Below the pieces are notes generated by a model, which did no database searches, was not told the origin of the DNA, and saw only the letters and a program-made list of their open reading frames with translations. Both the position numbers and the translations under genes were made by a program. Of a DNA stretch of 64,000 nt, positions 1 to 64,000 are shown piece by piece. The number at the start of each line of letters is the position of its first letter. The stretch's first letter is position 1. This DNA comes from Porphyra umbilicalis. Lineage: Eukaryota > Rhodophyta > Bangiophyceae > Bangiales > Bangiaceae. The stretch spans positions 89,186-153,185 of the forward strand of contig KV918917.1 in NCBI GenBank assembly GCA_002049455.2, read 5' to 3'.

Positions 1-246
1 GATCTGCCGCCGGAATGTCACCAGGACAGCCTTCGGAACGGTCCTGTCGACAGTTAGTATTTTTATTCATCAGACTGCTTCCTGCTTTATCTGGAGATCT
101 GCCGCCTGGAATGTCACCAGGACAGCCTTCGGAACGGTCCAGTCGACAGTTAGTATTTTTATTCATCAGACTGCTTCCTGCTTTATCTGGAGATCTGCCG
201 CCTGGAATGTCACCAGGACAGCCTTCGGAACGGTCCTGTCGACAGT
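1..246. repeat. 96-bp tandem repeat, cut by window start
   Basis: Copies begin at 1, 96 and 192, each opening with GATCTGCCGCC and running through a CGGAACGGTCC motif. The first is 95 bp, the second 96 bp, and the third decays after about position 246. The first copy lies at the window edge, so the array probably continues upstream. Reading frames run through it only because 96 is a multiple of three. From 247 to 593 I see no gene. Confidence 0.9.
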
Positions 247-593
247 TGTTCTTTTTGTTCATCAGATGTGCCATGATCATGACGCTCATGTCTTCTCCCC
301 GACCATTCGTCAGAAAAAGCAAGGAAGATTATGTCAGAAAAAACAAGGCAGATTATGCCGGAAAAATTGATGGAAAAACGACAGAAACGAGGAAAAAAGG
401 GACATGCATGGACAAAAAGACATAGAGGTCAAGAAAATGGGAGAAACAGACGACTCTGGATACCACAGAGGCCAAGAAAACGGCAGCCACAACAGGTCAC
501 AGATCGTGTTCGCCTTCGTCGGCATGGAGCAGTCGTCCGTGTCAGCGTGGTGGATCATATGAATCTCGCTTCAAGCAGACCGATAGGAGTGAG

Positions 594-1484
594 TTAGTCC
601 GGTTCCTCGTCTGAGAGATCAACATCTCCAGCCTTGAGGTCCTTCAACTCATCCCGCATGCACCGCACAACGCCCTTGCGAGCCTCGTGGCTCTCTGGTC
701 GCAAAAATTTGGGGTACTCTGCCATGTCAACGTAGCTTTTCAGACAGGCGGCTCCGGCTGCTCGCACAGAGGTCCACACTTCGCTGGCGTCCAAAAACAA
801 AAGCTCAGCAATGATGGCCGCCGCCGCTCCGTTCATGTCAAGCGCGCGGACCAACTCGTTGTGGCCGTCCTTCAGTCTCAGTCGGTAACCAACGCCTGGA
901 TTCTCAACTTGCGCGCCGGCGGCAGAGGCGCCCGAAACGGCTGCAGCAAGCACCACGCGTTCCATGGACGCCTCCTGTACGTCATCGTCCATGTAAACTC
1001 CCAAGGTGCGATACGCGAGCAGCCGAGCAGAGGTGCGACGCCTGTTGCAGCGAGTACGAAGACCCTTCTTCAGAGCCACTTTCACAGCACGTCGATGGCC
1101 CGACCAGCCACTTGTGGTGTAGTCAATCTGGTTCGCATACTTCTCAACCGCTTTGGTCATAACTGCTCGGAGAGGGCGAGTACAGTCTCTATTGGGGCCT
1201 TCCAGTTGTCCAGGTGGGGCCAGCCATGAGAGGCAATTGTGTTCGGGCGAGTCGGCGGTGCTTCCATTCGTTCCGGGGCTCACAGTCCCATTGGAAATTT
1301 TCCTTAACATGGCCTGTGCGTATCGCGAAAAAAGAACACTCAGGTCATCCTGGTACAGCAAAATATGCAACACGTCGACAGCAAGGCACGAGTACGACGA
1401 CGATGTGTACGGGTTAGACACGGTGCGATTCGTGGTACGATAGTAACAGATCGCGGAGCACCTCTCTCTCATACCATGGGCCAA
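594..1484 (-). CDS. hypothetical protein, up to 296 residues
   Basis: I do not recognise a family. The C-terminal 200 residues look coding: mixed polar and hydrophobic composition, a basic stretch (RTRCNRRRTSARLL), several helix-like segments and an acidic tail ending DLSDEEPD. The N-terminal 60-80 residues are less convincing, and translation may begin at an internal Met such as MTKAVEKYANQ, or the gene may have an upstream exon. There are no membrane segments and no visible catalytic motif. The gene lies between tandem-repeat blocks, so it could belong to an unrecognised mobile element. The opposite strand is also open here but has poorer composition. Confidence 0.45.
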   Translation of the reverse strand: MAHGMRERCSAICYYRTTNRTVSNPYTSSSYSCLAVDVLHILLYQDDLSVLFSRYAQAMLRKISNGTVSPGTNGSTADSPEHNCLSWLAPPGQLEGPNRDCTRPLRAVMTKAVEKYANQIDYTTSGWSGHRRAVKVALKKGLRTRCNRRRTSARLLAYRTLGVYMDDDVQEASMERVVLAAAVSGASAAGAQVENPGVGYRLRLKDGHNELVRALDMNGAAAAIIAELLFLDASEVWTSVRAAGAACLKSYVDMAEYPKFLRPESHEARKGVVRCMRDELKDLKAGDVDLSDEEPD

Positions 1485-2282
1485 AAGCTATCGAGTCTAG
1501 TGGTCAACGTACTCCATGTGCAGTCCAGAAACTAGCGAATAGGGCACCACTGACAACTGGGGATGGCGGCGGAGCATCAGGAGCTTCATCAGCCCCGCTA
1601 CTCGGCATCACTTCGACGCGCAAGACGCCGTCTCGTTCAACGTTTGTCCGCGCAAAAGCGTCCTGGCGTCTCAGTCCAGGTGTGGGCTCCGCAACCCCGA
1701 TAGTACATCAGTCAACGTGTGTCTTTTCCCAAGCGCAACAGAGTCTCAGTGAAAGTAGGTATCTGTGCAACCGTAACAGGGCCCCAGTCAACGAGTAGTA
1801 CTCTGAGGAGCAGGGAAGAGAGTGCCACGACAACACGTTTGAGATCTGTCCAAGAGAGGACGTACGCACACAGATGCAGACGGCGCTGGGCGGAGCTGCA
1901 CCGCAGGTGATCTCCTGAGCAGGCACAGGTATCCGCAGGTGATCTCCCAAGCAGGCACAGGTATCCTGGAAAAGCCGGATACAGCGCGAGGGCGACGCAG
2001 GCTTCTGATCTGCGGCGGGAGATGCGGTTCGCCATGACCATAAATGTACGTATTTCCCTTTGCGCGTAGTATTTGTCACGAAGATTAGAAGCACACGTTG
2101 GTGCAAGGAGCCCATATGCTCTAGTCGAGCGGGCCGGTCGGGCGAGGCCGAGGATCCCGTACGTGCTGCATGCGTTAAGGTCGTACATTTCTGTTGTCGA
2201 CGATGACCAGTATTTGATTTCACGCGCGGAATTGTTTGTGCATTGACTTACAATACTGTTGGAGATTGTGCAGCTTCCAATT
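1485..2282. other. intergenic, one short tandem duplication
   Basis: No convincing gene. The one clear structure is a 32-bp unit repeated twice at 1903-1934 and 1935-1966 (GCAGGTGATCTCC followed by AAGCAGGCACAGG-type sequence, one or two differences). The minus-strand ORFs here have random-looking composition. Confidence 0.6.
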
Positions 2283-2480
2283 CACCGGGCCGCGGCCGAC
2301 GGGTGATCTCAGATCGGACGCCGCGCCCTCCACGCCGCGCCCAGATAGGGGTTCCGCACGTATCCGGTGCGGGACGGGTTCACCCGGCCGCGGCCGACGG
2401 GTGATCTCAGATCGAACGCCGCACCCTCCACGCCGTGCCTAGATCGGGGTACCGCATGTATCCGGTGTGAGACGGGGCGA
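2283..2480. repeat. 99-bp direct duplication
   Basis: Two imperfect copies, the first from about 2283 and the second from about 2382, each containing CGCGGCCGACGGGTGATCTC and a CCTCCACGCCG segment. The period is 99 bp. Confidence 0.85.
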
Positions 2481-2950
2481 GAACGGCGTCCCAGGCACAC
2501 GCGCGGCTGCCCCGGCCACGCCAGGTCGTGGCACGCTCCCCACGGACTGCCACGCCCGGTCGCGGCACGCACAGTACCCTCTGGCGAGCACAGTCGCGGC
2601 ATGCACTGTATCCAGGGACCGCCACGCCCAGTCTCCGCCATTGACCAGCGCCGTCGCACTCGTGCCGTCACCGTGTCTGCACCACCACTCCTTCTCCTCC
2701 ACGACTCATTTCTCCATCCCCTCCTCGCTTGTTTTTCTTTCCCCCTTCTCCATCCCCGTTCGTTGTTGCGCCCCCCGCTCCCCCCTTTCCCCCCTTTGTT
2801 TTTTTTTGGGCGCACCTGTGAGGAGGGAGGCCCGCTACCCCACTGGAGGGTGCGGGCCAGACCGCGACCGACCGCCCCTACGGGTGATCGGGTGTCCGTG
2901 AAGCCGCGGGCTGCGTCCCCCTTGTTGGGGCCACCCGCTGGTATTTTGGA

Positions 2951-3630
2951 GTGGCCGCCACGCCGGGTGGGCGGTCTTCACTGTGTTTTCTCACTCGTCA
3001 CCCCGCCGGTGGGTGCTTGTGGGACCGTTATCAATCGCCCATTAGGGCGAGTGGGACTGGGTGGTGCCGCGGGCTGTGTCCCTTTTCTGGGACCAACCGC
3101 TGGCTGTGCACGTCGCCGGCACGCGAGCCGGGCCGGCTTGACTGTTCGATTTTCGCTCGCCACCCCGCCGGTGGGTGCGTGCGTAACTGGTGCCGATTGC
3201 CCACGCGGGCGATCGCGCTGTTGTGGTACCGCGGACTGTGTCCCTCTATCTGGGGCCAACCGTTGGGATTTACGAGTGGCCGCCACGCCGGGTGGGCGGT
3301 CTTCACTGTGTTTTCTCACTCGTCACCCCGCCGGTGGGTGCTTGTGGGACCGTTATCAATCGCCCATTAGGGCGAGTGGGACTGGGTGGTGCCGCGGGCT
3401 GTGTCCCTTTTCTGGGACCAACCGCTGGCTGTGCACGTCGCCGGCACGCGAGCCGGGCCGGCTTGACTGTTCGATTTTCGCTCGCCACCCCGCCGGTGGG
3501 TGCGTGCGTAACTGGTGCCGATTGCCCACGCGGGCGATAGCGCTGTTGTGGTACCGCGGACTGTGTCCCTCTATCTGGGGCCAACCGCTGGGATTTACGA
3601 GTGGCCGCCACGCCGGGTGGGCGGTCTTCT
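2951..3630. repeat. 325-bp tandem repeat with nested half-units
   Basis: GTGGCCGCCACGCCGGGTGG recurs at 2951, 3276 and 3601, so the period is exactly 325 bp; two full copies are followed by a 30-bp third start. Copies 1 and 2 are nearly identical. Within each copy two diverged halves of about 160 bp both begin CACCCCGCCGGTGGGTGC, which makes this a higher-order repeat. A further diverged half-unit is visible at about 2900-2950. The array stops about 40 bp before the ATG of the next ORF, so it could form its leader or promoter region. Confidence 0.9.
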
Positions 3631-3671
3631 TTGAGAATTTCGGTTTGTCTCTGTCCTCGTGATAGCTGACT

Positions 3672-5828
3672 ATGGATGAGCACGATGCCCCAGAGCCCCT
3701 TGGGCCTATCTCGGGCGAATTGAGTCGCAACAAGCGTCGTCAAGTGGCGCGCGCCCGGAAACGGGCGGAGGCCATGATTGCTGAAGCTGCTCGGGTGGCT
3801 GAGCAAGCCGCCCGGGCTGTCAATGCGGCGCGTGCGGTCGAACGAGGTGCGGTTGCGGTGGCGCGACGGGCCGAGAACACTGCGGCACCGGCCCCATTGG
3901 CTCCCCTCGGCACCGGTCGCGAAATTGCGCCCGTGGCAGGTCGTGGCCGTGTTCGAGGCCGCGGCGGCGGTCGCGAGAGAGGCCGCGGCAGGGGCGACGC
4001 GGGCCCCAATCGGCTCGGCGGGCGCTCACACGCGGTTCGACGCGGGGATGGTGGCGGATCGCGGCTCGAATCGGCTGCTGACAGTGCCTCAGCCGCTGTC
4101 GGGGGACATCAGCCCTCACCAGGCCTGAGCGGCAGCGGTCGGGTGGGCGCGTGCGGCGCGACGCCCACGCCACGCAATCGCCAGCCGGCTGTCCGGCCCA
4201 CCCGGTCGTATGGGCCGGCACCTGGTGGCGACCGGGCCCAGTCTGCATCGGAAGTGATCGCCATCATCAACGATGGGCGGCGAGTTTTGACTGGTCGAGT
4301 GGGCGGGCTTACAGCCTCGCAGCTGCGGATGCTTCTCTCGGCCTTGGAACTCGCGGGACCTGACTATCTTCCGAGCCTCGAACGGATGCAGATCCTGAGC
4401 CAGTGCCGTGGGGGCTGTGGCGACGTGGAGGCCATTGATTCGCTAATGGCTTCAGCTGTAAGAATATTGCAGAACGACGGCGGTGGTCCGCCGAGTCCTG
4501 CCGACACTACGGCCACAAGCTTCCTTGTGAGGCAGGCTCTGGCGTCTCACGCATGCAAGGGCCAGTGCTTTGGGGGGGTGAAGCGCTCCCTCCCTCTTGC
4601 TTCCCGCCCAGCCCCTTCGCCTGCCCCATCTGCCGCCCTGCCTCCTGCTCCGATCCTCAACGCTGGAGCCTTGCCTCGTGCACCCCCCGCCAATGCACCG
4701 GCTGCGTCGAGCACGCGCCGGCGGCCGCCCGGGCGGCCACTCCCGCCTCCTGCGAAGCGCCTCCGCCGCACGACCAGCCACGATGGGGACCCGCAGTCGG
4801 TCGCAACTGTAACAACTTTTGCGCCGCCAACGCCGCGTGGTGCGCCGTCTTTGCCAATGGCGTCTGGAGCAAGCGATGGCCTGAACGCTCTGCCGGGAGC
4901 AGTGGAACCTGTCGTGCCGCTGTTTTTCTTTCGGGCGCGCGCCGAAAGGCGGCTCCAGCTGTCAACAGCGGATATCGGGTCGCTGGCAGAGGGCGAGAAC
5001 ATGTCCAAGCGCATGATGGATGGCATGCTGCTGTGGCTTTTATACTGGGCTGACAGCGGTGGAGTGCACGGTGGCCTCCGCGTTCTCTCCGCGCTCGACG
5101 CAGAGGACGTGAAGGACGCCGTGACTGATGACTGCCTGATCGTCAATAGGGCGGCCAAAGTGTTACTTGACCGCCTTGTGTTCGGGGGGGGCACGGTCAT
5201 CATGCCAGTGTACAGCGGTCGGGGATGGTCGGGCTTGGTCGTGCGCCAACTCCATTTGGTCGTTTCCGCCGTCGTGCAGACCGTGATCGGTCGTGATGCA
5301 GCTCCCGTTCATGGCGCCGCAGTTGTGCTGATCAACACCTGCGAGACCAGGGGCGGCGCGCGAGTCGACTTTGACATTGTAGACGGCCTCTTCCGGTCAT
5401 TGAGTGCTGCGATTTGTCAAACCCACCTACGTACCAGGGACTCACTCGGAATGCGGATGCGTGTCAACGGGTGCCTGCGGATGCGTTTGCCAGTGCGCCG
5501 TGTGGCGATTCCCGGAGGAGAGGTTGCTGACACGGCGGACCACCTCCTGGCACACGTGTCTTTGCTGCATTCGGCCAAACCACAAGCAGCAGCAGACCTG
5601 CTACGTCGTGACAATGGGCCACAATGGCAAAAGGTCCATGCCCCTCGGCGCTTGCGTGGCCTTGTTCGACGCATCGTGGACGCCCACCGACCCGGTCGAG
5701 AGATTTTTCTTGAGCAGGAGCCCGGCGAGGAGCTGTTGAACGGCTACGATCTCTCGGAGGATGTTGAACTGGTGATGTTCAGCTCCCCAGGCCAGTCACA
5801 CCGGTCATGTGGCGTAGTTGGTTCTTGA
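3672..5828 (+). CDS. hypothetical protein, 718 codons, 3' end replaced by an LTR
   Basis: The family is not recognised. Residues 1-100 are basic and alanine-rich with a helical look, followed by an RG/GRGR-rich segment (about 95-115) that could bind nucleic acid, a Pro/Ala-rich linker (about 305-370), and a more globular C-terminal half (about 420-690) with hydrophobic strands. The last 22 codons lie inside the 77-bp LTR starting at 5762, so the native C terminus has been lost and replaced. The C-terminal half faintly recalls a cysteine-protease-like fold, but no catalytic His-Asp-Cys set is visible, so I do not assign one. It may be an accessory gene of an older mobile element. Confidence 0.5.
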   Translation: MDEHDAPEPLGPISGELSRNKRRQVARARKRAEAMIAEAARVAEQAARAVNAARAVERGAVAVARRAENTAAPAPLAPLGTGREIAPVAGRGRVRGRGGGRERGRGRGDAGPNRLGGRSHAVRRGDGGGSRLESAADSASAAVGGHQPSPGLSGSGRVGACGATPTPRNRQPAVRPTRSYGPAPGGDRAQSASEVIAIINDGRRVLTGRVGGLTASQLRMLLSALELAGPDYLPSLERMQILSQCRGGCGDVEAIDSLMASAVRILQNDGGGPPSPADTTATSFLVRQALASHACKGQCFGGVKRSLPLASRPAPSPAPSAALPPAPILNAGALPRAPPANAPAASSTRRRPPGRPLPPPAKRLRRTTSHDGDPQSVATVTTFAPPTPRGAPSLPMASGASDGLNALPGAVEPVVPLFFFRARAERRLQLSTADIGSLAEGENMSKRMMDGMLLWLLYWADSGGVHGGLRVLSALDAEDVKDAVTDDCLIVNRAAKVLLDRLVFGGGTVIMPVYSGRGWSGLVVRQLHLVVSAVVQTVIGRDAAPVHGAAVVLINTCETRGGARVDFDIVDGLFRSLSAAICQTHLRTRDSLGMRMRVNGCLRMRLPVRRVAIPGGEVADTADHLLAHVSLLHSAKPQAAADLLRRDNGPQWQKVHAPRRLRGLVRRIVDAHRPGREIFLEQEPGEELLNGYDLSEDVELVMFSSPGQSHRSCGVVGS

Positions 5829-5838
5829 CCTCTCAACA
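5762..5838 (+). repeat. 77-bp LTR, first copy
   Basis: It begins TGTTGA and ends TCAACA, a perfect 6-bp terminal inverted repeat of the TG...CA type. It differs from the copy at 5994-6070 at one base. The primer-binding site follows immediately. The LTR is far shorter than usual copia LTRs. Confidence 0.85.
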
Positions 5839-5853
5839 GGTTATGGGCCCAGC
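5839..5853 (+). promoter_or_regulatory. primer-binding site, initiator tRNA-Met anticodon arm
   Basis: GGTTATGGGCCCAGC directly abuts the LTR and is the complement of the anticodon stem-loop of eukaryotic initiator tRNA-Met, including the CAT anticodon. Drosophila copia and yeast Ty5 prime reverse transcription from a cleaved half of this tRNA rather than from its 3' CCA end. Confidence 0.8.
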
Positions 5854-5993
5854 TCGCGCTGGATTTAGTTCTGAGAGGTCGCGGGTTCGAGATTCGCCAC
5901 GGCTGCGCCCCAGGAGGGGGACGGAGGTATTTGCAGGAGAGGCAATTCCGAGTCGTGGGTCAGACGAGCCTGGCCCTGAGGAGCTGGGGGGAG

Positions 5994-6070
5994 TGTTGAA
6001 CTGGTGATGTTCAGCTCCCCAGGCCAGTCACACCGGTCATGTGGCGTAGTTGGTTTTTGACCTCTCAACA
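5994..6070 (+). repeat. 77-bp LTR, second copy, 5' LTR of copia element
   Basis: TGTTGA...TCAACA, 76 of 77 bases identical to the first LTR. It is preceded by a purine tract and followed at 6071-6084 by the same primer-binding site, so it acts as 3' LTR of the miniature and 5' LTR of the coding element. Confidence 0.85.
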
Positions 6071-6226
6071 GGTTATGGGCCCAGTGACGCTGGTGGTGAT
6101 CGTCGTCTTCCGCTCTATCGTTTGCGGGACGGCGCTCGTTGGGCTGCTGTGTGTTCCGGCGTCGGGCGGGCGTGCTTAGCCTCCCACGTCGTCAGTGTCG
6201 CGCCTCGGGGCGTGGTTGTCATCGTC

Positions 6227-9200
6227 ATGTCGGAGTACGGGCGCTATGGTGGCCCTCGCTTCGCGCAGCTGAACGACGACTACAAGGTCTGGGCTGTGTA
6301 CTGCCGTGCACAGCTCATCAAGGAGAAGGTCTGGTCGGCGGTCGTGACGGACCGCCCCGCGTCCGGGAGTGATTCCAAGGGCAACTTGGTGGCGGACGCG
6401 TGGGACATCATGAACGAGTCGGCGTTGGCGACCATCCAGATGTCGGTCAAGCCGGTTCATCTCCATTCGGTGACGGCGGTCAGTAAGGCCAAGGACGCGT
6501 GGGACGCGCTCAAGGACATCTTTGAGGCGCGTGACAACGCACGGCTGCTGCAGCTCATGCACGAGCTGAGCAACCTCAAGAAGGACGGCGACGAGAACAT
6601 CATCAAGTACACGTCGCGTGCCAAGGGCCTCCGCCAAGAACTCGCCATGCTGGGCAACCAGGTGGACGAGAACACACTCGTGCTGCAGATCCTGTCGGGT
6701 CTTCCAGCAGAGTACGACATGATCAAGACCGTCCTGGAGAACATGGACGGGAAGCGCAACCTCGCCGAAGTGAGCGCCAAGCTGCTCACGGTGGAACAGC
6801 GCGCCAGCCGAGGGCGGTCGTCGTCGTCGACTGGCGTCAAGTCGCAAGCGTTTGCGGCATCGGCTACCAAAAAGCCGTGGGACAAGAAGGCGGTCGTGTG
6901 CTACTACTGCGACAAGAAAGGGCATATGAAGCGCGACTGCCTCAAGAAGAAGGCCGACGACGCCAGGGGCAACAAGAAGCCAAACGGCGGGCGTCGGGAT
7001 GGTGGCGGGGGCGGTGGTGCACCTCCCCGTGCCGCATTGGCCTACGCCGCGTCGGCAGGCCAGGCCGGGGAGCACAAGACTCCCAAGAGCACCAGTGGGA
7101 TGTCGACCTGGGTGCTGGACTCCGGCGCGACCAACCATATGGCCGCCGGGGACAAGGGCTTCACCGTCAAGACGTCGGGGAGCGGGGCCAAGGTCACTCT
7201 GGCTGACGGTCACAAGGTGTCCATTAAGGGGCACGGATACGTCTCCATGGACGTGGGGGCGGGCAACACCAAGGTACGAATGGTCCTCGGTGAGGCCATG
7301 CTCGTGCCAGACCTCACGGACAACCTGTTGTCTGTGCGTGCGGTCGACCGCCGCGGCGGAGCGGTGGTGTTTGTCGGAGACGCCTGCTACATCCTCAGCG
7401 ATGGAGAGGCGGTACTCTCAAGCGGGGTGTTGAGCAACGCGTCTGTCATCGGTTCGGTCAACGAGTCCGAGAACTACGTGCTCAAGGTGACGCCGGTCAA
7501 GGCGTCGGCAAGCGCCGCCTCAACACGCATGGATGGCGAGGCGGAGCTGTGGCACCGCAGGTTCAACCACTTGGGCTTCGAGAACCTCAAGCGAGTGGTC
7601 GGGATGGTCGACGGGATTCCAGCTTCGGTGGCGGACGCCAAGCGCATCCTTGGCACGGTGTGTGTCCCGTGTGTTGACGGCAAGATGGCCCGTTTCCCGC
7701 ATCATCGCTCCACTACAACGAGCACGAAGTGCGAGTTGGTTCACACCGACGTCGATGGGCCCTTGACGGAGTCGTTGGGCGGTTCAGTATACTTCATGAC
7801 GCTGATGGAGGACTCTACTGGCTTCATCACGGCGACGCCCATCAAGACGAAGGGGATGGTACCGGACGTCATCAAGGCCCGCATTACGCAGCTTGAGACC
7901 CTCACCGGGCTCAAAGTCAAGCGGGTGCGCCACGATGGCGCAAAGGAGTACGTCAGCCACGACCTCAAGGCGTGGTATGACAACAAGGGCATCACGTCGG
8001 AGAAGACGGCGCCATACTCATCGCAGCAGAACGGCAAGGCGGAGCGTGCCAACCGCTACATCATGGAGCGCGTTCGAGCGGCACTGCTGGACGCCGGTGC
8101 GGAAGAGGAGCTGTGGGCTGAGGCGCTCTCCTCGGTCATCCACGTGCTCAACCGGTCCCCCAAGGCAGGGCAAGATGTGACGCCCCTTGAGGCGCTCACG
8201 GGGCGACGCCCCGACGTGAAGGGATTTCGCGTCTGGGGGAGCCGGGCATGGGCTCTCAAGCCCAAGCAGCAGCAGCGCAAGCTGGAACCAAGGACCGATG
8301 TTGGCCGTTTTGTTGGCTACACCGTTGGTGGAAAGGCCTACCGCATCCTCGAGGATGATTCAAACAAGATCTTCGAGCGCCGAGACGTGCTCATGGAGGA
8401 GATCCCAAGCAAGACAATGAACAACACGTCTGTTTCTGGTTCAAGCGCCAGTCCTCGCCTGACGGCGTGGACGGACGGTGACAAGGAGGACGGTGCGATG
8501 AACATGCTGGACGCGGAAGTCCCCAGCGGGGACGAGTATGCTCCGCAGCAGTCTTCAGAGAGCGACGACGCGCCGGACAAGGAGGCAGTCCATGACGCGG
8601 AAGACGGCGATGATGATGACGACAACGAGGACGCGGCGGCTCAAGAAGGGCACCAAGTGCTGCCTGACTCCACAACGGAGAGCGATGACGACGGGGCGCA
8701 AGCACCCCGGCGGTCCAAGCGCAAGCCGGCACCAAAGGTTACCTGGTGGGAAAGCAACCCGAAGGCGTACGTGGCGGCGGGGCCATTTGGTGACGCTAAG
8801 TCTGCCTGGGACCTGAGCAAGCCGCCGACCAACGCGAAGGAGGCGCGTGCACGCTCGGACTGGCCGCTATGGAAGGCGGCAGAGAAGGAAGATTACCTGG
8901 CGCACAAGAAGCTTGGTACCTGGTCCAAGTCCAAGAACAACAACAAGCGCAAGGCCGTCAAGACTCAGTACGTGTACGACATCAAGCGCGATTCGGAAGG
9001 CAACGTGACGAGGTACAAGGCGCGCCTGGTCGCGCAAGGCTTCAACCAAGTGCCGGGGCGTGATTTTGACGAGACGTGGGCGCCAGTGCCCAGCTCGGCA
9101 ACAACACGCGCACTCTTCGCGGTGGCCGCGGCCAAGGACTGGGAGGTTCACCACGTGGACGTCAAGACGGCCTTCCTCAACGCCAAGATGGACAAGGAGA

Positions 9201-10398
9201 TGTACATCAACCTTCCGGACGGCACCGAGCCGGGGGGGCACATGATGTCTTCCGTCTCAACCTAGCTCTGTATGGGACAAAGCAGGCCGGGCGCCTGTGG
9301 GGCATCAAGCTCGACAAAGAGCTCAAGGCTATGGGGGCAGTCCGGTCCAAGGTGGACCCGTGCCTCTACACATGGAGCCACCCGGTGCACGGGCTGGTTT
9401 ACATCCTCGTCTACGTGGACGATCTCATCGTTGCGGGCAAGAGCCTCGACGGGGTTCAAGCGGTAAAGAACTCGGTGTCTGCGACGTTCGACGTGCGCGA
9501 CATGGGGGAGGTCAGGGACTTCATCGGCATGAAGGTAATGCGAGACCGGACGGCCAAGACGCTCACCCTGAGCAACCCGGGGCATGTTATCGCACTCCTT
9601 GAGGCGTTTGGAATGTCCAACTCCACGCCCAACAAGACGCCAATGGTGTCGGGGGCCAAGCTGGCCAAGACGGGGGAGAACCTCTTGCCCGACGGCAACC
9701 GATATGCCGAACTTGTCGGCTCCCTGCTCTATCTCTCTACAACGACGAGGCCGGACATTTCCTTTGCAGTGGGCGTGCTGTCGCGCTACATGGCCTGCCC
9801 CGAGGAGGACCACATGCGCGCGGCCAAGGGGGTGCTTCGGTACCTTCGCGGGGCCTCGCGCCTCGGGGTCGCGTACGGCACCTACAAGCCTCTCCAAGGG
9901 TACGTCGACGCGGACTGGGCGGGCGACATTGACGCTCGTCGGTCGACGACGGGTTTTATCTTCACCCTCAACGGCGGGCCGGTCTCGTGGGCGAGCAAGC
10001 GCCAGTCGACGGTGGCAACATCGACGGCTGAGGCCGAGTACGTGGCCGCCGCGATGGCGACCAAGGAGGCCCTTTGGCTACGAAAGATTTTATCGGCGCT
10101 TGGCGTCGACGGCGGTGCCGTTCCCATGGGGGAAGACAACCAGGCGTGTCTGGCGCTCGTCAACAACCCCGAGGCAACGGGACGCACCAAGCACGTGGAC
10201 GTCGCGTACCACATGGTGCGCGATTACGTGGCGCGCGGCGACGTGACCTTTTACTTCCTGCCGAGCGCTGAGATGCCCGCGGACGGGCTCACCAAGGCGC
10301 TGCCGGGGCCGGCGTTCAAGGCCTTCCGTGACGCAGCGGGTGTCGGGCCCGACTTGGGCGCGGCGGCGGGCGCGCTTGAGCCCGACCCGGCGTGCTAA
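6227..10398 (+). CDS. copia gag-pol polyprotein, one frameshift
   Basis: Gag (from the Met at 6227) ends in a CCHC knuckle, CYYCDKKGHMKRDC. The protease shows LDSGATNHM. Integrase has its HHCC zinc motif (WHRRFNHLG ... VCVPCVDGK) and the acidic triad in HTDVDGP, RHDGAKEY and NGKAERANRY. Reverse transcriptase has TAFLNAKMD and the YVDD box, and RNase H has DADWAGD, TAEAEYVA and the terminal ALTKALPGP-type region. At a run of seven G (9232-9238) the frame shifts by -1: upstream reading stops at 9265, while the downstream frame continues to a TAA at 10398. One extra G would restore a single polyprotein of about 1390 residues. The more 5' Met at 6050 overlaps the LTR and is unlikely to be used. 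Confidence 0.9.
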
Positions 10399-10526
10399 CG
10401 CACGTCGTCACACTGCCCGGCTTTGGGGCGCTAAAGGGCTTTAGCGCATCCTGCTGGGCGGGCCCGGGCGCCGATTTCAAGAATTCGGGCCCGGATGTCG
10501 CGGCCTGCAAGATCGTTCCGGGACCG

Positions 10527-10632
10527 ACACGTGGCGCTGCTGCAACACGTGGCGCTGTTGCAACACGTGGTACCGTTGCAACACGTGGTACCGTTGCAAC
10601 ACGTGGTATCGGTGCAACACGTGGCGATGGGG
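10527..10632. repeat. 18-bp minisatellite, six copies
   Basis: ACACGTGG recurs at 10527, 10545, 10563, 10581, 10599 and 10617, each followed by a variable CGCTGTTGCA or TACCGTTGCA segment. Each unit contains a CACGTG E-box-like palindrome. Confidence 0.9.
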
Positions 10633-10751
10633 CTAAAGTGCTTTAGGCCCCCTTCCGGTGGTGCCCGACGGGCCGGATGTGGTCGTACGGGCACCCGGAC
10701 GGGTCGGGCGTGGTCAGGGCACCTGCCCGGTCCTTCCTGGGCCCTTTCCGA

Positions 10752-10939
10752 GGTCGGTTGAAAAACCGAGATTTGGAAGGGGTCTAAAGGGCTTTAGCCC
10801 CGCCGTGAGAACGGTCATTGTGGGGGTGGTGCCCGATGGACCGGATGGGGTCCTACGGGTACCAGGGAGGCCCGGAGGTGCCTCTGGCATCCTCGCGGGT
10901 CTGCTTTGGCCCCATCGGGGGTCGGTTGAAAAACCGACC
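10752..10939 (+). repeat. paired GGTCGGTT-GAAA-AACCGACC hairpins
   Basis: A stem with 8-bp arms closed by GAAA lies at 10920-10939, and a near copy with one mispaired end lies at about 10752-10771. In RNA the loop would be a GNRA-type tetraloop. Each sits about 10-30 bp before one of the CTAAAG hairpins, so the pair forms a repeated two-hairpin module. Confidence 0.65.
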
Positions 10940-11085
10940 TCTGGACATGGGGCTAAAGGGCTTTAGACCCCTCTGCAAGAAAGGGGTCTAAAGGGCTTTA
11001 GACCCCTCGGTCAGATCGTCCCCGGAGAGCCTTGCATGGACTTTCGATGACGGGAATTTGACCGGATGGGAAGAATTATCCCTGG

Positions 11086-11183
11086 GGTACTGGGGGGAGT
11101 GCGAAGTGTACTTCCGCAGTCCCCCAGGGACAATTGGCCCTTGTGTAAGTCGTAAGTCTTTGTATTTGTGTGGTGACACTGCA
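11086..11183 (+). repeat. purine tract and candidate 3' LTR
   Basis: GTACTGGGGGGAG at 11087-11099 closely matches the purine tract before the LTR at 5994 (CTGGGGGGAG in both). It is followed by TGCGAAGTGT and, 84 bp on, by ACACTGCA, an imperfect inverted terminus of TG...CA type. Early positions share GAA, TTC and CCCCAGG with the 77-bp LTR, but overall similarity is low. Confidence 0.45.
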
Positions 11184-11247
11184 TGTACTTGATTGTAGAT
11201 CTTTCAGCGGGGAACCCATTAGGGGTTGAGCTCCGGGGGAGATTTGT

Positions 11248-14200
11248 GTGGGGAGCGGCGCCTACAGTTTGAGGCTGTGGGCGCCCTCCGGAGGTGCGGG
11301 AGCTGCCCTGGGAGGTGCCGTGCGGGCCTTGTCGGCCGCGCCATTGGGGGTGCCTGGGAAGGCCCTGCGGCTGAGGCGGCCTGGGGGATATCAGGCACGC
11401 CTTCGCAGGCCTGGGAACGCAGTGCCTAGTAAAATAACGCACCCACTCAACATCATCGACTTCACAGAGGACGAGGCCGCCGACGGCGAAGAGGCGCTTA
11501 AAGACTTGACGGATGACGAAGACGGTTCCGGTGACAACAGTGCGCATTACAGCAGTCGCAAGGGCGACAGCAGTGGAGGAATAAGACGCAGTCAAGATGG
11601 TGACAGTGTCGGGGATGGCGGTGGTGGGATCGACAATCGCAACGGACGAGGCCCAGCTGACGGCGTCGAAAACGGGTGTCGGACTGATGCGCATCTCGTG
11701 CTCGGAGGTTCCCCTCAGGGGCGTTCGAGAAACGTCCCTCGTGGGGGCATCGACGACGCACGGGCGTCTGGTGGCGGTACTGCTGCTATACACGCTCTTG
11801 GAGGCGCTGTGGTTAGTGTGCACGATCACGATCGACGCAACAATGGTGGATACAGGCGCCACAGGGAAGTGGAGGCACCGCTGGGTGGTGCAGGCGTTGA
11901 TGCCCGCGTTCGTTCTGGCGCTGCCGGTGGTGTGGTTGCTCAAGATGGACGCGACAATGGCGGCGGTAATGCAGGTGAGGCACGGGGACTCGTCGGTGCA
12001 GGCGTTGATGCACGCGCTCGTGCTGGTGCTCCCGTTGGTGTGGCTGCTCGAGATGGGCGCGACAATGGTGGTGGTTGTGCAGCGGCGGTACGCGGACTTG
12101 GAGGTGCACGCATTGATGCACGCGCTAGGGGTCGTGGTGCCGATGTTGTGTTTGCTCAAGATGGACGCGACGATGGTGGCGATGGTGCAGCGGCGGTACG
12201 CGGGCTTGGAGATGCACGCGTTGATGCACGTGCAGGTGCTGGTGGTGCTGATGATGTGGTTGCTCAAGATGGACCCGACGATGGTGGTGGTGGTGAAGTG
12301 GCGGTACGCGGACTTGGTGATGCACACATTGGTGCACGCGGTCGTGGTCGTGCTGCCAATGATGTGGTTGCTCAAGATGGACGCGACGATGGTGGCGATG
12401 GTGCAGCGGCGGTTCGTGGACTTGGTCGTGCACACGATGATGCACACGCTCGTGCTGGTGCTCCCGTTGGTGTGGTTGCTCAAGATGGACCCGACGATGG
12501 TGGTGGTGGTGGAGTGGCGGTACGCGGACTTGGTGATGCACACATTGGTGCACGCGCTCGTGGTCGTGGTGCCGATGATGTGGTTGCTCAAGATGGACGC
12601 GACGATGGTGGCGATGGTGCAGCGGCAGTACGCGGAATTGGTGGTGCAAGCGTTGATGCGCACGCTCGTGCTCGTGGGGCTGATGATGTGGTTGCTCATG
12701 ATGAACGCGGCGATGGTCGCGATGGTGCAGAAGCGGTACACATACTTGGTGGTGCAGCCATTCATGCACGTGCTCGTGCTGGTGCTCCCGTTGGTGTGGT
12801 TGCTCAAGATGGACGCGACGATGGTGGCGATGGTGCAGCGGCGGTTCGTGGACTTGGTCGTGCACGCGATGATGCACACGCTCGTGCTGGTGCTCCCGTT
12901 GGTGTGGTTGCTCAAGATGGACCCGACGATGGTGGTGGTGGTGAAGTGGCGGTACGCGGACTTGGTGATGCACACATTGGTGCACGCGGTCGTGGTCGTG
13001 CTGCCAATGATGTGGTTGCTCAAGATGGACGCGACGATGGTGGCGATGGTGCAGCGGCGGTTCGTGGACTTGGTCGTGCACGCGATGATGCGCACGCTCG
13101 TGCTGGTGCTCCCGTTGGTGTGGTTGCTCAAGATGGACCCGACGATGGTGGTGGTGGTGGAGTGGCGGTACGCGGACTTGGTGATGCACACATTGGTGCA
13201 CGCGGTCGTGGTCGTGCTGCCAATGATGTGGTTGCTCAAGATGGACGCAACGATGGTGGTGGTGCTGCAGTGGAGGTACAGAGACCTGGTGGTGCAGCCG
13301 TTCATGCACGTGCTCGTGCTGGTGCTCCAGTTGGTGTGGTTGCTCAAGATGGTCGTGGCAATCGTGGAGGTAATGCAGTGGAGGCACGGAGACGTGGTTG
13401 TGCAAGCGTTGATGCACGTGCTCGTGCTAGTGCTCGCGATGGTGTGGTTGCCCAAGGTGTACACGACAAGAATGGCGGTTGCGCAGTGGAGGTACCCGGA
13501 CTTGATCATGCAGCCATTGATGCACGCGCTCGTGGTGGTGCTGCGGTTGGTGTTGTCGCTCAAGAGGGACCCGAACATGGTGCCGGTGATGGAGTGGAGG
13601 CACGGGGACTCATTGGTGCAGCCGTTGACGCCCGCGCTCGTGGTGGTGCTCTCGTTGGTGTTGTTGCACAAGACGGACGCGACAATGGTGGCGGTGGTGA
13701 AGTGCAATCACAAGGACGCGCTCGTGCTGCCGATCACGCACGCGCTCGTGGTGGTGCTGCCGTTTGTATGGTGACTCGAGATCGACACGACACTCGTGGT
13801 GAAGGACATGGCCAAGACAGCGGAGGCGGCGACGGTGGTCGGGTGCTTGAGCAAGACGGGCGTCGTCCCGCCGCCGCCGACGGCGGTGGTGATTTTCATG
13901 CACGAGGACTCACTGGCGATGCCGCCGATGCACAGGTTCTCGATGTCGCTGCCGTTTGTATGTTACCTCATGTTCGACGCGACGATGGTGGTGCACGGCG
14001 TAACCCCGTTGAAGGGCCTAGCACAGGAGTTTGTGGCATTGCCGAAGGACCATGTTGTGGTGCCGCCGCGGGAGTCGGTCTTTTTGTCGGTGATCCTTCT
14101 TTGCTGTGCGAGGCTCTCGCCTCACGGCGCGATGATCAGTTGTCTAGCTTTGATGCAGATGACATAAACGTCTTGGCCGGCACTCTCCCCTCAAACCACT

Positions 14201-16200
14201 TGGCCAGAGGAATTGAAGGAGTCCCTAGTGCAACGCTCGCACCGATACAGAGCATACAGAAGCCTGGGGCTGCCGGAAAAGACCCTACATCGCCAAAGAA
14301 ACTCCACGAGCACATGCCGGGTACCACCCGAGAAGGTCCTGACGCCACTGTTCGCAGGAAAGTTGACATGGATGCGGGCGGGGAGCCCAAGGACGCACAC
14401 GGTGGTGACAAAGTGTGTGCGCAAGTCCTTGGGTCTCCGACGCGACGTGCGAAGGATTTCTACTCCGTTCCTGTGACTGAGTTTCACTCTGTTCCTGAGT
14501 TGGGATTGCACGGACTGATTCGGTCGAATAGTGCATCATTCAGGCAATTTGGCGCGCACGTGTTCCGAATAGTAGCACGCGAGAGGCGCCCCGTCTCTAG
14601 TCGACTGCCAAAGCGACATTCCGGGGACAAGCTCAGAGTGCGCGTTCAAACCTTTCCGCAGTTCCCTACCATTATGTGCGACTCATTCTCTGGTAGGCCT
14701 GCGCCTGACCTGAGCGTCAAGCGCAAAGACTTGAGGGCACAGCTGCCATCAGAAAGGGAAAAGCGAATGTCAGGTGCGGAACTCAGAGCCAAAGTCGGTG
14801 AGAGTGCAAACGCCCTTCAAGCCGCATACCAGGACTTCGGTGTGACGCGCTTCCTTGCCAGTGTGAACGATCTCAGCGCGACTTGGGTGCGACGAGTCAC
14901 AGCTGCCGGCAAAGAGAGGGCCGTGATGGGTGGAGCCCTTGATCCCGTAGATGTGTACTATCTTTCAGACATGTCACCTGACAACAAGGATGGGTGCAGT
15001 AGGAGTCTCGGCGACCCTGCGTGTACTGCCCATGCCGAGTCTTGCCCGCCTCGTCAGCGATTTGAGAACCCTCGCACATTGAATCACCACACTATGCTCG
15101 GTGCAGCGTCCACATACGAAGGTATCAACACGAACTTGCTGTACGTTGGGTCTCAAGGCTCTCACTTTAGCTGGCACGTTGAGGACAGTCTGTTGCAATC
15201 ATGTTCGTACTTGCAGGCCGGAGCGAGCAAGTTTTGGTGGTTCATTCCGGCGTCGGAACGCCCTCTCGCCGAGCGCGTGATGCGAGAGCTTATGGACCCG
15301 GTTGTATTGGAAGCGGCCGGAGGTGACGTATGGACAGTTCTTGCTGTAAAGGCGTGCTTGTGGCCTGCAACGCTCTTTCTGGCTCGTGGTGTACGAGTTG
15401 GATTCCACAAGATGGAGCCTGGGGACTTCGTTGTCACGGGTTACGGCGTCCTTCACAGCGGCTTCAATGGGGGACCAAACGTGGCCTCCGCCGTGAACAC
15501 TGCCTGCACAGCCTGGTTTTCTTACGCGATGGAACACGCAGAGCACTGGCGCAATAAGCTGACTATCCACATCCCTTTTGAAAAGCTGCTGGTGCTTGCG
15601 GCCCAGAAGCTCGCTGCTGGGGAATGGTGGTGCGGCGACGCGAAGACGTATCAGGCGTTAGATCCAGAACAGTTCCAACGGGATATCAAAGTCATGGTGT
15701 CTTACCTAGGAAAGTACCTTGACGATACGCAGGCTTTTTTGGAGATGGGACCAGACACAGACTGGGCTGGCAGGAAGGCCACCATCGTCGACATGATGCG
15801 GGCGTCCATGGGCGTGACGAAGTTTATCGTGCACAACTACATACAGCCGAAAGGGACACCCTTGGTGCTGCACAATGAGGATACGGGATCAGTCACAGAC
15901 TATTCAGTTGATGGCACGTCTTGCCCTCATTGCGGTGTAGTCGTTTGGCTCTCGGTCATTGTCTGCCCAACGTGCATTGAACAGCTAGGAGAAGAAGCTG
16001 GACCTACTGCTCCTCTGTGCTGTCTGCGCTGCGCACCGACCATGTTCGGGAGCGAGCACGATCGACTTCGCCAGGGCTCTCCGGCGCAGAGGCGTCTCAT
16101 GGGTTGCCATGCTCCGGTGGTGGTGCAGCGGCTCTCGAACAGCTCCGTGTACCTCTTGGTGGATGAATTGAAGAAGCTGTCAGTGGGACGTTCTGCATGA
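11248..16200 (+). CDS. JmjC-domain dioxygenase (KDM4/5-like) with 36-residue repeats
   Basis: A 1650-codon ORF. The JmjC fold spans roughly residues 1285-1420: it opens YEGINTNLLYVGSQGSHFSW, binds Fe(II) through His1310, Glu1312 (HVE) and His1403 (VLHSGFNGG), and has the 2-oxoglutarate lysine Lys1328 in GASKFWWFIP, so catalysis looks possible. A C5HC2-like zinc finger follows from about residue 1559 (CPHCG ... CPTC ... CCLRC), as in KDM5 proteins. The family demethylates histone lysines in the nucleus. Residues about 75-110 are acidic. Residues about 210-840 are about 17 copies of a 36-residue Gly/Asp/Arg/Ala repeat. The first 60 residues may be upstream non-coding sequence read through; coding looks firm from ITHPLNIIDF (about residue 70). 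The transposase gene faces it 254 bp downstream. Confidence 0.85.
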   Translation: MGSGAYSLRLWAPSGGAGAALGGAVRALSAAPLGVPGKALRLRRPGGYQARLRRPGNAVPSKITHPLNIIDFTEDEAADGEEALKDLTDDEDGSGDNSAHYSSRKGDSSGGIRRSQDGDSVGDGGGGIDNRNGRGPADGVENGCRTDAHLVLGGSPQGRSRNVPRGGIDDARASGGGTAAIHALGGAVVSVHDHDRRNNGGYRRHREVEAPLGGAGVDARVRSGAAGGVVAQDGRDNGGGNAGEARGLVGAGVDARARAGAPVGVAARDGRDNGGGCAAAVRGLGGARIDARARGRGADVVFAQDGRDDGGDGAAAVRGLGDARVDARAGAGGADDVVAQDGPDDGGGGEVAVRGLGDAHIGARGRGRAANDVVAQDGRDDGGDGAAAVRGLGRAHDDAHARAGAPVGVVAQDGPDDGGGGGVAVRGLGDAHIGARARGRGADDVVAQDGRDDGGDGAAAVRGIGGASVDAHARARGADDVVAHDERGDGRDGAEAVHILGGAAIHARARAGAPVGVVAQDGRDDGGDGAAAVRGLGRARDDAHARAGAPVGVVAQDGPDDGGGGEVAVRGLGDAHIGARGRGRAANDVVAQDGRDDGGDGAAAVRGLGRARDDAHARAGAPVGVVAQDGPDDGGGGGVAVRGLGDAHIGARGRGRAANDVVAQDGRNDGGGAAVEVQRPGGAAVHARARAGAPVGVVAQDGRGNRGGNAVEARRRGCASVDARARASARDGVVAQGVHDKNGGCAVEVPGLDHAAIDARARGGAAVGVVAQEGPEHGAGDGVEARGLIGAAVDARARGGALVGVVAQDGRDNGGGGEVQSQGRARAADHARARGGAAVCMVTRDRHDTRGEGHGQDSGGGDGGRVLEQDGRRPAAADGGGDFHARGLTGDAADAQVLDVAAVCMLPHVRRDDGGARRNPVEGPSTGVCGIAEGPCCGAAAGVGLFVGDPSLLCEALASRRDDQLSSFDADDINVLAGTLPSNHLARGIEGVPSATLAPIQSIQKPGAAGKDPTSPKKLHEHMPGTTREGPDATVRRKVDMDAGGEPKDAHGGDKVCAQVLGSPTRRAKDFYSVPVTEFHSVPELGLHGLIRSNSASFRQFGAHVFRIVARERRPVSSRLPKRHSGDKLRVRVQTFPQFPTIMCDSFSGRPAPDLSVKRKDLRAQLPSEREKRMSGAELRAKVGESANALQAAYQDFGVTRFLASVNDLSATWVRRVTAAGKERAVMGGALDPVDVYYLSDMSPDNKDGCSRSLGDPACTAHAESCPPRQRFENPRTLNHHTMLGAASTYEGINTNLLYVGSQGSHFSWHVEDSLLQSCSYLQAGASKFWWFIPASERPLAERVMRELMDPVVLEAAGGDVWTVLAVKACLWPATLFLARGVRVGFHKMEPGDFVVTGYGVLHSGFNGGPNVASAVNTACTAWFSYAMEHAEHWRNKLTIHIPFEKLLVLAAQKLAAGEWWCGDAKTYQALDPEQFQRDIKVMVSYLGKYLDDTQAFLEMGPDTDWAGRKATIVDMMRASMGVTKFIVHNYIQPKGTPLVLHNEDTGSVTDYSVDGTSCPHCGVVVWLSVIVCPTCIEQLGEEAGPTAPLCCLRCAPTMFGSEHDRLRQGSPAQRRLMGCHAPVVVQRLSNSSVYLLVDELKKLSVGRSA
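11880..13770 (+). repeat. 108-bp tandem repeat inside the JmjC gene
   Basis: CTCAAGATGGAC recurs at 108-bp spacing (caag at 11941, 12157, 12265 and onward), about 17 copies with substitutions but hardly any length change. Because 108 is a multiple of three, several frames on both strands stay open for 400-900 codons. The frame joined to the JmjC domain is taken as real. Confidence 0.9.
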
Positions 16201-16454
16201 GCGATGTCATTTGTGTTTTTTCTATGCTTCTTGCTTTTGGCTTCTCCATGCGCACTATGTATGTTTCTTCGTACTGCCTCACGTTGCTGGCTGTCACACA
16301 TAGGCTGTTGTAATATTCATCAACTTCTTCTCATTTGCTCTTGAGTCCATCGTAGGTCCCTTGCTCGTTGTTTTTGGTGCAGTACAGTATTCAAACCATG
16401 AGCCGAGTCCGACGTACACGTCAGAGAGGAATAAAATACACAAGTCACTCTCAG
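16201..16454. other. convergent 3' region between JmjC and transposase genes
   Basis: It is markedly more AT-rich than its neighbours, with T-rich stretches. A possible AATAAA poly(A) signal for the plus-strand gene lies at about 16430. No ORF is supported. Confidence 0.5.
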
Positions 16455-19400
16455 TCACCCGCTCTTAAAGTGGAAGCCCGAACGTTTGGTAAACATGACA
16501 TTACGCTGCCCACAAGGAAGCACAAATGCCAATTGGCCGACGCGGTCGGCAGTGACAATGGTAACATCAGCTGCTACGTCAACAGCGACGACAGCCGGCT
16601 CGCCCAAGACGGAGAAGGCCATGTGCGGTACACGCCATGGCTCGTAGGCAACGTACAGCTCGCCGTTGACGGTTGCAATGGAGTGGACGCGACCAAAGCG
16701 CTTGTGGTTCATGTCACTCGTTCCAGAGCCATGCTCTTCAGGTACAATGTCAACAATGGACACTGTGGACCCTTCTGCGATAATAATCGATCGCTCTTTC
16801 CTCGCGGCCTTCCGCCAAAGTGTGAGGGCCGCGTTGGGCGCATGGCGCTTCCAAACATCTTCTTTGGGCCCCAAGAGCGTGCGCACAGCGTGCATGGCAC
16901 GCCAAGCATCATTGACTGTGGCCGCATTACCTCTGCTCGGACCCAGGCTGTAGAAAGAGACGGCCTTCAGCTTCTTGCCTCGTCTACCAATGAGCCATGA
17001 AGCGGGTATTCCATATTCGCCTGGCAAAGATAGCACTCGGGAGTACTGTTCTGTGTCTCTCCACCTCTGTATGGCATACTCAGCGGGGTTCCAGCTGTTG
17101 CTCTGGCTCACCTCACGCTTTGCCAGCTGGTGAAACCTCTCAAAAATGAGCTCACATATGGCCGGCCCGAGCTGCACCAGCGGGAGAGTGCGATACAAGA
17201 GCTCTAGTAAACGGTGCACAGATGGTCGCTGCCACGACCCGTTGAATGGCACCAGCCGACGCAGTTCAATCATCAGACTCTCGCCCAAGACTTGGAGCTC
17301 AGCGACAGTGGGCCTCGTTCGCACGGCCTCCTCGCCATCCGAGGCAGCTGTTGGGAGGTAGAAAAGTGCGGTAGAGAACCGTCGGAGGGCATGAAGAGCA
17401 CTGAGTGCGGCAACTGCGTGTGGCGATGTGGCTGTAGGATGGACCAGGAACTGCAGCACTGTCGGGCCCACCGTGAGCAGCACTGCATAGTCTGACATTG
17501 AGAGGGTTGTGCCACCCATCTTTTCGGGTTCGAACGACGACAAGACTGTGTGTGTCGGGACATACTTCGCACAGCGACGCATCTGCTTTGTGAATGAGTC
17601 CCGTTGCTCTACTGATAAGGCATCGTAGGCTTCCATTAAAAGGTTTGACCCGATGTTGTAGTAGAGTAGGTGTGAGGGAGCGACAACCACATGCTCGTGT
17701 ATGTCGAAACTCCCGGGACCCCGTGCCTCTTCAAGACGCATGACCAGGCTGCCGGACTTATCGGATATGCCATTAAGAAGCAGTGCATCCTTCACGGATT
17801 CCGCAGACAGCTGTGGGGAGCTCTTCACGGCCGACATGATAAGCGCAGTCCGCTCTTGCGTTCGAGAGTAGCGAGAGTCCTTAACGTCAAAAGAGGTCGT
17901 GCTGCTCATGGCTCGCTCTTTCCGGGCTGTCGTGGTCTTCAATTGGACAATGTCGCAGCTAGTGCAGTGCTCTATGCCTGGGGCACCGACCGAGTTGGAA
18001 AACTTTGCAGCCATAGGGAAATCAAAGAGACCAAGACACAGGTACACACGAACTAACACGTTCTGCTGTATGAAGGCATCATACACGTGAACACCTTCCT
18101 TACTCGCGAGGAGTACGTCTTTTACCACGCGCTTGAGAAGTGCGTCCGGGTTGGCTCCTGGTGGCAAATAAAACAGTGGACGAACAGAAAACGCACGATC
18201 CTTGATGCTGAGAGATGTGTATGCTCCATAGTAGCCCTCCAGGCTTCCCCGTCGACGCTTGTATACGTTGAATTCATCACCGTACAATGAAACGTATAGC
18301 GTGTAGGGGTCTTTTTCCGGGAGAGCACACTCCGGGGGCTCTGCCGCCTGCGAGAGCTCCAGTGGCCGCAGTGACGTTAAGGCGGACCACGAGTCTTGTT
18401 CCATCATGGCTGATGCTTTTACGACAAGAACCAGTACGCCACCGGACCGCGTGAACCGCAAAGTAAACCTGCGTTCTTCGGTGAAGCATGGTGCCCAGCT
18501 CGCGGGCGGTACGAAATCAGGAAAAGCAGAAAACTGCGCGAGGGAGTCCCAAAGTCGAAGTGCGCTCTGGGGAGCATACGTGGACGCGGATTTGGTAAAG
18601 CTGCCGTCACAAGCAATGGCTGTGCTCATCAGACTGGCCTTGAACGTCGTAGCTGCATCAAGAGAGACCTGGGCGATACATCCAATGTCGTACCTGTACC
18701 GGTCTCGGAACAGGACGTTCTTCACGTTATACCTCGCGGGATCCCTGGCCACTACAGTCTGATAAAACTCTGTAGGCCGCTCAGCTGTGCCCATGCACGA
18801 TTCCCCTTTACTGTGGAAAAGAGCAGCCGTCTTGGGATCTCCAAAGTCCCGCTTTACGTGCTCAGAGAAAGGAATGTACGACACGATTGCGTCAGGCAGT
18901 TTTCGCAAGGCTCTTCCTTTGCCAACGGGAAGCTGACGTGTGGTTGTTTCTCTTCGCAGTGGTATGGCAGACTTCAGCATGTGCTTGCGCAACTGCCGTA
19001 AGCGCCACCTCGAGGGCCACTCCTCCTGCGGGATAAAGGAGTTCTCGGCCTCTCGCATCATGTCATACTGTCTGAGCGTCACGCGCACTCGCCCACAGAG
19101 GTACCCAAAACATAAGAACTCGCGACGTGTTGCAAACCCCTCATCAGGGTGCTCAGATGCACTCGAAAATTCTGTGTCGTCTGATGGGTAAGCGTCTGAC
19201 TCAGAATCTGATGACAGGGCGACGTCGTCGTACTCCTCTATATGGGACACTCGTGGTATCGCTCTGCCAGGGACAGGTTGGGGTCTGCCTGCCCAGCCCC
19301 CACCGTCGCCTTCACGGCCGACATCATGCTCTGCAGAATCCGAGTTCGTGGGATGTGCTTGCAAATGAATCAGGTTGGCATCAGTGAGATTGAAAAACGC

Positions 19401-19481
19401 AGAACCTCGTGGACCGCGCCTGCGACGCTTCATGGCGACCAGGAAAGGGGGCCCGTGCGTGCGTAGCACAGTATCCGACAC
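16455..19481 (-). CDS. CACTA/KDZ-type DDE transposase, 1008 residues
   Basis: A long uninterrupted ORF with the layout of the Transposase_21/KDZ group. An acidic, Ser-rich N terminus (about 40-115) is followed by a RNase-H-like core beginning LYVSLYGDEFNVYKRR, where Asp402 is the likely first acidic residue. A Cys/His insertion (EHCTSCD) comes next. The third acidic residue is probably Glu781 in FERFHQLAKRE. The middle Asp is less certain; MEAYDALS is a candidate. The protein would cut and join transposon ends in the nucleus. There are no stops or frameshifts, unlike other transposases in this window, so this copy may be young. It converges on the JmjC gene. Met1 or the Met at residue 17 (MKRRRRGPRG, basic and NLS-like) could start translation. 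Confidence 0.75.
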   Translation of the reverse strand: MSDTVLRTHGPPFLVAMKRRRRGPRGSAFFNLTDANLIHLQAHPTNSDSAEHDVGREGDGGGWAGRPQPVPGRAIPRVSHIEEYDDVALSSDSESDAYPSDDTEFSSASEHPDEGFATRREFLCFGYLCGRVRVTLRQYDMMREAENSFIPQEEWPSRWRLRQLRKHMLKSAIPLRRETTTRQLPVGKGRALRKLPDAIVSYIPFSEHVKRDFGDPKTAALFHSKGESCMGTAERPTEFYQTVVARDPARYNVKNVLFRDRYRYDIGCIAQVSLDAATTFKASLMSTAIACDGSFTKSASTYAPQSALRLWDSLAQFSAFPDFVPPASWAPCFTEERRFTLRFTRSGGVLVLVVKASAMMEQDSWSALTSLRPLELSQAAEPPECALPEKDPYTLYVSLYGDEFNVYKRRRGSLEGYYGAYTSLSIKDRAFSVRPLFYLPPGANPDALLKRVVKDVLLASKEGVHVYDAFIQQNVLVRVYLCLGLFDFPMAAKFSNSVGAPGIEHCTSCDIVQLKTTTARKERAMSSTTSFDVKDSRYSRTQERTALIMSAVKSSPQLSAESVKDALLLNGISDKSGSLVMRLEEARGPGSFDIHEHVVVAPSHLLYYNIGSNLLMEAYDALSVEQRDSFTKQMRRCAKYVPTHTVLSSFEPEKMGGTTLSMSDYAVLLTVGPTVLQFLVHPTATSPHAVAALSALHALRRFSTALFYLPTAASDGEEAVRTRPTVAELQVLGESLMIELRRLVPFNGSWQRPSVHRLLELLYRTLPLVQLGPAICELIFERFHQLAKREVSQSNSWNPAEYAIQRWRDTEQYSRVLSLPGEYGIPASWLIGRRGKKLKAVSFYSLGPSRGNAATVNDAWRAMHAVRTLLGPKEDVWKRHAPNAALTLWRKAARKERSIIIAEGSTVSIVDIVPEEHGSGTSDMNHKRFGRVHSIATVNGELYVAYEPWRVPHMAFSVLGEPAVVAVDVAADVTIVTADRVGQLAFVLPCGQRNVMFTKRSGFHFKSG

Positions 19482-20404
19482 TGCACGTTAACACCACATA
19501 CGCACGCCCGTAGGAGCACCAAGAGGGACACAGCCGAGGACCTGTTTGACGGGGATACACAGCGAGATCACGGGCCCAAGGCACAGGACGCCGGCACGAT
19601 GCGACTGCGGTGTGGCACCTCAAGCATCGACGGAGGCTCACTTCGGTGTACCTATGGCGAGGGAGGCTCTGATCTGCTGATCGGCACGAGTTGGAGCTGC
19701 TCGGCAGATTCCCGGCTCGGACACTCTGCACCGATCCCCCTTTCTGACAATAGGAAAGGTACGAAGGACACGTCCTTCAAGGTGGACCACCGGCGGACGG
19801 CTTCCGTGCGCTCATTGGCCAGCCATTTCTAGCCCCCCCAGCGACCAAGGCGCCGATTGATTTTCCATTTGATCCGGCAGACCATCTGCGGAACAGTCCT
19901 CCAGTGATCCTCGTTTGATCTCAAGGATGATCCTCAGTAAAGTCCGAACGCCACCGTCGGGACTGTTTCCAGGACGGTCTTGCGTCATAGATCTCGCCCT
20001 ATCCTATTCTACGTTTGAGATTAGGCCAGGACGGTCCACCGGAAAACCCTGGGGAGTTCCTCCACTTGATCTGATGATCACTGGGGGACGATCCCAATTT
20101 CGCGTCACGCCGACCTCCAGAATCGATGTAGCTGCGTGAGCAAATCGGGCCGCAGGCCTATACTGTGAATTCCTCGATTTTGTGGCTAGGATTAAATAAG
20201 GACGAGCATCCGTCTCCCTGTGATCTGTCAACATCGAAAGCCGGACGAGGAGACATCCAAACAACATCCAAAACCCGTTCCGATGTCGATTGGTGTAGCC
20301 GTGACGATGTACGCCGCCTCGCCGTGGTGCGCCGTGAGAATGCATTGCTGGAACGGGGGTTACAAAGTGCGCAAGGGTGCTATCGAAGGGGATACTGTAG
20401 TGCC
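19482..20404. other. non-coding upstream of the transposase gene
   Basis: No convincing ORF. The sequence is richer in short GATC-containing words (GATCC, TGATC) around 19860-20100, which may be sub-terminal transposon sequence, but I found no matching partner on the left side. Confidence 0.4.
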
Positions 20405-20660
20405 TGTACTGTACAGTACGTCCCCGTCTTGTTCGACACGAGACGACGGGCCGCGGGTGGGCGACGAAACCACCTGTCCAAATCGGTGATGCGTGGACCA
20501 ATAAGATCCACCCGTTAAGGTTGCCGTGACGTCCAGGCAACCTTGACGGGTGGCGTGCGTCATCATTAATAGCCTTGACGGCGGCGTCATGATGACGCCG
20601 CCGTCAAGGCTATTTACGATTACGTACCCGTCTTGTTCGAGACGAGACGATGGGCCGCGG
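20405..20660. repeat. palindrome cluster
   Basis: A perfect 14-bp palindrome GTACTGTACAGTAC (20405-20418); an 18-bp arm pair with one mismatch around a 10-bp loop (20508-20525 / 20536-20553); and a perfect 23-bp arm pair with a single-base spacer (20568-20590 / 20592-20614). A direct repeat of about 39 bp starting CCCGTCTTGTTCGA begins at 20422 and 20627. The compactness resembles a foldback or MITE element. Confidence 0.8.
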
Positions 20661-21043
20661 GAGGGACAACGCTCCGGGCATGCGCGCTCGTTGCTGTGGT
20701 GGGCGGGGGAGGGCGGCAACGTTTGGGGCAAGCGCGCTTGGTCATGTGGGCATGGCGGTCTCTGTCGTTGGCAGCGTGTCCTGTGTCACGTCCATGGATG
20801 GTATGAACCAACCTTGTGTGGCGCCGGGCCGGCCAGGGCGATGCTGTTGGGGGGGCGCTGTGTCTTACAAGTACGGCTGCGCGGGCGGCGGCCCGTCTGC
20901 TGATGTGCCCACCGGCGCCACCACCGATCCGTCCCCCTCTTCCCCGCACCATCCGCGTGCCAGTGCGACGGGTGCCCCCGCCACCGACACACACGTCGGC
21001 CTCACCGCCCCCCCTCCCCCTTTTTCCCCCTGCCGCCACCGCC

Positions 21044-21494
21044 ATGGCCCTCCGTCGCCCCACCGCTGCCATCCTTGCCGCCGCCGTCCTGATCACCGCC
21101 ACCATTGCTGCCACCGCCCTGGGCACCGTCACCGCCGCCGTCGCCGTGGCGGCTCCGGCCGCCCCCGCCGTGCACGCCCCCCCTCCCCCCCCTGGGTGTC
21201 CCCCCCGCTGGGGTCGCCATGGCGCCCCCGACGGACCGCCGCTCCCTCCTCGACCACCAGTGTGAGAAAAACCACGCGAACTGCGTTTACCCGCCCGGGG
21301 GTACGCACTGCCACTGCCACTACTGCGTGCGCGACTGCTACTGGGCAACGGCTCGGGCGGGTGGGTCAGACCTGTTCAAGCTGCCCCGCGCCGGGTCCCC
21401 CGCGGCCAAGCCCTACCTCCGCATGGTGCAGTGCCGCGGCGCGCTCCGGCTGCCACCGGTCGTCATCTCCCCACTCGTCCCGGCCGACTGTTGA
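21044..21494 (+). CDS. small secreted Cys-rich protein, frame broken in C runs
   Basis: Residues 1-45 form a classic signal peptide: MALRRP then an alanine/isoleucine/valine core (AAILAAAVLITATIAATALG) ending APAVHA. The mature part is in another frame and carries CEKNHANC and THCHCHYCVRDCYW, a dense Cys/His cluster that could bind metal or form disulfides, then a basic segment and a stop at 21492. The two frames must join across the C-rich stretch 21177-21206, where a single-base length error would do it. Total length would be about 149 residues. The family is not recognised. No other reading explains both the signal peptide and the Cys cluster. Confidence 0.5.
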
Positions 21495-21906
21495 GGCTCG
21501 GGGGACCGCCGTCGATGCTGCCGCTGCTTTGGTCGTGGGGATCGAGCCGACGGGTAGGGGCGGAGGTTGAGGGAGATGGGTGTCCGCGCTCGAACGAGAG
21601 GGGGGGTGTCGTGGTGGGGACTCCCAGGTCGCCGATGCGGCGGGCCGCCCGGAAGCTGGCCGTCGGTGGGCGTACCGCCGCCCAGCTACGGAGCAGCGGT
21701 GCTGGACATCCAGGTGGGGGTGCTGGGGCGGCTACACGCGGGGAGGGGATCGGCCGCTGTTGGGGTGCTTGCCGATGTAGGTCTCGCCGCTTGTTTCTTT
21801 TTTGTTTTTTACCTCGTTGTTGCTTCTGCTCTAAGGAGAACGCACCTGTGACCTGCGTTCCTGTGATCTTGTGTTGCTCAGCCTTTTTCACTACGAAATA
21901 AGGCAC

Positions 21907-23013
21907 GAAGAGTAACCAAGTGCGCTGCGGTTCACCGGCGTGGCGGCCAGGAGTGCCTCTTCACATCTTTTGCTGGGTCACACACAGCTACCGTCACCGT
22001 CTTTTGCAAATCACTATTTCATCCCCCCTGCACTTTGGGCGCTCTGGCGGCGGCAGCGCCGCGCCCTTGGCCACGCTGGGAGCAGGGGGGGGATAGCGAC
22101 GGGCGACTGCGTACAACAAGCTGCGTGGGTGAGGCGGTAGTCATGGCGTGTGCGTCGCCGGTACGCGCCCGTACATCGCCCCAAAATCCAGGCATAAATA
22201 AAAAAAGACCAGTGGAACAACACAAACCACCCCGTGCAGGTGCCCGACTGCCAGGCCAACCCAAAGCACGCCCTCGCGCCATACGCGCCAGGAACCCCTC
22301 CCCCCCCTGCCTTGCCGCCACCGTCGCCTGCGCCAGCACGACCAGCTACAGAGGGCCGCGGCTCCCCCACACACTCGGTCGCCGTGGGGCGCCCCCCCCC
22401 CCCCCCGCGCACCCCCTCCCCCGCAACGCGCCCGCGGCGGGTCCACGGGCGCACCGCGCGGCGGCGCTTGAGCCACCGCCGCCGCCACGCCACGTGAACG
22501 GCGCACCCGCCGGGGGGACACTGCGTTGCCCGCCGCGCCCGCCGCGGCGGCGGCCCGCGGACCAGTAGCTACCCGACGGCAGCGGCAACCGACGGCGGCC
22601 GGCGTGACGACGCGGCGGCCGACGCGGCCACGCGCCGCCCGCTGGTCGGCGGCGCCGCAGGGGCGGCCCACCACCCGCCCGCCCGCGCCCGACACGGGCG
22701 CGCACAGACGGTTGCGAGAGGCATAGGCGCTGCCCAGGCGGGCCACGTCGGCCACAGACCGCCGCTGAAGCGGGGCGGCCGCACCCCCCCCCTGCACCCC
22801 CCCCCCCCCCCGCCCCTCCGCGCGGCGCCGCACCAGCGACCGCGCGGGCAGCGCCGCGTGGAGGGTGGCAGCCGCGACGCGGCGCGCGCCGGTCGCCGCC
22901 ACCGCAACGCCACAACGCGCCGGGGTGCCCCTGCCGAGAGGGAGCCGACGACACGTGGCCGCTGCGCCATGGCCCCAGCGGCGGCAGACGCGGCGGAGGC
23001 GGCGGCAGACGCA

Positions 23014-23053
<40 letters not shown>

Positions 23054-23698
23054 GACGCGGGAGGCCACCCGCCGCGCCCCCATGCGGCGGCAGCGGCACG
23101 ACGCCAACGCGGCGGCCGCGGTGCGTCCAACGCGCGCGCGGGAGTGCCGCCGCCGGTGGGGCCGTGCCGCCGCCCGCCGCCACACCCGCCACCGCTGGCC
23201 GCCGCTCGCGGGCGGGCGGGCAGCCGCGTGTTGCAGAAGGCCGCGGCGGCGCCCGCGGCCGCCCCCCGTCGGCGGTGCCGGCGTGACCGTCGGGGCCGCC
23301 CCGCGGGCGCGTCGACGCGCGCCGCCCGTCGCCCGACGGGGCGCCGCGTCCCGCCGCCCCGCCGCCGCCGGCGGGGGCCAGCCGCCCCGCCACTGGCCAC
23401 GGTGAGGTGCGCCGCGCCGGCCGCCGCCGCCGACGCACCGGCAAGGGGGCTCGGCGCGCGACGCGCCACAGCCGCAGCCGCCATTGCAGCCGCCCACACA
23501 GGGGCCCCGGTGCGCCGCGAGGGCCATCCGCCGGTGCGGGAGCGCCGGGGAGCGGGCCGGGGAGGTCGGCGTGCGGACAAGGCGTCTGTGGGCGGTCAGA
23601 CGACCAGCGGCGCCGGCCGCCTCGGCCTCCACCCGCCGTCGGGTGTCGTCGGACAGCCATCGACGCGGCAGCAGCTGCCCGCCGCCACCGCCACCGCC

Positions 23699-23742
<44 letters not shown>

Positions 23743-24698
23743 GGCCACCGCCGCCTCCGCCGCCACCCGCAACGCCCTCACCCCGGGCCGAGCCAAAGCC
23801 CCACCCACACGCCTACCCGGAGCACGGCGCCGACGGCGGGGCTGCCCACAAGCGCCCCCGCGGGTGTCAGCCGCCGCGCCGCCTCGGCGGGCGCGCCCGC
23901 CGGGCCCGGCGCGGTCGCGCGCGCGCGCCGCACCCCCGTCCACCGGCGCAGCAGGGCGGGGGTGGACGTGCGCGACGGGGTGCCGCCCCACACCGTCGGC
24001 CGAGGGGGGCGGGCGGCGGCGCCGGCGGCGCGCCGGCGGGGGCCCCCACCCGCGCGGCGGCGGCGGTGGCGATGCGTTTGGCGCGGGGGGCGTCGGGGGA
24101 GGGGGCACCCCCCCGGGTGGGTGCGTGTCGTCGTGCACGCCATCCCCGCCGAGCGCCGCGTCGCCCGTGACGACGTCGGGCAAGTCGCAGGCGTGGCAGC
24201 AAAAGGGGAGGTGGATGTACAGGGCGGTGGGGGGGGGGGGGGGACGGCCGTGGGGGGGGGCGGCCGAGCGTCACCACCCGCCGCCGCTGCCGCCGCTGTG
24301 GCCGCCGCCGCCACTGCGGGGTGGCGGCGGACGGCCGCGGCGCCAGCGGGTGCGCCGGCGCGTCGGTCGCCCCCCCCCGCCGCCGCCTCGCCGCCGCGGT
24401 GGCCGCCGACCGGCGGGGGCGCGGCGCCCGCGGCGGCGCCGCGGCGGCCGCCGCAGCCGCCGCGTCCAAGCGGCGGCGGCGGCGGCGGCGGCGGCGGCAA
24501 CCGCCGCCCGCCGCGCCGGCCGCCGCAGGGCTGCGGGGCAACCGCCGCAAACAGCCGCCCACGGGCGCGGCCGCGGGCGCCGTGGCGCGGCGGGGTTGTG
24601 CCGGGGGGGGGCGCCACCGCGTGTGTCGGCGCGGCGGTGGAGGGGGGGGGGGGGGGGGGGGGGACGCGCGCCGGCTGCCTCGCGCCGCGCCGCGTGGC
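21907..24698. other. extreme-GC region, genes not resolvable
   Basis: All six frames are open for hundreds of codons because stop codons are almost absent. Simple repeats include a GCG run at about 23010-23050, CCG/CCACCG runs at about 23680-23745, G runs near 24228-24242 and 24637-24663, and C runs at 22390-22405 and 22785-22810. Predicted proteins are almost only Ala, Gly, Pro and Arg, so I call no complete gene. The longest minus-strand ORF (22141-23580) is a weak candidate. A HemW-like trace is listed separately. Confidence 0.6.
23920..24235 (-). pseudogene. trace of a HemN/HemW-like radical SAM gene
   Basis: Minus-strand translation near 24225-24180 gives TALYIHLPFCCHACDLPDVV, which resembles the radical SAM signature LYiHiPFCxxxCxYC of HemN/HemW but lacks the third cysteine. 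About 45 codons later, near 23990-23940 and in a different frame, the sequence reads TVWGGTPSRTSTPALLRR, close to the next conserved block (VFFGGGTPS...LL). The spacing matches the family. Homopolymers between the blocks could explain the frame change. I find no further conserved blocks, so this is a fragment, a pseudogene, or a gene with introns and length errors. Confidence 0.3.
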
Positions 24699-24758
24699 GC
24701 CGACGTCGGCGATTGCCGACGTCGGCGATTGCCGACGTCGGCGATTGCCGACGTCGGC
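24699..24758. repeat. four 12-bp palindromes at 16-bp spacing
   Basis: GCCGACGTCGGC occurs four times, separated by GATT: units start at 24699, 24715, 24731 and 24747. Each 12-mer is a perfect palindrome with a CGACGTCG core. The regular phasing could serve cooperative binding of a dimeric protein. Confidence 0.9.
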
Positions 24759-24951
24759 GGCGCGCCGGCCTGGAGGGCGCGGCGTCGGGCGTGTGCCCCC
24801 CGTCGCCAATGCCAGTTCCCCATGCATTCACCCATTTATTGGTGACAGCGTCTGCGGTCCGCCGAGGCGCTCGCCCGTCGCGCGCCCCCCCTACGGGAGG
24901 TCCCCCCAAGGGGACGTGGAACCCCCCCCCCCCCAACGCCCTCACCCCCCC

Positions 24952-26589
24952 TCACGGCATCCGCACCTTGCCGTTGGTCCGCACCTTGCGCTTGACGACC
25001 ACCGCCCCGTCCGACCACCGCACGCGCACCACATCCACGACGCGCACCCCCCCCACGCCCACGTGCACCGTGTCGAGGAGGCTCTGCGAAAAGACGTCGC
25101 CAGCCCCGCCGACGACGCGCGTCCACGGGCCGCCCGCCCCCCCGCGCCCGCCGTCACGGTCACGCGCGCGCCCGAGGGGCTCCCCCCCCGCGGGGAGCGG
25201 CCAACGACAATGGCCAGAAAGCGCCCGCCCCCCCCCGCCCCCCCCGTGTTGCGAAACAGGCGGTACGTCGACCGCACCGCCCACCACTGGTCGATGCGGT
25301 CGCCGCGGGAGAGCAACAAATCCAACCGCCCGTCCCCGTCCGCGTCGTACACCTGCGCGCCGTCGCCGCGGCCGCGCGGGGCGGTGTTGGTCAACCCGGT
25401 CTTGGCCACCCGCCGAAAGGTGCCGTCCCCTCGGTTGAGGTACACGGGCACGGTCGCGGACTCGTGGGAGACGGGCACCACGTCCGTCCAGCCGTCATTG
25501 TTGAGGTCCCCGACTGTCACGCCGACGGTGTCGGCGGGGGCGCCCGCGAGCAGCCCCGACCGGTTTGTGACGTCGACAAAGCGGGTGCCCGTGTTGGACA
25601 AGAGCACTAGCCCGCGGGTGCCATTGACGCCGACGACCAAGTCGAGGCGCCCGTCATTGTTAAAGTCGAGGGCGGCCACGGACGTGACGGGCGCCCACCT
25701 CGGCGAGCCCGTCCACAGGGCGTCGGGGATGCCACGGAGCCACGTGGACGTGGCGTCGGCAAAGCGCCCGCCGCCGCGCCCGAGGGACACGCCGAGGCGG
25801 CGGGAAAAGGTCACCGCGTCCATCCGCCCGTCGCCATTGACGTCGACCATAAAGACGCCTTCGGACGGGTCCGCGCCGAGGCCCGACGGCACCACGGGCT
25901 TAAACGAGTTGCCGCCATTGACAAAGACCTTTTGCCGCGGCGACTTGTCCCACGGGACGAGCACCGAACTGCCAAACAGCACCGCATCGAGCAGCCCATT
26001 GCCCGTCAAGTCGACGAGGCGCGCCGCGCGGCCGCGCATTTTGGCGCACCCGAGGCCCCGCCGCCACGTGACATTCTGCAGCGTCCGCCTCGTGATTTGC
26101 AGCAGCACCGGCGGCCGCGGCTTCAAGCCCCACGGCGGGAGGCCCGACAGGCTCGAGCCGCCGACCGAGACGAGGAGGTGGCGCCCCCCCGAGCTGCCGC
26201 CGAGGTCCCCCACCGCCACCCCGTGAATGTCCTCGTCGTACCGCAAGAGGCGCGGCCCGCGGGTGTAGGTGGTCGTGCCGGCCTTGCCCCACACAATCGT
26301 CGCCGGCGTTTTGACGTGGTTGGGCAGCACCAAGTCGTACGTGCCGTCGCCGTCGAGGTCCGCCACAACCGGGCCCCCATACTTGAGCGCCGGGTTGGTC
26401 GGCAGACCCGACGACCGCGTCACGTCGGTAAAGGCGGGGGGGGGCCCGCCGCGGCAGCGGCCGACGCGACGAGCGCGGCGGCGGCGGCGAGCAGGAGCGC
26501 CGTCCGTGACCGCGTCGGCTGCAGGGGGGGGGGGGGGCGACGCGGGCGCAACGGCGGCACGCTCGCAGGGCGTCCATGTCGGCGACCAT
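24952..26589 (-). CDS. FG-GAP/VCBS and ASPIC/UnbV domain protein (CRTAC1-like)
   Basis: The central part is clean: repeated calcium-binding FG-GAP loops such as VADLDGDGTYDLVLPN, MVDVNGDGRMDAV, ALDFNNDGRLDLVV, VGDLNNDGWTDVVPV and VYDADGDGRLDLLL, which form a beta-propeller. The C-terminal ASPIC/UnbV block (SQSLLDTVHVGVGG ... VRVRWSDGAVV) lies in a second frame, joined across a C run at 25137-25143. A hydrophobic signal-like stretch (RTALLLAAAAALVASAAAAAG) lies in another frame between homopolymers at 26436-26444 and 26524-26537. The likely product is secreted or membrane-associated, about 545 residues, starting MVADMDALRA at 26589. Three homopolymer breaks in an otherwise conserved protein point to sequence error rather than decay. 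Stop TGA at 24952. Confidence 0.75.
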
Positions 26590-27121
26590 GGCGGCAGCGG
26601 CAGGGGGGACCGAGGGCGCGGGCGTGGGCGTGAGTGGGTCACAGACGCGTCCGTCGTACCAGGCGAGGCGGGAGGGGACAGGCCGGCGGAAGAGGCTACG
26701 ACGACCACTCTGTCGGCCGTGGGTGCCGCATCCGCCCTGCGCCCCGCATCCCCCATGGCAGGGGGGGAACTAAAAAGGTAGAGACGCAGGCACCCACAGG
26801 GCCTGCGGGTCGAGGCGGCGCGTGAACGCCGGGCGCCGCCACACAAGCCCCCACCCGCGCGGACCGCCGCCGCCGATTGCGCGTGCCACGTGATCGAGCC
26901 GGTTTCTGCCAGCGTCGCCGCCGGCGGTGGCCACCGGCCGCCCCCCCCCCCAGCAATGTAATGCGGCTGGTGCTGGCTGCCGCTTACCCCCTCTCCGGTG
27001 GTGCACCGTTTGGCACGATGCGTTCAGATACGATCCAGTCGCGTCACACCTTGTGATCACAGGTGATTGTGACGCGTCCCACAAGCGTCCATCGGATGGA
27101 TCCAGAGTGGATCTGGGAAAT
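26590..27121. other. intergenic upstream of the FG-GAP gene
   Basis: No supported gene. It contains the presumed promoter of the minus-strand gene, and GC content falls sharply after about 26950. Confidence 0.4.
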
Positions 27122-27162
27122 TTTCACAGCCAGTCACAGCATGCTGTGACCGTCCTGTGAAA
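27122..27162. repeat. nested palindrome TCACAGCATGCTGTGA
   Basis: A perfect 16-bp palindrome (27134-27149) sits inside outer arms TTTCACAG (27122-27129) and CTGTGAAA (27155-27162). CACAG/CTGTG words recur at 27640-27690. Confidence 0.75.
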
Positions 27163-29210
27163 TCAATTGCGTCAGCTGACGGCGGCTCCTCAGGCGCTGT
27201 GCAAGACGTGGGTGTGGAAAAAACAGCGACGTGAAGCGTAGTCACGAAAGCCAAAAACAGGAACGGGCGACGTAGCCGTCCACCAAGCAACACCCCTACC
27301 TGGGGTGGTGCTTTCACGGATGCTATGATACGTCTGATAATCCGGGTCAGCCGCCCACTAGACGGAGGTCCGCTCTAACAGCGGGTAGGGCGCTCCGGCG
27401 CCGATACGTAGGCACCGGGTCAAACATCAAGACGAAAGCGGGTCCTACCAGTAAGGGTCGGCCCGTAAGAACACGTCAAAATCGCAACGTGGCGCCGCCC
27501 GATCCACCACCGCGGTGCCCATCCAGCCAATCAGGTGCCGCGCGCGGTCCCACCACACCGCCACGGCCCGTCATTGGCCACTGTCAAGGGCCCCCGCCGT
27601 GCGCGAGGTTGACACCAAAGCTGACAGTCGAGAATCTGTCGATTCACAGTGCCTCTGCTGTGAACTGCTGTGACTTCCTGTGTGGTTTCCTCCAATCCTA
27701 CATGTACCAGTCTTCTAGGACACACCAAAACATTGTCCCAAAGCAGATTGTTGGCTTTCCACAGTTCTGATTGGTTTGATCGCATTTATGCAGACGTGTC
27801 TCAGGCTTCCACCGCGTGGCATGCAATCTGGAAACTATCTCCAGAAAGGGGTGAGACGTGTCACTTGGATGCCCGTTTCGGTGCTATCGCAGCTTTCCCA
27901 TACAGCACTCGCCACGATTCAGTGCCAGTACGTATCGCGCGGTGCGGCGGTGAAACTTGCACCGTCTTTTTCGTCGTGCGCGGCGGCCTGCGCCGTGACC
28001 CTCGTTTCAGATCCACGATGGGGCACGCTGGCGCGCTTGCGACTTCCCCACAGACCCACGTCAACACGGCGGTGTCTCCGGAACGGCACCCTCCCCCCGC
28101 GACACCGCTGCGCACCGCCCCGCACCGACGGCGCCGCGGGTACCCGGGCGGGTTTGGTGGCGGCCCCTCCGCTGACCCGGCGTATTGCCGCCGCACCAGT
28201 GTCACGACGCGTCTGTGAGCCTCAGCCGAGGGGGGAGCGCCGGCGCGTAGCGCCGCCGCGTCGCCCATTGCGGCGGCGGCTGTGGAGACGGTGACGTCAG
28301 CAGCTGTGGCGGCAGCCGCGACGGCGACGGCAGAGGCGGTGTCAGCGGCGGCAACGGCGACGGCGGCGCCGCGGCGGTGCCAGACGCTGCTTGCAGCAGC
28401 CCCACGTCGCGGCAGCAGTGCGACGCGGCGGCCGTGACAGTCGCGCACCAACCGCCAGGCGGGTACGCTGCAGCGGGCACCGCCGGTGCCGCCGACTGCC
28501 ACGGCCGTCGCCGCAACTTGTCGTGCCGCCGCTGGCTGGCCGCCTCGTGGTGCGGCGACGGCTGCGCCTCTGCTGCCGCAACCAAGGCAGCGGCGGTGCG
28601 CCGCCACCACCAACGACCGCAACTACTCACCGATGGCAGCAGCCGGCTGCCTGTGCGCGGTCTGTGGAGCCCAGCCCCGCCGACAGCCGTGGCCACACTG
28701 CCCGATGGCGGTGCAGGTGAGTTCGACGCGGTTGCGGCGGGGGTGTACTGAGCCTCGCCGCAGGCTGCTGCAAGGTCTGACCGGCGACGCGTCCTCCAGC
28801 CCCGCCGCTTCAGGCGCGGCGCTGTGGCCACGACTGCGGTAGCCGCGGCGGTTGCGCGGACGACTTGGGGATTGCCGTCATCGACGGCCACTCCGCGCCC
28901 GGGTGCTCGCAGGTGCCTCACCTCCATCCGCCGGACGGCGCCGGCGGCGCAGCGGCAGCGCACGTCGAGGTAGAGCCCCCCCCCCCCCCCTTTGCCGCCG
29001 CTCCCCGCCCCGCCGCCGTTCCCGCCCCGTGGCGCACTGCGTGTGCGCGTCTGCCGCGGCGTCGCCGCGCCACTGTAGCGGCGGCCGCGGTGGCGGCGAC
29101 GGCGGCGGAGCCCGTGACCCGCCGCGGCGCCACCGCCGGGCGTCGGCCACGGAGACTGTCGCGGATGACCGACCGCGCCTGTGGCGGAGGCCGCCGCGGC
29201 TACGGGCGCA
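27163..29210. other. no supported gene
   Basis: 27163-28200 is of ordinary GC with no convincing ORF. 28200-29210 is GC-rich with ORFs on both strands (for example 28202-29332 minus); one plus frame shows CLCAVCGAQPRRQPWPHC, a possible zinc-binding fragment, but no continuous coding model can be supported. Confidence 0.4.
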
Positions 29211-29238
29211 CCTAAAGTCTGTCTCACTCTATTAGTCC
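29211..29238 (+). repeat. 28-bp inverted repeat, left copy
   Basis: CCTAAAGTCT ... ATTAGTCC. The reverse complement at 37261-37288 matches at 24 of 28 positions. The pair brackets 8 kb that contain the CACTA element, so it may be the terminal repeat of an older element. Confidence 0.65.
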
Positions 29239-30124
29239 TCTGAGAACCGCACTTTTCTTGGAGAGACCAGAACTCCGCCGCTACGACCGCAAATGGCAAG
29301 CAGTCTTCACACAAGGGATAGAGACCCCCCAAACCTTTTTACTGCAAGAAATGGTACACATTCTTCTGTAGGAAGCCCTTCAACGGCACACCTATGTCGA
29401 AAAGATACGGCTCAGACGCATCGTTTTCTGGCCTTCCGGCACACTGGGCGAGTCGCACGAGGTCACAGCACCGTTTCTCGCATTTGTCCCATGCTCATAT
29501 ACCTCGTGCATTCGAGTGCACTACTCTGCGCAGCGCTCCAATCCCACTGGCCGAAGGTAGACGTCCGTAAAGAGTATGTCGAGAAGAAGCGTAAGCGTTT
29601 TGTTGCAGCGATCCCCTGACATTGGGAGGCTACTTAAAAGTTCGCTCATCCAGAAGTGCGATCTCTTGCGCGACTTTTGAGATTCGATATCACGAGATAC
29701 GGCAGCCCATCGAGTCGCGCGCTTCGTCAGTAGCCAATGAGCGCCTGTGCATGGGCACTCCCAAATTAAATCCAGGAATGCCCTCGACAGCCTCTTTGAG
29801 TGGCTCAAGCGCCATCGCACACCTACCCCCCCACCCTTTCCCCGCCGTCGCTGTCGTGCCTCCCTCGGTCGCCGTCGTGGGGCAGCGTGTGTGTGCCACT
29901 GCACCGGTGGCCGAAGCGGACTATTCGCTCCAGAAAAGCAACGGCGCCGCCGGGGAGCGCTATTCCGGGGGGGGCGGGGGGAGGGTGGGGGGGGGTTGGG
30001 GGAACAGCTGCTCCGCACAACTGCAGTTGCTTTGCGTCGGCGGTGCCGAGCGTCGCGCCGGCGGCGACGAGCGCCGCACTGCATTTCAGCGCGGCGGCTG
30101 ACGCCGCCGGCCCTACAAGAAAAT

Positions 30125-30260
30125 CTGGCACAAAATACCAGGTTTCTGACCGGGAATCCTAGGTTTTCTGGGATATCGGAGCACCTCATGCGGGTCAACC
30201 TAGGATTTTTGGCCCCTGAGCCCGGTTCATGCGGATCAACCAGGGATTGCTGGTCAGCTC
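30125..30260. repeat. left sub-terminal repeats of the CACTA element
   Basis: Several copies, both orientations, of ACCAGGTTT / CCTAGGTTTTCTGGGAT / AACCTAGGATTTTTGG / AACCAGGGATT. These are probably binding sites for the element's own DNA-binding protein, by analogy with TNPA sites in En/Spm. Confidence 0.65.
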
Positions 30261-30884
30261 AAGGCACGGGCGCGGCGCTCCTGCGTCCTTAGTGCCCGAG
30301 CGCCCGCGCGCCGCGACCGCTGCGCTCACTCTGGCGCCCCCGCGCGCCGTGCCCGGCACCCCCGTGCCCCGACGCTGCCGCGCCACGCCCAGATAGTGGG
30401 CTGGGGGGGGGGGGGGCGCGCCCTGAGCGACCGCTCCCTTGGTGCCCGGTGCCCGCGCCCCACTGCGCCTCGACCCCGCGCACGCACCAGTACTGGACGC
30501 GTGGACGGTGCAGGAAGAGAGACACAGCAATGCACAGGCCGCCTCTCGTGATCACGCTGGAAGGCTTTTCTGAAGCCTGTGGCCGGGGCGGAAAAATCTG
30601 GGGCTTGGAACCCTTGAAGTGCTTCCAACCGAGATCTCGATCGGTAAGGCCCCGAAGCCAGCCGAAGCTTCCACTGCCTTCTACTGTCAGCAGCATGATC
30701 CTGCGCATTGATTGGCCCGATCTCTCTTCCAGTACTGTGTAATAGAGTACCCTTCGGACTTCTCGATGACTGTTCATGTGAGCTATCGACGCGTACACCG
30801 CCGGGGTGCATCCCACCTGTCACCTCCTGCACAAGACCGCACCTGCCCCCCCTACCCGCACCCTTCCCTCTTCCAGCTGCCGGC

Positions 30885-33827
30885 ATGGCGGGAGAAAAGT
30901 ATCCGTGCTCCTGCTTCGTGTGCTCTGACGGCGGACACAGTGGCACCAAGATGGTGTCTAGAGCCACCTGGTACGCCCACCAGAAGCCGGAAAAACGCCG
31001 CCGCCTCGCCCTCGGCGGCGGGGCTGGCGGGCCAGCAAGGACACCGCTGCCAGATGCTGGAGAATCGCCTTCAGGCGGGGGCGGGGCGGGCCCAACTGCG
31101 CCGAGCGCTGGGGCGAGCGCTGGGGCCAGCGCTGGGGCGGCCCCCCCAGCGGAAACCATCCCCCAGTGCGATGCTGAAGACACGCCCGAACCCAGTATTG
31201 CCAGCAGCCCTCCAAGCATCGGCCAAGATCCCGACCCAGAAGATGTTCCCCCACCGGAATTCGTGGAGGCGGCCGAGGCAGAAAATGTCAACGAGGCACC
31301 TCCCTCTCCGATCTACCAGCCAACTGTCAGCACCAACCAACTCCGGCTTCCAGTTGGGCAATTCAAGGACAACCGGGCGGATTTGGCACTGTACGCGTTT
31401 ACGGTTCAACACAATTTGACGCAAGCGTCGGTAGCAGACCTACTTAAGCTCAGCACCTGCGCGGCCAAGTATCGAACGCCCTACCTAATGGAACGCTTTA
31501 TCGAGGCGAGCGTCAATTTGGAGACTCGCACCGTGGACTGCTGCCGAAACGGGTGCCTCGCCTTCAACCACAAGCGCGTACAGCAGAACGCATGCGACGC
31601 CTGCGGCGCACCCCGCTACAAAGCGGACGGGAAACCAGCTAAGCAGATGACATATTGGTCCCTCACGTCGTGGCTGGCCCACCTCCTTGGTGACCCCGTC
31701 ATCGGGAAATCCATGCTGGAGAACATGGCGGCCGCCCGCAAGGCAGCGGAGAAAGGCGCAGACGGAGTGCACGACTACTATCACGCAAAAAAATTCCGCT
31801 TCCTCCTCGACAAAGGGCTACTTGGCGGCGTCTGCTTCATGCTGAACTGCGGTACCGACGGCTTCCAATTTTGGAGGCAAAACGGGTTTGAGGGCTGGCC
31901 AATTGTCATGACCCCGCTTAGTATGAGCCCAGACCAACAATCCCGAAACAAGTATCAGCTGCTGATGGCAGTAACCCCCGGCCCAAAACAACCTGTCGAC
32001 CTGGAGTCCTTTCTTCACCCGATTGCGGAGGAGCTGAACGAGCTGGCGAAGGGAGTTCCTGGGCTTATGGTGGCCGGCTCGACGACGCCGCAAGTCTTAA
32101 CGGCGGCAGTGCTTAACTTTACGACGGACCAACCTGGTGGCGATAAGCTTACCCAATTTAAGGGCATCAACAGCTACATCTACAATCGGCTTCGTCTTTT
32201 CAAAGGGGTCTACTTCTCCGCGAGCAACCATGTCTATTACCCGCCCAAGGACCCCGCCAGTGGCAACACGCTTTTCGAAATCGAGGACTGTATTGAAGGA
32301 CAAGAGTGCATTGCAACTCCCCGGACGGCCACAAGTATTGCCGCAAGTGCCGCCGTGGTCGAGGATGCGCGCGCGGCCGGCAGGTCCATTGCCTACCAGA
32401 CAAGCCTGGAACAGAAAACCGGGATCAAAGGCTACTCCCTCTTCTTTGCGCCCAGTCCGGCGATGCGCGAAGCCTACCCGCACCTTAAGAACTTGTGGGA
32501 AATGGGCCCTACCGCAGCTCCCTACGACACTTTGCACCTGGTACTCCTAAATGTGGTCCCGCACATGTGGAAGCTGTTTGCGGGCTTGAAGCTCGTGGAC
32601 AAGAAGAAGGACGAAGCCTACATTATGTCTAAAGCCACAGTGGCGCTGGTCGGTCGTGAACTTCAAGGCTCCCGACGGACAGTGCCCCGGGCTCAGGCCC
32701 GGTCTCTAAGAAATATTGACTTCCACCACAAGTCTTTCAAGGCGGTCGATTGGTTGCACTTTATCCTCTGCAGCGGAGAGGTCCTACTTGCCGGGCGGAT
32801 TCCTGGCGATTTCTACGACATATTCATGGCGCTTTGCCGGGCGAGCCGACTGCTATTTCGGCCAAGGGGGGTCACAAGGGCCGAGATCCAGGCGATTGAC
32901 GCGGATATCAAGTATTTTGTCACCAACTACTACGCTAAGATCTACCGCGGGTCGACTGAGCGCCTGCCGCTGTGCCTATCGACGATTTCCACTCTACTAG
33001 ACATCATACCCCTGCTGTGGGCGTGCGGACCGGCCTGGGTCTCCTGGCAATTTCCAATGGAGCGCAAGATTGGGACGCTGGGCAAGCTCATTCGATCTCA
33101 CTCAAGGCCTCATGCAAGCCTAGTAGAGAACTTAACGCGGCAGTGCAAGGCCGAACTCATCAACTCCTTTGGCAAAAAGTACTTACCGAAGGAGTGGGCG
33201 GACGCAACGGGGAAGCGCCCAGCGGCGACGGGGCTGCCTGTTGGCAGTCTCACGATACCCTAAGATATCGGCGCCGACTGCGCCCTGTTGCCGCCAAGAA
33301 ACGCCCCAGCTACTCTCAACGGGGAGGAGCTAACAAGCATGCGGGCGGTGCTAGCGCAAGAACAGGCCAACGAAGTACCTCCCCACATTTTGACAAAGAA
33401 GTACTACCGGATCAACATGGCTTCTGGCAAAATTGCGGGCTCCAAGCCCCTCGGGTCAGATTGTGACAAGCACCGGCGCCGTAACTATGTGGTTCGGATT
33501 AACTCTACTGAAGAGGTTCGACTGCCAAACGGCTCAGTCGAGGAGCGGCCTGTTTCGACCTTTGGGGCGGTTCTTCACTACGCCGCTGTCTTCATTGACG
33601 GTCGTGTAATGGCTTTTGCTTTTGTGGAGCGCGCCAAGTCCACGAAGGATCGCCGCGGACGTTTCGGGTATAGCGGGACCAAGTACGGGATTGAGGTCAT
33701 CCTCGGGTTGGGCGGGACTCGCTACTACGTGCCTGTCGGTGCCCTAGACGAAGTCGTCGGGACCATCGAGAGAGAAGGGATGCACTTTATTTTATTTAGC
33801 AGAGAGCCGTTCTCCGATGGCCTATAG
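30885..33827 (+). CDS. tnp2-type CACTA transposase, interrupted by one TAA
   Basis: The start is the Met at 30885 (MAGEKYPCSCFVC), where a CxC..C cluster begins. Residues about 215-245 form a second zinc cluster, CCRNGC ... CDACGAPRY, followed by YWSLTSWLAHLL. The catalytic triad is visible: Asp325 (GTDGFQFW), Asp548 (APYDTLHLVL) and Glu726 (FPMERKIGTLGK). A TAA at 33261-33263 ends the ORF after TGLPVGSLTIP, yet the same frame continues open to 33827 with coding-like sequence resembling the C-terminal DUF4216-type region of CACTA transposases (GAVLHYAAVFIDGRVMAFAF). Without the stop the protein would have 980 residues. The part before the stop already holds the whole catalytic core. Confidence 0.85.
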
Positions 33828-34517
33828 GGCAAGGGAACACACCATGAAGGTGCTTGGCCAATTGCAAATTGTTAGGTTGTTCAGTTAGCTACGTAAGAAA
33901 TTAAGCTAGAAGACTTAAGGTCATCATTGTCGTTTTACTCGTGATCTCCATGATTTTCCACACCCTTCAGCCGTCGACCACCAACGGAGGTGGGGCGCTT
34001 CTGATCTCGCGTCGTCCTCCGAGCGAGAGGGCCTCTCTGCCGCACACTGTCAGAGCTGTGGTCCAGGGCCCGGCAGACAGCCCGCCCTCTGGAGGATGAG
34101 AGATGGGGGGTGGGGCGGGGGGGGGGGCTGCAGACCGCCACCTGCGCGTGCGGAACACAGGAAGGGGGGGGGGGCTCGCAGCCTGCCGTGAGGGGGGGCT
34201 CTGAGTGGCACCCAGAAGGCACTGTGCACTGTCGCATACGCACGCCCACATGCACCCCCATTTGCACAAGCAGCACGCACCGCTGTCACGCACACGACAG
34301 CGAGGTCACGCACGCCACACCGCTCGTGCCAGATGCACACCACACCGTTCGCGCCTGCCGTGGTCACACTGGCACACGTCACTGCTCCCCGCCCTTCTCC
34401 CCCTGCCCTGCTCGCCCTGCCTTTCTCCCCCTACCCTTTCCGTCACCTCCGTGCTCGGCATTTCCCTCCTGCGACCTGCGTTGCCTTTCTTCTATTTTCT
34501 TTCCGCGCTGCTGCGGC
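33828..34517. other. spacer between the two CACTA genes
   Basis: No ORF supported. G runs occur at 34117-34130 and 34167-34176. Pyrimidine-rich sequence before 34518 probably holds the promoter or leader of the second gene. Confidence 0.45.
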
Positions 34518-36015
34518 ATGGCGGGCGGCCGCCGCAAGCGTGCTCGTGACAGCAGCGGTACGTTTCTTATGTGTTTTGCGTATTATTTATATCATAACAG
34601 ACACACCTTGCCCCCCCGTCGTACGATGGTGATGGACTCGTTCGATGTTGCCAAGTATTCCGTGACATGTGATCCCTTCGTCCTTGCCTGTACTTGCACC
34701 GCTGCCTCCTCCATCTTTTTCCCGGGACCGAATTGCTCCCACACGGTGCGTATGGTGTTTCGGTATCGTGACTAACGTGCCCGGTCGACCATATTGCTTC
34801 TGCGTCTGTTATGATTTCTATTCGTGAGATCTCGTTCACGGTCTGATTTTGGCTTTTTCCTTCTCAGGCAATCTCGCGGCTGCTGTGGCGGCCGCCGCAC
34901 GGCTGCCTGCAGCGCCCGCCCCCACCTACCGGGAACGGACGCCGTCCCCTCCGGCTCGACCTGGGCGCCGTCAGCCGTCAAGGCGTGGCCGCAGCGGTGC
35001 GGTGTCTTCCCCGGCACCGGCGCCAACCCGTCGGCCTGTCCCTCCCTCAGTGGCCCCTCCACAGGCGCTCCGTCCCACAGTGGGGCGACCGCCACCCGAA
35101 GCACCACTGTCGTCGGCGGCACGGTCAGCACGGGTCGATCGCCCATTGGCTCCCCGGCCTGCGCCTCCGCCGAGGCCCGCGCGCCAAGAAGTGGCCGGGC
35201 CTGTACGGCTGCGCGCCAGCGTCAGCTGTGCCGAAGCACGCGCAACCGCCGCGGGGGCTGCTTCATCCGGCGTTGGGGGAGGGAGCGCCCCGAGTGGGCC
35301 AGCGGCGTTTTCGGGCGCCAAGCGGACCCAGCCATTGGTGGTGCTCCCACCTACCCGGCGCGTGGGCGGGCGGCGGAAGAGCCGCACCAATGGGCGCCTT
35401 GGGTTCGACCTAGAGAACGACCCCAACTCCGCCCGCCGCACCGTGGCGCTCACGGGCGGCTCTATCAACCGAATGCCGATTTTTGACAACCCGGCGGTGG
35501 GCATCTCGTCCGTCGAGAAGACACACCTACAGAGCCTAGCACGCCAGGCGGCGAGGTTTTTTGACCCTGAGGTGAAGTTTTGTCAGCAGTCGCGCGCGGA
35601 CCTGACCACCGCCATTGCTTTTCTCGAGCTCAAGGAGCCACGGCTGGGCGTGTGCGAGCGCGGTTGGGGCGCTTGCACGCTTCTCTCCAAGGCGGCAAAC
35701 AACCGTGCCGCCTACATTGCCGCAAAGGCGGCGTGTGCTGCGGCCAAGGACGCCGGCGGGGCCAAGGATGCCGGCGCGGCCAGGGAGGCCGACGCAGCCA
35801 GGGAGGTCGCCGCGGCCAGAACAGCTGACGCGACCGGCGCACCACCCGCGGCGGCGCCGGTGGTGATCCCGCGGCCGCCCCAGCGCTCGGCACCATCGTC
35901 GTTGCCGGCGCCGCGAGCTCCACCGGCCGGGCGCGGTGGGACGGGCGACGGTCGAGCTGCTGATGCTGGCGCGACCGCCCAGTCGCCCGCTGATTTCTTT
36001 GCAATGAACCCTTAG
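34518..36015 (+). CDS. second CACTA protein (TNPA-like), two exons
   Basis: Exon 1 (34518-34557) encodes a basic, NLS-like start MAGGRRKRARDSSG. The intron 34558-34867 begins GTACGT and ends in a pyrimidine tract TTTTTCCTTCTCAG, in phase 1. Exon 2 continues NLAAAVAAAARLPA and runs to TAG at 36015. The protein (about 395 residues) has a Pro/Ala-rich N-terminal half, a compact middle domain from about LGFDLENDPN to WGACTLLSKAAN, an Ala/Asp heptad-like stretch and a Pro-rich tail. No known domain is recognised. Its place in the element and its basic start suggest the accessory DNA-binding role that TNPA plays in En/Spm, probably on the CCTGGGATTTT sub-terminal sites; that is inference. Confidence 0.65.
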
Positions 36016-36328
36016 CCTAATTAAATTCCTCGTCGTTCATCAAACCCTATCTATGCAATCTGGATTTTTGGGAGGGCGACTAACCACCAGCGGTATATGT
36101 GGTGGATGCATGTACAAATACCTTGACTAAGATAATATATCGACCAGCAATGTTTAACTTGGAAATGAATATGGTTTCCGTGAGACTCATACCAGTTACT
36201 TCCAGTTTAACCATATGACATATCGTTCTTTCCGGTGGACATTGAGAGCGTCGCCTGCAGCCACTCATTTCTGCAACGTGGCGCTGCGTGAGCGAATCAA
36301 AGTCCAGCCGATCCCAGGTTCTCACGAT

Positions 36329-36500
36329 GCCGTCATCCCAGGTTTTCTGGGATAAGGCAACCATGGGACCCTCCGGCATCCCTGGAATCCTGGGATTTCT
36401 GAGACTCCGAACCGCGGCCTGTGAGCGATCTGAGGGAAATCAACCTGGGATTTTGGTTGAAGCAACCTGGGATTTTGGTGTCCAAAAACCTGGGATAACA
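36329..36500. repeat. right sub-terminal repeats of the CACTA element
   Basis: At least six copies in both orientations: ATCCCAGGTTTTCTGGGAT (a hairpin, about 36333-36355), AATCCTGGGATTT, AACCTGGGATTTTGGT twice, and AACCTGGGATAA. Copies here are better conserved than on the left. Confidence 0.8.
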
Positions 36501-36523
36501 TGCAGACTTTTCTTATAGGGCGG

Positions 36524-38786
36524 CGACGGGCGTGCTCCAACCGCCGACGTGGTCGCGTGCGCCGCACCCGCCGTGGCAAGCGGCGTCAGCGCTACGGCTG
36601 CACCCGCCACTGCCGGCGGCGGCACTGCGATCGCAACCGTATTCGCCACCGCGCCTACATCCACCGCCCCGTTGTCGACCCCACAGCCCGCACGGGCCAA
36701 CTGCGCCGGCCCACCACCAGAAGGGCCCGAGCGTGGGCGGGTGGGGGGGGGGGGGGGCAGGGGACGGAGGCGGCACTGCGCTCAGACGGCGCGCGTGCCG
36801 GGGCGGTGGCAGCCGGCGCCGACAGCCAGAGCAGCATGCCGCCGACGCCGGTGGGCGTCCAGCTGTGCACATTAGTCGGAGGCCGCTGCCAGTAAGTTGA
36901 TCTGGCTGACGCTTCTCAGATACTTGTTCACCGTGAATTCTCTTCCCTTGGTCAGCTGTCACCGTCCTTGCTCCTTATCCGTACGGCATCACGAGATCTC
37001 GCTCACGAGGCTGAAAACGGAGCCTCCCTGTCCTTGCGTTCCTCCCGATTTGGTCAGTCATAAATCGGGTGCTGTCGAGAATCGGGCGGATCGGATGCCC
37101 CTGATCGATACGAATGCGGAAGTGGGCATCAACGGGTGGGATGTGCTGCGCTTCGCGCTCCGTTTTTTCTTCTGAGGACCCGAGGGCCACCCTGTGATAC
37201 GTCTACGAAGTTTGGGGTCGATTGATGTACATGCGCCGAAACCAGAGCCGTCTTTCCATAGGACTAATAAGATGAGATAGACTTTAGGCGTCTCCCTCGC
37301 CCAGGAGAACAACTGAGTTGGCTGGAATATTCTTCAGGTCCAAAATGGTCAGATGCTGTCCCGATGCGTCGCCAAGCCAGCCCATGAGGGTTTTTTAAAA
37401 GATTGAGTCCCACTATTGACGTATTTTAACTGATAGTGCGCCACGATGGCGGATTATTTTTGCTAACCCTGGATTCTAGATGGGTTTACATCACCAACGC
37501 TTTTCAAACGCTACTCTTCACCCGAACACACGCCGAGTCAATACACTGTGGATCGGCATTTAGAGCTCCTCTGGCTCTCCATTGGCAGAGGCCCTCAATT
37601 CGGACCATCCATTGGCTGGAATCTGTAGTGTCAGATTATTGCCAATCACGAAGGCACTCTGGGCTAGAAGTGCCGTCGAAAGCAACGTGGCTGCTCTGAA
37701 GTGCGCCCTTTTTGTGGCTCGGCCGATTCTCAGACACAAGATGCGTGCAGCAAGCACTCGGAGCGATCGCACGACTGTTGGGGTGGCGGGCCCCCGCACG
37801 TATGCGCCCACCCCGCATGTATGCGCCTACCCTGCCACCCCGCCCCCGGGCCTACGGATGCCTATGTATCAACGAGGTTTGCGCACCTTTTTGGCCTCCT
37901 TCTGAGTGCGTTTCTCATCGGTTGTCCGAGCGCCTCCACCCCCCCGCGGGTTCGTCACCGGTGCACCGTTGTGTCGCGCCCTCCCTTACAGCGCACGTCT
38001 AGACTTCTCACGCCTCCCCGTGCCATTGCGCCCTTCTCCGCGAGGATGCGACTGGGCCCACCCCCACCACTTGTCCATCCCCTTCGTTTTTTGAGGAGGA
38101 GACTTGAACAGTTGACGCACAGGTATGCCCACACCGTGCCGTGGAAAGCGGGAACAATGTCTGCTGCTGTTGCCCTGTGTTAAAAATGAAAAAGAGATAG
38201 GAAACAGCGGGGAGGACGCACGCGTATCGAAAGGAGCTCTGCTGGGAACAGGGGAAAAGGTTGAGCGTCGAGTCCCTTCGAGTGCCCGGGCCGTAGCGCC
38301 CCCCCGACCCCCACCCCCCCCCCGCACGCTCGCTCCCCCCTTGCACGGACAAGTGCAACGACCATACGTGGACAAGATTTACCTCCGCTCTTCATCATTG
38401 TCCACAATCTTGAGCCCCACCACAGAAAGACGACAACGGCGCAGCGATTGCACGAGCGCCTATAGAAAATCGACGGCTGGCGACGATGCAGAGGCACGCC
38501 TAGTCAAGGCTGCTCTTCTAGGTCTGGGCACTACACTTCATTAGTGATAGCTGCGCTGCAACGTGCTGAAATTCTAGTGGTCGATACAAAATTGGGTCGC
38601 GACGCCATTACGGACCCCGGCAGATGGCCGCTCTGAGCGGGGTCGCCGGCGTCACCGGATCAGCAGCGGTCCGACGTGATCCGGGGCGGATCACGTCTTG
38701 CCCGCGCCTCGTCTTGCAGGCGATTTTATACCTGCTTTTCCCTGTCGACGCTGCCTGGTCGCCGTCCTTTTGAGGTGGGGCGCACT
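36524..38786. other. no supported gene
   Basis: 36524-36900 is GC-rich and in frame with the sequence left of the CACTA insertion. 36900-38786 has scattered short ORFs without recognisable domains. A G run lies at 36744-36757 and a C run at 38318-38330. Confidence 0.4.
37261..37288 (-). repeat. 28-bp inverted repeat, right copy
   Basis: Partner of 29211-29238 in inverted orientation, 24 of 28 identical. No convincing target duplication outside the pair. Confidence 0.65.
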
Positions 38787-39375
38787 ATGGCGGATGACGA
38801 CGAAGAGCGAAAGTACGCGCATTCATTGCTTGGCGAGGGCAGCAAGCTCCTGTTGAAGGTAGGGGGGGGCGGACGTACATGGAGTTCTAAGCGCCAAGTT
38901 AGTAACAGCAAGAGACTCACCCATCCTCCGTCGCTACGTTTTCTTCGCCGGCCATCCTCGGCACACGCCACCATCGCTTGTGCGTCCATTCTGTTTTCAT
39001 CGGCACAGGGCAACCACGGCAGATGTCCTCCAGGCGTTCACCGGAAAAGTATGGGCCTACAGGTGCATCCACTGCGACCGCCTCCTGCTTAAGCCGACGA
39101 CGAGCATGGTAGTTTGGCAGGAGTGGGCCAAGGCGCAGCCTCCTGGCTCGCCTCCCGCCATTTTCGCTCGCCTTCCGGTGGTCAGGTGCCGGCAGGGCGT
39201 GAAGGCACGTGCCACGGGCGACGCTGCCCCGCCCCTCGGTCTTTGTGATCGGTGTCCTTGCCTGAGACGGAGAGAGTCGCGGCGCCAGAGTGCTGCCGAG
39301 CCCGGGTACCGAATCGGTCGGGGGGGTCTGTCGGTGCCACAAGGCACAATTAGAAGCTCCCCTTATGATGGCTAG
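38787..39375 (+). CDS. possible two-exon zinc-ribbon protein
   Basis: Exon 1 starts MADDDEERKYAHSLLGEG, a typical acidic N terminus. A splice from GT at 38875 to AG at 39022 (phase 1) joins it to VLQAFTGKVWAYRCIHCD... The second exon carries CIHCD and, about 60 residues later, CDRCPC, which could form a CxxC...CxxC zinc ribbon, and ends at TAG 39375. The alternative donor at 38859 does not keep the frame. The last 23 codons lie inside the 334-bp duplicated unit, so the tail was gained or altered when the duplication formed. The family is unknown. Confidence 0.4.
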
Positions 39376-39935
39376 AGTGACTTGGATGCTGTGAGCCGAA
39401 ATCTGTTGTCAGAATGAACATCAGAGCACTTGCGACCCTCTGACAGCCCCGTGTACAATGACACGTATATCTGCTTGCTATCTTTTTTGTGGGAAACGCA
39501 CGTGCTCTGACGGTGCTGGATTATGTAGCACTCTATACAGCGCAGCAGAATGAGCCAAAAAACAGTCAAAATGCATACACACAGCCGGAGTTATGCCCGT
39601 TTTCCCACAAGATCGCTTGACTCGGCCCGGCATGCCCGCATACCAAATCGGTCGGGGGGGTCTGTCGGTGCCACAAGGCACAATCAGAAGCTCCCTCTGT
39701 GATAGCTAGGGTAATTGGGGTACTTTGAGTCAGAAGCCGTCGTCAGAACGAGCATCGGAGCACTTGCGACCCTCTGACAACCCCGTGTACATTGACTTGA
39801 ATATCTGCCAGCTATCTTTTTTGTGGGAAATGCACATGCTCTGGCGGTGCCGGTTTATGCGATACACCGCACAGTAGAGCAGAATAAGCCAAAGAATGCT
39901 CCCAAATCCTGAACAGTGTCGGAGTTGTGGAGCAC
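39307..39935. repeat. 334-bp tandem duplication
   Basis: Copy 1 starts at 39307 and copy 2 at 39641, both with TACC(G/A)AATCGGTCGGGGGGG followed by TCTGTCGGTGCCACAAGG. Identity is high over the first 200 bp and falls near the end. Both copies contain CTATCTTTTTTGTGGGAAA. No coding function is evident beyond the short tail of the preceding gene. Confidence 0.85.
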
Positions 39936-40043
39936 CCCAGTGACATCGAACAAGAGCCGCTCATATCGAAGTGGCGTGCTGTCGATGTCTACACCGTATT
40001 CTGGTTCAGAGACGGCCACTGACTAGAGTACAATGGGCAGTAA

Positions 40044-40865
40044 ATGGACGGTATGGCGCGCCAGACACAGTACGGTTCCAGGGCGCGGACGTGGGACCCC
40101 CCTTCCCGCCTTCCCCATTCCCGCCGCCCCGCGAGGCGTAGCCTCATTTGGCGCGCCGTCCTCCATCCTGACGATGGCTACTTTGTCATCAGCCGCAGGT
40201 GGGACGACCCGACACGTCTCAGCTTCCGATGCGCGTGGTGGACCTACACCGTAGAGACGGTACTGATCGCCTCCAGCGGGGGGGTGCATCGGGCGGACGA
40301 CGCCTCTACCCACCATTGTCTAAGCGTCATCGAGGCTACGCGACGAAACCAGTGCGTACCCGCCGCATCGCGGGCACTGGCTGCTGCCATGAAGCGGTTC
40401 CAAGGCGTTAAGGGCCATTGCCATCCCACCATGTGGGTCACCGACTACGCGGACGGCATCTTCACGCGTGTTCTGGCACTCGACGCGTATCGCTTACGCA
40501 AAGGCAACCAGGGCACAACTGGCGAGCCATTTGGCAAAGAGTCGGCCTTCGGTCGCCAGCTGACGGCGATCGGTTCTACTTGGGAGCAGCGCTGCAGTGC
40601 TCGCGTGACTAAGCGGACCGCGATGGCGGTGTAAAACGACTTGAAGAAGGGGCTAGCAGAGCACCACGAGCTGCCGCGCCGCTATGCGAGTGCGGCCACG
40701 CGAGAGGACAATTCTTTGGCCGTGAGAGTTTTACGTGTGCGTACGTACTGGGAGAGCATGCCTGTGCGCATCACCGACTCTTTCGACCCCTTCGGCGTTA
40801 CGCCGGGGCGCACGCAGCGCGACTTGGACGCGGATCTCGACGCCGAGGCTCCGTTTTTCGAATAA
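40044..40865 (+). pseudogene. possible MULE-like transposase fragment with in-frame TAA
   Basis: An ORF of 196 codons stops at TAA 40632-40634, but the same frame resumes at once and stays open to 40865, with similar charged composition (NDLKKGLAEHHELPRR ... DLDADLDAEAPFFE). The segment HPTMWVTDYADGIFTRVL recalls the middle acidic motif of MULE transposases (P..v.tD...g...A), but no other MULE motif can be confirmed. It is therefore either a truncated transposase relic or an unrelated gene with one nonsense change. Full reading would be about 273 residues. Confidence 0.35.
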
Positions 40866-41430
40866 ACAACAAGGAGGTCCGGAAACAAAAGGCCCCGCCC
40901 CCGCGCGCGCCGTCGTCAGCGCCCAAGGAGGCAGTGGGGCGGTGGGACTCACCGCCGCCGCCACCGCCGCCGTGCGGTCCACCGGGCCACGCGGCGACGC
41001 TTGAGCACGCCGACTGGGGCGTCGGCGGCGCACCGCCGCCGCCGCCGCCGCCGTCGCCGCGTCCGCCGCAGCTGCCGCCACCGCCCGACTGCGGGGGCCC
41101 GTCGGAGAAGCCCGCCGCACCTCCACCTTCGCGCTCGCCCCACCCGCCTCCGCCGGCGAGGAGGGTGCTCGCCGCCGTCGACTCGGTCTCCGTCGACGGC
41201 GTGAAGTCTGTCGACCAGTGAACGGCGGCGGCGGCGGCGCCGCCTCCCGCCCCCAGACCGGCCCACGACTCAATGGCGGTAGGCCGCGGGGAGCCGCCGT
41301 CGCCCAACGACCACGGTCGGGGGGGGGCGGCCCCCCCCTCCCACGCCCCCTCCGAGTCCAAGTAGGAGAGGGGCTCCTCCCCGTCGCCCGCAGCCCGAGG
41401 GTGGCCCGACGGCTGGGCGAAGTGCGCCGA
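40866..41430. other. GC-rich, no supported gene
   Basis: CCG-rich simple sequence. ORFs on both strands are open through low complexity only. Confidence 0.4.
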
Positions 41431-41530
41431 TGAGGCCGACAGCTGAGCGGCGGGCGCCGGTGAGGCCGAAGTCTGGGCGGCGGGCGCCGGTGAGGCCGAC
41501 GGCCGGGCGGCGGGCGCCGGTCAGGCCGAC
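41431..41530. repeat. 30-bp tandem repeat
   Basis: Three full units beginning TGAGGCCGA start at 41431, 41461 and 41491, with partial units on each side, sharing CGGGCGCCGG at the end. On the minus strand the unit would encode a ten-residue repeat GLTGARRPAV. Confidence 0.9.
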
Positions 41531-41866
41531 GAAGCCCAAGGTGTGGGGTTGGTGAGGTAGCGCCCGAGACGAAAGAGGGGTGTGCCGGCAGGGGCTGCCG
41601 AAGATAGAGCAGGCTGGCGCGCAGGCAAAGAGCGCAGGCTTGTGAGGGTGGTGCTGGTGCGATGAAGTGGGCTGGGGTGAGGGTCAAGGACCGCCAATAT
41701 GGCCGCTGTGCTTTCCGTCAAGGAGCAGCAGCGGTCTCGTCCAGCGGGTCCAGCCTCACCCCGCCCGGCGCCCATGCACGCGCGCGGGTTCGCGGCCTTC
41801 GTTCGTGTGCCCACACCCTGTGCTAGGTCTGCAGCGCTCATGCTAAATCACATCGCATAAGGAGCT

Positions 41867-42268
41867 GTGACACAAAGAAATATTCACAGCGTCCCGCCTC
41901 GGCGGCGGCGCCGCCACCGCGCGTCGGCTGGCGCGTTGGCGGCGGGGGCGGCCGCGCCTCCGCCCCCCGCCGCCGTTTTTGACCTCGAATACCAGGTGGT
42001 GGCGGCCGCCCGGCCGAGCGACAGGTTCGTGGCGTCAATGCGGGTGGCGGGCCTCGACGTGCCGTTACTCCTCCGCGCGTCTGGGAGAGGGGGGGTCGCC
42101 GCCGCCGCCCTGGGCGCGCTCGACGCGGACCTGACGGCAGTCGGGCCGGTCGCGGCTGTGCGCGTCGAGGTGGTGTGGTGGACGGTCGGGCCGCTGCCGC
42201 CGGTAGCGTTGGCGGGGGGGGGGGACGGCGCCGGCGACCCGCTAGCTGCAGCCGTGCGGCCGGCCTAG
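41867..42268 (+). CDS. hypothetical protein, 133 residues
   Basis: Not recognised. Residues from about 37 (VFDLEYQVVAAARPSDRF) to 110 (RVEVVWWTVGPL) alternate hydrophobic and charged positions as expected for a folded beta-rich domain, and the third codon positions are GC as in other genes here. The first 35 residues are low-complexity and may be non-coding, so this could be an internal exon. A G run at 42212-42220 near the end is a likely place for a length error. Confidence 0.3.
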   Translation: MTQRNIHSVPPRRRRRHRASAGALAAGAAAPPPPAAVFDLEYQVVAAARPSDRFVASMRVAGLDVPLLLRASGRGGVAAAALGALDADLTAVGPVAAVRVEVVWWTVGPLPPVALAGGGDGAGDPLAAAVRPA

Positions 42269-43324
42269 CCGCCGCGAGGGGAGGTGGTGTCGCCGCCGCC
42301 GCCGCAAGCCGCACCCGACGCCGGACGGCCACCGTCGGCGCTGCGTGACCCCGCCGCCATGCCCGTGGCCGCTGCGCCGGCGGTGGCGGCTGGTGCGCCG
42401 CCCCCGGCCGTGGAGTGCGACTGAGCGGTGTTGCACGGCGAAATCGCTGTTTACAGGTCTTCTGGGGGGGGGGGAGGGAGGTGGTCGATGTCGGGCGAGC
42501 CAGAACGGGCTTTCCTGGTGCGTACAGAGCGGGGTCTCTTCGTAGCAGCTAGGCTGAGGTGGTCGCCCCCTTGCCAATTCTGGGCTGATGCTTTAAATCC
42601 GTATGGCCTCGCATGGAAGCGCAACCAAGCGAGTTTGTAGGCACCAGATCAGCCATTCTGATGTGACTGCTGGAATCGACGATTTTCTGACAGGATCAAA
42701 TGATAAACTTTGCTGGATCAATTGATCCTCTCTCATGGTAGAATATGTAGACACTAATTTTTAATGCCTCGCAACTTCAAGAGGTAGATCAAGTCTTGTG
42801 ACAAGGCAGGGAGGGGCGACAATCAGCGACAAGCCTAATCTACCATCGTGCGTTATTGCTGTCTTCCCAATTTTGGCCGATCCCGTCGATGTCAAGAGGG
42901 GTGACCAACTGTGCGATTCCAGGCACGTGCGTGCAATACCCTGGAATTCAGGGCGGTGGCGCGCTCGACGACGCATTGACACCGGGCACGCCGGCCGGCT
43001 CTATGGCCGCGAGCGTGCACGGGGGCACGTACAGCCACGTTGTCGTGGTGAGGGGGGCGTCGGGCGGGGAAAGGGGTGCCGCCTCTGCCACCGCAGCGGC
43101 GGCGGCCCGCCGGCGTCGCGTGGCGACCACGGGCGAGGCCGTCACTCCGTCGCGCAGCGCACCTACGCAAGGCGGGGAGGGCGGCCGACACGGCGCACGG
43201 GCGGGCGGGTGGGACTGATTGCCGCGCGACGAGGCGCCTGTGACCGCGCCGCTAGATGGCTAGATGGCGTCAGCAACCGCCGGATGTCGTTGCGCGCGGG
43301 CACCGCGCGCAACTCGGGGCGGTA
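42269..43324. other. no firmly supported gene
   Basis: A weak plus-strand ORF at 42856-43218 (120 codons, containing SVHGGTYSHVVVV) is the best candidate and has no recognisable family. The rest, including the AT-rich part 42640-42800, looks non-coding. Confidence 0.35.
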
Positions 43325-46293
43325 TCCTAAGTGTGCGAATTCTGGATCAATTTCCACTTTATTGGCTCCCATGACCCAGGGCCACGGAGAAAGGTATACT
43401 TGAGCGTACAGCTAGAAAGCCCATGAGATGCGCTACAAACGCCGTGCGGCGAGTGATACGTTTTTCTCCCGTCATCGTGCACTTTTTTGCCTGACCGTGG
43501 CGACCTCGAGTGTTACCGAACATAACATACTCACGCCAACTCTGGATCACCGATCGTCGAAAAATTGCAAGATCGAGCGTGTGCTCGGCGATTCGGTCGC
43601 TGTGCACACAGCTTCTCTTTTATTGCTGCCCACCCTGCAGCACCGCACTCGCACACACCGGCAACCACTTGACTCGGCCGCGCCGACACCTGAACGCATT
43701 CCCGCCCCACCCCCCCCGACCAACACAGCGCATTCGGTGGAATACCCTGGAGCTGCCGTCTCCACCTCACCACTCCTGCCCCGCATCCCAACCTTGGAAA
43801 GCCTGCCCAATGCACATCGGTCTCGATCAAGTTTCCAAGTGCCATAGTGGTCATGTGTTTTTCTTTCTACTTCCCTACCGTCCCACCGCACCGTTCCGGT
43901 GGTGCTGTCAAGTCCCGCGCCTATGCCCAGCCCCCCCCCCCCCCCCCCCCACCCATGCACTCAATGCCAGCTTGATGCCCGATTCCGGGCAGTTTGCCGT
44001 CGCACGGCCAACGGGCGAGCCGCCCGCTTCTGCTGCAGCCGGCGGCGATCACGCTGCGCCGGCTTCTCATCCACTCTGGTACGTCTCTCTTCTGCACGCA
44101 GCCGCGCGCGCTCGGCGACTGCGGTGGCCTTGGCGGCTGCTGTTGCTGCTGCCGCGGCCGCCGACGCCTCCCGAGCCTCAGCCCGGTCGGCGGCCAACAT
44201 CGCCCTCTCGGCAACGCCGACCGCCCGGTCGCCCGCCTTTTCGGCCGCCATGATGGTGGCCATAAACCGGTTGTCCTCCTTCTCGATGCGCTTGCGCACG
44301 CTCTCCAACGCCGCCGTGGCGCTGGCCTCCTCCTTCTTGCGCTTCTCTTCATGGCGTCGTTGGAGGACGGCAAGGACAGACGCGTTGGTTACGTGGGCAC
44401 CCGCCGTTGTGTCGAGGGAGCCTGTTTTAGCGACCGGAGCGCTGTTGGCCAGTGACTCGCCCTACTCAAAGAACCGAGTGTGCACGTTCACCCAGGGGTC
44501 CGCAATGGGCGCGGTTGGGTCCGAGTTGTAAACCGCACTGACCCCAAACGTCTTATCCGAAAACACGTCGGGGTTTAGGGGGTAGATGCCCGTCTTCTGG
44601 AAGCCTGCCTTGATGTTGCTGGGCGTCATAGCCAAGTTGTAGGCCGTGCAAATAATTTCACACGCGGTGTAGACGGTGAATTTCGAAGCAGCGTTGAGCG
44701 GGTTGTTGATGTCGGTGGATACGGTTTTCTTTGCGCGCTCCTTCATAGGACCGGACACCGTCACGTCAAGTGGCTGCGTCAAATGCGAGGAATGGCTGGG
44801 GAGCGCATATACAATCACGCAAGCGTCTCGAAATAGATTTAGAACCCTTAGGGAGAGGTGGCTCGCGTAGCCGTCGAAAATCACCATGGTCTTGCCCGTC
44901 CGACGCAGCTCCTCCGTCTCCTTGAGGTAGCTCCGAGCCCAATCAAGCATAATCTCCGAGTCAACTCCGGCAGGAGTTCGATAAAAGATGAGCGCGCCAC
45001 GGGGAAGATAATCGTCAGGCATCTCTGTCCGCCCATCATTCAGCACTCGATACTTGGCTTGTGCTCCGGGGAGAACGAAAATAGGCGAGTAGGCATGCCC
45101 ACTTGCCGAAATCGCAGCCCCGAGCGTGATGTGCTCCGCGTCGGCGCCTACGTTGAATCCCCGCGTCAGCGACCGCCCGATGTCCTTGCACACGATCACC
45201 TAAGCCCGCCCAGACGCCATCTTCTCAAAGGAAAAGCCGCTCTCATCCCAGTTCGACAAACGGTCGGGGAAAATCTTGTGGGTAACAATGAGATGAGATA
45301 AAATAGCAAAGTGTTTACCATAGTTCTCCCTTGTAGTAGCACGCGCACGAGCGGCGTCGAGTCGGTTCTCAGCTAGGAACCTGAGCCCTTGGCGCTGGCA
45401 AAAGCCCCGCGCCCACGTCTCGCAGGGTTGGTCGTGCTTCCAAGCAGACCGCTCCACCTCCGGCATGTCCGCGATGATGCCCGCCACCGCCTCGCGCAGG
45501 TGTTGCTTGGTGGTGTTGAACCCGCGCTCCTGGTACAACATGATGGCGTCTTTCAGCTTTAGCTCATTGACGGCCGAGATGAGCGTACGCCGCCCGACCG
45601 GCGCCGGGGTGACAGCGGGCGGGTGGAGCGCACGGTACAGGGACCCGTAGGTGACCTGCGTGTGCTTGGTCTCGCCCGCATTGGCCCGCCTCATGGCCTC
45701 CCGTAGGGAGATGGGGGCGTCACGGTGGTAGATCTCCACTGCCCGGTCGACCGCATGGCGCCGGAGATCCTCCCGCGAGGCCGTGGCGCGGCGTGACATG
45801 GTAAGGGAGTGGCGAGGTAGCAGGGAGGGGAGATGGGGGGGGGAGGGGGGGCGATGGTGGATGGGGCGGACGCAGGAAGGCGGGCGCACCTGTGGAAGAG
45901 GGCCTGGTGGGTGGTTGACACGGACCGTGCGTTCCTGGGAGGCGGCGCGTGCGTCCACTTGAGTCACCTCGCAGCCTCGGTCGAGATCTATGGCCAGTGT
46001 GTCCGATTGCTCGATCCGATCTTCGGTAACGTTCAGCCACTTGCTGGCGGTTCTGGGCCCCCTGCGGCATCATCCGCGTACTTTTGTTCTTCCTGAGCGA
46101 TCATGAGAATTTTGAGACCATGGTGAGAGAGGCCTCTCTCTGTTGATTCTGGGCGGGTCTCTTGTTTCTCTGTGCTTGTTCTGTGAAGCAAGCGAGACAC
46201 AATCAAACAAAAAACAATGGGCAAATGAGCTGAAATAGACGATTCTGGTGATCCAGAGTTGACGCGAGTGATCCAGGATTGGCACACTTAGGA
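43325..46293 (-). mobile_element. complete pogo-type transposon with TA target duplication
   Basis: The left end TCCTAAGTGTGCGAATTCTG (43325) and the reverse complement of the right end TCCTAAGTGTGCCAATCCTG (46293) match at 18 of 20 positions and continue into GGATCA. TA flanks both sides (43323-43324 and 46294-46295), the duplication expected for the Tc1/mariner/pogo superfamily. A second inner copy of CAACTCTGGATCAC lies at each end (about 43537 and 46250), giving bipartite termini. The single gene is a pogo transposase on the minus strand. Confidence 0.85.
43961..45799 (-). pseudogene. pogo/CENP-B-like DDE transposase with two in-frame TAG stops
   Basis: The start is MSRRATASREDLRRHAVD at 45799. 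The N terminus carries a psq/CENP-B helix-turn-helix (SLREAMRRANAGETKHTQVT). The catalytic core has NWDESGF, FDGYASHL and LTQPLDVTVSGPMK, holding the three acidic residues. One frame runs the whole way but is cut by TAG at 45202-45200 (after KMASGRA) and TAG at 44464-44462 (after HTRFFE). After the second stop a charged helical tail continues (EEKRKKEEASATAALESVRK), probably a coiled coil, to about 43961. There are no frameshifts. Uninterrupted length would be 612 residues. The first stop lies inside the core, so the copy is probably inactive unless the stop is read through. Confidence 0.8.
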
Positions 46294-46356
46294 TAGATGG
46301 GGCACGGGGGAAGGCGCCGTCCGGGTCCAGTGACCCCTGTGGCCAGGGTTATCAGC

Positions 46357-46985
46357 GTTTGGTTTGGTTTGCCAAACATCAACCTGATTCACTTGAACGC
46401 TGGAGCGTTCAAGTTGAACGCAACATGTCAAAGGCCGTACTTAATCCGCGTAATACTTCGTGTGCCACGTTTAATGTAGTTGAGATTGTGCTTGGGGAAG
46501 TCGGGTTGTCTGACTCGAGCTCCATCCAGCTTGAGTCGCCAAGCTGATGTAGCGTGTGCATAGCCGGCCTGCTGCAGTCCCGGCGACAGAGCTCTGCTTT
46601 CCTGCCCCACCACCGCGACACAATCCAAACGACTGGTACGAGCCGACGCCGGGGCGACGACGTTGACAAGCGCCGGGGCCTCCGCGCAGTAAGGGCAATC
46701 CCAACAACGTCGGCCCCATCTCATATTCGTTACACGTTGTGCCACGAAGCAGAAACGTGTCTCTTTATTAAGGAAATGGGGCCACTGGGCTTTTCTGTCA
46801 ACGTGATCGACCCCATTCTGGCCTTCAATGGTCATGATGGAATCCTGGAAGTACGAGACAACTCCGAAGCGCAAAAATGGGGCGGGCGTTGGACCTGCCC
46901 CATTCGTGAAGCGAAATGGGGCAGGTCCGGCGTCGGCCCCAATGCGTTCTGTGCTCTCATTGGTGGAGTTTAACCAAACATGTAT
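46357..46985. repeat. dispersed repeat block, MITE-like
   Basis: It begins GTTTGGTTTGGTTTGCCAAA and ends near AACCAAAC, giving short inverted ends. The left 45 bp recur in direct orientation at 55730-55775, and 46691-46724 recurs inverted at 55276-55309. A perfect hairpin with 14-bp arms (GGACCTGCCCCATT) lies at 46891-46928. No gene is supported from 46296 to 47380. Confidence 0.55.
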
Positions 46986-47380
46986 TACTATATATTGGTT
47001 GAGCGCGCAACGTGTGTTGGGATGATCTTGATCAGTTTTGAAAGATAATGGTGCGGACCTGCACTCTTTGGCGATGAGGCCCGACCTCAGCATTCGAGAG
47101 CGGTCCAAAAGCTTTCGTCCATTGAACCAGGCTGATAGCGCAGGTGGTTGGCGTCTCGTGATTCGATTCCGACGCAGGCCGTCATTGTGGGCCGCGTGGG
47201 ACGGGATCGGACATGTGGCTCAGGCAGGCGTGGAGTGGGACTCTCTCTCGCCTCGTGACCCCCGATGTGGGCTCTTGAGGGCCTGTTGGCGTGGGGACGA
47301 TGGATGGTTCGCGTGGCGCCATCACGACCATGCGGTCGTTAGGTTGTGGCGGGCCGCCCACCACTGATACAGCGCGCCAC

Positions 47381-47815
47381 TGAGGGGGGGGGCGGCGGTT
47401 GAACGAGGTCGCGCGGGCGGCCTGGTCCCACACCCACACAGATATTTTGAGGTGGCAGGCCGCCCCACACTGCGTCAGAGCCTCTGGAGGGGGGGGGGGG
47501 TCGGAGGGGATCGCGCGTGGCCCCTGGGCGGGCACCCGCACAGAGATTTGCATGTGGCAGGCGGTGCGCCACCGCACCCAGAGCTATTTGAGAGGGGGGG
47601 GGGGGGTGGGCGGCAGCCGCGGGTCGCCTCCTGGCTCGTGCGCGGCCCAATCGGGGAGGGTGGTGGTCCGCCACCACCCACAGTGCCTTTCAGTGGGGGT
47701 GCGGCGGTCGATCCTGGACCACGCGGTGCCTCGTTGGCTCCCGCGCAGCCTTTTCGGGGGTGGGGGTGGTCCACCACTGCGCACAGTGCGTTTTGAGAGG
47801 GGGGGGCTCGGTCCG
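47381..47815. repeat. G-tract repeat, five diverged units
   Basis: Units about 105 bp long each start with a G tract (about 47381, 47484, 47592, 47690, 47792), followed by GGCGGC, a TGGTCC-type word and a CCACCAC or CCGCAC segment. Two units contain a GGTGGTCCGCCACC-like inverted repeat. The array lies just upstream of the Harbinger gene. Confidence 0.6.
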
Positions 47816-48117
47816 TCGCTCCTCATTCCGCGCTGCCGCACCGTGCACACACCCGACCCATCGACGTCGCGCCCATTGTTGTGACGCGTCCGGCCATTAC
47901 CTGCATCGTCGGCCCCCCGCTACTCTGTTGCCCTGTTCCTCGTCCACGACGTGCCCGCTTCGCCCGCACGTTCCCTGTCGTCGGCTTGAGACGCACGATC
48001 CGCGCACCCGCCGCACTTTCTTTGCTACCCCACCACGTTTACGACCCCTATCCTTGTGTTCCGTGCTCCACCACCATTTGCCCGCGCTCGCCCGCGACCC
48101 TCCCCTCCGCTGCTGGC

Positions 48118-49644
48118 ATGGAAGCTGCCGAGACGGGGCTGTCCAGCGCTGCCTCTCTCCTGGCCGAGGAAGATGGCGCCGTCGTTTGCGCTGCGGTGCA
48201 ATCCCACATGGGCCTGCTGATGCTGATTCGACGACGGTCGCGCGCCGCCCGCGGACACCGCCGTCGCCACTACCGCGGTTCTGTTCCTGGGCGTCGGCCC
48301 AACAAGCGGCGTGACTTTGCCGCTGGCCTGTTCAACATCCAGCGTGACTACTTCGGGGTCAACGCGGAGCCGCCGATCTACGACGACCGTGATTTCGAGA
48401 CGCGCTTCCGTGTGCCGCGCAGTGTGTTTCGGCGCATCTACCTGGCCGTCAAGGACGAGCCGTTCTTCCAGCAGCGCATCAACGCGACGGGTCGCCTGCA
48501 GGCGCACCCGCTGCAAACGGTCGTGGCCGCCTTCCGCGTCATCGCGTACGGCGAGGCGGCCGACCGGTCGGACGAGTACGTGCGCCTTTCTCGCTCGACG
48601 GTGGCGCAGGCGACGAAGCTTCTCCTAGAATTCATCGTGCTGCGGTGGGCATCGACCTACCTACGCCGTCCCAACCAGTCGGAGCTCAAGGCTATGATGG
48701 CGCGCAACGCAGAGCGCGGCTTTCCCGGCTGTATGGGCTCGCTGGACTGTACCCACTGGGAGTGGCATCAGTGCCCGACGGGCATGGCGGGCGCGTACCA
48801 GAGCCGGAAGGGCTCGCGCGGCGTTGTCGTCGAGGCCGTATGCGACGAGGACCTGTGGATTTGGCACCTGTTTGTCGGTGCTCCCGGCAGTTTGAACGAC
48901 ATCAACGTTTTGAACCAGTCGCCTCTCTACCTAGACGTCACGGCAGGCCGGTGGCCGCCGCGGGGCGTGACGTTTACCGTGAATGGGACCACCCGCACGC
49001 TACCTTACTACCTAGTCGACGGCATCTACCCTCGCTACGCGTTCCTAGTGTCCCCCCACCCCATGCCTATGACCGACGAGGACAAGACGTTCAACCGGCT
49101 GCAGGAGGCCATTCGCAAGGACGTTGAGCGGCTGTTTGGCGTTCTGACAAAGCGGTTTCACATCGCCTTGCACCCAGGACGGTACCGCTCCGTGAAGCAG
49201 CTGATCACCACGTACAAGGCGGTCTGTATTTAGCACAACATGTGCGTGGAGAGCCGTCGAGACGGCTTTTTGAGCGGCCGCAGAGGGGGGACTAACGAGG
49301 GAGGGGGTGCGGGTGGTGAGGGTGAGGGTCCTGCAGGCGCGGCTGCTGCCGCCGCGGGGGGTCATGATGGGAACGACGGTGGGGCGGAGGATGGTGGCGC
49401 TGCTGCCGCCGGGGGACCTGCGCCTGGCGGCGGCGGCGCCGCCGGCCCGGCCGACGCTGTCGATGCTGCTAACCCGCCCCCCGCATTGAACGCTGTGGGG
49501 CAGCCGCCCGCGGGCGGCATGGTTGCTGTCTTTGATGCTTGGGGCGAGACTCGCAACCCCACCGAACACGCGCAACTCCGTGCCGACCTGTCGGCGCACG
49601 TGTGGAGCGACCGCGGCGAGCTGCTGGCACCCTATGTTTTCTAG
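48118..49644 (+). CDS. PIF/Harbinger transposase, interrupted by one TAG
   Basis: The start is MEAAETGLSS at 48118, preceded by pyrimidine-rich sequence. The domain is that of plant-type Harbinger nucleases: RRIYLAVKDEPFF, HPLQTVVAAFRVIAYGEAAD, then Asp210 (GSLDCTHWEW), Asp301 (YYLVDGIYP) and Glu337 (RKDVERLFGVL). At 49231-49233 a TAG takes the place of the leucine in the conserved (C)I-LHNM motif: the sequence reads KAVCI-stop-HNMCVESR. The same frame then continues to 49644 with a Gly/Ala-rich linker and a final VWSDRGELLAPYVF typical of Harbinger C termini. Full length would be 508 residues. All three acidic residues precede the stop. It converges with the MYB-like partner gene. Confidence 0.85.
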
Positions 49645-49661
49645 AGCAGCTGTACGGTTAC

Positions 49662-49703
49662 ACAAAGTTTTTTTTTTCCCCGTTGGGCAGGGTTTTTTTT
49701 TCC
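49662..49703 (+). promoter_or_regulatory. ENE-like U-rich stem in the transposase 3' UTR
   Basis: It starts 18 nt after the stop codon: ten T, CCCC, a short loop, GGG, nine T, CC. As RNA it would form a GC upper stem between two U tracts with a weak lower stem (CAAAG with CCUUG), the layout of ENE elements, whose U-rich internal loop holds the poly(A) tail in a triple helix. A close copy follows the MYB-like gene in its own sense direction. Confidence 0.55.
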
Positions 49704-51125
49704 TTGACATGGTAGTCCATTGTGTGTCCCGGTAGGTCTGAGCCAGTTGGAACGCACGCGCGCGGATCCGGAAAAACGGAACAGGACAAGCAGTCGCCCG
49801 CGGGCGGCGTGCACAGAGATGCGATGGTCGCACGTGGGACCGGTCGGCCGCGCGGAGGGGCGCCAACAGGCGGCGCTGGTGGTGCCGGCCGACCCGCACG
49901 TGCCGCCGCCAGTCGCCAGCGAAGGGCCGGCTGCGACCGTGAGGAGAGGCGCAGAGCGCCGCGCCCCCGTCGGCGGTGCCCGGGGAGGCAACGACGCACC
50001 GATGGTAGCTGGGGCCACCGGCTCCTGGGAGGACGCGCCGGCGCTCGCGGCCAGGGGCAGCGCGCACGACGACACGCAGCCGCTCGCGGGCGGCGGCGGG
50101 CTCTGCTCTGACGAGCTGCTGGCCTTGGCAACGACGGGCCAACAGCAGCGTGGTCTTCGACAAAGACACGGAAACCTTCGGCGGCAGGCCACTGACGTTT
50201 TGGGATTTTACAAAGAGAACGGGTGTTCATTGGCTGCACGACACTAATTTTAATAAACATTTTGTTGAAGCTTGGAATTACAGTCGGATCTGTCCTAGTA
50301 TAGACGAAATCACAATCCAAAACGCCGGAAATGCCGGCGTTCGACCAATGAGCACAAAACAGCTGAATACTATATTTGCATTTCAGCCGTACTCTCGATG
50401 AAACACCTTCGCTGCTGTCGGTGGGGCCGTCCACCGCGGTGGCTTCGCGGTGGCTTCGCAACGCTGGAAACGGCCCCCGGGGGCCCTGTCCTGAGAAGGC
50501 CGCTGCGGCCACAGCCGCCGCGGCCGCCCTCCTGCTGCGCCACAGCGCCGCCGTCCCTGCCGCCAGCCGCGGCCGCCGCCCCTCTCCGCAGGCGAGGGTG
50601 GGCGACAGCGGGGGTGGCGTCAGCGGCAGGGGCGCCGGCGGCGGCGGCAGAGGTGTCGGCGGTCGCGGCGGTGGCCGCCGCCTTACCGAGGAGCTGCCGC
50701 GCCTGCTGCGCCTGCGGCGCCCCGCCCTGACGCGCCGCCTGCATCACATTGGTGTCGAGCGGCAAGGGGCGGGGCGCGCGTGTAGCCGCCGCTCCCTCGG
50801 CGTCGTGCGTCGGCGCGGAGCCGAGGAGCGGCACGCGGCGCGGCGGCAGCGCATCGCGCTCCAGCGGGGCGGGGCGCATCGCGCGCCGCCGGGGGGCAGC
50901 GCAGGTCCACACCGCGCGTTACCCCACGCGCCGCGCCCTGGTCGGCCGCTGCGACGGAGATGTGCGCGCATGTCACGCGCGCGGGGGGGGGGGGCGCGTG
51001 TTTAGCTGGTGTGGAGGATGCGACTCGGGCCGGAAAAGAGTGCGGGGGGTGCGGGGGGTCATAGGCAAACGCTGCGCGCTCGGTCCTTTTCATGCCGCAC
51101 GTGGGCAAGCAATGATACTTGTGTA
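49704..51125. other. spacer between the Harbinger genes
   Basis: No recognised gene. A fragment at 50190-50400 is AT-richer; the flanks are GC-rich with open but low-complexity frames on both strands. It could be an insertion, since it is bracketed by the two inverted U-rich motifs. Confidence 0.4.
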
Positions 51126-51167
51126 GGAAAAAAAACCCCTGGCCAACGGGGAAAAAAAAACCTTTGT
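51126..51167 (-). promoter_or_regulatory. ENE-like U-rich stem in the MYB-like gene 3' UTR
   Basis: In the sense direction of the minus-strand gene, about 58 nt after its stop, it reads AAAGG, ten T, CCCC, GTTGGCCA, GGGG, eight T, CC. The upper stem is a perfect 4-bp GC stem and the lower stem is AGG/CCU. Compared with the copy at 49662 the loop and stem differ at a few bases while both U tracts persist. Confidence 0.55.
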
Positions 51168-51225
51168 CATACTCAACATACACACGCAACACGTCGCACA
51201 CAAAGGCAACAAACTACAGGTCCCT

Positions 51226-52677
51226 CTACTCGGAATCATCGCTGTCGTCCAGCGACTCGCTGTCCTCGTCCAGGTTGCGAGTCGTGTTCGGGCTGCGCGC
51301 AAGCTGAGCCGCGGCTGCCTGCCGCTTGGTCTCCAGCGACTGACGGCCAGCGCCAGTCTTGGCGTGTTGACGCACGCGGGCCGGCGCAGCCTTGGCCGCC
51401 GCCGCCGCCGCCAGAGCAGAGGCTGATGTACCATCAGCACCCAAAGGCGCCGCCAGCGCTCCTCGCCCCGGCGGCGCCCGCGCTCCGGCGGCAGGGCCGG
51501 CAGCCGCCCGCACCGTCCCCGTCGAGTTATCAACACCCAGACCGGCGACGCCGTCGCCCACACCGCCGATAGAGTCGTTAGTCCCCTCACCCCCTCCCTC
51601 GTCAATAGCAGACGAGCTCGCCACACCCGCACGCTCCAGCATCTTCTGCGTGATGGCTAAACGGTAACGAGCCGCCTCAGGGGTGTGCCGCATCAGCGGC
51701 GAATCAAAAAAGCAAAGGGCAGTGCGCTCGTGCTGCGCGTCGGTGAGCTTGTGGAGAGCTTCAGTGCTGGCCTTGACCTGAGCGTCCATCTGCACGTCCT
51801 CTTGGCGCTGCATCTTGGCCGCCTTGATGCCGACAGGGCGACCCTGAAAGCCGCCGTTGCGTCGGCTGCGGCCGCTACCGCTGCCGCTGCCACTCTCCTC
51901 CTCGTCAGACGACGTGTCGCCCATAATGTCCATGCCCGAGGCGTCGCCGCCGTTGGCGGCGCCGCTAAACTTGTCGCTCTGCCGCAGGACGCGCCAACAC
52001 GCGACCCACTTGCAGTGCGCGACTTTGGCCTTGCGCTTGCGCGTCTTGTCGTCGACCTTGTCCTGGTTGCGGTCCGCTCGGATCGCGTCGTAAATGTCCA
52101 GCGAGCAATAGCGCGCCACAGCGCCGCTGATAATGTCCTCCTCCGTCGGGTTGCCAGTGGTCGGCATGGCCTTAACAGCCAGGTAGTGCGACGTGAAGGC
52201 GCTCACACCCGCCCGAATGCGCTTAAACTGCTTCTCCAGCGCACTTGGAAGGCGCTGCACTCTCATCGGCCCCTTCCTCCGCACTTTCTCACCCCACACC
52301 TTGTGCACCGTCGCCCATAGGTTGTCCTTGGTCCGGGCAGTCCCCTTCACCGCGTCGCTCGTCACCTCCAGGTACGCCTCACAGAGGGGCACACGGTCGG
52401 CGTCCGTCCACCCCAGAGCAGACCCCATCCTCTTGGGCAGCGAATACGTCACAGCCGGTAGGGAGGCGGCGGGTGGGCAGGGAACAGCTGGGGCGGCCGC
52501 CGAGGTACAGGGACGAGCTGGTAGGTCGGGTCGACAGAGGGATGGTTCCCCTGCAAGACGTACACCGGACGGCTCAGGGGCTCGGCCGACGTCGGCTGCC
52601 GCAACGGCTGCGACGGCGCGGGCCACCAGGTCCACGGCGAGGAAGTGCTCCGTGTCGGCGTCTGGGTCAGCACCCAC
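51226..52677 (-). CDS. Harbinger MYB/SANT-like DNA-binding protein
   Basis: The second gene of PIF/Harbinger elements. From the Met at 52428, GSALGWTDADRVPLCEAYLE begins a trihelix/SANT-like domain that includes NLWATVHKVWGEKV and RLPSALEKQFKRIRAGVSAF. YCSLDIYDAIRADR and CKWVACWRVLRQSDKFSG follow, the pattern of the NAM-associated C-terminal domain. The C-terminal half has an acidic Ser-rich stretch (SSDEEESGSGSG), a helix around QMDAQVKASTEALHKL and an acidic end. Such proteins bind element termini and bring the nuclease into the nucleus. Residues before 52428 are Ala/Pro-rich; whether they or the overlapping ORF upstream form the real N terminus is open. Stop TAG. Confidence 0.8.
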   Translation of the reverse strand: MGADPDADTEHFLAVDLVARAVAAVAAADVGRAPEPSGVRLAGEPSLCRPDLPARPCTSAAAPAVPCPPAASLPAVTYSLPKRMGSALGWTDADRVPLCEAYLEVTSDAVKGTARTKDNLWATVHKVWGEKVRRKGPMRVQRLPSALEKQFKRIRAGVSAFTSHYLAVKAMPTTGNPTEEDIISGAVARYCSLDIYDAIRADRNQDKVDDKTRKRKAKVAHCKWVACWRVLRQSDKFSGAANGGDASGMDIMGDTSSDEEESGSGSGSGRSRRNGGFQGRPVGIKAAKMQRQEDVQMDAQVKASTEALHKLTDAQHERTALCFFDSPLMRHTPEAARYRLAITQKMLERAGVASSSAIDEGGGEGTNDSIGGVGDGVAGLGVDNSTGTVRAAAGPAAGARAPPGRGALAAPLGADGTSASALAAAAAAKAAPARVRQHAKTGAGRQSLETKRQAAAAQLARSPNTTRNLDEDSESLDDSDDSE

Positions 52678-53423
52678 TGCAGCTCTTGCGTGTCGCCCAG
52701 ATCTCCGTACTGGTCGACCCGCCAGGGCGAGGGGGTATCAGGCACACGCCAAAGAGGCGCCGGTCGTGAAGCCTCCCAGGTTGGGACTTGGTCGTCGCCC
52801 CACGCCTCGCAGGAGGGAGCCCACCTCCAACTCGGAGGGGGGCCCGCCGGACGACGGGGCAGGGTGCACGGGCGGTCCCAGCCGTCGCCCCTTGGCGAGC
52901 GCCAGTCGCCCTGTGGCGGGCCAGGCGGTGGGCCCCACAGCTGGCGCGGCGGGCTGCGCGGGCGGTAGTTGTCCCGGCCGCCCCTGAAATGGGGCGGACC
53001 TCTTGGCGGGCTTGGGGGAGGACCCGGCGTCGGAGGCCGCGGCGGGCCGGGAGGACCACCAGCCGGCGGGCGCCGAGCGCTCCCACCAAAGTGGTTGGGG
53101 GAGAATGGCGGGCCCCTTGTCGGCCGGGGAGGGGCGCCCAAGGGCGGCCGAGGGGGGCTCGGTCGTCGCCAGCCGTCGTTGTCGCCACCGCCACGCGGAC
53201 CCGCACGCACAGGGCCAGGAGGGCCGCCGCCAGCACCGCGGTCGTCCCAATCGCCGCGGTAGCGCACGTTCCGCCGTTGCTGCTCAAAGTCGTCGCGCTC
53301 GCCATGTCGGCGGCCGCGACCGAGAGGGGAGTGATGCCGCTTAAAAGGCCGGGGTCGCCCGCCCTCTGGGGCACCACCAAAGCCGGGGGGCGGGCGATGC
53401 CCACCCGGCGCCCCGTGCCGCAT
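52449..53423 (-). CDS. Pro/Gly/Arg-rich ORF upstream of the MYB-like gene
   Basis: 324 codons starting MRHGAPGGHRPPPGFGG. The composition is distinctive: many GPP, RPP and RGG-like steps with aromatic residues (RRNVRYRGDWDDRG), as in disordered RNA-binding or phase-separating proteins. Its end overlaps the first 76 codons of the MYB-like ORF in another frame. It may be the natural N terminus of that protein joined by an intron or lost base, or a separate gene. Frames on the plus strand here are less ordered. Confidence 0.4.
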   Translation of the reverse strand: MRHGAPGGHRPPPGFGGAPEGGRPRPFKRHHSPLGRGRRHGERDDFEQQRRNVRYRGDWDDRGAGGGPPGPVRAGPRGGGDNDGWRRPSPPRPPLGAPPRPTRGPPFSPNHFGGSARRPPAGGPPGPPRPPTPGPPPSPPRGPPHFRGGRDNYRPRSPPRQLWGPPPGPPQGDWRSPRGDGWDRPCTLPRRPAGPPPSWRWAPSCEAWGDDQVPTWEASRPAPLWRVPDTPSPWRVDQYGDLGDTQELQWVLTQTPTRSTSSPWTWWPAPSQPLRQPTSAEPLSRPVYVLQGNHPSVDPTYQLVPVPRRPPQLFPAHPPPPYRL

Positions 53424-56400
53424 GGGCGGAGGAGGGGGGGGAGGGGGGGCGGAGGCATGTGCGGGTGCTCACAAGCGTCCTCGCAGGGACTTGGAGGGGG
53501 AGGCGGGCACCAGGTACCGTTACGCTTCCGCTGCGTGCGCCGCCGCAGGGAGTCGTTGGCGCCCTTCCCGCGCGTCATGCTCAGGAGCGCGGGCGTCGCA
53601 AAGGCGGGCAAGACGGTCAGCGCGGGCTAAAGAAGCCGCGCGAGTGGGGTACGGAGGCGGGCGCCGCGGCGTCGGCGGTGGATGGTGCGCACACACACGG
53701 CACGCGGCGGACCCGCGCGCGGGAGCCACCACAGCGCCCCCAAAGGGGGCGCCTGCGACAGCGGGCGACCGTTGGCGGCAGGCCTGCGCCCGTCCACGCA
53801 GCGCGAAAACGAGTCGGGTGGGGGCCACGCGCGGCACCCCACAGCATGCCCCCTCTGCGTGCCTGGGTGGGAGGGCGACGGCGTGGGCCCCGCCCGTCCT
53901 CGCCGGCACGAGGCCAAAAGGCGTCGAGCGTAGGGCCCGCGCGCGGGGACAGCGTGACAGGTCCCCCAACACGTCGCCCCGCACGGCACGCGACCGCCTG
54001 TCGGCCCCCTCGGACTGTTCACGCTGGGAGGCGCTTATCTGAGGACCCACGTGTCGGCACTGCGCGCGCCTGACGAACGGGTGCGTGGCCGCGCGCGTGA
54101 CCAGGCCCGCCCGGGCCCGCCCTAGCCACAAAAAAAGGCTGCGCCCGCCGGACACGTGCAAAGAACCTGGTGGGGGTCCTCCCATGCGTCGCCTGGCGAG
54201 GCGGGGTACACCCTCGCTGGCGCGCCCGAGCTCACAATGCCTGTTCATTGGGCCGCCCACGAAGAGGGGACGGACGCCAGGGCCATGGCCGCCATCATCG
54301 GTGTCCGCCCACGCAATGCACTCAGCCGAAAGACGTGTGTGTGAGGCCCAAATCACGATCACGCGACGGTCAAGCGAAGCCACTCATCGCTGCACAACGC
54401 TCACTCATCTCTCACCCAGTGTCACACCTGCCCGCCACACCATCCGTTTGAGACGAGCGGCGTCCAATCACGTTCACTGCAAAACTGATGGCGGAGCCAG
54501 TCCCGCCCAGATCGCGTCCAGATCGCGACATAACATTTTGAAAATACCTGGACTGAGCGAAAGACATTTTGAGGCCGGCGCACGGCCTGGAATTTTTGCA
54601 TTTACAGCCAATCAAAGAGCGCCTCTTCCGTCCGCTGACCGGAGAGTCTGACCCGAGAGCGGCTCAGAGCATTCGATTCTACAAGCTTGCACTCCCGAGA
54701 GATGGTACACGGGCGATGCACGCTGTTTGGCAGGACCACTCTGCGGTGCGGAGAGTGCCTTGATCCGCTCGCGCAGGTGATTGTCCACCAGACTAGCCCG
54801 GATCGCGGGTGTCGCGCCTCGTGCAACTCGGGTCGTCGCCAGTGTCAGGCGTTGATATCGAAAATTCTTGCTCGTGGAGCCGTGGCACTGCCAGGTGTCG
54901 TCGTATTCACCCCATGTTATTGCGTGTTGAGCCCGATTCTGTTCGTATTGGGCCTCATTCGCAAGCTGTGCTTCAATCCTTTGTCGCGTGGCATGCCCGA
55001 ATCCATTTTCGAATGAATCTAATGACTGTCTCTGCACGATCTACTATCGGTTTCGGACACATCAGCCATCGTCGTTTAGCTAGTCCCCTGCAATACGAGG
55101 CGAGGTCAGATTGGGGCCTCGTTGGACCCACCAACGTAGACCCTATCGTTCAATCGGCCAGAGGGCATTCGATGGTCCATGTAGCAAAGTCCATCGCGAC
55201 GTTTGGGATATGGGGCCCCCAGGATGGTCTTTCCATTCAGGGACCCACACGTTGCACCTCCAGATGGGGTTAAATGGAAGATGGGGCCGACGTTGCTGGG
55301 ATTGCCCTAACGGAGACGGGGGGACCAAACAGAAAGGACTAAACACCGATACGTGTAGACGGGGCGTTGAGGGCGAGTGGATGCCCCGTTGTCCGAGAAG
55401 CAGCTTGCTGCACTCCACGCAATCTTGGGTGGGACCACGACCCATCCATCCTGCAGCCAAAAAGGCTATGATTCACGCACACGTTGACAGCAGATGAATC
55501 GATCTACGTACTCAGCGCCTAGGGTTCTACACAGCCGATTGGCAACAGTTGACATGAAGGAGGGTCTGGGAGCAGAACTATCAGCGCGACTGACCTGCAG
55601 GGGGTATGGCAACGAGGCAGTCAGAGCGGCCGCACAGCGCCGAACCACCTGGCTGATCAATTTGAAGTGGTCAACGAAAGCTCCTGTCTGCCCGGGCAAT
55701 TAATCACAAATACAACCAAGTCGTTTGTCGTTTGGTTTGGTTCGATTCTTGAAATCGACCTGATTCATCGAACCATCTGTGGATTCAACATGAACTTATA
55801 ACCCTGCTGTGGCAGGACAGTCCTTCTCAGCCACGTAACTCCATTCGTTTTTAGCGTCATCGCGACCCTTCCAACACTGACACGCCCTCAGATCCCTGAG
55901 GACACGAATGCAGACTGCCACCTCTGAAATGGAGAGCGAGTCTCTTGATCTAAGTATATGTGTGCATCACTACACTTTGAGAGCACCCTGTCCTAAAGGC
56001 CAGGGAAAACAGCGTCTCAGCCATCCACCCAGCCGGAAAAAGTCGATTGACCAATGGGCAGTTGACCAAGTCCCCTTCATGACTTTGACCACATCGGCCA
56101 AAGTTGGCAATATTTAGTGACTATCGCAGACAATCGCCAAACTGCATGCTCTGTAAGACACTGTCGCTGCGGCCCAAGCGATTTGGGGGGCTGCCCAACG
56201 CCACTGGTGCGAGAATCGGCGTCAACGCACTAAAAAGCAAGGGGGCGCTTGTGCTCGCACAGCCCGCCTTGCAAAAAACGGAGGGCGCTGCGGGGTCGCC
56301 TGCGAGGGGGGTGTGCTGGCAGCGGCCGCGTCGCCGCCTGGCCCGACCTCGCTTGCCCCCTCAACTGGTCGCCGCTCGCGGGTGCGACCTCCACTGCGGC

Positions 56401-57266
56401 GGCAGTTGTTTGTCGCGGCGGTGTCTCTCTTCACAGCACGTTGTCAAATTGGGTCACGGAGAACTTAAAATATATGCGAACCGTGAGAGGTCGTGAGAGA
56501 AATGTTTTTCCATGCAGCAAACCTCGTGACACCATCCTCGCAAATGTCGCTGTGTCGATCTCTAAAAGGCTCTGTCTGAGAAGGCTTTCTGACACCCCCA
56601 GAGACCTTCTTACCCCACCCACCTGGTCACCCCTACCCATGTGCGTACTCGTCTACTCCCAATAGCTGCGGGCACCGCCCAACCACGGACACTTGTGCTT
56701 GCCTCCTTTCCTGTCCTCTCCCACTCCTTTCTCCTGCTGGCAGGGGGGGGGGGGCGAGGGGGGCTGCACATACATGCCGAGGGGGTCGGGGAGGATGGGG
56801 GCGCAAACGGTGTCGCTAGAGTGGGACGGCTGCTGGCATTGCCGTGCAGAGCTCTGGCAGGGTCATGGGGCAGGTCCTCCTTGCGCGATCAAACGGCACC
56901 CTTCACACCCAGTTCAAGGCAGACTTGGCGTACACAGTATGCATTCTTGCGGGCACATGGAGACCTCTGCTCGGACGCCTCACCGTCGTAGCTTGTGTCA
57001 GCCAGACTTTGTTCAGTACCTGTTGGCATGATAGTCTGCTACCAATGGGGACCCAGGATGCGCCCCCGGTCAACCGGGCAGCCAACCAGCGGGCTGGAAA
57101 ACGTCAAGCCTTGTGCTTGGGGATAGCGGGGCGATTAATAATAATTCGAAGTGCTGGGCGGCGCCAATGCGCGCCCTCGGCATGTGTGCAGGTGACTGCC
57201 ATGCTGCCCCCAGCCCCGCTCCTGGCTGCCGCCCAAGTGCACAAGTGCTGCCAACATCCCCGCTCG
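53424..57266. other. long stretch without a supported gene
   Basis: 53424-54130 is GC-rich; 54130-56700 is of moderate GC with many short ORFs lacking domains. Dispersed repeats at 55276-55309 (inverted partner 46691-46724) and 55730-55775 (direct partner 46357-46403) mark relics of small elements. A G run lies at 56743-56753. Confidence 0.5.
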
Positions 57267-57410
57267 CTCTCCTGGCCGACCGCTCGGCCCACCCTCCTGG
57301 CGGACCGCCCCGCCCACCCTCTGGTCGACCGCCCCACCCACCCTCCTGGCCGGAAGCCCCGGCCACCCTCTGTTCGATCGCCCCGCCCACCCTCCTGCCG
57401 ACCGCCCTCG
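57267..57410. repeat. about 27-bp tandem repeat
   Basis: Five to six diverged copies of a unit containing GACCGC(C/T)C(C/G)GCCCACCCTCCTGG. Non-coding by composition. 57411-58485 holds no supported gene; its end should contain the promoter and leader of the UBX gene. Confidence 0.75.
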
Positions 57411-58485
57411 TTCCTGTCGTATTCTTATCTGCATCCCCTCCATCCCACGCATTCTCTCCAGCTCGCACGGGGGCGGGGGGGAGTCACTCTACGACGGGCC
57501 GGACGACGTCTGCAGTCGCTGGACTAGTGGTGGTGGCGATTGGGTGGGGATCCACACTGGCGCAGTGTGGATAGTGTGACGCGCGCGGTGGGTGGGTGGT
57601 GGATGGGTTGGATGAACTGACCACGTACTTCTTTTTCGTGTTCGCTCGCCCGTCCCCCATGTATCCTTACCATGCATATGTGCGATGGCTTCCTCTTTCT
57701 TGGCTTCTGTTTCTTTGCAAACCAATGGGTGTTGCTGACATCGAAGTCGAGTAACTTGTGTCATACGCACATGCATGCGTGGTGTCCGCGAGTCGCTGAC
57801 ATGGTGAGCTTGCTGTTGTCCGGTGGCCTGTAGCTCTGTCAGAGTTTGCGGCTGTGTGCAGTTAGCTACATGTCTGCGTGACTCTGTAGCACACCGTGGC
57901 TTTCTTATCGATTTCGTGTCTGCTCTGCCACCCGTGCCCGCGCCGAGCAACAATAAAGCGACCGTGTCTTTCAATGCATCTTTGGCATGTATCCTCAATG
58001 CTGGCCGGTGTCACATCCTTTCCTCCGTCAGGGTCTTGCTCCACTTCTTCCCCGAGACCTCCGAGGGATCATTGCGGCGAGTCTCGCAACATATGTCTCG
58101 AAGGATGTGAACTTCTCCTTAAAGATTGGGCAAAGAGGAGTTATGTACTCATTTTCGATCTCTCTCTGAACGCAAAGGGGTCGAGCAGCAATACGGTTCG
58201 GCCTTGTTGCAGATACCTTGGAACCTGACACGAGATTTCATCAACGCGCTGTGTTGGCTCCACGACCCGCCTCGGACGGCATCCGTCAGTTGCGCTGTGT
58301 TGAAGTGGTCCTACTTGGTCGAGCCGCTGCCAGGCCCGTGCTGTTCTGATCGTCAGGGCAGCGCCCGGCTGGGCATCTCCTGCTCTTCTCCCCTCCCTCG
58401 TCCTCTGACTTTTTGTCTGGCTGCTCCCTCGCTGCGCGTGCGTGTGTGCGTGCGCGCATCCGTGCTCTCGCGTCGGCCGTCCATC

Positions 58486-60034
58486 ATGGACTTGCACAGC
58501 CCCCAGTATCCCCGTGCCCCCGACGGCGCCCTGGAGCAGTTGGTCTCCATCACGGGCGCGGAGCCGTCGTACGCGAGCGGCCTGCTGGCTGCCGCCGACG
58601 GAGACGTGGCGGCAGCGGTGGCCTCCCACTTTGCCATTGAGGAGGCGCAGGGCGGCGCGCGGGGTGCCGGTGGCGGTGCCGGCGGGGGCGGTGCGGGCGG
58701 CGGTTTTGGCCGTGGTGTCGGGGGTGGCGGCGACGGTGCCGGCTTTGGGGCCGATGCGTGGGCCTACGAGCGGCCCCCCCCGCCCGTGGCGGCCGCCCAA
58801 GACGGTGAGGAGGTGGACCCCATGTCGGCTCGCTTGGCCATGGACGCCGAGTTTGCACTCGCGCACGCGCGGGCGCGGGGGACCGCCGCCCGGGCGCAGA
58901 CTCCGCCGCCGCAAATTGACGACGACGGCCCGGTGGTTTTTGACGTTGACCAAGACATGGTCGAGATTGACGCCACCGCCGCAGCGGCGGCGCGGCACAG
59001 GAGGGCGGTGGCCGCTGCGGCGGCCAGTCCCGCCGCGGGTGGCCCTGCCGACTTTGCCGACAACGCCCCGCTGTCTGCCGCCGCCGCCGCACAGATGGTT
59101 GAGGAGGACCGGGCGCTGGCGGCGGCGCTGTCACAGAGCTTGGCGGAGGAGGCGTCGCGCAATATGGCCGACCCGGCAGCCGCCGCTGCCATGGCGGCCG
59201 CTGCCGAGCAAGAGGGCGACGACGCGGTGGCGGTGGCGGCGGCCGAGGCGGTCTCCAGAGCCGCGCGACGCCGGGCAGCGACGCTGCGGACGGCGGGCCT
59301 CGGCGCGGCGGCTGGCCTCGGCGCCGCCGCCCTCGGCGCGGCGGCCGGCGGCCCCATCTTCCCCGCCGCCTTCGGCGCCGGCGGCGCCCTCCCCCCCCGT
59401 GGGCCGTCGGCGCCGCCGGCCTGGGTGGTAGCGCCCCCCCCCCGCGTGGGGCGCCTTCGGCCCGCCGCTACCCGCGGCGGCTCCCGCGGAGCGGGCCGCG
59501 TCGCGCGCCGCCTCGAGCGCCGCGTCGGCGGCCGACGCGGGGCTCGCCGCGTCCCGCAACCTCGTGGCGGAGCAGGATGCGGAGCTGGCCGCCTCCCTCG
59601 CCGCGGACCGCCGCAAGGAGGAGGCGGCCGCCCGCGCGGCCGCCGAAGCCGCGTCGGCGGCGGCGCGTCAAGCGGCCGCCGCCGCCGAAGCGGCGGCCGC
59701 CGAGGCCAACGAGGCGGCCGTGGCGGCCGCCGCGCAAGAGGCCGCGGCCGCCGCGCGCGCCGCGACGCGGTGTGGCCTGCCGCCCGAGCCGCCGGTGGGG
59801 CTGGGCGTGGCGCGCGTCGCCGTGCGCCTCGGCGACGGCTCGCGGGTCGTGCGGCGGTTCCGCAACGAGGAGCCAGCGACGGCCGTGCGCGACTGGGTGG
59901 GGAGTTTGGAGGCGGGCGCGCCGACAGGGCGGTGGCAGTTGGTGACGAGCTTCCCGCGGCGGGTGGTGGGGTCGGGAACGGTCGCGGAAGAGGGGCTTGT
60001 GCCGTCGTCCATGTTGAGTGTGGACGTTTTGTAA
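58486..60034 (+). CDS. UBA-UIM-UBX protein, Cdc48/p97 adaptor, frame broken at a C run
   Basis: The start is MDLHSPQYPRAPDGALEQLV at 58486. Residues 9-45 form a UBA-like ubiquitin-binding helix bundle (LVSITGAEPSYASGLLAAAD). DRALAAALSQSLAEEA near residue 210 is a ubiquitin-interacting motif. After a linker the frame changes at ten C (59434-59443). The second frame continues AAPAERAASRAASS, the EQDAELAASLAADRRKEE helix typical of FAF/UBXD proteins, and a C-terminal UBX domain (VAVRLGDGSRVVRRF ... TSFPRRVVGSG ... EEGLVPSSML), ending TAA at 60034. The UBX domain docks on the Cdc48/p97 N domain. The layout without a UAS domain is closest to plant PUX8-type adaptors. Total about 515 residues. The break in a homopolymer of a conserved gene looks like sequence error. 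Confidence 0.8.
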
Positions 60035-60634
60035 TGGGGGACCCGCCCAGGGCGGTTGGTGGGAGGAAGGAGTGGAGGCCCCAGTGTCGGTGCGGGTGGA
60101 GTCGACCGGTGTGCGCCGCTTGGAGTCTGGTCTGCTTTGATGGACATGCGCCAAGTGTGGATGACACATGTCGGCGCAGAGCCTTGTCAATTGTGGAGAT
60201 TGCTGCTCGATGCCACCGGACTGAGAAGCACGTCATGGACGCGGTCAGGCAGAGGTTCCGACTGGGCGCCGTCTGGGCGCCGTCTGGTCTTCGTCTCTGG
60301 TAAAAGGTCCTCATTTTACAAAGGCGTCCAGCCGAGTGGGTGTTGAAGACTGAGAATGCAACTACGTCTAGAGCGGATGCATCCGTGTGGTCTGTTTGAC
60401 TCGCGCGTGTACGTTGGACGACTTGAGTCTTGCGCACCACAGATTGATAGAACCCGAGCGGCCATCGCAAGAAACCGCAGGCCGACTGCAGACCGGTTGT
60501 GAGCGCGATGCAGCGAGCAGAGCAACAGCCCGAGCGGACAGACTGCCTCTCGTTGAGACACGAAACCCAAGCGGTCGTACACAAAAAAAGAGATATTTGG
60601 TGGGGATCTAATGGCGCGCACGCCCAGAGCACGT

Positions 60635-61648
60635 TTACTTGCCGGCCTTCTTCTTCTTCTGCAGCGCCTTCTGGTAGAACTCCAGCTCCTTGCCCTCGAG
60701 CAGATAGCCGTCGCAGCGGCCGCTCTGACCCGGGCGCGACGAAATGCGGGCGAGCAGGCGGCCGCTCTGGAACAGGTCGTCCAGGGACTTCTCCAGCGAG
60801 CGGTCCGCAGAGCGCTCCTTGTGCTTCTTGACAACAGAGTTGGACACCTTGTGCTCCACCTCCTCCTCCACCTCCGACGCCTTCTTCTTGCCAATCTCCA
60901 CGCCATAGTGTTGCAGGTACCATTGGCGGAAGGGCGTGGCGTCAATCTGGATAATGGCACCCTTGACGAGCGTGTTGGTACGCACAAGCTCGTTGTTGGA
61001 CGCGTTGTAGACGACCGTCAAGACGCGCGTCTTGCGGGCGGTCGCCTCCGAAGCCCACGCAAAGTTGCCGTTCTCCAAGCGCAGCGCGCGCTGCTTGAGG
61101 TTGCCACCGCGGACGCGGACCGGGCGCACGATCTGCGGGCCCAGCTTGGTCATGGCCGGCTGGCGGCCCAGCTCGAACTTACGCTTCTTGCGGTAGAATG
61201 GCTGCTTGCCACCCGTCAGCCGGCGCTTGTGCTTGGAGTCACGGGAGATACCTGCGAGCAGCGACGTAGAGGATTGCAGGGGGGAACGCACATCAATGCC
61301 AAGATACCATCACAAATGTTAGTAGGCCATGCTGGAGCAGACCAGACGGCTCGGCAATCACAGCCCACAGCCGGCGAGTGACAAGGTAGGCGCGCGATGA
61401 CTCACACCAGCCCGCGTTGCCACTATATTGATCGGCCGCCTCACATGCGCTCGCATCGGCAACGAGGAACATCGAGCAGGCCACCGTCTCCAAATGCCAG
61501 CAGGAGTCTCTCCCACCCCGCCGACTGTCTCACTCACAGGCCCAACCGCCTCACACGGCACGGCCCCAACAACCCGCGCCCCGTCGAAACAACATAAACC
61601 ACCGCGCTCACAAAGACTCATTAGCAACCAGTCCTAAGCATACCCATG
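60635..61648 (-). CDS. RPS8: 40S ribosomal protein eS8 (RPS8), two exons
   Basis: Exon 1 contributes only ATGG (61648-61645); the intron 61644-61252 (393 nt) begins GTATGC and ends GCTGCTCGCAG, and exon 2 resumes GT-ATC-TCC. This splice gives the universal N terminus [12 protein letters not shown]. Further family signatures: [64 protein letters not shown] and the C-terminal [17 protein letters not shown]. Predicted length is 206 residues against about 208 in animals. It is part of the small ribosomal subunit. The stop is TAA at 60635. The unspliced ORF begins with 13 unrelated intron-derived residues. Confidence 0.95.
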
Positions 61649-62339
61649 ATGGCAACAGTCGGCGACGATGCGTCGCCACACCCGCCGCAGCTTCACTACG
61701 GTCGTCTCGGGGACGACGGGGACGACAACAACGACGGCCGGGGACGCGTTGCACGGGACAGGCGATGGCACACGACCTCCAAGGCCAGCCATCGATGACG
61801 ATCGGGGATTGTCGAATCGCAACGCTCCCGGCCGTTTCGATGGCGGCGATCGAAAGCCACTAATTTCGCGACCTGGGCTGAATGGGGCAACAGCTGTCCG
61901 AAAGAACACAAAAGTAATTAAACTGCACTTGCTGGAGATCTCGCAGCCAATGAACAAGTCGGAAGGGAGCGGCCACCGAGCACGTCGGCGGCCGGGCACG
62001 TACACGCCGCTGCAGCGAAGCGCCGTCTACCCGCCGCGCCTGCCTCCGCGCAGAGCACTTCTTCGAGCGATGAAGGTGTCGCACTGTCTGTGACGTGCAA
62101 GAATATTTTTGGTCTACATCGCGTACAAGCAAAGAAGGGGACAAAGTAGAAGCAAATGGAAGAGCACCGGCCAGGCCTCGCGCATCGGCTTGGCCGTTGG
62201 TCAGGTGCCCATAGGAATCCCGACACGCGGATCTCAGGGCGGACGCCCATCGGTCGCGCTCGCTCTGTCGACTGACCCTCCGCCGCGCAAAAGCAACGCC
62301 CACCTCCCGTCAAGGCACGCAGCGACGCGACGCGCGCCG
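61649..62339. other. intergenic upstream of eS8
   Basis: No gene supported. It should hold the eS8 promoter. Moderate GC content. Confidence 0.5.
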
Positions 62340-63611
62340 TCAAGACCGCCTCTGTGGCACCGTCGCGCCCTTCCCCGGCCCGCCGTCGCCAATATCCACC
62401 TCGGACTCGACCCGCGTCACGGCCGTGGCGACCGCCGTCGCCGCGGCGACCGCCACGGGGTCGGCGGCGGCGAGAGCGGCGACCAGGGGGCCCTTGTCTA
62501 GGCCGGCCGGCAGCACTGCCGCCGCCGCCGCCCCCCCCACCGGCGCAGTGTCACCGCCCGTCCCAGCGGCCGTCCCCTCCGCCGCCGGCCGACCGGTCGT
62601 TGCCGCCGCCCCCCTGCCGTCTGGCGACGCCCCCCCCACCAACGCGGCGGGCATGGCCGCCACCGCCGCCGACACCGCGTCGGCCTCGGCGGGCGTCATG
62701 GAATCCACCGTCGTCACCGCGCCGGCGACCGCCGCGGCGGCCGCCGCGACAATCGCCTCGTCCGTCGCCGCAATCGCCCGCACGAGCGCGTCGCCCCGCG
62801 GCGGCGCGCGGGCGCCGCGGCCCGCCGCAGCGGTGGCGGGTGGCTTGCGGGCGAGCCTACCGGTGGCCGCCGTCGCGGTGTCGGCGGCGGTGGTGGTGGC
62901 GCCGGCCACCCCACCGCCGCCGCCGCCCCCGCCGTCGCTGCCGTCGCCCTCAGGGATGCGGCCGAGGCGTGGGCGGGGCGGGGCGAGCGACGCGGTGACC
63001 GCGTCGGCCTCGGCGGGCGTCATTGAGTCGACACGCGTCACCGCGTGCGCGATCGCGTCGGCGGCGCGGGCGGACAGGGGCGTGGTTGCCATGCCCGCGA
63101 GGGCGTCAACGAGCGCCTCGTCGCCGCCGCCGCCGCCGTCACCGCCCGTGCTGCTGCCGCCGCCGCCCGTGGTGCGGCTGCCGCTGCTGCCGGCGCTCGT
63201 CATGCTGCTCGACGGTGGCTGCCGTGGCGGCCACGCGCCGCCCCCGGCCTTGCGGGGGGGGGGTCGCGGCGGCACCGCCGCGCCGAGCGATTCCATCGAC
63301 GTGGCCGGCGACGCGACGGGCTCGACCGCCGCCGACAGCGCGTCGACGGCGGTGACGGTGAGGGTGTCGACGCGGCGGATGGCCTCGACGAGCGTCGCGG
63401 GGGACGGGGGGGGGCGCCGAGGTCGCCGCCGCCGGCCGCCGCCGTGGCCAGGGGGGGGCGTCGGGGGGGGGGGGCGCGCGTCGCCGCACTCGCTGCCGTC
63501 GGTGACTGGGAGGGTGAGGGATGGGCGGGGCAACGGGGACGACGCGCGCCGGGTCGTGTCGTCGATGCCACTGTCTGCAGGTGGTGCCAGTGGGGGCGCA
63601 GAGGCCTCCAT
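62340..63611 (-). CDS. hypothetical Ala-rich protein with internal repeats
   Basis: The start is probably MEASAPPLAPPADSG at 63611, giving 423 residues; codons upstream look non-coding. The first 75 residues are Pro-rich. Then come about four diverged helical repeats of 40-60 residues, each of the form LV-AI-x-D ... A(I/V)T-VDSMTPAEADAV: LVEAIRRVDTLTVTAVDALSA, LVDALAGM ... AVTRVDSMTPAEADAVT, LVRAIAATDEAIV ... VTTVDSMTPAEADAVSA, and LVAALAAADPVAV ... VTRVESEVD, separated by Gly/Pro linkers. The repeated VDSMTPAEADAV motif in one frame argues for coding. No family recognised. The plus strand is also open but shows no such repeat. Confidence 0.5.
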   Translation of the reverse strand: MEASAPPLAPPADSGIDDTTRRASSPLPRPSLTLPVTDGSECGDARPPPPTPPPGHGGGRRRRPRRPPPSPATLVEAIRRVDTLTVTAVDALSAAVEPVASPATSMESLGAAVPPRPPPRKAGGGAWPPRQPPSSSMTSAGSSGSRTTGGGGSSTGGDGGGGGDEALVDALAGMATTPLSARAADAIAHAVTRVDSMTPAEADAVTASLAPPRPRLGRIPEGDGSDGGGGGGGGVAGATTTAADTATAATGRLARKPPATAAAGRGARAPPRGDALVRAIAATDEAIVAAAAAAVAGAVTTVDSMTPAEADAVSAAVAAMPAALVGGASPDGRGAAATTGRPAAEGTAAGTGGDTAPVGGAAAAAVLPAGLDKGPLVAALAAADPVAVAAATAVATAVTRVESEVDIGDGGPGKGATVPQRRS

Positions 63612-64000
63612 GATCGTGCCGCCCAGCAAGTGGACGACGGGCTTACGAAGACGATGGTGAGCGGGAGGGGCGGCGACGGTGGCGAGGAGTGGGTACACGT
63701 TCACCGTCCGTCTGGACGGACCCCGAGGCCCGAGACGTGTCGAGCGCGTCACCGACCTTGACTGCCTGGGCGGCACGTTGTGCAAGGTCTTGGAACAGCT
63801 CTGGAAGGAAGGGCCTGACGCTGTAGGGTGTAAAGCAGCCGCAGCGGCACCCGCGAGTGGGTGTGTGCGGCGAGGAGGGAGGCCAGGACAAACGGAGGTG
63901 GTGAAAAGGTGACCATAGCTAGCACCACAGGATGGGACCGTTCTTGCCAGGCCTCTGATGTGCAACGGAAAAACGGAAAGAGGTGCAACAGATACGGTGC
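63612..64000. other. upstream region, window end
   Basis: Presumed promoter and leader of the minus-strand gene. No other gene supported. Confidence 0.4.

Follow-up and report, generated by a model that had tools for sequence, protein, structure and literature searches.

Introduction

Chromatin marks silence transposons. DNA transposons of fungi, among them EnSpm families with CAC..GTG ends and 3 bp target site duplications (TSDs), carry TET/JBP dioxygenases, for which a role in escape from silencing is proposed in Kojima 2025 (PMC12730594). In Arabidopsis, the VANC protein is encoded by VANDAL elements and undoes silencing through loss of DNA methylation, as described in PMC5735166. The transposon-encoded countermeasures known to us act against DNA methylation. 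A JmjC-carrying transposon was not found in the open-licence PMC literature, and the main text of PMC12730594 does not contain the term 'JmjC'.

Here we analyse a 64,000-nucleotide stretch of Porphyra umbilicalis DNA (the window). A preliminary description of its sequence had noted two convergent open frames 254 bp apart, one with a JmjC domain and the other a transposase of 1008 codons, and had suggested that a mobile element may carry the JmjC gene as a histone demethylase that opens chromatin at its copies or counters silencing. The two frames are confirmed at 11248–16200 (+ strand, 1650 codons) and 16455–19481 (− strand, 1008 codons). Elsewhere in the genome, 12 matches to phycobilisome linkers, on a 185-kb contig and seven other contigs, indicate a red alga.

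Structure of the transposon

Positions 1–20222 of the window are a single copy of a 14–15.5 kb CACTA/EnSpm-type transposon, the left end of which lies just beyond the window. Its left part (1–5761, + strand) aligns in two pieces, at 97–98% identity, with element positions 753–6207 of another copy, C25, from which the left terminus is placed, though not directly read, approximately 750 bp before the window. The right terminus (20202–20222, − strand) reads inward as CACAGGGAGACGGATGCTCGT, and the same end is found in nine other copies, each of the ten having different flanks. In all four copies that were traced to both ends, the element has the form CACTG...CTGTG, encloses both the JmjC and the transposase genes, and is bordered by 2 bp TSDs (CC, TT, CA and GA), short duplications being expected of CACTA/EnSpm elements. 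Alignment of copies thus gave common ends with both genes inside them; in none of the four do the ends exclude the JmjC gene. The terminal inverted ends (left CACTGTGTGGCGG, right CACAGGGAGACGG) are alike at 9 of 13 bases. CACTA/EnSpm inverted ends carry a terminal 5'-CACTR or have the form CAC..GTG; those of the present element read CAC..GTG, with the right end (CACAG) differing from CACTR at the fourth base. According to PMC12730594, TSDs of 3 bp accompany the CAC..GTG ends of EnSpm, and those of the wider group range from 2 to 5 bp.

Two tandem arrays lie in the left part of the copy. Repeats of 96 bp near the element's left end (1–266; 2.8 units in the window, detected with TRF) have 96-bp-spaced matches in other copies too, and an array of 162/325 bp repeats is found directly upstream of the JmjC gene (2903–3629); the diverged copy C16 has a related 164 bp array in the corresponding position. 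The right end of C16 was not found in a scan, reaching 7.7 kb past the frame, for CAC(A/T)G with the final two bases of the left flank directly after it. Copy C391 is 99.9% identical to C16 over 3.78 kb, of which 3.66 kb lie beyond the transposase frame, reaching the end of the C391 contig.

Association of the JmjC gene and the transposase

A 1 kb stretch spanning the ends of both genes occurs in 18 near-full copies (the window's own included) that are 93–100% identical; the JmjC gene is not single-copy in this genome. In a protein search in which 45 of 311 candidates were scored, a convergent JmjC match lies beside 46 of 48 transposase matches, corresponding to 43 of 45 places, with 222–538 bp between the match ends in 40 of the 46 convergent pairs. 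Together with the common ends, this supports the suggestion of a JmjC gene carried by the element. Pfam searches place a convergent JmjC domain within 8 kb of 60/69 transposases of this type, as against 0/67 of another type. The same convergent pair is even present in a far relative, C212, in which the JmjC domain is 44% and part of the transposase 41% identical.

The pairing has exceptions. The partner is absent for two of the 48 transposase matches in the protein search, and there is no convergent Pfam JmjC domain within 8 kb for 9/69 transposases of this type. Among genome-wide matches to the right end, 8/36 have no JmjC gene among the matches listed within 15 kb, and seven of these eight also have no listed transposase; conversely, 31/74 JmjC matches are without a transposase partner among the matches listed. 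Copies lacking JmjC may be decayed or deleted, and a working form of the element without the gene may be among them. Both genes lie within one set of ends, multiply together and remain paired across deep divergence, and the JmjC gene is almost certainly an integral part of the element.

The transposase

The window transposase (16455–19481, − strand) is an open frame that matches Pfam Transposase_21 with an E-value of 2.3e-5 and 24.1 bits, below the cut-off of 28.6. All five members of the transposase alignment match this family (best 2.7e-8), several copies scoring above the cut-off, and a PDB search with the transposase returned nothing at E ≤ 10. The motif FDFP, taken as the second-D region, and a C(2)C motif (CTSC) are present in 5/5 transposases, the final E not having been located, while H(3)H is present in 4/5, the window copy having Y at the first H. 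On these sequence features the transposase is of the CACTA/EnSpm, Transposase_21 (tnp2) type, which is characterised by a DDE transposase with C(2)C and H(3–4)H; the assignment is made because of the terminal CACTG/CACAG, the 2 bp TSDs, FDFP with C(2)C, and H(3)H. The earlier label was CACTA/KDZ-type; KDZ (Kyakuja-Dileera-Zisupton) membership is rejected on TSD length, ends and transposase signature, the TSDs of Zisupton being 8 bp (PMC12730594).

The JmjC gene and its protein

In the window copy the JmjC gene comprises 3672–5761 plus 11467–16200 (+ strand) and converges on the transposase gene. Between the two parts lies a Ty1/copia-type retroelement (5762–11466, + strand), foreign to the transposon and bordered by a 5 bp duplication, GAGGA (5757–5761 and 11467–11471), and this insertion interrupts the JmjC gene in the window copy. 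An LTR pair was looked for in the insert and not found. The preliminary description had taken 11248–16200 as the gene; this is correct from 11467 on, where homology to other copies begins in the 7 loci matched there, but the first 73 codons of the 1650-codon frame (11248–11466) are the end of the insert, and the gene's 5' portion is found at 3672–5761. This portion is open for 696 codons from an ATG up to the insert, with 62% amino acid identity to the N-terminus of the 2556-residue C16 protein, and the frames flanking the insert fit each other by length. Stop-free frames of 2000–2570 residues are present in ten copies, and the protein of the fullest copies (∼2,000–2,570 residues) has an N-terminal domain that is conserved, a middle region rich in repeats and, towards the C-terminus, a JmjC domain with a Cys/His finger.

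The non-repetitive N-terminal domain (4914–5693, + strand) is conserved in an alignment of six lineages, with 32–77% identity to the first row. It resembles nothing significantly in either Pfam or the PDB: at E ≤ 10 there were two Pfam families, each matched by one of the six members (best E-value 0.038), and two PDB matches, with E-values of 1.4 and 1.5. Some CACTA proteins have a Ulp1-type (C48) protease domain; a degenerate form of this domain is unsupported here, neither Pfam family being a protease. The middle of the open frame contains 17.6 units of a 108 bp (36-residue) tandem repeat (11886–13791, + strand).

The JmjC domain (15139–15498, + strand; Pfam PF02373, ORF residues 1298–1417) is matched with an E-value of 4.3e-14 and 53.4 bits (cut-off 24), and the cofactor residues that had been pointed out in it, H1310, E1312, K1328 and H1403, are all present. 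They constitute the Fe(II)-binding H-x-E...H and the 2-oxoglutarate-binding K of JmjC histone lysine demethylases; both H and the 2-oxoglutarate K are conserved in all six aligned lineages and the E in five, copy C24 having K in its place. No TET/JBP domain match was reported, the dioxygenase of the element being a Pfam JmjC domain. The finger that follows (15922–16110, + strand) had been called C5HC2-like, and its nine Cys/His are invariant in 6/6 lineages, but no Pfam C5HC2 match (at E ≤ 1) was reported in the protein, nor a JmjN match; both domains go with KDM5-type demethylases. Single-sequence AlphaFold models of the window protein, with mean pLDDT of 41 for the N-terminal and 39 for the JmjC domain, are too poor for use.

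The nearest solved relatives of the C16 JmjC domain are JMJ13 (3e-19), KDM4D (4.6e-18) and KDM5A (3e-17), and by sequence similarity the JmjC domain is nearest to the JMJ13/KDM4/KDM5 demethylases. In a tree, JmjC domains of the element are separate from those of three JmjC genes in this genome that are presumed to belong to the host. The genome contains 105 Pfam JmjC matches, and many of the 'JmjC genes' counted in such genomes may be transposon rather than host genes.

Selection and proposed function

Between lineages, JmjC dN/dS is 0.13–0.20 in 14/15 pairs (dS 0.4–2.2) and 0.55 in the youngest pair, and transposase dN/dS is 0.08–0.17 in 10/10 pairs, with dS of a similar order. When young copies are compared with the window copy, from which they differ by few changes, pN/pS is 0.98–1.96 for the transposase (5 copies) and 0.42–0.67 for JmjC (6 copies). 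Judged from these ratios, both genes are under purifying selection between lineages, with weaker constraint in young copies. Since the JmjC gene is under selection and co-inherited with the transposase, it very likely has a function for the element.

By analogy with the TET/JBP transposons and VANC, we lean towards the JmjC protein acting as a histone demethylase against silencing of the element, and the long joint inheritance and retention of both genes suggests that the enzyme helps the element evade silencing by the host. The protein would find the element's own DNA, perhaps by means of its N-terminal domain and of the tandem repeats that precede its gene, and would then take off a repressive histone methyl mark, likely on H3K27 or H3K9, which would let the transposase gene be expressed and the element ends be reached. 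Such a role on histone marks would parallel that thought for transposon-borne TET/JBP dioxygenases on DNA methylation. DNA targeting by the N-terminal domain is a guess, because the domain matches nothing known and the structure models are too poor. In one red alga, C. merolae, the Polycomb-type mark H3K27me3 is described as covering some half of the repetitive elements (PMC5405695). More tentatively, and with some doubt, we envisage an ancient red-algal CACTA lineage with a dedicated anti-silencing histone demethylase, in which the N-terminal domain would recognise the ∼162 bp upstream repeats and the JmjC domain would strip a repressive mark from element copies only, a histone counterpart of the TET/JBP transposons and VANC.

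The protein could instead belong to the element but act on a non-histone protein, for example by hydroxylating or demethylating the transposase or a host factor involved in repair or silencing. Protein hydroxylases are known among JmjC enzymes, and co-inheritance with the transposase would suit a direct partner; however, the 58 distinct solved sequences related to the C16 domain at E ≤ 0.1 are mostly named histone lysine demethylases or Jumonji/JARID proteins, with no small-JmjC hydroxylase so named among them, and we consider a non-histone target unlikely. The mark that KDM5 enzymes take off, H3K4me3, is an activating one, and KDM5-like activity would predict an effect opposite to anti-silencing. 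A KDM5-like H3K4 demethylase could serve self-restraint, in which transcription of the element or nearby genes would be lowered and harm to the host limited. KDM5A, KDM5B and KDM5C are among the closest solved relatives in the C16 comparison, and the JmjC domain is followed by a Cys/His finger as in JmjN-JmjC-C5HC2 proteins, yet JMJ13 and KDM4D score slightly above KDM5A and, as an argument rather than data, self-restraint would be harder to maintain by selection among copies; this too seems improbable.

CACTA elements do capture pieces of host genes, and a host JmjC gene might have been captured once and carried along without function, but the dN/dS of 0.13–0.20, the ten stop-free frames of 2000–2570 residues, the association counts and the persistence of the pair to ∼41–44% identity at the one far place read (C212) contradict this, making it very unlikely. 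Chance adjacency of two unrelated repeats, or of a host JmjC gene and a transposon, would account for what one window shows, but is contradicted by the 18 copies across the junction, the ends and TSDs outside both genes and the 0/67 for the other transposase type, and is scarcely credible. Descent from an endogenised giant virus, for which Amoebidium offers a precedent in that its KDM4-like JmjC genes were multiplied by a genomic parasite (PMC11244446), is just as implausible given the short inverted ends, 2 bp TSDs, CACTA transposase, 14–15.5 kb size and lack of a relative among IMG/VR contigs (none of 57 pattern matches was confirmed; records very close to this genome are perhaps absent there).

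If the anti-silencing reading is true, the element would offer a natural, possibly self-targeting, chromatin-opening enzyme for study. A lineage in which selection has preserved a gene of the histone-demethylase type would point to histone marks as a further front of the contest between transposon and host, in red algae.

Comparison with known systems

The element resembles CACTA/EnSpm transposons (CMC group) in its CACTG/CACAG termini, 2 bp TSDs and Transposase_21-type transposase with FDFP, C(2)C and H(3)H, and differs from them by the JmjC gene, the right end CACAG in place of CACTR and the Y in the H(3)H of the window copy. With KDM4, KDM5 and plant JMJ13 it shares a JmjC domain with HxE..K..H (3e-19 to 3e-17 for the C16 relative), but those are host genes, whereas here the domain is part of a ∼2000–2570-residue protein of the element that has an N-terminal domain and repeats of its own. 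VANC is not known to be a JmjC enzyme and comes from a Mutator-type element. The anti-silencing activity and motif binding of VANC are reported in PMC5735166, whereas for the JmjC protein of the present element an anti-silencing role is proposed; VANC targets often form tandem repeats (PMC5735166), and tandem repeats here precede the JmjC gene. The endogenised giant viruses of Amoebidium are likewise genomic parasites that multiply a KDM4-like demethylase, but they are viruses rather than transposons, and in the passages of PMC11244446 that describe them their JmjC is without companion domains and no transposase is named. The TET/JBP-carrying fungal transposons are alike in being DNA transposons, EnSpm included, that bear a chromatin-modification dioxygenase; TET/JBP acts on 5-methylcytosine in DNA, whereas the JmjC protein of the element belongs to another family, the likely substrate of which would be a histone lysine.

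Element boundaries and gene structure

The two open frames of the preliminary description, one at 11248–16200 (+) and the other at 16455–19481 (−), converge across 254 bp as it stated. Pfam identifies JmjC in the first (4.3e-14) and Transposase_21 (tnp2) in the second, the latter at 2.3e-5, slightly below the curated cut-off. A 1-kb DNA query across both gene ends gave 46 matches, from 40 scored candidates, in the 83.8 Mb genome of 665 contigs. These comprise 18 near-full copies, 93–100% identical and counting the window copy, two partial copies of 583 and 648 bases, and others shorter or diverged. Ten copies, again counting the window, have a common right end at window position 20222 with differing flanks, ...CTCCCTGTG, which in one of the ten is CTCCATGTG, while the four copies traced leftward have the common left end CACTGTGTGGCGG. 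The lengths of the four copies traced to both ends are 14,287, 15,047, 15,462 and 15,425 bp, and in each of the four the two bases on one flank match those on the other (CC, TT, CA and GA). Such common ends, together with this two-base agreement, typify a CACTA/EnSpm element. Just past the right end, at 20417–20665, lie short direct and inverted repeats.

There are 36 genomic occurrences of the right-end pattern when up to two mismatches are allowed, compared with none for a reversed control. A JmjC match lies within 15 kb of at least 28 of them, and a transposase match within that distance of at least 21; among the matches listed, one (contig C95) has a transposase but no JmjC within this distance, and seven have neither (C28, C109, C246, C386, C145, C310 and C5), possibly being deletion derivatives or solo ends. 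The diverged copies on contigs C16 and C391 share the left end CACTGCGTGGTGG, with differing flanks. Beyond the transposase, their right arms run for more than 3.6 kb, against 741 bp in the window copy, and are 99.9% identical to each other; the end of this arm was not found.

The window copy is itself interrupted. Its alignment with the C25 copy covers window positions 1–5761 and then resumes, reaching 20222, with likeness to other copies starting again at 11467. GAGGA at both 5757–5761 and 11467–11471 forms a 5-bp duplication flanking a 5705-bp Ty1/copia-type insert (5762–11466), which has gag and reverse transcriptase domains in two overlapping frames, an integrase core match below its cut-off and a 91-bp direct repeat (5762–5852 and 5994–6084, 99%), but no clear LTR pair was found in it. 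Codons 1–73 of the 1650-codon frame at 11248–16200 therefore come from the insert. The 5′ part of the gene, at 3672–5761, has 696 open codons; in length, the parts either side of the insert are consistent with a single reading frame. The C16 relative encodes a stop-free JmjC protein of 2556 aa, and there too the two genes are convergent, with about 195 bp between the JmjC gene and a 986-aa transposase frame. A tandem repeat at 11886–13791 (17.6 units of 108 bp) can be read through in three or more frames across the two strands (ORFs of 1650, 725 and 898 aa), which means that ORF length by itself is no evidence of a gene here.

Association of JmjC and transposase across the genome

A search with the transposase protein gave at least 48 matches (45 of 311 candidates scored), corresponding to 45 separate places when pieces up to 3 kb apart were merged. 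Among the matches listed, 46 of the 48, or 43 of the 45 places, have a convergent JmjC match within 4 kb, with 222–538 bp between match ends in 40 of the 46 pairs; the two without are on C503 and C95. The JmjC protein gave at least 74 matches (73 of 164 candidates scored), at least 43 of them with a transposase partner among those listed.

Pfam models provided a second look. At least 136 Transposase_21 matches (150 of 176 candidates scored) were divided by profile start into 69 (position 66 or later) and 67 (position 35 or earlier), a division made post hoc from the list and not a phylogeny. Within 8 kb, a convergent JmjC lies beside 60 of the 69, whereas none of the 67 has any JmjC; within 20 kb the figures are 61 and four, one of the four convergent. 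The window holds a match of this second type at 31848–32150 (+), in an 854-aa open frame. Elsewhere in the window, two 48-nt inverted arms that begin with ACAAAG (49662–49709 and 51120–51167) are 90% complementary and separated by 1410 bp; they may be the termini of a further small DNA element.

Of 105 Pfam JmjC matches, 45 have no such transposase partner within 8 kb, and for some of these (C1, C46, C48, C49 and C178) the protein search nonetheless detected a transposase. Three more of the 45 (C263, C30 and C344) are presumed to be host genes. A further four (C173, C212, C31 and C99) form a second JmjC group, 41–44% identical to the window JmjC domain; at C212, the one place of the four whose neighbourhood was examined, the downstream stretch encodes, in convergent orientation, a transposase that shares 41% identity across the protein's last third (E=2.8e-87). 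In a tree of 13 JmjC domains, bootstraps of 97–100 set apart the six element domains, this second group and the three presumed host sequences, the exact place of the last being unsure because of long branches.

Conservation and selection

Constraint is evident in both genes, dN/dS being 0.13–0.20 for JmjC in 14 of 15 pairs from six lineages (0.55 in the youngest pair) and 0.08–0.17 for the transposase in all 10 pairs from five lineages, C24 being omitted owing to its broken frame. The dS values, which are rough and close to saturation above about 1.5, are of similar order for JmjC and transposase (0.40 and 0.34 for C16–C294; 0.67 and 0.57 for C8–C15). The N-terminal domain of the JmjC protein (window 4914–5693), for which Pfam and PDB gave no significant relative, is also constrained (dN/dS 0.13–0.46 in 14 pairs; the value for the fifteenth could not be computed). 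Nine other young copies of the window's own family were fetched, and those used were each compared with the window copy. For the transposase, pN/pS is 0.98–1.96 in five (C90, C175, C1 and C25 omitted), with a stop in three; for the JmjC part it is 0.42–0.67 in the six matching the whole stretch (C90, C175 and C25 omitted for broken JmjC frames), with a stop in one. For either gene, each comparison rests on 14–55 changes.

The best solved relatives of the C16 JmjC domain are Arabidopsis JMJ13 (3e-19), KDM4D (4.6e-18) and KDM5A (3e-17). Alignment positions H260, K278 and H353 (H1310, K1328 and H1403 of the 1650-codon frame) are invariant in all six lineages, as are nine Cys/His of the C-terminal finger, and E262 (E1312) is kept in five. 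This Fe(II)-binding E is replaced by K in C24, where the transposase frame is broken as well. The stretch upstream of the JmjC domain resembles JmjN by eye, with no Pfam call. All five aligned transposases contain C(2)C (CTSC) and FDFP, which is taken as the putative second-D region; H(3)H (HVPTH/HVPKH) is present in four, the window copy having Y for the first H, and the final acidic residue was not found. PMC12730594 gives C(2)C and H(3-4)H as characteristic of the EnSpm-Mirage-Chapaev-Transib group.

Possible function and comparison with known systems

The JmjC gene and transposase are mobilised together, inherited together and constrained, and the active-site residues are intact. The JmjC protein would act on histones, presumably removing a particular mark; it may be targeted to the element's own copies, and its action could affect transcription. 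In the red alga C. merolae, about half of repetitive elements are reported under H3K27me3 (PMC5405695), which makes this a plausible target mark. Both the window copy and C16 have tandem repeats of 162–164 bp immediately upstream of the JmjC gene. VANC targets, too, are frequently tandem repeats (PMC5735166), and we draw a parallel only.

In the literature searched we found no report of a transposon-borne JmjC gene. Fungal transposons with TET/JBP dioxygenases, EnSpm among them, are described in PMC12730594, and KDM4-like JmjC genes occur within endogenised giant viruses of Amoebidium (PMC11244446). We class the element with the CACTA/EnSpm transposons and regard its accessory enzyme as one of a new kind.
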